Shown here: positions 1 through 40,382 of the stretch, piece after piece
Numbering within the stretch: position 1 is the stretch's first letter
How the letters are laid out: every line of letters begins with the position of its first letter
NCBI GenBank assembly: GCA_902796855.1
Contig: CADBQN010000053.1
Location: forward strand, 1-40,382
Direction of reading: 5' to 3'
Source: an uncultured Bacillota bacterium
Lineage (GTDB): Bacteria; Bacillota; Dehalobacteriia; UBA7702
DNA length: 40,382 bases
Program-made: the position numbers and the translations under genes
Notes under the pieces: model-generated
Databases searched by the model: none
Seen by the model: only the letters and a program-made list of their open reading frames with translations
Told to the model about the DNA's origin: nothing

Positions 1-169
1 ATCTCTCAAAAGGATAGTAGGTGAATAAAAGAAAGAAATAGATTACAAAAAAAACAACGTCAATGATTCTTGAAATAAACCCACCGTAATCTTCACTGTC
101 TTTATCCGTAAATATTGTTTTGCTTTCTTTAAAATTGGCGGCAATTAGATTGGAAATCCTCTTTTTCAA
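1..169 (-). CDS. Partial small membrane protein, possible Rhs immunity protein
   Basis: Reading the minus strand, a strong ribosome site GAGGAGG (about 178-184) precedes a TTG codon at 169-167, and the frame stays open for 56 codons to the window edge. The peptide begins with a basic, polar stretch (KKRISNLIAANFKESK) and then has a hydrophobic run (IIDVVFFVIYFFLLF) that looks like a membrane segment. It starts 17 bases after the stop of the Rhs gene, so the two are almost certainly co-transcribed. The gene just behind an Rhs/WapA-type polymorphic toxin usually encodes its cognate immunity protein; that role is inferred from position only. No family was recognised, and the C-terminus is missing from the window. 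Confidence 0.6.
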   Translation of the reverse strand, partial: MKKRISNLIAANFKESKTIFTDKDSEDYGGFISRIIDVVFFVIYFFLLFTYYPFER

Positions 170-186
170 TGTTAACGCCTCCTCTT

Positions 187-3100
187 TTAATGATGCCGAG
201 CTGTGTATATATTATATTTGGCACTGTAAAAAGCGGAAAGGCCGTTTCGAATTTTCCAATTAGCGTAACCTTTACTTTTACGTCTGTTTCGCTTTTTAAA
301 TTCTGTTATGTACTCACTGGAAGTTCTTCGATTTTTAAAAGCGATTTTTGCTTTGGAAAGATATTTTGTTGCTGTTTTTCTTATTCCGGATTTATGAACG
401 CTGTTGTAAACTGCTTTTGCTGTGTGTATGATTTTTTCCGGAGAAGTTACTGCTTTTGTTGTGGCATTTCCCGCTACAGATAATCCCGCGCCAACGGCAA
501 AACTTTTAACCATATTGCCAATGCCACGCTCTCCTTTTATTCGGTTGGTTTCGATATTTGTTAACCCCGAAACAACCGCGCCGCCGAACGGCCCGAATGC
601 CGCCGCCGCACCGCCGCCGGCGCCGGCCACAACGATTGCTCCAATATTGAAACCCTCTCCGGCGATTGCCTGACAGGCGGCTTCTGCCGCCGCGCCAATC
701 ACCACTCCGGCGATAATATGCCAGAACTCACCGTCATTATCGGCCCTCATAATGGGATTGTTATCGCAGTAGCTGTAAAGGTTCTTGTCGGTGATGTCGC
801 CTTCTGTTTCCATCAGCAGGCTGAGGTCATCGGCGTTGAGGAAGCGGCCCACGGAGGGATCGTAGTATCTCGCTCCCAGGTTGTACCATTCCAGGTTCGT
901 GTCGTAATAATAGCCCTTATAGCGGATGGGGTTGATGCTGCCGAAGGTATCGCCCGTTTTGTGCGTCACCGAAAGCACGGCGCCGTAGGGGTCGTATTCG
1001 TAGTGGGTGACATGGGTCTGAACGGCGGTTTCGTTTTCCAGGCTGTAATCGCGCACCTTGACGATGTCGGTAATTTCGCCCAGGCCGTTGTAGATGTAGT
1101 GATAGAGGCGGTAGTAATGGTCGCTGTCGCCGAAATACTGTGTTTTATACAGAACAAAGAGGACTTTGCCGTCGTTATCATAGAAGTATTTCAGCAGATA
1201 GGCCAGGCTGCCGGAAGCGTTGAGGTGTTCTTCGTATTCCAGGCCGTCGCCGTCGTAATGATACTGCACCGCCGTTCCGTCGCTGCACACGGTTTTGATG
1301 GTCCGGCCCGACTCGTCGTAATAGAAGGTATACGTTTTCCCGCCGGAAACGGCGACGGATTTCAGCTGTTTGCCCCGGGCCCATGTCAGTGTCTTTGTTT
1401 TTGTCGTACCGCCGGTGACGTCGCTGATCTTGGTCGGGTTCCCGCTTTGGTCGTAGGTGTAGTTCCGTGTTGTCGTCGCGGAGCCTTCCGTTATCGACAC
1501 GGTTTTTAATTCGTCGGTAATATTGCCGTTATAGGTGTAAACGGCCCGCTTCTTCAGGTTATTCCCTACTCTTTCCAGCACTTGCGTGATGTTGCCGCGC
1601 TTATCATAAGTGTAGAGATATTGAATTCCGTTTCCATGATAATTTGTAGCTGCCAGGAGCTGACCCCGCTGGTCATAGTTATAGTTTTCCGTTTTAACGG
1701 TGCCTGTTTTTAAGGTTGTTTTTACGGTATTTACGTTCCCGGCGTTATCGTAGGTATATTGGTAGACATAGTCGGCGTTATCTCCGGAGGTTGAAAGCGA
1801 CGTGAAGCGGCAGCTGACCTTTGCCGGCAGGTTGGTGGTGTGGGTGGAGGTGCTTGTGGTCGCTGCTTTCGTGTTGGGATCGTAATAGAGGTACGAGGTC
1901 CAGCTGCCGGTGCCGTTGGCCGTAAGGGAATTGAAACGGGTCGTTTTGACGCGGCCGGACGTGTCGTAGGAAGCGGAACCGTTGACGATGACGCCGTCCG
2001 TCTCGTTTTTCGCCGTCAGTGAAGTCATGTTGTTGACGTTGTTATAGCCGTAGGCCGTGGAATAGCGCAGATCAACGGCGGGGGAAGAGGCCCGGTACAG
2101 TGTGGCGGTGTAGCCGGTGTTGTTGTCGTTTTTGTCGTAGGTGATATGGGAGGTGCCGAATCCCCGGGAGCTTTGGGTACCGACATAGCGTTCGGCAAAA
2201 TCGTATTGATATTTCGTCCATTGTTCCCCGCTGTTATCGCGGTAGACCGCCTTGCCCAAGAGGCCGTTGGCGTTGTAGCAGAGACGGGAAATCACCTGGT
2301 TCGCCGCGACATCGGTAACGCTGATCAGCCGGTCCTGGGAGTCGTAGGCCATACTTACCGCTTGACCGTTGGCGTAGGTTATGCCGGTCTGATTGCCCCT
2401 TGCGTCGTTGTCGTATGTATAGCTTTCCAAATTAACATTGGTTCCTCCCGCCACGGAACGTTTGACGGAAGAGAGATTTCCCAACGTTGTGTAAGTGAAT
2501 GTGTATTTTGTATCGACGCTGTCGGCTTTTACATGCAGCGCCGAGGAACGGTTTTGGGCGTAGTCGTAATAGAGCTCCATTCCGTCTTTCGTAACGGAAA
2601 GAGTGTTGTGTGTCTGAGCATCGTAGGTATAGGCTGTTTCTGACTTGTCGGTTCCGGTCCCGTAGGGCTCGGCGATTTTTGTCATCAGCCCCTTCGTTGT
2701 GTCATAGGTGTATGCCGTTTGCTGCCGAAGCTGGTCTGTGCTGGTGGCGAGGAATGTTCCGTTGAGCGAATATGTTTTGGCGGTGCGGATCGCCGTCGTT
2801 CCGTTGGTATCATAAACGGAAACGTACTGAATCGGTCCCTGGCTCAGATAGGATAAACTGGTATATGTTCCGTCCGGGGCGGTGACCCGTGTCAGATTGT
2901 GTTTTTTCAGTGAGGTGTTGCCGCCGTCATATTGGAAGGAATAGGTATAGCCCTTCCCATCTTTGTAAGTGGATAAGTCGTTGTTGCCGTTGATGACGGC
3001 GTTTTGAGTGTTTTTCGCCATATCCGTCACGGAAACGACGTTTCCTTTGGCATCGTAGGTAAAGCTCTCCCCAAAGGAATCCTTGTATACCTGAACATCG

Positions 3101-6100
3101 TCGAAAAACGTGGTGTTGGCGTTTTTGTTGACCTTCAGGTAAACTTTCATGCCGGTATAGTTATTGTTGGCGATCATCTCATTGCAGATGTAAACCCACT
3201 GGTTTGACGTCGGTGTAATAACCATGGAGCTGTATTGAGAAGAACCGCCGGAACGTGTCAGTTCTATGGTCATACCGATGCTTTGTTTTGTTCCGTCATT
3301 GGCCGTGTCCTTGTTCGGCAGGGCATTGCTGCGGATCCAAACGCCGTATACAATTCCCTCGCCCTGGCTGACCGGTACGGTGAGCGTCTGCGTCATCTGC
3401 TTGTTGTATTTCGGGCTGCCGGTAATCATGAAGCCGTAAACGCCGCTGTGTTTGTTGTTTGTTCCGCTGGCGCGGCCGTCGTAGACCCCGGCGGGATTGC
3501 CGTAATCACGGTTGGTCATGGTCCAGCCGGTCTCCGCGTTTTCAAAACCGCCGTTTTCAATCATGTTGTAGCGATTGGCGCATGACTCGGTTTCCAGCTG
3601 AATGGCGTCAAAATAGACGTTGCCGCCGCTGTTTTTGCACGCGCCTACGGAAAGCGTGAGCGTATAGTTGGAGGTGGCCGGTTTGTCGGTCAGGTCAAGT
3701 GAAACGTCGTACCTGCCATATCCGCCCGTATTGCTGATATTGGTTTCTTTTTGCGAGAGGGACGCGCCGGCGGCGGAAAGAAAAGCCTTTGTGTTGCCGA
3801 CCGTTTGAATGTACGCGGAAAAAGTATAGACCTGACCGCCGGGAACGGAAACCGTTTGCTTCGCCCCCGCCTCTCTTGCCGAGACAGCGGTCACTTTCAG
3901 CTGTTTTGTGCCGTAAAGCGGACTGACCCCGCTTTCCGCCGCGACAATGCTGACGGTATCCGCGGAATTCAGCTTGGTATAACCGGAAGAAAACGCTGAT
4001 TCAAAGTTGTGATTTACCAAAAGGTTGGAGATCGTTTTCTGCGTTTTGGAGGCGAAGGTTACTTTATTTTTCGCGCCGCCGGACATTCCCATTGCGCAGA
4101 AAAGGGCGCTGCCCTCGTGATCCTGGGCGGCAACGGTTTGACCCATATAATTAAAGGTATAGAGCTCTTTTCGTCCCGCGTTTGGTGTTGATTCGGTATA
4201 GGTATTGTTATAGGGATTGTAAGTGATGTCATATTTGCTGTGCGTTGAGGAAACAGCGTTGGCGGTGCTGTAGGTGCATACCTTGTAGGTCTGTACCCGA
4301 CGGAGACCGTGAACCCATTTGTAATCATAGTGAACGCCGAGATTTTTCGTTTTGTCAACCATATCCGTGAGCGTTCCGTTCTCGGTATAAACGAAATTCG
4401 CCTCATTTGTCCCGGAACCGGAACCGCCGCTGCCGTTCATCGTATGTTTGCCGGGGAAAACGACTTTTGTCAGGCAATGATCGGTATGTGTGCCGCCGCT
4501 CGTTCCCGCCTGAGTGTACGTATACTGAATGATTCTTCCGTCGGGGAGCGTCATTTTTGTCATTCTGTTGGAACTGTCTTTGGTAAAGGAAACAATTCGA
4601 TCAGACGCGTCTTTAACGGACAGCAGTTTTTTGTTGGCATCGTAGTTTAATGTAACGGTATTTCCTTTGTTATCTATGATTTTTGAGAGATTCCCGCCGC
4701 TGACAAAGAATTCCTTTTTATTATCTTTTTTGTCGGTAATGGTATAGAGGGAAGAGGTTATCGTCAGTGTCAGATCAAGACCGGAATCGTCTGTCCACTT
4801 TCCATTGACGTTTTCAAAAAAGTGCTGTGTGCCGTCGCCGTCAATATAGAGATACTTCGTTTCACCGGCAATTGTTTTTTTCTCGACAGTTTCCTGAATA
4901 TTCAATCTCCAGCCGCTGCCGACGTTCATTGATGACTGACCGATGCCGCTGTTGGCTCCGGTATACACATGATAGATGGAAAGAGGCTGTTTTTCACTGG
5001 GGAGCGAAACATCCTCAAATGTTGTTGTCAGCTCTCCGGTAAAATCATTCACATAACCGCTGCCCGCAAGCCCTGCCTCTTGTTCATGATAGGTCCAATA
5101 ATCCTCGAGACCGGTCATGTTGAGATACGTGATTTGAAGCTGGGGACGGAGGGACGTTGTCGAAACCTGTCCGCTTTCAAAATAACAGCGTTTGCCGGCC
5201 GCTTCATCGTTATAGGGTTTAAGAGTGACCCCAAAAGTGCCGTTGTTGAGCAGATTCCCCGAAGCGTTTTTCAGCCCCGCGCCATTTACAACTTTTGTAA
5301 TATCCCAGCAATAAAAACGGTTGGCGCTGTCCACCTTTTCATAGTCAACCATTTCCGAGCCGTAGTTTGGTTTATTATCCCATGTAATCGTTGTGGGTGT
5401 CCAATCCTTTTCCGTTTCGTAGGCGGCAAGATAAGGATTTTCCGTGATGGTGCCGTTAAAAATCGAATAGCTGTTGCTTGTGTTCGGCGTCAGATAAAGC
5501 TGAGCGGAAACAACACGGTTCGAGGCTTTGATATCGGCGGGTAATTTGAATTTTACATAAGTGTAGCTGGTGCTCCCGGCGGTGTTTTTCCCAATGACCC
5601 GCACGGAAGAGCTGTATTTATTCGTTGTGGGGGTTTCGCTGTTTACGTGAACATCTTCAAACGTGCCGTTGCCTCTTCTGATCGTAATGGTGGGATCGAT
5701 GGTAACGGGATAAACACGGTTGGGATCATTCAGCCATTTTTCATCGGCGGCAATGGTCAGTTGATAATTTCGGCCTTCGGCGTTTTCGTCGGAAGCGTCA
5801 AGAGAAACGTTAACCGCTTCGCTGATTTCTCCGGCGGCATCGTACATATACAGCGGTTCCATTGTATAAACAGTTTTCCCGTCGGCGTCAAGCAGATAGA
5901 TAAAGCCGTCCTCCGTTTTGGCGCTTAAATCGTGGAGATTCAACGTAAAACGAAATGTTTTTTCCGCTTTGGCGGAATGTAAAATAAGGCGCTCTTTAAG
6001 ATTTGTGCCAATCAGGTCATAACATAAACTGACATCGGGAAGAATGGAAGGATAAAACACCGTTGAAGTCGTATCTTCCAGCATCAGGGGGTCTTCCTCC

Positions 6101-6753
6101 CTTTTCAGCGCGGGCAGACTGAGATCCCTGACGCGTTTGCTTTCGTTGGCGTTTTGTATCCCCCAGGTAAGCGCGTGACCGTCCATTTCCATTTTTACCA
6201 TGTTTTCAGTTTTGGCGTTTTTGGAAAATTTGACACGCAAATGGTTTTCGGCGTTTTCGATCTCTTCTCCGATCTCTCTGTCATTTTGTTCGATCAATGA
6301 GTTGTCAATGTCCTGATAATCCCCGTTTTCGTCCATATAATGCACGTCATACGGGTAAACGGCGGCAGTGATTGTTTTGTCTTCGTTGAGAAAGTACTTT
6401 ACATCCGGTTCTCTCAATTCCTCGATCTCACCGTCTATTTGACGGTCAGACGGAGTGATTTCTCCGAAAGGAGCGGAGAGAGCCGCGGCGGCAAGAAGAT
6501 TGTCCCGTTCTTCTTCCGACGCAATTGCCGCCGCCTCATCGGACAGCTCCGTGACTTCCGCCGGTGTTTCTTCGGATATATCCGTACCGTTTGTCGGCAT
6601 TGTTTCTTCTTCCGAAAGTGCCAGCGGCTCTTCTTCGGAAACTGCCGGAGGAACCGTCATGGTTTCCGCGGCGTATACCGGCGCGGCTTGGAATGAAAAC
6701 GCGGTCAGTACAATCCAGGCAATGATTTTAAAATATTTTTTTCTTTTCAGCAT
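187..6753 (-). CDS. Secreted Rhs/YD-repeat protein, WapA-like polymorphic toxin candidate
   Basis: A 2188-residue protein. The start is ATG at 6753, because AAAGGA lies just upstream; an in-frame TTG at 6768 lies before that site. Residues 1-28 form a Sec signal peptide (basic start, hydrophobic core, likely cut after VYA). A DNRLRE domain covers roughly 363-545. YD repeats follow (about 620-750 and 1230-1920), interrupted by two jelly-roll-like modules beginning NHNFES and ENGGFENAETGW (about 907-1220). The Rhs core signature with YNLGARYYDPSVGRF sits near 1955-1970 and ends around NNPIMRADNDG (about 2006). The last ~180 residues are the variable tip: Gly/Ala-rich hydrophobic stretches, then a very basic tail. 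The final ~350 bases are clearly more AT-rich than the core, as in exchanged toxin tips. I do not recognise the tip's enzymatic family. Family knowledge (WapA) suggests contact-dependent competition; toxicity here is inferred. Confidence 0.9.
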   Translation of the reverse strand: MLKRKKYFKIIAWIVLTAFSFQAAPVYAAETMTVPPAVSEEEPLALSEEETMPTNGTDISEETPAEVTELSDEAAAIASEEERDNLLAAAALSAPFGEITPSDRQIDGEIEELREPDVKYFLNEDKTITAAVYPYDVHYMDENGDYQDIDNSLIEQNDREIGEEIENAENHLRVKFSKNAKTENMVKMEMDGHALTWGIQNANESKRVRDLSLPALKREEDPLMLEDTTSTVFYPSILPDVSLCYDLIGTNLKERLILHSAKAEKTFRFTLNLHDLSAKTEDGFIYLLDADGKTVYTMEPLYMYDAAGEISEAVNVSLDASDENAEGRNYQLTIAADEKWLNDPNRVYPVTIDPTITIRRGNGTFEDVHVNSETPTTNKYSSSVRVIGKNTAGSTSYTYVKFKLPADIKASNRVVSAQLYLTPNTSNSYSIFNGTITENPYLAAYETEKDWTPTTITWDNKPNYGSEMVDYEKVDSANRFYCWDITKVVNGAGLKNASGNLLNNGTFGVTLKPYNDEAAGKRCYFESGQVSTTSLRPQLQITYLNMTGLEDYWTYHEQEAGLAGSGYVNDFTGELTTTFEDVSLPSEKQPLSIYHVYTGANSGIGQSSMNVGSGWRLNIQETVEKKTIAGETKYLYIDGDGTQHFFENVNGKWTDDSGLDLTLTITSSLYTITDKKDNKKEFFVSGGNLSKIIDNKGNTVTLNYDANKKLLSVKDASDRIVSFTKDSSNRMTKMTLPDGRIIQYTYTQAGTSGGTHTDHCLTKVVFPGKHTMNGSGGSGSGTNEANFVYTENGTLTDMVDKTKNLGVHYDYKWVHGLRRVQTYKVCTYSTANAVSSTHSKYDITYNPYNNTYTESTPNAGRKELYTFNYMGQTVAAQDHEGSALFCAMGMSGGAKNKVTFASKTQKTISNLLVNHNFESAFSSGYTKLNSADTVSIVAAESGVSPLYGTKQLKVTAVSAREAGAKQTVSVPGGQVYTFSAYIQTVGNTKAFLSAAGASLSQKETNISNTGGYGRYDVSLDLTDKPATSNYTLTLSVGACKNSGGNVYFDAIQLETESCANRYNMIENGGFENAETGWTMTNRDYGNPAGVYDGRASGTNNKHSGVYGFMITGSPKYNKQMTQTLTVPVSQGEGIVYGVWIRSNALPNKDTANDGTKQSIGMTIELTRSGGSSQYSSMVITPTSNQWVYICNEMIANNNYTGMKVYLKVNKNANTTFFDDVQVYKDSFGESFTYDAKGNVVSVTDMAKNTQNAVINGNNDLSTYKDGKGYTYSFQYDGGNTSLKKHNLTRVTAPDGTYTSLSYLSQGPIQYVSVYDTNGTTAIRTAKTYSLNGTFLATSTDQLRQQTAYTYDTTKGLMTKIAEPYGTGTDKSETAYTYDAQTHNTLSVTKDGMELYYDYAQNRSSALHVKADSVDTKYTFTYTTLGNLSSVKRSVAGGTNVNLESYTYDNDARGNQTGITYANGQAVSMAYDSQDRLISVTDVAANQVISRLCYNANGLLGKAVYRDNSGEQWTKYQYDFAERYVGTQSSRGFGTSHITYDKNDNNTGYTATLYRASSPAVDLRYSTAYGYNNVNNMTSLTAKNETDGVIVNGSASYDTSGRVKTTRFNSLTANGTGSWTSYLYYDPNTKAATTSTSTHTTNLPAKVSCRFTSLSTSGDNADYVYQYTYDNAGNVNTVKTTLKTGTVKTENYNYDQRGQLLAATNYHGNGIQYLYTYDKRGNITQVLERVGNNLKKRAVYTYNGNITDELKTVSITEGSATTTRNYTYDQSGNPTKISDVTGGTTKTKTLTWARGKQLKSVAVSGGKTYTFYYDESGRTIKTVCSDGTAVQYHYDGDGLEYEEHLNASGSLAYLLKYFYDNDGKVLFVLYKTQYFGDSDHYYRLYHYIYNGLGEITDIVKVRDYSLENETAVQTHVTHYEYDPYGAVLSVTHKTGDTFGSINPIRYKGYYYDTNLEWYNLGARYYDPSVGRFLNADDLSLLMETEGDITDKNLYSYCDNNPIMRADNDGEFWHIIAGVVIGAAAEAACQAIAGEGFNIGAIVVAGAGGGAAAAFGPFGGAVVSGLTNIETNRIKGERGIGNMVKSFAVGAGLSVAGNATTKAVTSPEKIIHTAKAVYNSVHKSGIRKTATKYLSKAKIAFKNRRTSSEYITEFKKRNRRKSKGYANWKIRNGLSAFYSAKYNIYTARHH

Positions 6754-6802
6754 CGCTTTTCCTTTCAATGATAGTTGTTCAAATATGTGTGCTATATTTT
6801 AT

Positions 6803-6831
6803 ATTATCAAATATAAAAAACAATTCATCAA
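6803..6831 (-). promoter_or_regulatory. Sigma-70-type promoter for the Rhs gene
   Basis: On the minus strand, TTGATG (6831-6826) and GATAAT (6808-6803) are separated by exactly 17 bases in a very AT-rich stretch about 50 bases upstream of the Rhs start codon. The match is moderate, but position and spacing fit. The rest of the gap from here to 7035 shows no gene. Confidence 0.5.
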
Positions 6832-7035
6832 GAAGAAAAAATTGTGATGGTGTCAATATCTTTTTCATTATCAAATGTGCGTGTTTTTATCGTATTAAAT
6901 TGCTGTGTATCCCGTGTTTTTCCGCTGCCGCGGGATAACTGATTTTCTTCGGACACAAACCGCGCCGCGGGACAGTCCTGATTTTGTTTTTTTCAGAAAC
7001 GGATTGGCGGGCTCCCGTTTCCGTGCCGCTTCCCC

Positions 7036-7064
7036 TTGACATTCGCCGCTTCTTCTGCTAAGAT
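7036..7064 (+). promoter_or_regulatory. Sigma-70-type promoter of the cysE-cysS operon
   Basis: A perfect TTGACA box (7036-7041) and TAAGAT (7059-7064) are separated by 17 bases. The predicted start near 7071 lies directly before the T-box leader, so this promoter would make the leader RNA and the cysE-cysS-mrnC-rlmB transcript. Confidence 0.75.
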
Positions 7065-7082
7065 TATCATATTCATATGGTT

Positions 7083-7307
7083 GGCTATGATGGAGAAAGT
7101 AGCCGAATGTCCACGCCCCGCAGAGAGAGACCGCCGCCGGCTGCAAGCGGTTTCGGGATGGTTTCGGCGAAGTGCGCTCCGGAGCTTTCCGCCCGAACCT
7201 CAGTAGGGCGGAACGTCCCCTCCGCGTTAAGGAGATTTGAGCGCGCCTTCCGGCGCAATCAGAGTGGAACCGCGGTCTGCCCGTCTCTGAACGGCAGATC
7301 TTTTTTT
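7083..7307 (+). promoter_or_regulatory. Cysteine-specific T-box riboswitch leader
   Basis: The leader carries the T-box landmarks in order: the stem I base GATGGAGAAAGTAG (about 7089), the distal AGAGAGA element (about 7124) followed by GGCTGCAAGCGG, and a specifier region GAAG-TGC-GCTCCGGAGC with the Cys codon TGC at 7173-7175. A stem III-like part with AGTAGGGCGG (about 7202) and the T-box itself, AGAGTGGAACCGCGG at 7261-7275, come next, followed by a terminator. T-box leaders bind the matching tRNA; uncharged tRNA-Cys stabilises the antiterminator and allows transcription. A Cys specifier ahead of serine acetyltransferase and cysteinyl-tRNA synthetase makes the reading self-consistent. The exact 5' end and pairing were judged by eye. 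Confidence 0.88.
7275..7307 (+). terminator. Regulated intrinsic terminator of the T-box
   Basis: Stem TCTGCC-C-GT / ACGGCAGA, with one bulged C and loop CTCTGA, is followed by TCTTTTTTT. It lies directly after the T-box sequence, as expected for the terminator that competes with the antiterminator. Confidence 0.8.
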
Positions 7308-7371
7308 ATTTCCCCGCCGCCCGCGTCAGAGCCGTTGGCTTCTTTCGCTTTCCCTGAAGGAGTAATCGCTC

Positions 7372-8043
7372 ATGTTTCAACGTATTCGCAGAGATATCAG
7401 CGCCGTGATGGAACGAGACCCCGCGGCGACCTCCCGGCTGATGGTCTTTTTCTGCTCCCCGGGGCTCCACGCCATCTGGGGGCACCGCCAGGCCCATTGG
7501 CTCCACTGCCACGGCATGAAGGGCTTTGCCCGGTTCTGGGCCCACATCAACCGCTTCTTCACCGGCGTGGAGATCCACCCCGGCGCCGAGATCGCCGACG
7601 GCTTCTTCATCGACCACGGCATGGGCATCGTCATCGGCGAGACCACCGTCATCGGCGAGAACGTCACCCTCTATAAAGGCGTCGTCCTCGGCGGCACCGG
7701 GAAGGAACAGGGGAAACGTCACCCCACCATCGGTCACAACGTCGTCATCAGCTCCAACGCCATCGTTCTGGGTTCCATCACCATCGGCAGCAACGTGAAG
7801 ATCGGCGCCGGCTCCGTCGTTTTAAAGGACGTCCCCGACAACTGCACCGTCGTCGGCGTGCCGGGGCGCGTCATCGTCAAGGACGGCGCGCGGATCTTTG
7901 ACGAGACCGACCTTGTGGAAGTGGAAGATGGACGCTGCGACGACCCCGTCGCCGACGCCATCGACGATCTGACGGCGAGAATCACCGTTTTGGAAAAAGC
8001 ATTGGAAAAGGAGAAACAACAACATGCCGATTCGAGTTTATAA
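7372..8043 (+). CDS. cysE: Serine O-acetyltransferase (EpsC/CysE type)
   Basis: This 223-residue enzyme makes O-acetylserine from serine and acetyl-CoA, the committed step of cysteine synthesis in the cytoplasm. The N-terminal part (residues 1-60) has the helical segment with IWGHRQAHW. From about 65 onward the left-handed beta-helix hexapeptide repeats are plain: [19 protein letters not shown], then [21 protein letters not shown] and the run [19 protein letters not shown]. The catalytic His of the family lies in the DHGMG motif (about residue 83), and another in GKRHPTIG. The length suits the shorter EpsC form. GGAG (about 7359-7362) lies upstream of the ATG. Its end overlaps cysS by 20 bases, implying translational coupling, and the Cys T-box controls the operon. 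Confidence 0.93.
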
Positions 8044-9472
8044 CACCCTGCGCGGTCAAAAGGAAGAATTCGTCCCCGTGGAAGAGGGAAAAGTCCGCAT
8101 GTACGTCTGCGGCCCGACGACGTATAACTACATCCACCTGGGCAACGCCCGGCCCATCGTGGCCTTTGACGTCATCCGCCGCTACTTTGCCTACCGCGGC
8201 TTTGACGTGACCTACATTCAGAATTTCACCGACGTGGACGACAAGATCATCAACCGCGCCAACGAAGAGGGCATGGACCCGAAAGACCTGGCTGATAAGT
8301 ACATCGCCGCCTATTTTGAGGACGCCGGCCGCCTCGGCGTACAGCCCGCCACCGTCCACCCCCGGGTCACCGAGCATATGGACGATATCATCGCCATGGT
8401 GCAAAAGATCATTGACAACGGCCTCGCCTACGAAGTCGACGGCGACGTTTATTACGAAGTACGCAAATTCCCGGACTACGGCAAGCTCTCCGGCCGCGAT
8501 CTCGACGAGATGCGCGCCGGCGCCCGCATCGCCGTGGGCGAGAAAAAGCGCGATCCCCTCGATTTCGCCCTCTGGAAAGCGGCGAAGCCCGGCGAACCCA
8601 GCTGGGACAGCCCCTGGGGCAAAGGCCGCCCCGGCTGGCACATTGAGTGCTCCACGATGTCCACGAAGTACCTCGGCAAGACCTTTGACATCCACGGCGG
8701 CGGCGCCGACCTGATCTTCCCCCATCACGAAAACGAGATTGCCCAGTCCGAAGGGTGCAACGGCTGCGAATCGGCCCGCTATTGGCTCCACAACGGCTTT
8801 ATCACCATCAACTCGGAAAAAATGTCAAAATCCCTCGGCAATTTCTTCCTGCTCCGGGATATTCTCGATAAATTCCCCGGCCCCGTCGTCCGCTTCTATC
8901 TGATGTCCACCCACTACCGCAGCCCCCTCGACTTTGACGACCAAAAGCTGGCCGCCGCGGAAAAATCCCTGCGCCGCATCGGCAACACCTACCGCACCGT
9001 TGAGGAAAAGATCGCCCTGATCGGCAGGAACGGCGGCAGCGACGGCGGCAAAAAGGAAAAGCTCATCGCCGTCTGCGAGGAAGCCCGGCGCAAGGTCATC
9101 GAGGCCATGGACGACGACTTCAACACCTCCCTCGCGTTGGCCGCCGTTTTCGACGTCTGCAAAGAGGTGAACACCCTCGTCAACGACCGCGGCTTCGGCG
9201 GCGACGCTGACACCGCCGCGGGGCTCCGCGCCGTGCTGGACTTCTTTGAGGAAATGAACACCATCTTTGACGTCATCGTTCCCGAGGAAGAGGAATCCGC
9301 CGCCGACGGTCTCGCCGAGGAGCTGATGGAGATCCTGCTGACCCTCCGTACCAACGCCCGGAAGAACAAAGACTGGGCCGCCGCCGATTTCATCCGCGAC
9401 GAACTGAAAAAGGTCGGCGTCGTCATTGAGGACACCCCCGACGGCCCCCGCTGGAAAAAGGAAGGCCGCTGA
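8024..9472 (+). CDS. cysS: Cysteinyl-tRNA synthetase
   Basis: A 482-residue class I aminoacyl-tRNA synthetase that charges tRNA-Cys. The HIGH-like signature is HLGN at residues 38-41, the zinc ligand Cys sits at 29 (MYVCGPT), and the KMSKS loop is at 266-270. The zinc-site segment WHIECSTMS and the [19 protein letters not shown] block are typical of CysRS. A helical anticodon-binding domain fills the C-terminal third. The ATG at 8024 lies inside the end of cysE behind AAAGGAG (8006-8012), and its TGA overlaps the next ATG as ATGA. The upstream Cys T-box makes its supply respond to uncharged tRNA-Cys. Confidence 0.96.
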
Positions 9473-9894
9473 TGACGAAAATGACCTGGTCCGAAGCATT
9501 GGGCCTGCCGGCGCTGACGCTGGCCTACATCGGCGACGGCGTCTATGAGCTCGGCGTCCGCCGCTATCTCCTCGAAGGCGGCCTGCGCCGCGCCGAGGAA
9601 ATGCACCGCGCCGCCGTGACCTGCGTCAAGGCGACGTTCCAGAGCCGCTTTTACCGTTACCTCGACGAAATCCTCCCCGAGGAGGAACGGGCGGTGATGA
9701 AGCGGGGCCGCAACGCCAAAACGGGGCACCAGCCCAAAAGCAGCGCCGCGGCGGAATATCACAACGCCACCGGCGTGGAAGCCCTTTTCGGCGCCGTCTG
9801 GCTTTCCGGGCGGGAAGAACGGCTGAACGAACTGTTCCGCGCCCTTTACGCCTTCATCGAGGCGGAACGGGAGGAAGGAAGGAAAGCGCAATGA
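9472..9894 (+). CDS. mrnC: Mini-ribonuclease III
   Basis: A 140-residue single RNase III catalytic domain without a double-stranded-RNA-binding domain. The motif LTLAYIGDGVYELGVRRYL near the N-terminus carries the conserved Asp and Glu of the family, and ALFGAVWLSGREERLNELF near the end is the second signature. In Bacillus subtilis Mini-III matures 23S rRNA ends; the same role is inferred here. It overlaps cysS and rlmB by four bases each (ATGA), so translation is coupled. The order cysS-mrnC-rlmB is the standard Firmicutes arrangement. Confidence 0.92.
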   Translation: MTKMTWSEALGLPALTLAYIGDGVYELGVRRYLLEGGLRRAEEMHRAAVTCVKATFQSRFYRYLDEILPEEERAVMKRGRNAKTGHQPKSSAAAEYHNATGVEALFGAVWLSGREERLNELFRALYAFIEAEREEGRKAQ

Positions 9895-10622
9895 AAGACC
9901 TGATTCCCGGGCGCAACGGCGTTGCCGAAGCGCTCCGTTCCGGCAGGGAGATCGTGAAAATCTACGTCGCCGAAGGCCGCGTCGAGGGCTCCCTCAAAGG
10001 GATCCTCGCCAGGGCGAAGGAACAGAACGTGCCGGTGCGGCGGCTGAAACGCTCCGCCCTGGACGACCTCTACCCCGGCAATCACCAGGGCGTTCTGGCG
10101 GAAATCGCCGCCTATGAGTATGCCGACATCGACGATATGCTGGCCGCCGCGGCGGAACGGGGCGAACCGCCCTTTCTGCTGATGCTTTCGGAGATCGAGA
10201 GCCCCCACAACCTCGGCGCCATCATGCGGACGGCGGAGACCGCCGGCGTCCACGGCGTGATCATCCCCAAGGACAACAGCGTCGGCCTCAACGCCACCGT
10301 GGCGAAGATCGCCTGCGGCGCCGCGGAATATCTCCCCGTGGCCCGCGTCACCAACCTCGTCCGCGCCGCGAAGGAGCTCCAGGAAAAGGGGCTTTGGGTC
10401 TACGGCGCCGATATGGACGGCACGCCCCTTTGGGAGCAGGATATGACCGGGCCGGTGCTGCTGATCGTCGGCGGTGAGGACCGGGGCATCCCCCGGCTTT
10501 TGAAGGAACAGTGCGATTTCACCGTGACCATCCCGATGCGGGGGCACATCTCCTCGCTGAACGCTTCCGTCGCCGCGGGGATCATGATGTACGAGATCGT
10601 TCACCAGAAGGGCCGAAAATAA
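9891..10622 (+). CDS. rlmB: 23S rRNA 2'-O-methyltransferase, SpoU/TrmH family (RlmB-like)
   Basis: A 243-residue SPOUT-family RNA ribose methyltransferase. The N-terminal substrate-binding domain (1-75) begins with PGRNGVAEALRS. The three SpoU motifs follow: SPHNLGAIMRTAE (about 104-116), LLIVGGEDRGIP (about 188-199) and IPMRGHISSLNASVAAGI (about 214-231), which build the trefoil-knot SAM site. RlmB methylates G2251 of 23S rRNA in E. coli; the exact target here is inferred from family and neighbourhood. The ATG overlaps the mrnC stop. No terminator is visible before the degV promoter. Confidence 0.92.
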   Translation: MKDLIPGRNGVAEALRSGREIVKIYVAEGRVEGSLKGILARAKEQNVPVRRLKRSALDDLYPGNHQGVLAEIAAYEYADIDDMLAAAAERGEPPFLLMLSEIESPHNLGAIMRTAETAGVHGVIIPKDNSVGLNATVAKIACGAAEYLPVARVTNLVRAAKELQEKGLWVYGADMDGTPLWEQDMTGPVLLIVGGEDRGIPRLLKEQCDFTVTIPMRGHISSLNASVAAGIMMYEIVHQKGRK

Positions 10623-10644
10623 ACGCCTGTTATCTCTTGAAAGG

Positions 10645-10653
10645 TGATATAAT
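10645..10653 (+). promoter_or_regulatory. Extended -10 promoter for degV
   Basis: TG-A-TATAAT is a perfect extended -10 element about 58 bases upstream of the degV start codon. No convincing -35 box lies at the usual distance, which is normal for extended -10 promoters. Confidence 0.55.
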
Positions 10654-10710
10654 AATATAAGAAAAAAGGTTCGCGGAAGTTGTTTTAAGACGTGAAAAGG
10701 AGTGATTCTT

Positions 10711-11589
10711 ATGAGCGGACTGTTTCGGGTCGCCACGGATTCCGGCTGTGACCTGCCGCTGACGCTCTGTGAGGAACGCGGCGTCCTGCCGCTCCAGCTC
10801 GTTTATGAAATGGACGGCGTTCAGCGCGTCGATACGATGGATCACGGTGACTGTCACCGGTTTTATGAGGAAATGCGGGCGGGGAAGGAGCCCCACACCA
10901 GCCAGGTCACGCCCCAGCAGTTCTATGATTTTTGGGAAGCGCGGCGGGTCGAGTCGGATCTGCCCCTCGTTCACATCGCCATGGGCAGCGGCATTTCCGG
11001 CACCTACGGCAACGGCGTCATCGCCCGGGAGCAGTTCCTCGCCGATCATCCCGGCGCCGAGATCTATCTCGTCGATTCCACCCTGGCCTCGGTGGGCTAC
11101 GGCATGCTGGCGCTGGACGCGGCGAGACTGCGGGACGAAGGAAAAACGGCGGCGGAGTGCGTCGCCCGGCTCGAGGCGCGCAAAGCCGCGGTCAACACGT
11201 ATTACACCACCGGCGATCTGACCTATCTCTACCGCAGCGGCCGGGTGAGCCGCACCGGCATGACCATCGCCCACGCCCTGAACATCTGGCCCATCCTCAA
11301 CCTCGATCTTGAGGGACACCTCATCGTTCAGGAAAAGGCCAGGGGCAAAAAGAAGACCATCGCCCGGATCCACCGCATCATCGGCGACCTCGTCACCGAA
11401 CCGTCGTCCCAGACGCTGTTCATCTGCCATTCGGACATCGCCGACGAGGCCAAGGCCTTCGGCGACGAGATCCGGGAAAAATTCGGTTTTAGAGACGTGT
11501 ATTATACCTACATCGGCTCCACCATCGGCGCCCACGCCGGTCCCGGCCTGATGGCCGCCTTTTTCTACGGCAAGCCCCGGACAATGTGA
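10711..11589 (+). CDS. DegV family protein (fatty-acid-binding)
   Basis: A 292-residue DegV/EDD-fold protein. The start is ATG at 10711 because AAAGGAG ends at 10702; the GTG at 10702 would overlap that site. Family landmarks are the N-terminal VATDSGCDLP, HTSQVTPQQFYDFW (about 57-70), GSGISGTYG (about 92-100), DSTLASVGYGML (about 120-131) and the YRSGRVSR segment. Members such as FakB bind a fatty acid for the kinase FakA, but many have unknown ligands and no fakA is nearby. It has its own promoter and a strong terminator. Confidence 0.9.
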   Translation: MSGLFRVATDSGCDLPLTLCEERGVLPLQLVYEMDGVQRVDTMDHGDCHRFYEEMRAGKEPHTSQVTPQQFYDFWEARRVESDLPLVHIAMGSGISGTYGNGVIAREQFLADHPGAEIYLVDSTLASVGYGMLALDAARLRDEGKTAAECVARLEARKAAVNTYYTTGDLTYLYRSGRVSRTGMTIAHALNIWPILNLDLEGHLIVQEKARGKKKTIARIHRIIGDLVTEPSSQTLFICHSDIADEAKAFGDEIREKFGFRDVYYTYIGSTIGAHAGPGLMAAFFYGKPRTM

Positions 11590-11610
11590 AAACGGAGTGA
11601 ACAAAAGACG

Positions 11611-11649
11611 TCATACTCATGCAAAAAAGCATGAGTATGATGTTTTTTT
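11611..11649 (+). terminator. Intrinsic terminator after degV
   Basis: A perfect 12-bp stem TCATACTCATGC / GCATGAGTATGA with loop AAAAAA is followed by TG and seven T. The core ATGC-A6-GCAT (11619-11632) resembles dyads ahead of other sigma-54 promoters in this window (see findings). Nothing that looks like a gene lies between here and 11830. Confidence 0.85.
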
Positions 11650-11830
11650 GCATTAATCGTGTTTTTATCGTGCGGAGCAGGGGTTTCCGAAGGAAACGGC
11701 TTAAGCGCCCCGGTTCCTTCGGCGCGGCAATGCGCTTTTGCATTTTTCCCGTCGGCGGCGGGACAGCGCCGTCCGCGCCGCTTTCGGCGCGGAGCAGGGG
11801 AAATGCTTTTTTTGCGCTCTTTTCTCTTTT

Positions 11831-11846
11831 TGGCACGGTTCTTGCT
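11831..11846 (+). promoter_or_regulatory. Sigma-54 (-24/-12) promoter
   Basis: TGGCACG-GTTC-TTGCT has the invariant GG (11832-11833) and GC (11844-11845) exactly ten bases apart, a textbook RpoN site. The predicted start near 11857 gives a 44-base leader before the methyltransferase gene at 11901. Confidence 0.9.
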
Positions 11847-11900
11847 TTATATAAAGGCAAAGAAACCGGTTGACGCGACCGAATTTTGAAAGGAGAAATT

Positions 11901-13319
11901 ATGAAATACGAATTTTTGAACAAAAGCGACCTCGAAGCCATCCATGAAGCGACGCTGGATATTCTGGAAACCATCGGCGTCCGCAGCGCCTCCCAGCGCT
12001 TCCTCGATAAATGCGCCGAATTGGGCCTGAACGTTAAAGACGGCACCGTCTATTTCCCCCGGGATATCGTCAATGAAGCCCTGAAAAAAGCCCCGTCCCA
12101 GTTCACCCTTTACAGCAGAGACGGCAAACACGACGCCGAACTCGGCGCCGAAGGCAAAGTCTATTCCCAGACCTGCATCGGCTCGCCCTTCATCAACGAC
12201 ATTGAAACCGGCAAGAGAAAACTCGTGACCTACGAAGAACTGGAAAATCACGTCCGCGTCTGCGACGCCCTCGACAACATCGACATCATTTCCGCCATCT
12301 TCCCGAAGGACGTTCCGGAACATGCCGCGGTGACCTACGAAACCGCCGCTCAGGTCAAGAACACCACGAAACCGCTGCATATCTGCATTGAATCCGACCA
12401 CGAAATGAAATACATCCCCGGCGTCCTCGCCGGCGCCGTCGGCGGCATGGACAAATTGGTGGAAAAACCCATCGCCTACCTCCAGGTCTCGCCCATCAGC
12501 CCCCTGGACTACGCCGTGGGCCCCGCCAACGGCCTGCTGGATACCGTTGAAGCCAACCTGCCTTTGGGCATCATCCCCTGCCCGATGATGGGCGCGACGG
12601 GCCCGATGACGATGATCGGCTCCGTGGCGATGCACAACGCCGAAATGGTTGCCGGCGTCGTCGTCGCTCAGCTGATGCGTCCCGGTCTCCCCTGCGTGAT
12701 GAGCCCCCGTGTCACCTTCATCGACATGCGCACCGCCGTGGGCCTCTGGGCCGCGCCGGAAATGGGCATGGCCGGTCACTGCTCGATGCAGATGGCCAAC
12801 TACTACGGCATCCCCAATGAACCCACCGGTTTCTCCTGCTCCTCCAAGATCTGCGACGAACAGGCCGGGTTCGAAAGAATGTACAACGCCCTGATTCCCG
12901 CCATCGGCGGCGCTTCCATCGTCGGCACCGCCTGCTCCGGCGACAACGCCCTCATCGCCGACTACGCCACCACCGTCATGGACGACGAAATCAGCTCCAT
13001 CATCAAACATACCGTTAAAGGCAAAGTCGTCAACACCGATACGCTGGCGGTGGAAGCCATCCGCGAAGTCGTCAACGGCGAACGGAACTTCCTCGGCAAC
13101 GAACACACCTTCCGTTATCTCCGCAGCGAGCTCTGGGAACCGATCCTCTGCGAACGCGCCACCTACGAAGCCTGGGACAGCAACGGCCGTGTGACCTATG
13201 GTGAAAAAGCCCTGGCCAAAGCGAAAGATCTCTATTACAACTACAAGAGCGAACCCCTCAGCGACGAATGCGCCGCCGCCGTGGACGCCGCGGTGAAAGC
13301 CGCCGTTGACAAAGCGTAA
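11901..13319 (+). CDS. MttB-superfamily corrinoid methyltransferase lacking pyrrolysine (first)
   Basis: A 472-residue homolog of trimethylamine methyltransferase MttB without an in-frame amber codon. The start is ATG 11901, preceded by AAAGGAG. Family hallmarks: HEATLDILETIGVR near the N-terminus, the barrel segment MMGATGPMTMIGSVAMHNAE (two families of MttB share ATGPMT/THNAE-like strands), and PEMGMAGHCSMQMANYYGIP. In an ungapped comparison with the Pyl motif GG-Pyl-ADSK of the two mttB genes here, this protein reads GF-S-CSSK, so Ser312 takes the Pyl position. Non-Pyl members such as MtgB demethylate glycine betaine, and others act on proline betaine, carnitine or butyrobetaine; the substrate here is unknown. 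It is a single-gene unit with its own sigma-54 promoter and terminator and has no adjacent corrinoid protein. Confidence 0.9.
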   Translation: MKYEFLNKSDLEAIHEATLDILETIGVRSASQRFLDKCAELGLNVKDGTVYFPRDIVNEALKKAPSQFTLYSRDGKHDAELGAEGKVYSQTCIGSPFINDIETGKRKLVTYEELENHVRVCDALDNIDIISAIFPKDVPEHAAVTYETAAQVKNTTKPLHICIESDHEMKYIPGVLAGAVGGMDKLVEKPIAYLQVSPISPLDYAVGPANGLLDTVEANLPLGIIPCPMMGATGPMTMIGSVAMHNAEMVAGVVVAQLMRPGLPCVMSPRVTFIDMRTAVGLWAAPEMGMAGHCSMQMANYYGIPNEPTGFSCSSKICDEQAGFERMYNALIPAIGGASIVGTACSGDNALIADYATTVMDDEISSIIKHTVKGKVVNTDTLAVEAIREVVNGERNFLGNEHTFRYLRSELWEPILCERATYEAWDSNGRVTYGEKALAKAKDLYYNYKSEPLSDECAAAVDAAVKAAVDKA

Positions 13320-13340
13320 TCCCTTCCTGTTTTAAGCGTT

Positions 13341-13382
13341 CGGCACCTCATGGCTTCCATGAGGTGCCGACGTGTCTTTTTC
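13341..13382 (+). terminator. Intrinsic terminator after the first non-Pyl mttB homolog
   Basis: A perfect 13-bp stem CGGCACCTCATGG / CCATGAGGTGCCG with loop CTT is followed by a T-rich stretch (TCTTTTT). It isolates the gene from the regulator downstream. Confidence 0.88.
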
Positions 13383-13442
13383 GTGTTTTGCCGCCGCGTG
13401 AAACGAAAGGACAAAAAACGACACAAAATGTGACGGGAAGTG

Positions 13443-13451
13443 TGGTATAAT
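13443..13451 (+). promoter_or_regulatory. Extended -10 promoter for sigma-54 activator 1
   Basis: TG-G-TATAAT forms an extended -10 element shortly before the regulator gene. No good -35 box is seen. The activator would thus be made by the housekeeping sigma factor, independent of sigma-54. Confidence 0.55.
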
Positions 13452-13543
13452 GTAATGAAAAAAGGAATTATTTCCCTTTGAGTGAAGCGCGATTCTTTCG
13501 GCGATCGCGCGGGCTTGCCTGTTCTGAGAGGGGGTGCGGGCTT

Positions 13544-15313
13544 TTGGAAACCGCGATGAATACGAGGAATTTTGCGTTCTGCCCGGCAGATCACGCGCTG
13601 ACCGCCAAGGAGATCGCCGCCGCCGGCGTTCATTATTTTCTGACCCGGGAAGACGGGACGTTCCATCTTTATGACACCACGGATCTTTACCGCATTTTGC
13701 TGGAAGAGGGAAAGACCTCCGTCTTTTTGCGGGATATCCCGGATCGGCCCTTCCGCGTGGTCCGGGCGGGGGCGCCCTTTGAGTCCCTGGGCGTTATGTC
13801 CGAGGGCACTTTTCACGTTCTCCTCGTGGATGAGGACGGCGACGTCCAGGCCGTTCACGAGGTGACGGAGGGCCTGAGCCGCGTGATCTGGGACGCCCGC
13901 TATCAGATCGACAATCTGCGGCGCTGGGTCGACAACACCCGGCGCATCCTCGACGTGATGGAAGATGATATTTTCGTTACCGATGAGTACGGCTTCATTC
14001 AGTATTTCAACCCCCGCAGCGAATTCCTGATGGGCATTAAAAACGCAGATTACGCCGGTCATCACATCAGCGAGCTCGTCAAGGAAGATATTTTGCCCAA
14101 AAGTCTGACCATGGCGGTTCTCGACAGCGGCCAGCCGGTAAAGGAGATCATGGATCTGCCGAAGGGCATCCGCATCATCAACAGCGCCCAGCCGATCTAC
14201 GACGACGACGGCAAAATCGTTCAGGTCCTGTCCACCTCCAAGCACATCGACGAGATCACCGACAAAATCGACGAGCTCTCCGCAAAGCTCCGTTCCAGCG
14301 ACGAGCAGATCAAGTATCTGCAGGAACAGGTCATCGGCAAAAAGCAATATATCTTTGAGAGCGCGCCGATGAAAGAGGTGCAGAAAAAGCTGATGCGCAT
14401 CGCCCCCACCGACGTGACCGTCCTCATCGAGGGCGAGAGCGGCGTCGGCAAGGAAGTCGTCGCCGACACGATCTTCCAGCTCAGCACCAGGAAGGATAAA
14501 CCCTTTGTCAAGATCAACTGCGGCCTCATCCCCAAAGACCTGATGGAATCGGAGCTCTTTGGCTACGAGGCCGGGGCTTTTACCGGGGCGCTGAAGGACG
14601 GCAAGATCGGCAAAATCGAAATCGCCGACAAAGGCACCGTCTTTTTGGACGAGATCGGGGAACTGCCCCTGCCCCTTCAGGTGAAGCTGCTGGAATTCCT
14701 CCAGGACCGCAAGATCACCCGGGTCGGCGGCACCAAGCGCATCGCCGTGGATATCCGCGTCATCGCCGCCACCAACCGCGACCTCTTCGCCATGGTGGAG
14801 GAGGGGACGTTCCGCCGCGACCTCTATTACCGCCTCAACGTGATGCCCATCTACATTCCGCCCCTCAGGGAGCGGGAAGGCGATATCGTGCCGCTGCTGT
14901 TCCTCTTCCTCAACATGTTCAACAAAAAATACGGATTTGACCGCCACATGGACAACAACGTGGTGGAAAAGATGCGCGGTTACAGCTGGCCTGGGAACGT
15001 CCGTGAGCTGATGCATACCGTGGAGCGCATCGTCGTGTCCAGCGATTCCGATTACATCGACAGTATTCTGCTGGACGAGCTCTTTACCGAGGGAATGACC
15101 GTTCACGGCTCCGCCATCACGGCCAACGCCAAGGTCATCTGCACCGAGCTGATGCCCCTGAAAACGGCCAAGCACGAGCTGGAAGAGTATTTGGTGAAAA
15201 TGGCCTATGACCGCTTCGGTTCCTCCTACAAGGCCGCCGAGTTCCTTCAGGTCAACCAGTCGACGGTGAGCCGCTGGCTGAAAAGGGCCGGGGAGCGGAA
15301 ACGGAAGACCTGA
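13544..15313 (+). CDS. Sigma-54-dependent transcriptional activator 1 (PAS, AAA+, HTH)
   Basis: An enhancer-binding protein of about 589 residues. Domains: an unrecognised N-terminal domain (1-120), a PAS-like domain (about 125-240, with DDIFVTDEYGFIQYFNP), a coiled linker, the AAA+ domain with Walker A GESGVGKE at 297-304, the sigma-54 loop GAFTGA at 344-349 and Walker B VFLDEIGE, and a Fis-type HTH at the C-terminus (YKAAEFLQVNQSTVSRWLKR). There is no receiver domain, so the signal is likely a ligand or redox state sensed by the N-terminal or PAS domain. Three starts are possible: TTG 13478 behind AAAAGGAA, TTG 13544 behind AGGGGGTG (chosen), or ATG 13556 with a weak site. It lies between two sigma-54 promoters, which makes it the obvious activator of the flanking methyltransferase units. 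Confidence 0.9.
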   Translation: METAMNTRNFAFCPADHALTAKEIAAAGVHYFLTREDGTFHLYDTTDLYRILLEEGKTSVFLRDIPDRPFRVVRAGAPFESLGVMSEGTFHVLLVDEDGDVQAVHEVTEGLSRVIWDARYQIDNLRRWVDNTRRILDVMEDDIFVTDEYGFIQYFNPRSEFLMGIKNADYAGHHISELVKEDILPKSLTMAVLDSGQPVKEIMDLPKGIRIINSAQPIYDDDGKIVQVLSTSKHIDEITDKIDELSAKLRSSDEQIKYLQEQVIGKKQYIFESAPMKEVQKKLMRIAPTDVTVLIEGESGVGKEVVADTIFQLSTRKDKPFVKINCGLIPKDLMESELFGYEAGAFTGALKDGKIGKIEIADKGTVFLDEIGELPLPLQVKLLEFLQDRKITRVGGTKRIAVDIRVIAATNRDLFAMVEEGTFRRDLYYRLNVMPIYIPPLREREGDIVPLLFLFLNMFNKKYGFDRHMDNNVVEKMRGYSWPGNVRELMHTVERIVVSSDSDYIDSILLDELFTEGMTVHGSAITANAKVICTELMPLKTAKHELEEYLVKMAYDRFGSSYKAAEFLQVNQSTVSRWLKRAGERKRKT

Positions 15314-15475
15314 GCGGCGCGGGGAGAAAGGCGATGGTGTTCCGCGCGGAGAAGGATCACGCCGCCGCTTTCGGCGGTTCTCCCGGGAGAAACACCGTGA
15401 AATTGAAATTTTTTTAAAAAATCAAAAAACTTTTTCGCGGGGCCGCCGCGCTCCCGTTGTTCCGATGAGAAGAAA

Positions 15476-15511
15476 ATGCAAAAAAGCATTTACATCAATG
15501 CTTTTTTGCAA
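15476..15511 (+). terminator. Bidirectional terminator-like hairpin after activator 1
   Basis: The stem TGCAAAAAAGCATT / AATGCTTTTTTGCA with loop TACATC is perfect over 14 bp. A GCATT/AATGC stem flanked by A6 and T6 makes a terminator usable on both strands. Each arm also matches the ATGC-N6-GCAT dyad discussed in the findings. A further dyad, ATGC-GAAAAA-GCAT, lies at 15584-15597. The rest of the 15314-15660 gap shows no gene. Confidence 0.6.
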
Positions 15512-15660
15512 TAGCCTCGAAAACGCGTTTTAGAGGAATTTTAAGAAAAAAAGATTTGATATTCGAAGACCTCCATTGATTTCATGCGAAAAAGCATGAA
15601 CCGAGTCTTGCCAAAGGCGCGAAAATGTGGAAAATGCCTGCTCAGAGACGTATGGCGTTT

Positions 15661-15676
15661 TGGCACGGTTTTTGCA
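15661..15676 (+). promoter_or_regulatory. Sigma-54 (-24/-12) promoter of the mttB1 operon
   Basis: TGGCACG-GTTT-TTGCA has GG at 15662-15663 and GC at 15674-15675 with ten bases between. The predicted start near 15687 gives a leader of about 33 bases before mttB1. Confidence 0.92.
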
Positions 15677-15719
15677 AATATAGATAGGTAAGACTGAAAT
15701 CAACAAGGAGGTTTTCTTT

Positions 15720-17189
15720 ATGAAGAGAAATACTCAAGCCGTTTTTAACGGTTTAAGCAGCTTCGGCATCGTTGGCTACTCCGAAGATGAACTGCAGACC
15801 ATTCATCTGGCCACCCTTGATATTCTGAAGAACGTCGGCGTCCGCGTCGACAGCAAAGAAGCCCGGGATATCTTTGGCTCCGGCGGCTGCGACGTCGATG
15901 AAACGACCCACATCGTGAAGATCCCTTCCTATATCGTGGAAGACGCCATCCGCACGGCTCCCCCTACCATCCAGCTGTGCGGCCGCACCCCGGACAAAGA
16001 CTATATCGTTGAAAAGAACCGCGTCGGTTTCGTCAACTTCGGCGAAGGCGTTATGATCCGCGACCCGGAAACGAAGGAATACCGCCCCAGCACCAAAGCT
16101 GACCTGGCAAAATGCAGCCGCATGAGCGACTATCTCTCCAACATGGACATCACCTACCGCGCCGTCGTCTCCCAGGATCATCCCGGCCCCTCCCAGGCGC
16201 TCCACAACGCCGAGGCGATCTTCCCCAACACGACGAAGCACTTCTTCATCGGCCCCGACGGAGCGGAAAACGCCGAATATCTGCTGCGCATGGCCGCCGC
16301 CGTTGTCGGCGGCAGGGAAAAACTGCGCCAGCGGCCGCTGATCTCCTTTAACGTCTGCCCCACCAGTTTGCTGAAACTGATTCCCGAATGCACCGACGTC
16401 GTAATCCTCGCCGCCAAGAACGGCGTGCCCGTCAACATCATCTCCATGGCCATGGCCGGAGCGACGTCCCCGGTGACCCTCGGCGGCACCCTTGTGACCC
16501 ACAACGCCGAAGTCCTCTCCGTCGTCGTCCTGAGCCAGCTGGTGCAGAAGGGCTCTCCCTGCATCTACGCCAGCTCCACGACGATCATGGATATGCGCTA
16601 TACCACCGCCCCCGTCGGCGCGCCGGAACTCGGCATGATCTCCGCTTCCGTCGCCCGGCTGGCCCAGTTCTACAACCTGCCCAGCTTCGTCGCGGGTGGG
16701 TAGGCGGACAGCAAGATCCCCGATGGCCAGGCCGCGCATGAAAAGACCCTCACCGCTTTATTGGCCGCCCAGGGCGGCGCCAATCTGATCTACGGCGCGG
16801 GCATGCTGGACCTCGGCATTACCTTTGACTTCGCTCAGTTCGTCATCGACAACGAAATCTATACGATGATCCGCAAGGTCATCGACGGCATCAAAATCAC
16901 CGACGAGGCCCTCGCCGTCGATCTCATCAAAGAAGTCGGCCCCGGCGGCGAATTGGTCAGCCATCCCCACACCTTCGCCAACTTCCGCGCCGAACAGAGC
17001 GCCACGTCGCTCTTTGACCGCTCCATGCGCGAAGCCTGGATCGCCGAAGGCTGCAAAGACCTGGCCGAACGGGCTTACGCCAAAGCCGACGACATCCTCC
17101 GCACCCATCAGGTGCCGGCCCTCGCCGACGGCGTGGAAAACGAAATCCACGATATCCTGCTGGAAGCCGAGGAAAAATACGGGATGTAA
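15720..17189 (+). CDS. mttB: Trimethylamine:corrinoid methyltransferase, pyrrolysine-containing (first copy)
   Basis: The gene is read as one 489-residue protein with an in-frame TAG at 16701-16703 decoded as pyrrolysine (residue 328). The sequence around it, PSFVAGG-Pyl-ADSKIPDGQAAHEKT, matches the known archaeal MttB active-site region, and homology continues without a shift on both sides: SMAMAGATSPVTLGGTLVTHNAEVL before, GANLIYGAGMLDLGITFDFAQ after. MttB transfers a methyl group from trimethylamine to a cognate corrinoid protein, leaving dimethylamine; Pyl positions the amine for attack. AAGGAGG precedes the ATG by 8 bases. The real stop is TAA. It is followed by TauE-like and BCCT genes, probably in one operon under the sigma-54 promoter. 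A naive annotation would split it at 16703. Confidence 0.95.
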
Positions 17190-17357
17190 TTACGGTCCGC
17201 AGATCCTGAAAGAGCTCCCGCCGCCATCGCTCTCATTTATCATCCTTTCGTGAGGGAATGGCTTTCCCCCGCGGTTCCGCCGGCGGCCGGGGCTTTTCCG
17301 GATTTGAGAGATACGCTGCCACGCACTTTGTAAAAAAAGAGAGGAAGGGGTTTTCCT

Positions 17358-18296
17358 ATGTTAGGTACCATTCTGCTTCGCCTCGTCGTCATCGGCGCCG
17401 GCGTCAACGCGGTTTCCTGGTGCATTGTCTTCTACCGGAAGCTGTTCAAAAACCGTTCCCTTATGCTGCAGAACCCGAACTACCAAGGGAAGGGCGCGCT
17501 GCTCACGACGATCCAGGGAATCATCATCGGCGTGACGATGTTCTTCGATACCCTGGGCATCGGCGGCAACGCGCCTCAGACAGCGCTGTTTAAAATGACC
17601 AAAGCCGTGCCGGACCGTCTGATCCCCGGCACCCTGAATACCTGCACCCTGGTAGGGAGCGCCACGGAAACGATGCTCTTTGTCTCCATGGTCAGCGTCG
17701 ACCCGCTGACGCTGGTCTGCTTCATCGGCGCCGTCACCATCGGCGCCCGCATCGGCGCGAAATACGTTTCCCACTTCCCGCTGAAACCGATCCGCATCAT
17801 CCTCGGCTTCGGCCTCATCGTCGTCGCCGGCACGATGATCCTGCGCCAGTTCGGCCTCTGGGTCCCCGGCGGTCTGGAAATCGGGATCTATGGCTGGAAG
17901 CTCATCGTCGCCACGATCCTCGCCTTCATCGTCGGCCTGCTGGCCGCCGCCGGTATCGGCGGTTACGCCTTCATGATCGCCATCTGCTACGGCCTCGGGA
18001 TGGATCCCCGCTCGGCGTTCCCGATCATGTTCGGCTCTTACACGTTCCTGATGCTCGCTTCGGGGCTGCGCTTCCTCAAGGAAGACGCCCTCGACTACCG
18101 TGCCAACGCCATCGGCGTTATCACCGGCACCGTCGGTGTATTGCTGGCCTTCTTTATTGTTAAATCGATGCCGCTTGAAATCCTCTTCTGGCTCGTCATC
18201 GCCATTGTTCTCTACACCGCCATCATGATGCTGATCGCCGGTTTCCGCAAACCGAAACCGGAAGAAGAAGCGGTGGAAGTCCAAGCGGCGGAATAA
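17358..18296 (+). CDS. TauE/SafE-family permease
   Basis: A 312-residue protein with about eight hydrophobic membrane segments. The N-terminal half contains GALLTTIQGIIIGVTMFFDTLGIGGNAPQTALF, and the second half has a related segment with IVGLLAAAGIGGYAFMIAICYGLG, the internal duplication typical of the TauE/SafE (DUF81) family. Members move small anions or organic acids such as sulfite, sulfoacetate or other C1-C3 compounds; the cargo here is unknown. The ATG follows GAGAGGAAGGGG. It sits between mttB1 and a BCCT transporter, so a role in uptake or export of a methylated substrate or product is inferred. Its gaps to both neighbours (168 and 123 bases) hold GC-rich hairpin-forming sequence without a clear U-tract. 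Confidence 0.8.
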   Translation: MLGTILLRLVVIGAGVNAVSWCIVFYRKLFKNRSLMLQNPNYQGKGALLTTIQGIIIGVTMFFDTLGIGGNAPQTALFKMTKAVPDRLIPGTLNTCTLVGSATETMLFVSMVSVDPLTLVCFIGAVTIGARIGAKYVSHFPLKPIRIILGFGLIVVAGTMILRQFGLWVPGGLEIGIYGWKLIVATILAFIVGLLAAAGIGGYAFMIAICYGLGMDPRSAFPIMFGSYTFLMLASGLRFLKEDALDYRANAIGVITGTVGVLLAFFIVKSMPLEILFWLVIAIVLYTAIMMLIAGFRKPKPEEEAVEVQAAE

Positions 18297-18419
18297 AACT
18301 CTGTTTCCTGTTTCCGGTAAAGAAATCAAACATTCAAAAAACCGCCGCCGGTTCACGCCGCCGCCGCCCTTTCCCCGCGGCGACGGCGAACCCCCGGCGG
18401 CAGAAAAGAGATGATCGTT

Positions 18420-20132
18420 ATGACAACGGAAACAAAAAAATATAAAATGGATTACGTCGCCATCGCCGTCAGCGTGGCCATTCTGGCCGTCCTCGTTTTC
18501 CTCACGATTTGGGATTCTCAGGGCGTCGTCACCGGCCTGCTTTCGGTGCGGGATGTCCTGATCTATAATTTTGGCGTTTATTTTATTGTTTTTACCGCGG
18601 CGATCCTATTTTATAACATCTATCTCGCCGCTTCCAAATACGGCAACATCCGCATGGGCCGTACAAAACCGGAATACGGCACTTTCGGCTGGGTCGCCAT
18701 GATCTTCTGCGCGGCCATGGGCTGCACGATTCTGTTCTGGTCCGCCATCGAGTGGGCCTATTACACCGTCTGGCTGAATCCCTTCGGCATGACACCGGAG
18801 GAAACGGCGAAGATCTCCGTGGCCTATTCCTTCTTCCACTGGGGGTTCCCGGCCTGGTCGATCTACGCCGCCGGCGTGATCCCCATCGCTTATCGCTACT
18901 ATGTCCGCAGAAAACCCGGCCTGACGCTGCAGAACGCCTGCGAAGGCGTGCTGGGAAAGAGTGTGTACGGGCCCTTGGGCACCGTCATCAGCATCATCTT
19001 CGTTTTCGGTGTCCTCGGCGGCTACGCCATCTCTTACGGCAGCGGTATCCCGATGCTGAACAACATCGTTCACAATCTCGTCGGCACGCCGGAGAACCTG
19101 CTGGTGGATTTCCTCATCATCATCGCCGTGACGGCGCTGTTCATGTGGAGCGCCTGCTCCGGTATTGCCCGCGGGATCCAGGTGCTTTCCAAGCTCTGTG
19201 TCTGGCTCTGCTTTGTGATCTGCGGCGCGTTCCTGATCCTCGGCCACACCGGCTTTGAGATCAACAACACGGTCCAGTCCTTCGGCTGGATGCTCTCGAA
19301 CTTCTTTGACATGCTCTGCTACACCGACCCCACCGGGGCTTCCGGCGGGTTCCCTCAGGAATGGACGGTCTTTTACTGGGCCTGGTGGCTGGGTCTGGCG
19401 CCGGTGATGTGGATTTTCATCGCCAAGTGCTCCGCCGGCCGCTCCATCCGCAGCATCATCCTGACGGTGATCTTCTCCGGCATGGCCTCGACGGTGCTCT
19501 TCTTCGGCACCATTTCCAACCACGGCCTCGGCGAGATCCTGCTGAACGCCGGTTTCGACTGGTCGAACCTCGGCGGCAACGGCACGATGCTGGATACGTT
19601 CTACAATGAGTTCAACGAGTTCGGCCTCATCTCCGCCGTCATTCAGACGCTGCCTTTGGGCAAGTGCGTGCTGGCGATCTGGTTCGTCACCGCTTTCTTC
19701 CTCTTTGTGACGACGATGGACTCGGCCTCCTATACGATGGCGGCCTCCTGTACGAAGGGGCTGGCCGTCGGCGACGACCCCTCCCGCCGCTACCGCGTGC
19801 TCTTCGCGTTTCTGCTGTCGGTGACGCCGCTCTGCCTGTTGGTGGCGAGCTCCCCGCTGACGGGGTTCAAGGCGGTGCTGATCATCACTTCGGTGCCGAT
19901 CTCGCTGCTGATCATCTTCTGCCTCATCTCCTGCCAGAAATGGCTCCGGGAAGATTACGGCTCCTGGACGGCGGAGGACATCAAACGGTTTTACGCCGTC
20001 TATGAGGACAGCCTGAGCCTGCCCGACGACGCCTCTCCCGCCGGTGTTGAGACGCCGCTCTACTCCACCGTGGCCGGCCTGAGAAAACGGGTGGTGAAAA
20101 AGGCGGAAGGAACGGAAGAAACGGAAGAATAA
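18420..20132 (+). CDS. BCCT family betaine/choline/carnitine-type transporter (first copy)
   Basis: A roughly 570-residue protein with twelve predicted membrane helices. The BCCT signature is clear in WTVFYWAWWLGLAPVMWIFIAK, whose Trp cluster forms the quaternary-ammonium binding site, and the N-terminal SKYGNIRMGRTKPEYGTF block is conserved. BCCT carriers import glycine betaine, choline, carnitine or similar trimethylated compounds. The start at 18420 is chosen because AAAAGAG ends at 18410; an ATG at 18411 is also possible. It is the last gene of the mttB1 unit, before a terminator at 20209. The C-terminal ~40 residues are polar and acidic. The substrate is inferred to be a methylated amine or betaine. 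Confidence 0.92.
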   Translation: MTTETKKYKMDYVAIAVSVAILAVLVFLTIWDSQGVVTGLLSVRDVLIYNFGVYFIVFTAAILFYNIYLAASKYGNIRMGRTKPEYGTFGWVAMIFCAAMGCTILFWSAIEWAYYTVWLNPFGMTPEETAKISVAYSFFHWGFPAWSIYAAGVIPIAYRYYVRRKPGLTLQNACEGVLGKSVYGPLGTVISIIFVFGVLGGYAISYGSGIPMLNNIVHNLVGTPENLLVDFLIIIAVTALFMWSACSGIARGIQVLSKLCVWLCFVICGAFLILGHTGFEINNTVQSFGWMLSNFFDMLCYTDPTGASGGFPQEWTVFYWAWWLGLAPVMWIFIAKCSAGRSIRSIILTVIFSGMASTVLFFGTISNHGLGEILLNAGFDWSNLGGNGTMLDTFYNEFNEFGLISAVIQTLPLGKCVLAIWFVTAFFLFVTTMDSASYTMAASCTKGLAVGDDPSRRYRVLFAFLLSVTPLCLLVASSPLTGFKAVLIITSVPISLLIIFCLISCQKWLREDYGSWTAEDIKRFYAVYEDSLSLPDDASPAGVETPLYSTVAGLRKRVVKKAEGTEETEE

Positions 20133-20208
20133 ATAAAGTAACGATTATTCAAGACGTGATAAAAGGAAGACCCCTGACAGGTCTTATAAGAATAACACTC
20201 CATAACGG

Positions 20209-20241
20209 AAGCGGTTCGGTGAAATATCCGGACCGCTTTTG
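20209..20241 (+). terminator. Intrinsic terminator of the mttB1 operon
   Basis: The stem AAGCGGT-T-CGG / CCG-G-ACCGCTT with an eight-base loop ends in TTTTG. It lies 76 bases after the BCCT stop codon. Confidence 0.75.
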
Positions 20242-20382
20242 TCTGTTTGCCGGCGGCGGGAAAGAAAGTGCCGCCCGGATTTTTAGAGATGATTTTTTCG
20301 GTGATTCTCCGGGTGTTTTTAGGTTATTTCAGCTAAGGTTTTTTGATAAAATGATGTTTTTTTGCATTTTTTGACCAAAAAA

Positions 20383-20391
20383 TGATATAAT
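20383..20391 (+). promoter_or_regulatory. Extended -10 promoter upstream of activator 2
   Basis: TG-A-TATAAT is a perfect extended -10 element in an AT-rich stretch. It could give basal expression of activator 2 from about 20398, with a leader of some 280 bases. The gap 20133-20679 otherwise holds the terminator at 20209, the inverted repeat at 20386-20517 and a sigma-54 site. Short open frames there have no ribosome site or recognisable content. Confidence 0.45.
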
Positions 20392-20517
20392 AAAAAAAGT
20401 AATTGTTAAGTACTAATTTTATTTTCCGCTGTCTGTGTCAAAAAAATGTTATTTATCAATTTTTTAGATGACGGATATCTATATCGGATGCCCTTTTTAA
20501 TTACTTTTTTTATTATA
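20386..20517. repeat. Perfect 19-bp inverted repeat flanking 94 bases
   Basis: TATAATAAAAAAAGTAATT at 20386-20404 is repeated exactly in inverted orientation at 20499-20517. The left arm starts with the TATAAT box of the extended -10 promoter. The space between the arms has no gene. In RNA the arms could form a long hairpin in the activator 2 leader. Confidence 0.85.
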
Positions 20518-20579
20518 AGAGGTCCGCGTCCGCAGATCGGCCTCTTCTTCGACCTCGTTTTTTCCCTTTTTTACGATTT

Positions 20580-20595
20580 TGGCGCGTTTTTTGCA
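20580..20595 (+). promoter_or_regulatory. Sigma-54 (-24/-12) promoter of activator 2
   Basis: TGGCGCG-TTTT-TTGCA has GG at 20581-20582 and GC at 20593-20594, ten bases apart; it differs from the other three sites by one base in the -24 box. The predicted start near 20606 leaves a leader of about 74 bases. It implies that activator 2 is itself under sigma-54 control, by activator 1 or by itself. Confidence 0.8.
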
Positions 20596-20679
20596 TCTAA
20601 AAAAGAAAGGAGGAGTATGCGGTCAAAAGGTTTTATTGTCGAATCAACTGGAAACGCTGAATGATTTAAGGAGATTGTC

Positions 20680-22497
20680 ATGAAAATCGGTGAATTAAAT
20701 TGCTGGAGCTGCACTTGGTTTGAGAATGATCGACTCGTTACCGTAGATGATTACGTTGAGAATAAGACCAGCTTCTTTGTTTTCGGGAAAGGCGCCTCCT
20801 GCCAGTATCTTCTCGTTACGAGGGGTGATGTGGGAGATGTCCTGCTGCGGGAAAAACTGGATTCCTTTGATCCTTACGAGCACCTCGTATCCCGCGACTT
20901 TATTCCGCTGAATGTCAACGATGATATGTTTTCCATCCCCTATATCGGCAAGCAGGAAAAATACGGTCTTCTTTTTGACGGTGACCATCGTCCCTGCGGC
21001 GTCATCATGGATATTCAGAATATCTATTCCCTGCATTATAATCTGCAGATGGGCATTTACCGCAGGGACCTGGCGATTGGGTTCTACAAACGCATCATCG
21101 ACAATATGGAAGAGGAGATCTTTATCGTCGACGAGTATGGTTTTGTTCAGTTCCTGAATCCCTACGCGGAAAAAGTCTGCGACGTCAAACTCCGCGACGT
21201 CATCGGGCTGCACGTGGATGATCTCGAAAAAAAGGGGATCATTTCTTCCAGCATTTCCAAAGAGGTTTTCCGTTACGGTCATACCTGCAACCGCATGATG
21301 GAACTGAAAACAGGGAAAACCGTCCTGGCGACGGGAATTCCCATTTATGATGACGGCGGTACCCTCATCAATGTCCTCGCGACCTCGAAAAATCTGGAAC
21401 AGATGCGCAATGTGCTGTCGCATTTGAGTGAAATCACCAGTGAGCTCGGGGAAAAGGAAAAGGAAATCACGCAGCTGCGTCACCGCATCATCACCAATGA
21501 GGATTACGTCATTGAAAGTCCGGCGATGCGCGAAGCGGAGCGGGATATTGAAAAAGTCGCGCCGACCGACGCCACCGTGCTGATTTACGGCGAAAGCGGC
21601 GTCGGCAAAGAGGTCGCGGCGGATCTGATTTATAAGCTCAGCGCCCGCCGGGAGAACCCGATGGTGAAAATCAACTGCGCGATGATCCCGGAACATCTGT
21701 TGGAATCGGAATTCTTTGGCTATGAGCCCGGCGCTTTTACCGGCGCCAGCCGCAGCGGCAAAAAGGGGAAGATCGAAATGGCCAACGGCGGCACCCTTTT
21801 CCTCGATGAGATCGGTGAAATGCCCCTGGCCCTGCAGGCCAAGATTTTAGAGGTGCTGCAGGATCGGGAGATCGTCCGCGTCGGCGGTATGAAACGGATC
21901 CCTGTGGATGTGCGCTTCATCGCCGCGACGAACAGGGACCTTAAAGCCATGGTGCGGGAGGGGACGTTCCGCAAGGATCTCTACTACCGGCTGAACGTGA
22001 TGACCGTTTATCTCGCCCCGCTGAATCAGCGAAAAGAAGATATCCTGCCGTTATGCGACTTATTCCTGAAAAAATACAACTCCAGATATAAGAAGAACCA
22101 TATTTTCGCCCCGTCGGTGCTCAGCTTCTTTTTGAAATACGATTGGCCCGGCAATGTCCGGGAACTGATGCACACCATTGAGCATCTCGTCATTGTCAGC
22201 GATAACGACGTGATTTCCGTTGAGGACGTCAACCGTGTCCTGGAAGAGCGTACCCCGGGAAAGCGGGAGGAAACAGCGACGGAAATGCAGGTCACTTCCT
22301 TGAAACTGGCCAAGCGGGAGCTGGAAATCTCCCTCGTAAAGCGCGCTTACGATCTGTTCCATTCTTCCTATAAAGTCGCGGAAATGCTCGGCATTTCTCA
22401 GGCCGCGGTGATGAAGATTTTAAAGCGCAACGGTTATCGCATTAAAAACGGCGTTTTGAGTAAAATTGAGGATACGGAAAATGAGGTGATCGGATGA
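20680..22497 (+). CDS. Sigma-54-dependent transcriptional activator 2 (PAS, AAA+, HTH)
   Basis: A 605-residue paralog of activator 1 with the same layout: an N-terminal domain of unknown fold (1-130, with paired Cys in LNCWSCTW), PAS-like domain (about 139-250, EEIFIVDEYGFVQFLNP), AAA+ domain with Walker A GESGVGKE at 304-311, GAFTGA at 351-356 and Walker B LFLDEIGE, then a Fis-type HTH (YKVAEMLGISQAAVMKILKR). The ATG follows AAGGAG. It has no receiver domain. The HTH differs from that of activator 1, so the two may recognise different sites. The gene stands directly upstream of the second methyltransferase operon and overlaps the next gene by four bases, so it is translated together with that small membrane protein. 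Confidence 0.93.
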   Translation: MKIGELNCWSCTWFENDRLVTVDDYVENKTSFFVFGKGASCQYLLVTRGDVGDVLLREKLDSFDPYEHLVSRDFIPLNVNDDMFSIPYIGKQEKYGLLFDGDHRPCGVIMDIQNIYSLHYNLQMGIYRRDLAIGFYKRIIDNMEEEIFIVDEYGFVQFLNPYAEKVCDVKLRDVIGLHVDDLEKKGIISSSISKEVFRYGHTCNRMMELKTGKTVLATGIPIYDDGGTLINVLATSKNLEQMRNVLSHLSEITSELGEKEKEITQLRHRIITNEDYVIESPAMREAERDIEKVAPTDATVLIYGESGVGKEVAADLIYKLSARRENPMVKINCAMIPEHLLESEFFGYEPGAFTGASRSGKKGKIEMANGGTLFLDEIGEMPLALQAKILEVLQDREIVRVGGMKRIPVDVRFIAATNRDLKAMVREGTFRKDLYYRLNVMTVYLAPLNQRKEDILPLCDLFLKKYNSRYKKNHIFAPSVLSFFLKYDWPGNVRELMHTIEHLVIVSDNDVISVEDVNRVLEERTPGKREETATEMQVTSLKLAKRELEISLVKRAYDLFHSSYKVAEMLGISQAAVMKILKRNGYRIKNGVLSKIEDTENEVIG

Positions 22498-22889
22498 TTT
22501 GCGGAAACTGCGGAAAAGACGTCCCGATGGGGCAGGAAATCTGTCCGGAATGCGGAAATCCCCTGAAGGCGGCAAAGCCCTGGGATAAACCGGAAAAAAA
22601 GAAGACCGTGGCAAAGAAAACGGAACGGCCGCCGAAACCGGAAAAGCCCTGGCAGGAACCGGGCGTTCGTTATGAACCGGTGCAGCCGACGCCGATCCCG
22701 GAAAAGAAAAAATACGGGCTGACCGTGCTCTTTGTCATCATCGGCCTATCCTGCTTTGTGTTTATTAAAACAATCGCCATTAACACAGTGATGAGCCGAT
22801 CCTTCGCTGTCGGCGGCGTCTGCTTTTTCCTGGCGGCACTGTTCAGCCTGATCGCGAAGAGAAAGCCGAAAAACAGGGATGGAAAATGA
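22494..22889 (+). CDS. Small zinc-ribbon membrane protein
   Basis: A 131-residue protein. Residues 3-20 form a zinc ribbon with Cys at 3, 6, 17 and 20 (CGNC, CPEC). A Lys/Pro-rich linker (25-70) follows, then two hydrophobic segments (about 74-100 and 105-122) that look like membrane helices, with a basic tail. Its ATG overlaps the stop of activator 2 (ATGA), so it is co-translated with it. No specific family is recognised beyond the common zinc-ribbon-plus-membrane architecture. Position suggests it could tether or modulate the activator, but this is inference only. Confidence 0.75.
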   Translation: MICGNCGKDVPMGQEICPECGNPLKAAKPWDKPEKKKTVAKKTERPPKPEKPWQEPGVRYEPVQPTPIPEKKKYGLTVLFVIIGLSCFVFIKTIAINTVMSRSFAVGGVCFFLAALFSLIAKRKPKNRDGK

Positions 22890-23050
22890 TGTGTTTCGGA
22901 TTAACCCGCGGCGCGGTTTGGACTTCCCTCCGTATATGGCGGCTTTATGGCGCGCCCCGCGAACGGAAAAGTGTATTTTTTTGTCATGGCCTTCGCTTTA
23001 TGTTGAAAGACCCCCTATATTATAATCACTTTTTTACTTATGGATAATAA

Positions 23051-23097
23051 AAGTTATTGTTTTTTCATCGTTTTTGAAAAAAGCAATGACTTTTTTT
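23051..23097 (+). terminator. Terminator of the activator 2 unit
   Basis: An imperfect stem pairs AAGTTATTG-TTTTTTC with GAAAAAAGCAATGACTT and ends in seven T. It separates activator 2 and the zinc-ribbon gene from the second methyltransferase operon. The remainder of 22890-23327 shows no gene. Confidence 0.65.
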
Positions 23098-23327
23098 ATT
23101 ATGGCGTTTTCGCGTGTACAGCGGGGAAAAAACGCAATGGTTTTGAGGAAGAACGCGTCATCGGCGGCGGCGGATCCCATTCTTTTCGCTGCTCTTTTTT
23201 TGAAATCTTTTTGAACAGGCTTTTTTGAACGTCATGAAACGAACGATTGAAAACTTTTTGAGATGAAACACTGTTTCTGTCTGTTGGGAAAAAGGGGGGA
23301 ATATTTTCTTTTTTTCAAAAATTTTTT

Positions 23328-23343
23328 TGGCACGTTTTTTGCA
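23328..23343 (+). promoter_or_regulatory. Sigma-54 (-24/-12) promoter of the second methyltransferase operon
   Basis: TGGCACG-TTTT-TTGCA has GG at 23329-23330 and GC at 23341-23342 with ten bases between. The predicted start near 23354 gives an 83-base leader to the ATG at 23437. No competing sigma-70 site is obvious nearby. Confidence 0.92.
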
Positions 23344-23436
23344 TTATTTGGTTCCATAGAAAAGTCTTCGGCCAATTTCGCAGGTCAAAAAGACGCACGC
23401 TGAAGCATAAGTTTATTTATATAAAAGGAGGATATT

Positions 23437-24891
23437 ATGAGAGACACCATGAGATTACATTACGCCTCGGAAGAAGACGTAAAGAAGATGCACGAAGCGA
23501 CCCTGGATATTCTGGAAGAAACCGGGATCAAAAGCTTCTCCGAACCCTTCGTCGCCTTTTGTAAGGAAGCCGGTCTGAACGTCAGCGACGATCCTTCCGG
23601 CAAGGGCAGCCGCATCCGCTTCCCCAGAGATATCGTTGAAAAAGCCATCAAGACCGCTCCCAAAAGCTTCACCATGTATGGCCTCGACGATAAATATCAG
23701 ATCAAATGGGGCGAAAAGAACGCGTATAACCACACCTGTGTCGGCACGCCCTTCGTCACCGATGTTGAAACCGGCAAAAGAAGAAACACCTCCCTCGCCG
23801 ACCTGGAAGATTATATCCGCCTGGCCGACGCTCTCCCCAACACCGATATCATTTCCTGCCTGACGGCCCAGGGGATTCCCGAACACGCCGCCAACGCCGT
23901 TCAGGTCGCCGCGATGGTGAAAAACACCACGAAACCGCTGCGTATCTGCATCCATGACGCTCAGGAAACCGAAGACGTCGTCAACGTCCTCGCCGCCGCC
24001 GTCGGCAGCAAGGAAGAGCTTGTGAAAAAGCCCATCGCCTATCTGGAAGTTTCCCCCATCAGCCCGATGGAATACGCCTCGGATCCCGCCGACGCCATTT
24101 TGAGCATTGTTGACGCCGGTATGCCCTTCGGCAACATTCCCTGCCCGATGATCGGCGCCACCGGCCCGATGACCGTCGTCGGTTCCGTCGTGATGCACAA
24201 CGCCGAAGTCCTCGCCGGCATCGTCATCGCCCAGCTGAGAAAACCGGGTCATCCCTGCATCATGAGCCCCCGCGTCACCTTCATGGAAATGTCCACCGCC
24301 ATGGGCCTCTGGGCCGCTCCGGAAATGGGCCTCGCCGCCACCCTCAGCGCCGAACTGATGCGCTACTACGATCTGCCCTGCACCGTAACGGGGTTCAGCT
24401 GCGGTTCCAAAGTCTCCGACGCTCAGGCCGCCTTTGAATCCATGTTCAACACCCTGATCCCGGCTCTCGTCGGCGTCGATGTCGTCGGCGCTTCCGGCTC
24501 CCTCGACAACGTTCTGGAAGCCTCCTACGAAAAACTCGTCATCGACAACGAAATCGCTTCCCTGATCCAGCACGCCATCAAAGGCTATGACGTCAACGAA
24601 GACACCTGCGCGACCTCGGTCGTCAAAGATGTTGTGGACGATCCCGCTTTCGGCGGCAACTTCCTCGGTCATCCCCATACGATGCAGCATCTCCGCACCG
24701 AACTTTGGAAGGGCTACGTCACCGACCGCGCCATCTATGAAAACTGGCAGGCCGCCGGCGCCAAGACCTTCACCGAAAGAGCTCACGACCTCGTGGTCGA
24801 TGTCCTCGCCAACCATCATCCCCAGCCGATTTCCGACGACAAAGTCAAAGCGGTTGAAGCGGTGGTCCAGGCCTGCATCGACAGAAAATAA
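23437..24891 (+). CDS. MttB-superfamily corrinoid methyltransferase lacking pyrrolysine (second)
   Basis: A 484-residue close paralog of the protein at 11901-13319; they share blocks such as MHEATLDILEETGIK / IHEATLDILETIGVR, PVSPISP-type strands and TCVGTPFVTDVETGKRR / TCIGSPFINDIETGKRK. The ATG follows AAGGAGG. The Pyl position reads GF-S-CGSK (Ser321), and no amber codon is present. Such non-Pyl MttB relatives demethylate quaternary amines such as glycine betaine in other anaerobes; the substrate here is not predictable. It is the first gene of an operon that continues with mttB2, mtbB, mtbC and two transporters, so it may feed the same corrinoid protein. Confidence 0.92.
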   Translation: MRDTMRLHYASEEDVKKMHEATLDILEETGIKSFSEPFVAFCKEAGLNVSDDPSGKGSRIRFPRDIVEKAIKTAPKSFTMYGLDDKYQIKWGEKNAYNHTCVGTPFVTDVETGKRRNTSLADLEDYIRLADALPNTDIISCLTAQGIPEHAANAVQVAAMVKNTTKPLRICIHDAQETEDVVNVLAAAVGSKEELVKKPIAYLEVSPISPMEYASDPADAILSIVDAGMPFGNIPCPMIGATGPMTVVGSVVMHNAEVLAGIVIAQLRKPGHPCIMSPRVTFMEMSTAMGLWAAPEMGLAATLSAELMRYYDLPCTVTGFSCGSKVSDAQAAFESMFNTLIPALVGVDVVGASGSLDNVLEASYEKLVIDNEIASLIQHAIKGYDVNEDTCATSVVKDVVDDPAFGGNFLGHPHTMQHLRTELWKGYVTDRAIYENWQAAGAKTFTERAHDLVVDVLANHHPQPISDDKVKAVEAVVQACIDRK

Positions 24892-24900
24892 ACCCCCAGC

Positions 24901-24926
24901 CGGCCGGCGCTTCCGGGCGCCGGCCG
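24901..24926 (+). other. GC-rich intercistronic stem-loop
   Basis: A perfect 10-bp stem CGGCCGGCGC / GCGCCGGCCG with loop TTCCGG lies just after the preceding stop codon. No U-tract follows, so it is more likely an RNA stability or processing element than a terminator. Confidence 0.7.
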
Positions 24927-25004
24927 ACCCCTCCACCTTCTCCGCCCGGCGTGAGGCCGCCCTTCGCGGAGAGAGAATCCCACTGAATGAAAGGAGAATG
25001 ATTT

Positions 25005-26477
25005 ATGGTTAAGAATGCCCATGCCGGTATCGGCCTGTTGTCCGGTTTCGGCGTCAACATGTTCACGGAAGATGAATTATACACCATGCATATGGCTACC
25101 CTCGAGATCCTGAGAGATGTCGGGATCGGCATCACCGATCCCGAAGCCCAGGAAACCCTGGCCGCCGTCGGCTGTATCGTCGATAAGAAGAACGGCGTTG
25201 TCCATTTCCCCAACTACGTTGTGGAAGACGCCATCCGTCTCGCCCCGAAAACCGTCACCTTCGCCGGCAGAAACCCCGCGAAGAGCTATGTCCTGGAAGA
25301 CAACCGCACCGGTTTTACCAACTTTGGCGAAGGGATCATGGTCTATGACCTCTACACCAACGAATACCGCCGCTCCACCAAGAAGGACTGCGGGCAGGCC
25401 GCGCTGATGGCCGACGCCCTCTCCGCTATTGATATTCATGAAAGAGCCGTCTCCGCCCAGGATGTTCCCGCCGCGGTGGCCCCTCTCCATGAGGTCCAGG
25501 TCAATATCACCAATACTTCCAAACACCTCGTCCAGGGATGCGGCACCGTCAGTAACCTGCGCAAAATTTACAAAGTGATGTGCCACATCGCCGGCGGTGA
25601 GGAAGCCTATCGGGCGAACCCCATCTACAGCACCATCACCTGCCCGATCAGTCCTTTGCAGCTCGTTCCCGAAAGCACGGCGATGATCATGGAAAGCGCC
25701 CGCCTCGGCGTGCCCATCACCATCATTTCCATGGCGCTGGCCGGCGGTACCACCCCGGTGACCCTCGCCGGGACGCTGCTGACCCACAACTGCGAAGCCC
25801 TCGCTTCCGTCGTCCTCTCCCAGGCCACGGTCAAAGGCGCGCCGGTGATCTACGGCAGCTCTACCTCGATCATGGACCTGAAATATACCTGCTCCCCGGT
25901 GGGCTGCCCCGAACTGGGCATGATCAACGCCGGCGTCGCCAAGCTGGCGCAGTTCTACGGCATCCCCAGCTGGGTCGCGGGCGGGTAGGCTGACAGCAAA
26001 GTTCCCGACGGTCAGGCGGCCCACGAAAAGACCATTACCGCGATGCTCCCGGCCTTGGCAGGCGCCAATGTCATTTACGGTCTCGGTATGCTGGAACTGG
26101 GTATCACCTTCGACTTTGCTCAGCTCGTCATCGACAACGAAATCGCCGAAATGATCAAACACGTGGTCAGAGGTATTGACGTGAATGATTATACCATGGC
26201 GGTGGATGTCATTAAGGAAGTCGGCATCGGCGGCGAATTCGTCACCAACATGCACACCTTTGAAAACTTCAAGAAAGTTCAGACTGATCCCAAGATCTTT
26301 GACCGCCGCATGAGAGAAGGCTGGGAAGCCCTCGGCAGCAAAGACGTTCTGGAAAGAGCCAGAGAAGAAGCGAAGAATATTCTTGAAAACCACAAACCCG
26401 ATCCGCTTCCCGCCGGAACGGAAAAAATGCTCGAAGATATGGTCGCCGAAGGCGAAGAAGAACTTGGCTTAAGGTAA
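25005..26477 (+). CDS. mttB: Trimethylamine:corrinoid methyltransferase, pyrrolysine-containing (second copy)
   Basis: A 490-residue MttB with an in-frame TAG at 25986-25988 read as pyrrolysine (residue 328). The flanks PSWVAGG-Pyl-ADSKVPDGQAAHEKT and the following GANVIYGLGMLELGITFDFAQLVIDNE match archaeal MttB, and there is no frame change at the amber codon. The upstream half has SMALAGGTTPVTLAGTLLTHNCEAL and PVGCPELGMINAGVAKLAQFYGIP. The enzyme methylates a corrinoid protein with trimethylamine. AAAGGAG precedes the ATG. The true stop is TAA. It sits between a non-Pyl paralog and mtbB in the same direction. The two mttB copies differ through most of their length, so they are not a recent duplication and may differ in substrate or partner. 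Confidence 0.95.
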
Positions 26478-26494
26478 CACGCGAAGATAACTGA

Positions 26495-26552
26495 CCGGAG
26501 GCGGGACTATGGTTTTCCCATTAACCCCTTCCCCTCTCTTTCCCGCCTCCGG
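26495..26552 (+). other. Intercistronic stem-loop between mttB2 and mtbB
   Basis: A perfect 12-bp stem CCGGAGGCGGGA / TCCCGCCTCCGG encloses a 34-base loop and is followed by CTTTTG. The short T-run could give partial termination; otherwise it would shape mRNA stability. Confidence 0.65.
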
Positions 26553-26601
26553 CTTTTGATGACAGGGAACATGGAATTTAAATAAAATGAAGGAGAAAAA
26601 A

Positions 26602-27987
26602 ATGGCCAACATTCTCACCCGTTACGGCGATAACTACATCGCCGAACTGTCAGAAGAGGATATTCGGGCCGACATCGACGACGGCACCGCCGACGCCGCT
26701 GACCGTGCCCAGATCCCCGAACTGACCAAGGACGAAAAAGATTATCTGTTTGAAATCATCGCCGACCCGCAGAAAATTGTCTCCGTGGAACGCGGCAAGG
26801 AAGTCGTCGTTTCCTTTGACGCCGGTACGCTGAAGCTCACCGTGAGAAACGGTATCAGTATGGATCGCTCCGCCGCCATCCTCACCCAGGAACGCGCGCT
26901 CGCTTCCGACAGCATTGAGCTCTGTCACGTGGATTACAGCTACAAACCCATCAAACCCATTATCGCTGAGGAACGCCAGGCCATGGAACAGGCCCAGCTC
27001 CTTTCCGTTCTGCCGGTGCTCTACGGCGCCATGCCTAACATGGGGCTCTACACAAAACCCGACGGCCCCTGCGACAACTGGTCCGAGCTCCTGCCGGCCG
27101 GACGCATCCCCGAAGCCAGGGCCGCTCAGGAAGAAGCGATTGAACACGCCATAAAAGACATCGTCTTTGTCGCCTCGAACATGATCGAAAGCGGCGCCGA
27201 CGGGATCAACTTTGATACGGTGGGCGCTTCCGGCGACGCCGATGTCAAAGCCAGCCTCGAAGCGGTCCGCATTCTGAAAGAAAAATATCCCACCACCGGT
27301 TTTGAAGTCGGCATGGCCGGCGAGTTCAACCTTGGCATGCACGGCCAGCTTGAATTCGACGGTGAAATCATCGCCGGGCTCTATCCTCACCAGCAGGTGA
27401 AAATGGCGGAACGGGCCGGGGTCTCCATTTTCGGTATGGCGGTCAACACCAACAGCTCCGAATCCCTCGCCTGGAACCTGGCCCGCGTGACCACTTTCGC
27501 GAAGGCCGCCGTCAAAGCCGCCAGCATTCCGGTCCACGCCAATGTCGGCATGGGCGTCGGCGGGATTCCCCTTTCCGTTATTCCTTCCTGCGACGCCGTG
27601 TCCCGCGTGGATAAGGCCCTCGTGGAAATTGCCGGTGTGGACGGCTTGTAGGTTGGCGCCGGGGATACCTTCGGCATGGCTGTAACGCATGAATCCTGCG
27701 CGGGGATGGGCGGCATCAGGGGTGCCGGCGACTTGGTCTTCCGCATGGAATTACAGGGTTACAAGATCAACGACGCTAAAAAATACGTGGCGGAAAAACT
27801 GAACTGCCCGGTGGAATATCTGGCGGACTGCGCTGAAATGAAAGATATCAGGGAATCTCTTAACATCAGCACGACCCAGCCCAGACCCGACGCCGCCGTG
27901 GGGATCCAGGCGAAATTCCGCATCGCGGAAATCCTGGGAATTCCCGTGAACAGCGTGGAACTGTTTAAGAAACAGGCCGGTTTTTAA
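26602..27987 (+). CDS. mtbB: Dimethylamine:corrinoid methyltransferase, pyrrolysine-containing
   Basis: A 461-residue MtbB with an in-frame TAG at 27649-27651 read as pyrrolysine (residue 350). The site VEIAGVDGL-Pyl-VGAGDTFGMAVTH aligns with the archaeal MtbB site, and the rest matches that family along its length: GTADAAD near the N-terminus, VLYGAMPNMGLYTKPDGP, GADGINFDTVGASGD, VHANVGMGVGGIP and the tail NSVELFKKQAGF. MtbB takes a methyl group from dimethylamine to its corrinoid protein, giving methylamine. The start is ATG 26602 behind AAGGAG; an in-frame ATG at 26587 precedes that site. It is followed 94 bases later by the corrinoid protein gene mtbC. Its stop is TAA. Confidence 0.95.
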
Positions 27988-28022
27988 AAAAAGAGAAATA
28001 CATCGGTTTTCACGCCGGTCCG

Positions 28023-28040
28023 GCCCCGGAAGGCCGGGGC
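28023..28040 (+). other. Intercistronic stem-loop between mtbB and mtbC
   Basis: GCCCCGG-AAGG-CCGGGGC forms a perfect 7-bp stem without a following U-tract. Confidence 0.65.
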
Positions 28041-28081
28041 TGGGATCGGCCGGGAAAAGATTGAATAGGAGATTTTGAGAT

Positions 28082-28729
28082 ATGACAAAAGAAGAATATA
28101 TCAAGATTGCCATTGATACCATGATGAAGGGCGATGCCGACGCCGCCGTCGCGAATATGAACGCGGCGATCGCCGACGGGATCGACCCCGCTGAACTGCT
28201 GAGCGAAGGCTACAGCGCCGGTATCCGTGAAGTGGGCGACCAGTTTGGCAAAGGCCGTATGTTCCTTCCTGAATTGATGCTTGCCGCCGACGCGATGAAG
28301 GCCGTTTCCGAAGTCGTCAACGCCGAAGTGGAAAAAGCCGGCAAATCCGTGGAAAAGAGAGGCGTAATGGTTCTCGCCACCGTCCAGGGCGATGTGCATG
28401 ACATCGGCAAAGGGATCGTCGCTTCCCTCATTAAAACCCAGGGCATTGAAGTCATCGATATGGGCCGTGACGTTCCCGCCCAGGCCATTGTTGACAAAGC
28501 TGTTGAAGTGGACGCCGACCTCATCGGCACTTCCGCTCTGCTGACGACGACAATGGGAGAAATGAAAGTCCTTGAAGAACTCCTGAAAGAACAGGATCTC
28601 AAGAAGAAATTTAAAACGCTCATCGGCGGCGCGCCCGTTACCGAACGCTTTGCGAAACGCATCGGCGCCGACGCTTACGGGGAAGACGCTTCCGAAGCCG
28701 TTGAAAAAGCCATGGCGCTGCTGGGCTGA
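28082..28729 (+). CDS. mtbC: Methylamine corrinoid protein (MtbC/MttC type)
   Basis: A 215-residue B12-binding methyl carrier. Residues 1-85 form the helical cap domain (PAELLSEGYSAGIREVGDQFGKG, FLPELMLAADAM). The Rossmann-like cobalamin domain follows, with the DVHDIGK motif whose His106 is the lower cobalt ligand, then GTSALLTTTMGEM and LIGGAPVTERFAKRIGADAYGEDA. It accepts methyl groups from the methyltransferases and passes them to an acceptor methyltransferase. It is the only corrinoid protein in the window, next to mtbB, so MtbC is the likeliest assignment; it may also serve mttB2 or the non-Pyl paralog. The ATG follows AGGAG at a rather long spacing of about 10 bases. Confidence 0.92.
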   Translation: MTKEEYIKIAIDTMMKGDADAAVANMNAAIADGIDPAELLSEGYSAGIREVGDQFGKGRMFLPELMLAADAMKAVSEVVNAEVEKAGKSVEKRGVMVLATVQGDVHDIGKGIVASLIKTQGIEVIDMGRDVPAQAIVDKAVEVDADLIGTSALLTTTMGEMKVLEELLKEQDLKKKFKTLIGGAPVTERFAKRIGADAYGEDASEAVEKAMALLG

Positions 28730-28750
28730 AACGGAGCATCGCATGATTTT

Positions 28751-28789
28751 ATTTTCCGGGGAGGAGGGGACAGATCCTGCCCGGAAAAT
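28751..28789 (+). other. Intercistronic stem-loop between mtbC and the BCCT gene
   Basis: A perfect 10-bp stem ATTTTCCGGG / CCCGGAAAAT with a 19-base loop lies 21 bases after the mtbC stop. No clean U-tract follows. Confidence 0.65.
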
Positions 28790-28903
28790 GTTGGTTGAGA
28801 TAGTATGTAAAACAATAAAAATATACAGAGCAGTTATTCTTATTTGACTTTATTTGTTTTACGGCGTTTGTCCTTAACTAAAAAAAGAAGGAGGGAAAAA
28901 AGA

Positions 28904-30580
28904 ATGGCAAAAAAATTTGATCTTGTTACCATTATCTTCAGTATCATTTTCATGGCTGCGCTGGTCATTCTGACGATTAGCTCACCGGATACGTTCGTGG
29001 CCGGGCTTGGCGCCGCGAAAAGCTGGGTCATTTATCATTTCGCCTGGATTTTCATTATCGTTGTCGCCGCCATCACCGTTTACTGTTTCTGGCTGGCCTT
29101 CTCCAAATACGGCAACATCCGTATGGGAAGATGCAAACCGGAATACGGCTGGTTCGGCTACGCCGCCATGGTGTTCTGCGCCGCGATGGGTTCCTGCATG
29201 ATCTTCTGGCCCTCGGTTGAATACGGGCAGTATATCATCTGGACGGATGTGTGGCCCTTTGACTGGGGCGCCAATGAAATGGCCCGCTACGCGCTGTCCT
29301 ACAGCTATTTCCACTGGGGCATCTGCGCCTGGGCTGTTTACGCCATCGGCATTATTCCCATCGGCTATCGTTACTTTGTCCGTAAAAAACCGGGTCTTAC
29401 CCTGCAGGGCGGCTGCGAAGGCGTCTTTGGCGAAAAACTCGCCAACGGCTGGCTCGGCACCATCATCAACATCGTCTTCATTTTCGGTATCCTCGGCGGT
29501 CTGACCATCACCTACGGCACCGGGATCCCGATGCTCGCGAACTTCCTGCATGTCGTGGCCGGAACACCCGAGACCTTCCTGGTGAACGTCATCATCATCG
29601 CTGTCCTCACCGCACTGTTCACCTGGAGCGCCTGGTCCGGGATTGCCAAAGGGATTCTGAACCTTTCCAGACTCTGCATCTGGGTCAGTGCCGTGATGCT
29701 GCTGCTCATCCTCGTTCTGGGTGATACCGGTTACATCATCAACGAATCCGTCGAATCCCTGGGCTATATGTTCCAGAACTTCTTCTCCATGACCTTTAAC
29801 CTCGGCGCCGGTATGGAAGGTTCGACCTTCGCCGCCGAATGGACGGTCTTCTACTGGGCCTGGTGGCTGGGTCTGGCTCCCGTTATGTGGATCTTCATCG
29901 CGAAATGCTCCAAAGGGCGTTCTGTCCGCAACATTATCTTCACCGTGATCGGTGCCGGTTTTGTCGCTGACGTCCTCTTCTTTGGTGTTATTTCCAGCAA
30001 CGGCCTCAGCCTCTATCAGAACGGCTTTGATTTCTCCGCTCTCGGCAGCGGGAACACGCCTTTGGACGCTTATTACAACACCTGGGATAACTTCACCTTT
30101 ATCTCCGATACCATGATGGCGACGCTCACCGCGCCGAAACTGGTCATCGCGGTTTGGTTCATCGGTACCTTCATCCTGCTGGTAACGACGATGGACTCCT
30201 CCGCCTACACGATGGCCGCGGCGACGCAGAGAAACGTCGGCGTCAACGCCGACCCGGTCAGACCGCTTCGCCTGTTCTGGGCCTGCATGCTCTCGGTCTC
30301 CCCGCTCTGCATTCTGGGGGCCGGAGCCGGTACGTCGAGCTGCACAGCGGTGGTTGTGCTCACCTCGGTGCCTGTTATGATTCTGGTAATCATTGCCATT
30401 ATCGGTTCCACCAAATGGATGTTGGAAGACTTTAAAGACATGAGCGCCGCAGAAATCCGCGAATTCTTCCTGACCGACGAAGAAAGAGCAGCGAGTGAAG
30501 CAGCACATGAAAAAGCACAGAAAACGCTGGATAAAGGTCTTGCCGAAGACCAGGCTGTCGCCGCTTCCGAAGCGAAGTAA
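28904..30580 (+). CDS. BCCT family betaine/choline/carnitine-type transporter (second copy)
   Basis: A 558-residue, twelve-helix carrier. The BCCT signature WTVFYWAWWLGLAPVMWIFIAK is identical to that of the first copy, and the two share SKYGNIRMGR and the segment GAISS/TTMDSSAYTMAAA near helix 10. The start is ATG 28904 behind GGAGG; upstream in-frame codons lie before this site. The family imports quaternary ammonium compounds by sodium, proton or exchange coupling. Membership of the mttB2-mtbB-mtbC operon implies uptake of a methylated amine or betaine. The C-terminal ~50 residues are polar and Ala/Glu/Lys-rich, cytoplasmic. Confidence 0.92.
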   Translation: MAKKFDLVTIIFSIIFMAALVILTISSPDTFVAGLGAAKSWVIYHFAWIFIIVVAAITVYCFWLAFSKYGNIRMGRCKPEYGWFGYAAMVFCAAMGSCMIFWPSVEYGQYIIWTDVWPFDWGANEMARYALSYSYFHWGICAWAVYAIGIIPIGYRYFVRKKPGLTLQGGCEGVFGEKLANGWLGTIINIVFIFGILGGLTITYGTGIPMLANFLHVVAGTPETFLVNVIIIAVLTALFTWSAWSGIAKGILNLSRLCIWVSAVMLLLILVLGDTGYIINESVESLGYMFQNFFSMTFNLGAGMEGSTFAAEWTVFYWAWWLGLAPVMWIFIAKCSKGRSVRNIIFTVIGAGFVADVLFFGVISSNGLSLYQNGFDFSALGSGNTPLDAYYNTWDNFTFISDTMMATLTAPKLVIAVWFIGTFILLVTTMDSSAYTMAAATQRNVGVNADPVRPLRLFWACMLSVSPLCILGAGAGTSSCTAVVVLTSVPVMILVIIAIIGSTKWMLEDFKDMSAAEIREFFLTDEERAASEAAHEKAQKTLDKGLAEDQAVAASEAK

Positions 30581-30634
30581 AAGGATGATTCTTTTAAAAT
30601 GAATATGGTCTTTTGTTCAGGATCATTTTCTCGG

Positions 30635-30661
30635 GGAGGGTGCCCTGTCCCGGCATCCTCC
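30635..30661 (+). other. Intercistronic stem-loop between the BCCT and APC genes
   Basis: GGAGGGTGCC pairs with GGCATCCTCC (one G-U pair) across loop CTGTCCC, followed by TTATTCTTATACC. It could act as a weak terminator, reducing expression of the last gene. Confidence 0.6.
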
Positions 30662-30711
30662 TTATTCTTATACCTTTTTAGCAGAATGTTTTTAGATAAG
30701 GAATGAAGAGA

Positions 30712-32187
30712 ATGAGTAAAAAACCACAGAAAAAAGGGGTCGGCGCCATTGACTTTTTTTGTCTCGGTTTTGGCGCTATCGTTGGGGTCGGCTGGGCGGT
30801 AGCCATCAACAGCTGGATGACCAGCTGCGGCGGGCCGGTCCCCGCCGCGTTGGGCTATCTGATCGCTCTGATCATGATGGTTCCCATCGCGCTTTGCTAT
30901 TGTGAGCTTGTTCCGATGCTGCCGGTGGCCGGCGGCGGGATGGCGTTTTCCTTCAAAGCTTTTGGCGATAAGATCGCGCTGATTTCCGGTTGGGCGGCTT
31001 TTGGCGCGTTTGTCTCCATCATCCCCTGGGAAGCGATTCAGATCACCGACGTGCTCGGCTATCTGATCCCGGGGATTAAGTCCGGAGCTCCGCTTTATAC
31101 GTGCTATGGCTCGGATATTTATCTGATTACCATCGTCATCGGGACGGTTTGTTCCTTATTGCTGTTTGCCCTGAATATGAGGGGCCTCTCCACCGCCGCT
31201 TTTGTCCAAAAGATCCTTTGCTTTGTTTTGGTGGGCGCGGCGGTCATCGGCGCCGTCGCGGCGCTGATCGGCGGCAATTTCTCCAATGTGGAGCCCGTTT
31301 ACGATGTTTCGAATCCGGCCATTTATGGCGAAGGGCTCAAGGAGGTTTCGCACTCCACGATGTTCGGCGGTGTTTTCGCGATTCTCGCCTCGGCGCCTTT
31401 TTTCCTCGCGGGGTTTGAAACGATCCCTCAGGGGGTCGAAGAGGCCGGCGGCGACATCAAATCCGTTGGCAAAACTGTCGCGCTGTCGGTCGCTTTGGCC
31501 TGTGTGTTCTACGCCATCCTGCTTTTCTGCTTTGGCTATGGCTGGCCCTGGCAGGAATTCGCCGGGATGGACCGTCCCGCCGCGGCGACCATGTTTTTGA
31601 ACCTGTTCCCGGGGCCCGCCGGCACCGTTCTCTATTGGATGATCGTGATCGGCGCGATTGCCGGTCTGTTCACCACCTGGAACGGCTTTTTCATGGCTTC
31701 CGCCAATCTGCTGATGGGCATGTCCCGCGGTCGGCTCGTTCCCGCCGTTTTTAAAAAGCAGAACGCCAACGGGATCCCCGTTCCCGGGCTTCTCGTTTGC
31801 CTCTGTCTCTCCCTGGTCGGGCCGTTTTTGGGGCCGAACCTGATCGACTCCATTACCTGTTTCTCCGCCACTGCCTTCGTTGTGAGCTGGGCGATTACCG
31901 GTTGGTCGCTGGTGAGAATGAGATACAGCTATCCGGATCTGAACCGTCCCTATAAAATCCCCGGCGGCATCGCGATGGGCTATTTCGCGGCCATCGTCGC
32001 CTCTCTCGTCCTGATCTGTATGTTCATCCCGGCCAGTCCCTTTTATGTCGGGTCGCTCTCGATCAAAATGTTCGTCGGCTGGATGGTCATCGGGCTTTTG
32101 CTCTATCTGGCTTCTGTCGGTCAGCGCAAAGGGCTCAGTCGGGAACAGCTTGAGGAAGGTGTTTTCGGTCGGATGAAAAAAGGCTGA
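30712..32187 (+). CDS. APC-family amino acid/amine permease
   Basis: A 491-residue protein with about twelve membrane helices. The N-terminal GFGAIVGVGWAVAINSWMTSCG is the unwound first helix typical of the APC superfamily, and LPVAGGGMAFSFKAFGDKIALISGWAAFGAFVSI covers helices 2-3. A late cytoplasmic signature RMRYSYPDLNRPYKIPGG is also typical. Start: ATG 30712 has AAGGA at 9 bases, whereas ATG 30703 is too close to it. The cargo is unknown; as the last gene of the methylamine operon it may handle an amine or amino-acid-like demethylation product. A strong terminator follows. Confidence 0.88.
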   Translation: MSKKPQKKGVGAIDFFCLGFGAIVGVGWAVAINSWMTSCGGPVPAALGYLIALIMMVPIALCYCELVPMLPVAGGGMAFSFKAFGDKIALISGWAAFGAFVSIIPWEAIQITDVLGYLIPGIKSGAPLYTCYGSDIYLITIVIGTVCSLLLFALNMRGLSTAAFVQKILCFVLVGAAVIGAVAALIGGNFSNVEPVYDVSNPAIYGEGLKEVSHSTMFGGVFAILASAPFFLAGFETIPQGVEEAGGDIKSVGKTVALSVALACVFYAILLFCFGYGWPWQEFAGMDRPAAATMFLNLFPGPAGTVLYWMIVIGAIAGLFTTWNGFFMASANLLMGMSRGRLVPAVFKKQNANGIPVPGLLVCLCLSLVGPFLGPNLIDSITCFSATAFVVSWAITGWSLVRMRYSYPDLNRPYKIPGGIAMGYFAAIVASLVLICMFIPASPFYVGSLSIKMFVGWMVIGLLLYLASVGQRKGLSREQLEEGVFGRMKKG

Positions 32188-32245
32188 AACGGTCTTTTGT
32201 CCGGAAGAGAGCGCCTTTGAACATTGAAACATTAAAGTTGCCATC

Positions 32246-32282
32246 GCGGACAACGGTTTTCCCGTTGTCCGCTTGTTCTTTT
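32246..32282 (+). terminator. Intrinsic terminator of the second methyltransferase operon
   Basis: A perfect 11-bp stem GCGGACAACGG / CCGTTGTCCGC with loop TTTTC is followed by TTGTTCTTTT. Confidence 0.85.
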
Positions 32283-32301
32283 GGGGCGGATGTAATATAA
32301 T
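32273..32301 (+). promoter_or_regulatory. Sigma-70-type promoter for the GyrI-like gene
   Basis: TTGTTC (32273-32278) and a perfect TATAAT (32296-32301) are 17 bases apart, with the start codon 40 bases further. The -35 box overlaps the tail of the preceding terminator. Confidence 0.6.
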
Positions 32302-32341
32302 ATAGGAAATCAGCGCTGATCTGCCGAAAGGGGAGGAAGAA

Positions 32342-32977
32342 ATGGCTTTTGACTACAAAAAGGAATATAAGGAATTTTATCTGCCGCCGAAAAAGCCCGG
32401 GATCGTGACGGTGCCGCCGCTGAACTACATCGCCGTCCGCGGCGGGGGCGACCCCAACGCGGAAGACGGCGCCTATCAGCGCGCCATTTCCATGCTCTAT
32501 ACCGTGGCTTATTCCGTGAAAATGAGCAAAAAAGGCGGCCCGGAGATTGAGGGCTATTTCGATTTTGTCGTGCCGCCGCTGGAGGGCTTTTGGTGGCAGG
32601 AGGGGACGGACAGCGCCGATCTCGGCCGCAAGGAGGATTTTTGCTGGATCTCCCTGATCCGCCTGCCGGATTTCGTCGGCGAGGAGGATTTTAAGACCGT
32701 CGTCGCCGCGGCGGAACGAAAAAAGAAGACGGATCTCTCGGAAGTGGAGTTCCTCCGCTTTGACGAGGGGCTTTGTGTCCAGTGCATGCACCTCGGCGCC
32801 TACGACGACGAGCCCGCCACGATTGAGGCGATGCGCCGCTTTGCCGAGGACGCGGGCTTTGTCTTTGACCTCGGCGCGGGCCGCTTCCACCATGAGATCT
32901 ACCTCAGCGACGCCCGGCGGGTGCCGCCGGAAAAACGGAAGACGGTGATCCGTTACCCCATCAGAAAGAAAGCGTGA
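32342..32977 (+). CDS. GyrI-like small-molecule-binding domain protein
   Basis: A 211-residue cytoplasmic protein. The N-terminus EFYLPPKKPGIVTVPPLNYIAVRGGGDPN and the middle block YFDFVVPPLEGFWWQ are typical of stand-alone GyrI-like proteins, which share the effector-binding fold of AraC/MerR-type regulators. VQCMHLGAYDDEPATIEAMRRFAE and HHEIYLSDARRVPPEKRKTVIRYP near the end are also family features. There is no DNA-binding domain. Proposed family roles include binding or hydrolysing toxic small molecules; the ligand here is unknown. The ATG follows GGGGAGGA. It has its own promoter, so it seems unrelated to the methylamine operon. Confidence 0.85.
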   Translation: MAFDYKKEYKEFYLPPKKPGIVTVPPLNYIAVRGGGDPNAEDGAYQRAISMLYTVAYSVKMSKKGGPEIEGYFDFVVPPLEGFWWQEGTDSADLGRKEDFCWISLIRLPDFVGEEDFKTVVAAAERKKKTDLSEVEFLRFDEGLCVQCMHLGAYDDEPATIEAMRRFAEDAGFVFDLGAGRFHHEIYLSDARRVPPEKRKTVIRYPIRKKA

Positions 32978-32981
32978 AAGG

Positions 32982-33008
32982 CCGGGCCATACCCCGGTTT
33001 TTCCTTTT
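32982..33008 (+). terminator. Short intrinsic terminator after the GyrI-like gene
   Basis: CCGGG / CCCGG with a short loop is followed by TTTTTCCTTTT, five bases after the stop codon. A second GC hairpin, GCCCCGA / TCGGGGC at 33019-33038, lies just before the ribosome site of the next gene. Confidence 0.5.
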
Positions 33009-33056
33009 GGGCAAAAAAGCCCCGACCGGGATCGGGGCGGGACGGAGGGAGCGGCA

Positions 33057-33815
33057 ATGAACGCGTTTTTTTGGAAACAATATGAGGATCTCCCGGCGGG
33101 CATCGGCTACGGCCGTTTCAGCCCGGCGCATTTCTGCGCCCTGGCGGTGATCGCCGCCGCCGCGCTCCTGCTGACGCTGTGGTTCCGGCGGCAGAGCGAG
33201 AGGACGAAAAAGCGGGTCCTCGCCGTGATCCCGCCGCTGATGCTTCTGATGGAAGCGGGCAAAGACCTCTTCCTTTGGCGCGGCGGTCATTTTGGCGTGG
33301 GCTATCTGCCGCTGCACCTGTGCGGCCTGGGCGTTTTTGTCTTTTTGCTGACGCTGGCCCGCTCCGGCGCCGCGCGGGATTTTTTCGGCGAGGTGGCGGT
33401 GACGCTGATCCTGCCCGGCTCCGTGGCGGCGCTGATCTTCCCCGACTGGGCGCACCTCTACCCGATGTGGAACTTTATGAATCTCCACGGCTATGTTTGG
33501 CACGGCCTGCTGGTGCTGTATCCGCTGCTGCTGCTGAGCGCGGGCCGCGCCCGGCCCGACCTCCGGCACATCTGGTATGACCCGCTGTTTTTGCTCTGCG
33601 TGGTGCCGCCGGTGTACCTTTTTGACCGGGCCTTTCACTGCAACTATATGTTCGTCAACTGGCCGCCGCCGGGGACGCCGCTGATGTGGATCGCCGACCG
33701 CGCCGGGGAGGACGGCTATCTTTTGGGCTACGCCGCCTTTGCCCTGGCGGTGATTGGCGGCATTTATCTGATTATTTATGCCGTTCAGCGTGTGAGGAGA
33801 GGGCGGGGCGGATGA
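33057..33815 (+). CDS. YwaF/TIGR02206-type integral membrane protein
   Basis: A 252-residue protein with about seven hydrophobic segments. The motif LPLHLCGLGVFVF (about 83-95) and MNLHGYVWHGLLVLYPLLLL (about 139-158) are characteristic of the YwaF family of unknown function; FHCNYMFVNWPPPGTPL near 195-211 is also typical. GGAGGGAG precedes the ATG. No substrate or partner can be predicted, and there is no link in the sequence to the CRISPR locus beyond position. Confidence 0.82.
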   Translation: MNAFFWKQYEDLPAGIGYGRFSPAHFCALAVIAAAALLLTLWFRRQSERTKKRVLAVIPPLMLLMEAGKDLFLWRGGHFGVGYLPLHLCGLGVFVFLLTLARSGAARDFFGEVAVTLILPGSVAALIFPDWAHLYPMWNFMNLHGYVWHGLLVLYPLLLLSAGRARPDLRHIWYDPLFLLCVVPPVYLFDRAFHCNYMFVNWPPPGTPLMWIADRAGEDGYLLGYAAFALAVIGGIYLIIYAVQRVRRGRGG

Positions 33816-33922
33816 AGGGTTGTTTGCGGGGACATTTTTGGTACAGGATATATGGTATAGTAAAAAAAACAATATTTGTCAAAAAAAGGAAGATATTAAA
33901 AAGAGCAGAATTATATAACCAT

Positions 33923-34042
33923 AAAAAAAACAGACTTGATATCAAGTCTGTAAATCCGCAACAAGCGGGCCCCAAAGGGCGGTTTCGAACATTCTTTATT
34001 TGAACCGTGTAGTGTAATCTCATATGGTAGTCGTTTGAGATT
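33923..34042 (-). ncRNA. tracrRNA
   Basis: On the minus strand an anti-repeat (34032-34009) complements 24 bases of the CRISPR repeat with a single mismatch at 34019. A bulge and UUCAAAU then pair with GUUUGA at the repeat 5' end, giving the lower stem, bulge and upper stem known from type II-A duplexes. Downstream come GCCC-UUUG-GGGC, CCGC-UUGUU-GCGG, and a perfect terminator hairpin ACAGACTTGAT / ATCAAGTCTGT (33951-33930) followed by eight U. The promoter at 34049-34077 places the 5' end near 34042, so the primary RNA is about 120 nt. It is transcribed away from cas9 and guides Cas9 loading and crRNA maturation with RNase III. Confidence 0.93.
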
Positions 34043-34048
34043 AACTAT

Positions 34049-34077
34049 ATTTTAACGGACAACAGCTGTTTTGTCAA
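34049..34077 (-). promoter_or_regulatory. tracrRNA promoter
   Basis: On the minus strand, a perfect TTGACA (34077-34072) and TAAAAT (34054-34049) are 17 bases apart. It lies in the 60-base space between tracrRNA and cas9, so it overlaps any cas9 promoter. No strong sigma-70 site pointing to cas9 is seen. Confidence 0.85.
34058..34075. promoter_or_regulatory. Dyad in the tracrRNA/cas9 promoter region, possible operator
   Basis: A 10-bp palindrome AACAGCTGTT (34061-34070) is flanked by GAC and, after two T, GTC. It lies in the spacer and -35 box of the tracrRNA promoter. Function is unknown. Confidence 0.35.
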
Positions 34078-34102
34078 TACTCATTTTAAAGGGGGAAAGC
34101 AA

Positions 34103-37100
34103 ATGGAACAGAAAGATTATTACATTGGGCTGGATATTGGTACGAACTCCGTTGGTTGGGCGGTTGTTGATGAGGGTTATCAGCTGTGCCGCTTCAAAAA
34201 GTACGATATGTGGGGGGTTCGGCTGTTCGACAGCGCGGAGACCGCGGCGGAACGGCGCATGAACCGCGTGAATCGCCGCAGGAACAGGAGAAAAAAACAG
34301 CGCATCGATCTTTTGCAGGGATTGTTCGCGGAGGAGATCGCGAAAATTGATCGAACTTTTTTCGTGCGGTTGAACGAAAGCCGACTGCATCCGGAAGACA
34401 AATCCACCGCGTTCCGCCATCCTCTTTTTAATGACCCGAACTACACAGATGTGGATTACTATAAAGAATATCCGACCATCTATCATTTGAGAAAGGAACT
34501 GATGGACAGCGCCGAGCCGCACGATATCCGTTTGGTTTATCTCGCGCTCCATCATATCCTGAAAAACCGAGGGCATTTTTTGATTGAAGGGGGTTTCGAG
34601 GACTCTAAAAAATTTGAACCGACGTTCCGGCAGCTGCTGGAGGTTCTGACCGAAGAATTGGGCCTCAAAATGGATGGCGCGGACGCCGCTTTGGCGGAAT
34701 CGGTTTTGAAAGACCGCGGCATGAAAAAGACGGAAAAAGTAAAAAGGCTGAAAAACGTGTTCACGCTCAACACGACGGATATGGATCAGGAAAGCCAGAA
34801 AAAGCAAAAGGCGCAGATTGACGCTGTTTGTAAATTCCTGGCCGGAAGCAAAGGCGATTTTAAAAAGCTGGTTGCCGATGAAGCCCTCAATGAGCTCAAA
34901 TTAGATACGTTTGCTTTGGGTACTTCCAAAGCGGAAGATATCGGCCTGGAAATCGAAAAATCGGCGCCGCAGTACTGCGTTGTTTTTGAGAGCGTCAAAT
35001 CGGTTTTTGACTGGAAGATCATGACCCAGATCCTCGGCGACGAGAGCACTTTTTCCTCCGCCAAAGTGAAAGAGTATGAAAAACACCACGAAAATTTAAT
35101 CATTCTGCGGGAACTGATCAGAAAATACTGCGATAAAGAAACGTACCGGCATTTCTTCAACAACGTAAACGGCGGTTATTCGCGCTATATCGGCTCCTTG
35201 AAAAAGAATGGGAAGAAATATTATGTAGCGGGATGCACTCAGGAAGAATTTTACAAAGAACTGAAAGGCCTGTTAAAATCGATCGATCAGCGAGTCGACC
35301 CGGAAGATCGCCCGGTCTATCAGCGTGTTTTAGCGGAGACTGAGGACGAGACGTTTCTGCCGCTGCTGAGATCGAAAGCCAACAGCGCGATTCCCCGTCA
35401 GATCCATCAAAAAGAACTGGATGATATTTTGCAAAACGCCTCTGTTTATCTGCCGTTCTTAAACGATGTGGATGAGGACGGCCTCAGTGCCGCGGAAAAG
35501 ATCCGCTCCATCTTTACCTTCCGAATCCCCTATTACGTCGGGCCGCTGAGTCTGCGGCATAAGGACAAGGGCGCTCATGTCTGGATCAAAAGGAAAGAAG
35601 AGGGATATATCTACCCCTGGAATTACGAAAAGAAAATAGATCGGGAAAAATCCAACGAAGAGTTCATCCGGCGTTTGATCAATCAGTGCACCTACTTAAA
35701 GGACGAAAAGGTGCTCCCCAAAAAATCGCTCCTTTATTCCGAGTTTATGGTCTTAAATGAGCTGAATAATCTCAGAATCCGCGGCAAACGGCTTTCCGAG
35801 GAACAAGTGGAGCTCAAACAGCGCATTTACCGCGACTTGTTTATGACGAAAACCCGCGTGACGAAAAAAACACTCCTCAATTACCTTCGTAAAGAAGACA
35901 GCGACCTGACGGAAGAAGACCTCAGTGGTTTTGATAACGATTTTAAGGCCTCGCTGAGCTCCTGCCTCGAATTGAAAAATAAGGTCTTTGGTGACAGGAT
36001 CGAGGAAGACCGTGTCAGGAAAATCGCGGAAGATCTCATTCGCTGGCTCACCATCTACGATGATGACAAAAAAATGATCAAAGAGGTCATCCGGGCGGAA
36101 TATCCCAATGAATTTACAAATGAGCAGTTAGACGTAATCTGCCGTTTGAAATTCAGCGGCTGGGGCAATCTCTCCGAAGCCTTTCTTTGCGGAGTTGAGG
36201 GCGCGGATAAGGACACCGGCGAGGTCTTTACCATCATTGAAGCGCTGCGGAACACCAATCACAATCTGATGGAGCTGCTGAGCGGAAATTATACCTTTAC
36301 GGAAAAGATCCGGGAGCATAACGCCGCTCTTTCCTCCGAAATCAAGGCGAAGGATTATGAATCCCTTGTCCGTGATCTCTATGTATCGCCCGCCTGCAAA
36401 CGGGGGATTTGGCAGACCATCCGCATCACCGAAGAAATCAAAAAGATCATGGGGCATGAGCCCAAAAAGATATTTGTTGAAATGACCCGCGAGCACCGGG
36501 ACAGCGGACGGACGACCTCACGAAAAGACCAGCTTTTGGCTTTATATCAAAAATGTGAGGAGGACGCGCGGGACTGGGTCAAAGAGATTGAGGATCGGGA
36601 AGAACGCGATTTCAGCAGCATCAAGCTCTTTTTGTACTATCTCCAGCAGGGGAAGTGCATGTATTCCGGCGAGGCCATCGACCTCGACGAGCTGATGTCC
36701 AAAAACTCCCGTTGGGATCGGGATCATATTTATCCGCAGTCCAAAATAAAAGACGACAGTTTGGATAATCTCGTTTTGGTTAAAAAGGAGCTCAACGCCG
36801 TAAAGGACAACGGTGAGATTGCCCCGGACATTCAGAAGCGGATGAAGGGTTTTTGGCTCTCCCTGCTCCGTCAGGGCTTCCTGTCCAAGAAAAAGTTCGA
36901 CCGTTTGACGAGGACCGGGCCGTTCACGTCCGAGGAGCTGGCCGGTTTTATCAGTCGTCAGCTGGTGGAAACGAGCCAGATGTCAAAAGCCGTCGCGGAG
37001 CTTTTAAATCAGCTCTATGAGGATTCCCGCGTCGTCTACGTAAAAGCCGGCCTTGTTTCCCAATTCCGCCAAAAAGACCTCGGCGTTTTAAAATCCCGCA

Positions 37101-38215
37101 GCGTCAACGACTACCACCACGCCAAAGACGCGTATTTGAACGTGGTTGTCGGCGATATGTTCGACCGGAAATTCACGTCGGACCCCGCGAGATGGTTCAA
37201 AAAGAACAAAAAGGTGAATTACAGCATCAACCAGGTCTTTCGCCGCGATTATGAAGAGAACGGAAAATTGATCTGGAAGGGGATCGACCGCGGCGAGGAC
37301 GGCAAGCCCCTTTTCCGGGACGGTCTGATCCACGGCGGCACCATCGACCTTGTCCGCGCCATCGCGAAACGGAACACCAATATCCGCTATACCGAATACA
37401 CCTACTGCGAAACGGGCCAGCTTTATAACCTTACGCTTTTGCCGAAGACGGATACCGCCATCACGATCCCGCTGAAAAAAGAGCTCCCCGCCGCCAAATA
37501 CGGCGGTTTCAAGGGCGCCGGGACCTCCTATTTTTCCTTGATTGAATTCGATGACAAAAAAGGGCACCATCACAAACAGATCGTCGGCGTGCCGATCTAT
37601 GTGGCGAATATGCTGGAACATAACGAGAACGCCTTTATCGAGTACCTGGAAACCGTTTGTTCCTTCCGGAACATAACGGTCCTTTGCGAAAAGATCAAAA
37701 AGAACGCGCTGATCTCCGTCAACGGCTATCCCATGCGGATACGGGGGGAAAATGAAATATTAAATATGCTAAAAAATAATTTACAGCTGGTTCTTTCTCA
37801 AGAAGGAGAAGAGACACTGCGTCATATCGAAAAATATTTCAATAAAAAACCCGGTTTTGAGCCGGACAAAGAACATGACGGCATTGACCGCGATGCCATG
37901 GCCGCGCTGTATGACGAAATGACGGAAAAACTCTGTACCGTATATAAAAAGCGACCGACGAATCAAGGAGAATTGCTGAAGAATAACCGCGGGCTTTTCC
38001 TGAACCTTGAAAAGCGGAGCGAGATGGCGAAAGTGCTGAGCGAAACCGCGAAAATGTTCGGCACGACCGCGCAGACAACGGCGGATCTGAGCCTGATCAA
38101 AGGGTCAAAATATGCAGGGAAAATCGTGATAAATAAAAACACTCTGGGCGCGGCCAAACTGATCCTCATCCACCAGTCCGTGACCGGATTGTTTGAGACC
38201 AGGGTCGAGCTTTGA
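34103..38215 (+). CDS. cas9: Type II-A CRISPR RNA-guided endonuclease Cas9
   Basis: A 1370-residue Cas9, close in size to the S. pyogenes enzyme. RuvC-I is YIGLDIGTNSVGWAV with Asp11; the Arg-rich bridge helix is about 52-70 (RMNRVNRRRNRRKKQR). RuvC-II is PKKIFVEMTRE with Glu793; the HNH core is WDRDHIYPQS with Asp874 and His875; RuvC-III is YHHAKDAYLN with His1005 and Asp1009. All catalytic residues are present, so the enzyme should cut both strands. The C-terminal ~250 residues form the PAM-interacting region; the PAM cannot be read from sequence. The ATG follows AAAGGGGG. Only one base separates its stop from the cas1 ATG, so the cas genes form one operon. No in-frame TAG is present. Confidence 0.97.
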   Translation: MEQKDYYIGLDIGTNSVGWAVVDEGYQLCRFKKYDMWGVRLFDSAETAAERRMNRVNRRRNRRKKQRIDLLQGLFAEEIAKIDRTFFVRLNESRLHPEDKSTAFRHPLFNDPNYTDVDYYKEYPTIYHLRKELMDSAEPHDIRLVYLALHHILKNRGHFLIEGGFEDSKKFEPTFRQLLEVLTEELGLKMDGADAALAESVLKDRGMKKTEKVKRLKNVFTLNTTDMDQESQKKQKAQIDAVCKFLAGSKGDFKKLVADEALNELKLDTFALGTSKAEDIGLEIEKSAPQYCVVFESVKSVFDWKIMTQILGDESTFSSAKVKEYEKHHENLIILRELIRKYCDKETYRHFFNNVNGGYSRYIGSLKKNGKKYYVAGCTQEEFYKELKGLLKSIDQRVDPEDRPVYQRVLAETEDETFLPLLRSKANSAIPRQIHQKELDDILQNASVYLPFLNDVDEDGLSAAEKIRSIFTFRIPYYVGPLSLRHKDKGAHVWIKRKEEGYIYPWNYEKKIDREKSNEEFIRRLINQCTYLKDEKVLPKKSLLYSEFMVLNELNNLRIRGKRLSEEQVELKQRIYRDLFMTKTRVTKKTLLNYLRKEDSDLTEEDLSGFDNDFKASLSSCLELKNKVFGDRIEEDRVRKIAEDLIRWLTIYDDDKKMIKEVIRAEYPNEFTNEQLDVICRLKFSGWGNLSEAFLCGVEGADKDTGEVFTIIEALRNTNHNLMELLSGNYTFTEKIREHNAALSSEIKAKDYESLVRDLYVSPACKRGIWQTIRITEEIKKIMGHEPKKIFVEMTREHRDSGRTTSRKDQLLALYQKCEEDARDWVKEIEDREERDFSSIKLFLYYLQQGKCMYSGEAIDLDELMSKNSRWDRDHIYPQSKIKDDSLDNLVLVKKELNAVKDNGEIAPDIQKRMKGFWLSLLRQGFLSKKKFDRLTRTGPFTSEELAGFISRQLVETSQMSKAVAELLNQLYEDSRVVYVKAGLVSQFRQKDLGVLKSRSVNDYHHAKDAYLNVVVGDMFDRKFTSDPARWFKKNKKVNYSINQVFRRDYEENGKLIWKGIDRGEDGKPLFRDGLIHGGTIDLVRAIAKRNTNIRYTEYTYCETGQLYNLTLLPKTDTAITIPLKKELPAAKYGGFKGAGTSYFSLIEFDDKKGHHHKQIVGVPIYVANMLEHNENAFIEYLETVCSFRNITVLCEKIKKNALISVNGYPMRIRGENEILNMLKNNLQLVLSQEGEETLRHIEKYFNKKPGFEPDKEHDGIDRDAMAALYDEMTEKLCTVYKKRPTNQGELLKNNRGLFLNLEKRSEMAKVLSETAKMFGTTAQTTADLSLIKGSKYAGKIVINKNTLGAAKLILIHQSVTGLFETRVEL

Positions 38216-38216
38216 T

Positions 38217-39122
38217 ATGAGCTGGCGAATCGTGGTGATCACCGACTGCGCGAAACTGGATTATAAATTGGATTATCTCGTCGTCCGCAAGGTGGACCAG
38301 GTGACCCGCGTCCATTTGAGCGAGATCCGCCTGCTTTTGGTGGAGTCCACCGCCGTCTCGATGACGTCCCGGCTGCTCTGCGAATTGGTGAAAAAAAAGA
38401 TCAAAGTCATTTTCTGTGACGAAAAGCACGACCCCCTTTCGGAGCTTACGCCCTATTACGGGAGCCACGACGCGAGCGCGAAACTGAAACGACAGATCGG
38501 CTGGAGCGGCGAGACGCGGCAGTGGGTGTGGACGGAGATCGTTCGGGAAAAGATCCGCCGCCAGGCCCTTCACCTGAAAGCGCGGGAATGCGGGGCCGCC
38601 GCCGCGCTGCTCCGCGGCTATCTCCATGAAATCGAGGACGGGGACCGTTCGAACCGGGAAGGCCACGCCGCGAAAGTCTATTTCGGCGCCCTTTTCGGTC
38701 TGGATTTTTCCCGGTCGCAGGAATGCTCTGTCAACGCCGCCCTGAACTACGGCTACAGCCTGCTCTTATCCGCTTTTAACCGGGAGATCGCCGCCAACGG
38801 TTACGTTACCCAGCTCGGTCTGTTCCACGATAATATGTTCAATCCTTTTAATCTTTCCTGCGATCTGATGGAGCCGTTCCGCGTTTTGGTCGATCGGGCC
38901 GTTTACGATATGGAGCTGAAAAAATTTGAGCACGAGGAAAAAATGGAGCTGCTGGCGGTCCTGAACCGGGAAGTCGTTATCGACGGGAAGCGGAACAGCG
39001 TGGCGAACGCCGTAAAAATCTATTGCAGGAGTGTTTTTGACGCCCTGAACGAACAGGATATTTCGCGGCTAAAGTTTTACAGAGATGAGCTATCGATATA
39101 TGCGGATCATGGTGTTTTTTGA
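38217..39122 (+). CDS. cas1: CRISPR-associated integrase Cas1 (type II)
   Basis: A 301-residue Cas1, which with Cas2 inserts new spacers at the leader end. The type II signature [16 protein letters not shown] carries the metal ligand Glu148; the other ligands are His204 in [16 protein letters not shown] and Glu219 in [11 protein letters not shown]. The N-terminal beta domain begins [17 protein letters not shown]. The start is ATG 38217, directly after the cas9 stop, consistent with translational coupling. Its end overlaps cas2 by 38 bases. Confidence 0.96.
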
Positions 39123-39405
39123 TCTTCCGACCATCACGCTGGAAGACAAAAGGGAATATCGGAATTTCAGGAAATTCCTCATCAAAAAGGGGTTTTTGAT
39201 GGTGCAGGAGAGCGTTTACAGCAAAATCGCTTTGAACGGCACCGCCGCCAAGGCGATTGTGAAAACAATCAAGGACAATCGGCCCCCGAAGGGGCTGGTG
39301 CAGATGCTGGTCGTAACGGAAAAGCAGTACGCGGGAATGGAATACATTGTCGGGGAAGAAAAGAGCACGATTCTCGATTCCGATGAAAGATTGGTGATTT
39401 TGTGA
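39085..39405 (+). CDS. cas2: CRISPR-associated protein Cas2
   Basis: A 106-residue Cas2 with a ferredoxin-like fold. The conserved N-terminal strand [10 protein letters not shown] carries Asp13, and [25 protein letters not shown] is typical. It bridges two Cas1 dimers in the spacer-integration complex. The start at 39085 gives the MSYRYMR leader common in type II-A Cas2; ATG 39100 is an alternative. It lies inside the end of cas1 and its stop overlaps the csn2 GTG (GTGA). Confidence 0.95.
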
Positions 39406-40073
39406 ACCTGACGTCTCTGCGATATTCCTTTACCTTTGAGCTGAACGGGGGGCAGGCGGCGTCGGCCGTCATTGAGTCCCCCCGCGTGTTGGAAGATATC
39501 ATTACAGATCTTTTCCGTCAAATAGAAAAAACGGAAGAGACCTTTCTCTTCACGGCGGACGAAGAGAAACAGGATCTTTCCAAACGGGCGGTACTGATTT
39601 CTTCTGTTTTTGATTTGAGTTATGACAAAAAAACGGTTCAAAAACGGCTTTTTGCCGATCTGACCCGCGAGATCGAGACCGATGGTATCCTGGAGCGGAT
39701 GACGGAGACCCTCGGAACAATCGTTGCCTATCTGGACGAGCTCCGTCTCCGCTCCGATTGCCGGATCGCCAGCGCGGAGGAAATCACGCTGACGGAGCTT
39801 TTTAAAGCGCTCAACGTTCAGCTGGAGGAGCCGCGGGGATCGTTCGCGGAAAAATTGATGGAATACGCCGAAACGATCCACCGGCTGCTCGGCAAAGATA
39901 TTTTTATCGTTGCCAACTGCGGCGCGTACTTGTCAAAAGAGGATTTATCCCATATAATAAAGTGGACAGGTCATCAGGGTATTTCTCTGTTCTTTATCGA
40001 CGGATACCGTCTGCCCGCCAATGAAAAGATAAAAGAAATCATCATTGATCGGGATTTATGTGAGATACGCTGA
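39402..40073 (+). CDS. csn2: CRISPR adaptation protein Csn2
   Basis: A 223-residue Csn2, the type II-A marker protein that forms tetrameric rings around DNA ends and takes part in spacer acquisition. It starts with GTG at 39402, overlapping the cas2 stop. The family pattern is seen in the N-terminal beta strands ([21 protein letters not shown]), the helical middle with [19 protein letters not shown], and C-terminal [21 protein letters not shown]. The length matches the short Csn2 class. It is the last cas gene before the array. Confidence 0.93.
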
Positions 40074-40126
40074 TAAAATACCATATGAATTACAATGTGT
40101 GTAGTGGCATTTACCTTCAAATTGAC
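40074..40126 (+). other. CRISPR leader with anti-repeat-like segment
   Basis: This 53-base AT-rich gap between csn2 and the first repeat is the leader. TACCATATGAATTACA at 40079-40094 is the reverse complement of part of the repeat with one base missing, so a transcript through it could pair with repeat 1. No clear promoter is visible, so pre-crRNA transcription may start further upstream or come from the cas operon. Confidence 0.7.
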
Positions 40127-40382
40127 GTTTGAGAGTAGTGTAATTTCATATGGTAGTCAAACCGGACACGAGCTCGGCCTTAACGGAGATTTGTTTGAGA
40201 GTAGTGTAATTTCATATGGTAGTCAAACTCTTTTTCCATCTTCTGACCCTGCGAGCTGGTTTGAGAGTAGTGTAATTTCATATGGTAGTCAAACGGTGCA
40301 TAAAAGCCATGACACAATTTATCGGTTTGAGAGTAGTGTAATTTCATATGGTAGTCAAACTGACGCAAACGGAGACGGGTCA
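40127..40382 (+). CRISPR. Type II-A CRISPR array, first four repeats, continues past the window
   Basis: Four identical 36-bp repeats lie at 40127-40162, 40193-40228, 40259-40294 and 40325-40360. Each begins GTTTGAGAGTAGTG and ends ATGGTAGTCAAAC. Three full 30-bp spacers (40163-40192, 40229-40258, 40295-40324) and the first 22 bases of a fourth are present. The repeat 5' end GTTTGAGAG resembles other II-A repeats (GTTTTAGAG) and pairs with the tracrRNA, so the array is read on the plus strand and this is the leader end, holding the newest spacers. I found no match to the spacers elsewhere in the window by eye. Confidence 0.97.

Follow-up and report, generated by a model that had tools for sequence, protein, structure and literature searches.

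An in-frame TAG codon in mttB1, a gene in the DNA of an uncultured Bacillota bacterium, is almost certainly read as pyrrolysine (Pyl). We are highly confident that the gene yields a full-length, Pyl-dependent trimethylamine (TMA):corrinoid methyltransferase through decoding of its UAG by tRNAPyl(CUA), although both the decoding step and the presence of Pyl in the protein are deduced from the genome. This reading of the amber codon, which an earlier note on the DNA had proposed, is supported by conserved coding sequence downstream of the TAG and by a complete set of pyl genes. Pyl-containing MttB proteins, the accompanying pyl cluster and the misannotation of such genes are already established in Methanosarcina, Acetohalobium, Bilophila and Ca. 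Formimonas warabiya (PMC7593587, PMC6778437, PMC9768040, PMC9842639), and what is new here is a member in an uncultured relative.

The mttB1 gene and its in-frame TAG

The mttB1 gene spans positions 15720 to 17189 on the plus strand of the 40,382-nucleotide stretch of DNA that was analysed (hereafter the window), and encodes 489 residues if the TAG is read through. A ribosome-binding site (AAGGAGG, 15705-15711, plus strand) can be read from the sequence ahead of the ATG at 15720. This start codon places the TAG at 16701-16703 in frame as codon 328, within the local context LPSFVAGG-TAG-ADSKIPDG, which confirms the earlier note's placement of residue 328 in PSFVAGG-Pyl-ADSK. The same note had counted 162 codons to the TAA; this figure holds if the terminator is included, but only 161 sense codons precede the TAA at 17187-17189. 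Its expectation that a standard annotation would report two fragments was borne out as well, since ORF calling yields one piece at 15720-16703 and another at 16761-17189.

The name MttB is well founded, as evident by the score of the read-through protein against the TIGR02369 equivalog (698 bits versus a curated cut-off of 525). The best matches among solved structures are those of Methanosarcina barkeri MttB, 7xcm (406 bits) and 7xcl (403 bits, residues 2-482). In the alignment with 7xcl, the modelled Pyl334, printed as X, lies opposite codon 328 of mttB1, precisely where the earlier note had located the archaeal Pyl, and an Rfam PYLIS_3 match begins at this codon. The residues named as forming the M. 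barkeri active site, Gly110, Met249 and Tyr364 (PMC9842639), correspond to Gly108, Met243 and Tyr358 of MttB1. An AlphaFold2 model in which Pyl was entered as Lys (mean pLDDT 85.8) has the MttB TIM-barrel fold, and its best PDB match is again 7xcl (TM 0.94). The barrel of the M. barkeri enzyme comprises residues 82-395, with Pyl at position 334 (PMC9842639). Therefore, a product ending at residue 327 of MttB1 could not complete the TIM barrel.

The codons past the TAG are coding and under strong purifying selection. Comparison with an orthologue from the same genus (93% identical, locus L110) gives a dN/dS of 0.036 upstream of the TAG (codons 50-327) and 0.060 across the 161 codons downstream, at a dS of about 1 to 1.1. 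All nine of the closest orthologues keep a TAG at codon 328, and in each of the nine sequences the other two downstream frames meet a stop 1 to 40 codons on. On a wider scale, the TAG occupies a single alignment column in 59 Pyl-MttBs, and in full-length MttB members recovered by an unbiased six-frame search the internal stop is always TAG and never TAA or TGA. The homology past residue 327 that the earlier note described in the same frame is thus conserved coding sequence.

The same pattern recurs throughout the genome, which measures 2.11 Mb and is 98.4% complete. It carries 18 MttB-superfamily genes, ten of which have one internal TAG, in every case at the Pyl column and within the motif P-S-x(4)-[G/T]-TAG-x-D-[S/A]-K. 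All six mtbB genes also have one TAG, and the single MtmB-family gene has none. This is a large number of TAG-bearing methylamine genes for a genome of 2.1 Mb. An in-frame TGA flagged in a RACo gene on contig C44 was rejected, as it is the normal end of that gene.

The pyl genes and competing readings of the TAG

All of the pyl genes that the earlier note tied to its reading (pylT, pylS and pylBCD) are present, and the protein scores are above curated cut-offs. They lie on contig C5 (locus L016), separate from the mttB1 contig, in the order pylSc (5259-6170), pylD (6259-7071), tRNAPyl(CUA) (8254-8326), pylB (8398-9468), pylC (9465-10634) and pylSn (11547-11924). Curated profiles identify the protein genes, with PylS split in two (TIGR02367, 320 bits; TIGR03912, 131 bits) and PylB, PylC and PylD scoring 458, 371 and 205 bits. 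The tRNA gene (pylT), called by ARAGORN with a CTA anticodon, specifies a 6-bp anticodon stem and a 3-nucleotide variable loop, with CCA encoded. A gene for a methyltetrahydrofolate (methylTHF):corrinoid methyltransferase (10718-11530, above the curated cut-off) is located inside the cluster.

Across 61 related genomes, TAG-containing mttB genes are found only where pyl genes occur. They are present in nine genomes, including this one; PylC is encoded in all nine of these and PylS in eight. The only MttB-bearing genome without the TAG lacks PylC. The ninth genome, a fragmented assembly, looked like a case of TAG-mttB without PylS, but its pylC resides on another contig and its pylS probably went unassembled.

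Several other readings of these data were considered. A genuine stop, a pseudogene or a sequencing error, any of which would end MttB1 at residue 327, matches what standard annotation would give. This is exceedingly improbable given that the TAG is kept in nine of nine orthologues with selection acting on the codons beyond it, that independent assemblies from many genomes agree on the TAG, and that truncation would break the barrel. We regard it as just as implausible that another tRNA suppresses the UAG and inserts Gln, Lys, Tyr or a similar amino acid at residue 328, as we found nothing in support of this idea. Among the 39 other places in the genome identified by the Rfam tRNA model, ARAGORN assigns no CUA anticodon besides that of pylT; the complete pyl set and the identity of position 328 with Pyl334 of M. 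barkeri also speak against it. A less extreme alternative is that MttB1 does contain Pyl, but that its natural substrate is not TMA, or not only TMA, with the ten Pyl-MttB paralogues dividing substrates among them. In its favor, the other nine Pyl-MttBs are merely 38-52% identical to mttB1, the transporters near mttB1 are of the betaine/carnitine/choline (BCCT) type rather than for TMA, and there is no mttC directly beside mttB1. We nevertheless consider this alternative unlikely, because MttB1 is far above the equivalog cut-off for TMA methyltransferases and keeps the Gly, Met and Tyr of the M. barkeri TMA site. MttB1 most likely transfers methyl groups from TMA to a corrinoid protein; family membership is the basis for its predicted TMA specificity, and the number of paralogues suggests some divergence.

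A related question is how the UAG of mttB1 would be distinguished from a stop. One proposal is that recoding occurs only through a cis-acting PYLIS RNA structure, in the manner of SECIS elements for selenocysteine. Rfam PYLIS_3 (RF02510) indeed matches 16701-16800 at 83 bits (threshold 38) as well as 25986-26085, PYLIS_2 matches at mtbB, and the use of UAG to end ordinary genes in this genome means that some discrimination or tolerance is needed. However, the 100 nucleotides after the TAG fold no better than shuffled sequences (z of +1.2, +0.9 and +0.9), no consensus base pairs are present among 28 homologues, and conservation at the protein level can account for the Rfam match. Likewise, a published analysis detected no shared structure for mttB and reported PYLIS as not essential (PMC3639795). 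We therefore rejected PYLIS as a structured element, treating it as a sequence match only, and judge recoding that depends on it to be very unlikely.

A census of stops guided by codon usage over 208 kb found 170 ORFs, 21 of which end in TAG; once Pyl sites are removed, eight ordinary-looking TAG terminators remain. Even among Pyl-mttB genes, eight of 59 also end in TAG, including one in this genome on contig C51 (these genes are at L017, 14170-15760, and at L027, L032, L046, L069, L077, L098 and L107). UAG is thus ambiguous in this genome, and the simplest account is that termination competes with general suppression, with C-terminal extensions being tolerated. A share of the mttB1 product may end at residue 327. 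In L107, the reading frame continues beyond the terminal TAG into the next mttB gene, such that read-through would fuse two enzymes. A candidate for a new Pyl protein in L019 (9208-11196, minus strand), where a TAG is followed by 286 open codons, was rejected because it consists of a glycosyltransferase gene ending in TAG and a separate in-frame LysM gene. This arrangement predicts some fused product in a cell that uses Pyl.

The methylamine island and its predicted regulation

The mttB1 gene is part of an island whose products appear to import and demethylate quaternary amines and methylamines under regulatory control. All of its genes discussed here are on the plus strand. Upstream of mttB1 are a non-Pyl MttB-superfamily methyltransferase with Ser at the Pyl column (11901-13319; PF06253 and alignment) and a PAS/sigma-54-interaction (enhancer-binding) regulator (13478-15313; PF00158, 234 bits; PF00989). 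The next gene after mttB1 encodes a TauE/SafE-family membrane protein (17358-18296; PF01925), followed by a BCCT transporter (18411-20132; PF02028, 383 bits), a second PAS/sigma-54-interaction regulator (20680-22497; PF00158, 235 bits) and another Ser-type, non-Pyl methyltransferase (23437-24891; PF06253 and alignment). Further along are the second Pyl-MttB of the window (25005-26477; TIGR02369, 685 bits), with its Pyl TAG at 25986-25988, and mtbB (26602-27987), which encodes a Pyl-containing dimethylamine (DMA) methyltransferase with its Pyl TAG at 27649-27651, as identified by TIGR02368 (487 bits, cut-off 369), the PYLIS_2 match and translation. A methylamine-type corrinoid protein resembling MttC and MtbC (28082-28729) has B12-binding domains and scores 207 bits against TIGR02370, just under the cut-off of 215; it is the likely methyl acceptor. 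A second BCCT transporter (28844-30580; PF02028, 347 bits) comes next.

Three MttB genes in the window are preceded by exact sigma-54-type -24/-12 promoters (TGGCACGNNNNTTGCW). The site at 15661-15676 (plus strand), which reads TGGCACGGTTTTTGCA, is 59 bp upstream of the mttB1 start, and those at 11831 and 23328 precede the two Ser-type genes. A site with one mismatch is found at 20580, upstream of the second regulator. Overall, the window contains five sites with one mismatch or fewer versus 1.18 expected, and none of 100 shuffles reaches five. The genome carries rpoN, and similar sites on contigs C36, C22, C17 and C51 lie a short distance upstream of MttB genes or of other island ORFs. Listed by locus, the sites outside the window are on the minus strand at L023 (10091), L024 (7366), L026 (4600) and L017 (18935), and a search for one serving the pyl cluster gave no match in L016. 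Together, the promoters and adjoining enhancer-binding regulators look like an RpoN regulon that controls methylamine methyltransferase genes. A limited literature search for papers linking 'pyrrolysine' with 'sigma-54' found none, which is weak evidence that this promoter link is unreported.

From these components, a route for methyl transfer can be proposed. RpoN and the regulator encoded at 13478-15313, the likely activator of the mttB1 promoter, would probably switch on transcription. The split PylSn/PylSc synthetase would charge tRNAPyl(CUA) with pyrrolysine produced by PylB, PylC and PylD, and the UAG would probably be decoded by general suppression in competition with termination, with no structured RNA to steer it. 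In the resulting enzyme, the pyrroline ring is expected to lie above the active site of the TIM barrel, together with Gly108, Met243 and Tyr358, and to bind TMA. By analogy with the solved MttB-MttC structure, the methyl group would then be presented to a corrinoid protein such as that encoded at 28082-28729. MttB1 would in this way convert TMA to DMA, and MtbB would convert DMA to monomethylamine (MMA) in the same manner. Because the genome lacks a Pyl-MtmB, the pathway may stop at MMA. A RACo-type activator would keep the corrinoid protein reduced, and the methyl groups would probably pass to tetrahydrofolate via a methylTHF:corrinoid methyltransferase like that encoded in the pyl cluster. 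Genes for the activator and the corrinoid protein are present in several copies, the genome having three RACo-type activators and nine genes for corrinoid proteins, with a further one that is broken.

With the TAG read correctly, 16 seemingly broken genes become methyltransferase genes, ten for trimethylamine and six for dimethylamine, a TMA-consuming capacity that would otherwise escape standard annotation pipelines. 'RUG' is the usual label of rumen metagenome-assembled genomes (MAGs). The orthologue-bearing contig of the same-genus genome G001 matches a contig of MAG RUG11176, and the genus is therefore likely to originate from the rumen. This Firmicutes lineage would then join the potential consumers of TMA in the gut, beside methanogens, Bilophila and a few other bacterial genera.

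Other features of the window include a T-box leader (7078-7291), probably responsive to cysteine, upstream of genes for the serine acetyltransferase CysE and cysteinyl-tRNA synthetase. The minus strand at 187-6768 encodes a protein of 2193 residues that has RHS repeats together with a CBM96 carbohydrate-binding module. Type II-A CRISPR-Cas genes occupy 34103-40073 and encode Cas9 (1370 amino acids), Cas1, Csn2 and probably Cas2 (39085-39405).

Related systems and probable replacement of pyrrolysine

The closest known system is that of Ca. F. warabiya DCMF, a member of the same bacterial class whose orthologues are 69-71% identical to mttB1 with TAG at the same codon, and which has a complete pyl cluster with split pylS, as in this genome. 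In that organism, 23 Pyl methyltransferases have been reported and seven Pyl-MttBs detected by metaproteomics (PMC6778437, PMC9768040). It was enriched from contaminated groundwater and carries 82 mttB genes in 6.4 Mb (6,441,270 bp), whereas this 2.1-Mb genome, probably from the rumen, has 18 mttB and six mtbB genes. M. barkeri MttB (7xcl, 7xcm and 7xcn; PMC9842639) shares the aligned Pyl, the fold and the active-site Gly, Met and Tyr, but it is archaeal, about 43% identical to MttB1, delivers methyl groups to coenzyme M and depends on a single-chain PylS. The gut bacterium Bilophila wadsworthia (PMC7593587) resembles this genome in having TAG in mttB, split pylS away from mttB, BCCT transporters and a non-Pyl MtmB-like gene, yet it lacks mtbB, of which there are six Pyl-type genes here. 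More distant are the MtgB-type members of the superfamily (2qne, 9yce), which share the fold (TM about 0.9) but are without Pyl and merely 28% identical to MttB1. The two Ser-type MttBs of the window group with non-Pyl members in the tree and mttB1 does not.

In a tree of 84 MttBs, all 58 Pyl forms fall into one well-supported group (SH-aLRT 96) that also holds seven members with a sense codon at the Pyl column. These encode Leu (L081_281 and L086), Ile, Ile, Val and Gln (L098_2446, at 2446-4147 on the minus strand; L074_3947, at 3947-5444; L093; and L095) or, on a long branch, Trp (TGG; L096). A tree in which the Pyl forms are held together is rejected on a reduced set without long branches (AU p 0.0002), a value that is optimistic, since the first tree had already been seen when the group was chosen and the search behind it was a quick one. 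The nested sense-codon members occur in lineages that have pyl genes, and the Leu copy of Ca. F. warabiya stands in tandem with a Pyl copy (L081, 281-1916 and 1941-3435; G010:C1:5753705 and 5755212). Sense replacement in some close paralogues of relatives means that certain enzymes of the clade can do without Pyl. We interpret the pattern as repeated Pyl loss among paralogues, possibly along with a change of substrate.

On balance, we lean toward the view that the Pyl-MttB clade of Dehalobacterium, Ca. Formimonas, this genus and their relatives is a site of active genetic-code evolution. Within the TMA-methyltransferase clade, Pyl would have given way to Leu, to Ile, Val or Gln, and to Trp on at least two and probably three independent occasions in relatives that keep the pyl genes, while UAG still ends ordinary genes and some Pyl-mttB genes, so that one mRNA can carry UAG both as Pyl and as stop. 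With Pyl and non-Pyl enzymes available as matched pairs, the lineage also lends itself to studying which functions require Pyl. In Ca. F. warabiya, pylC is present as two full copies and one remnant (G010:C1:6240424, 6280709 and 1661652).
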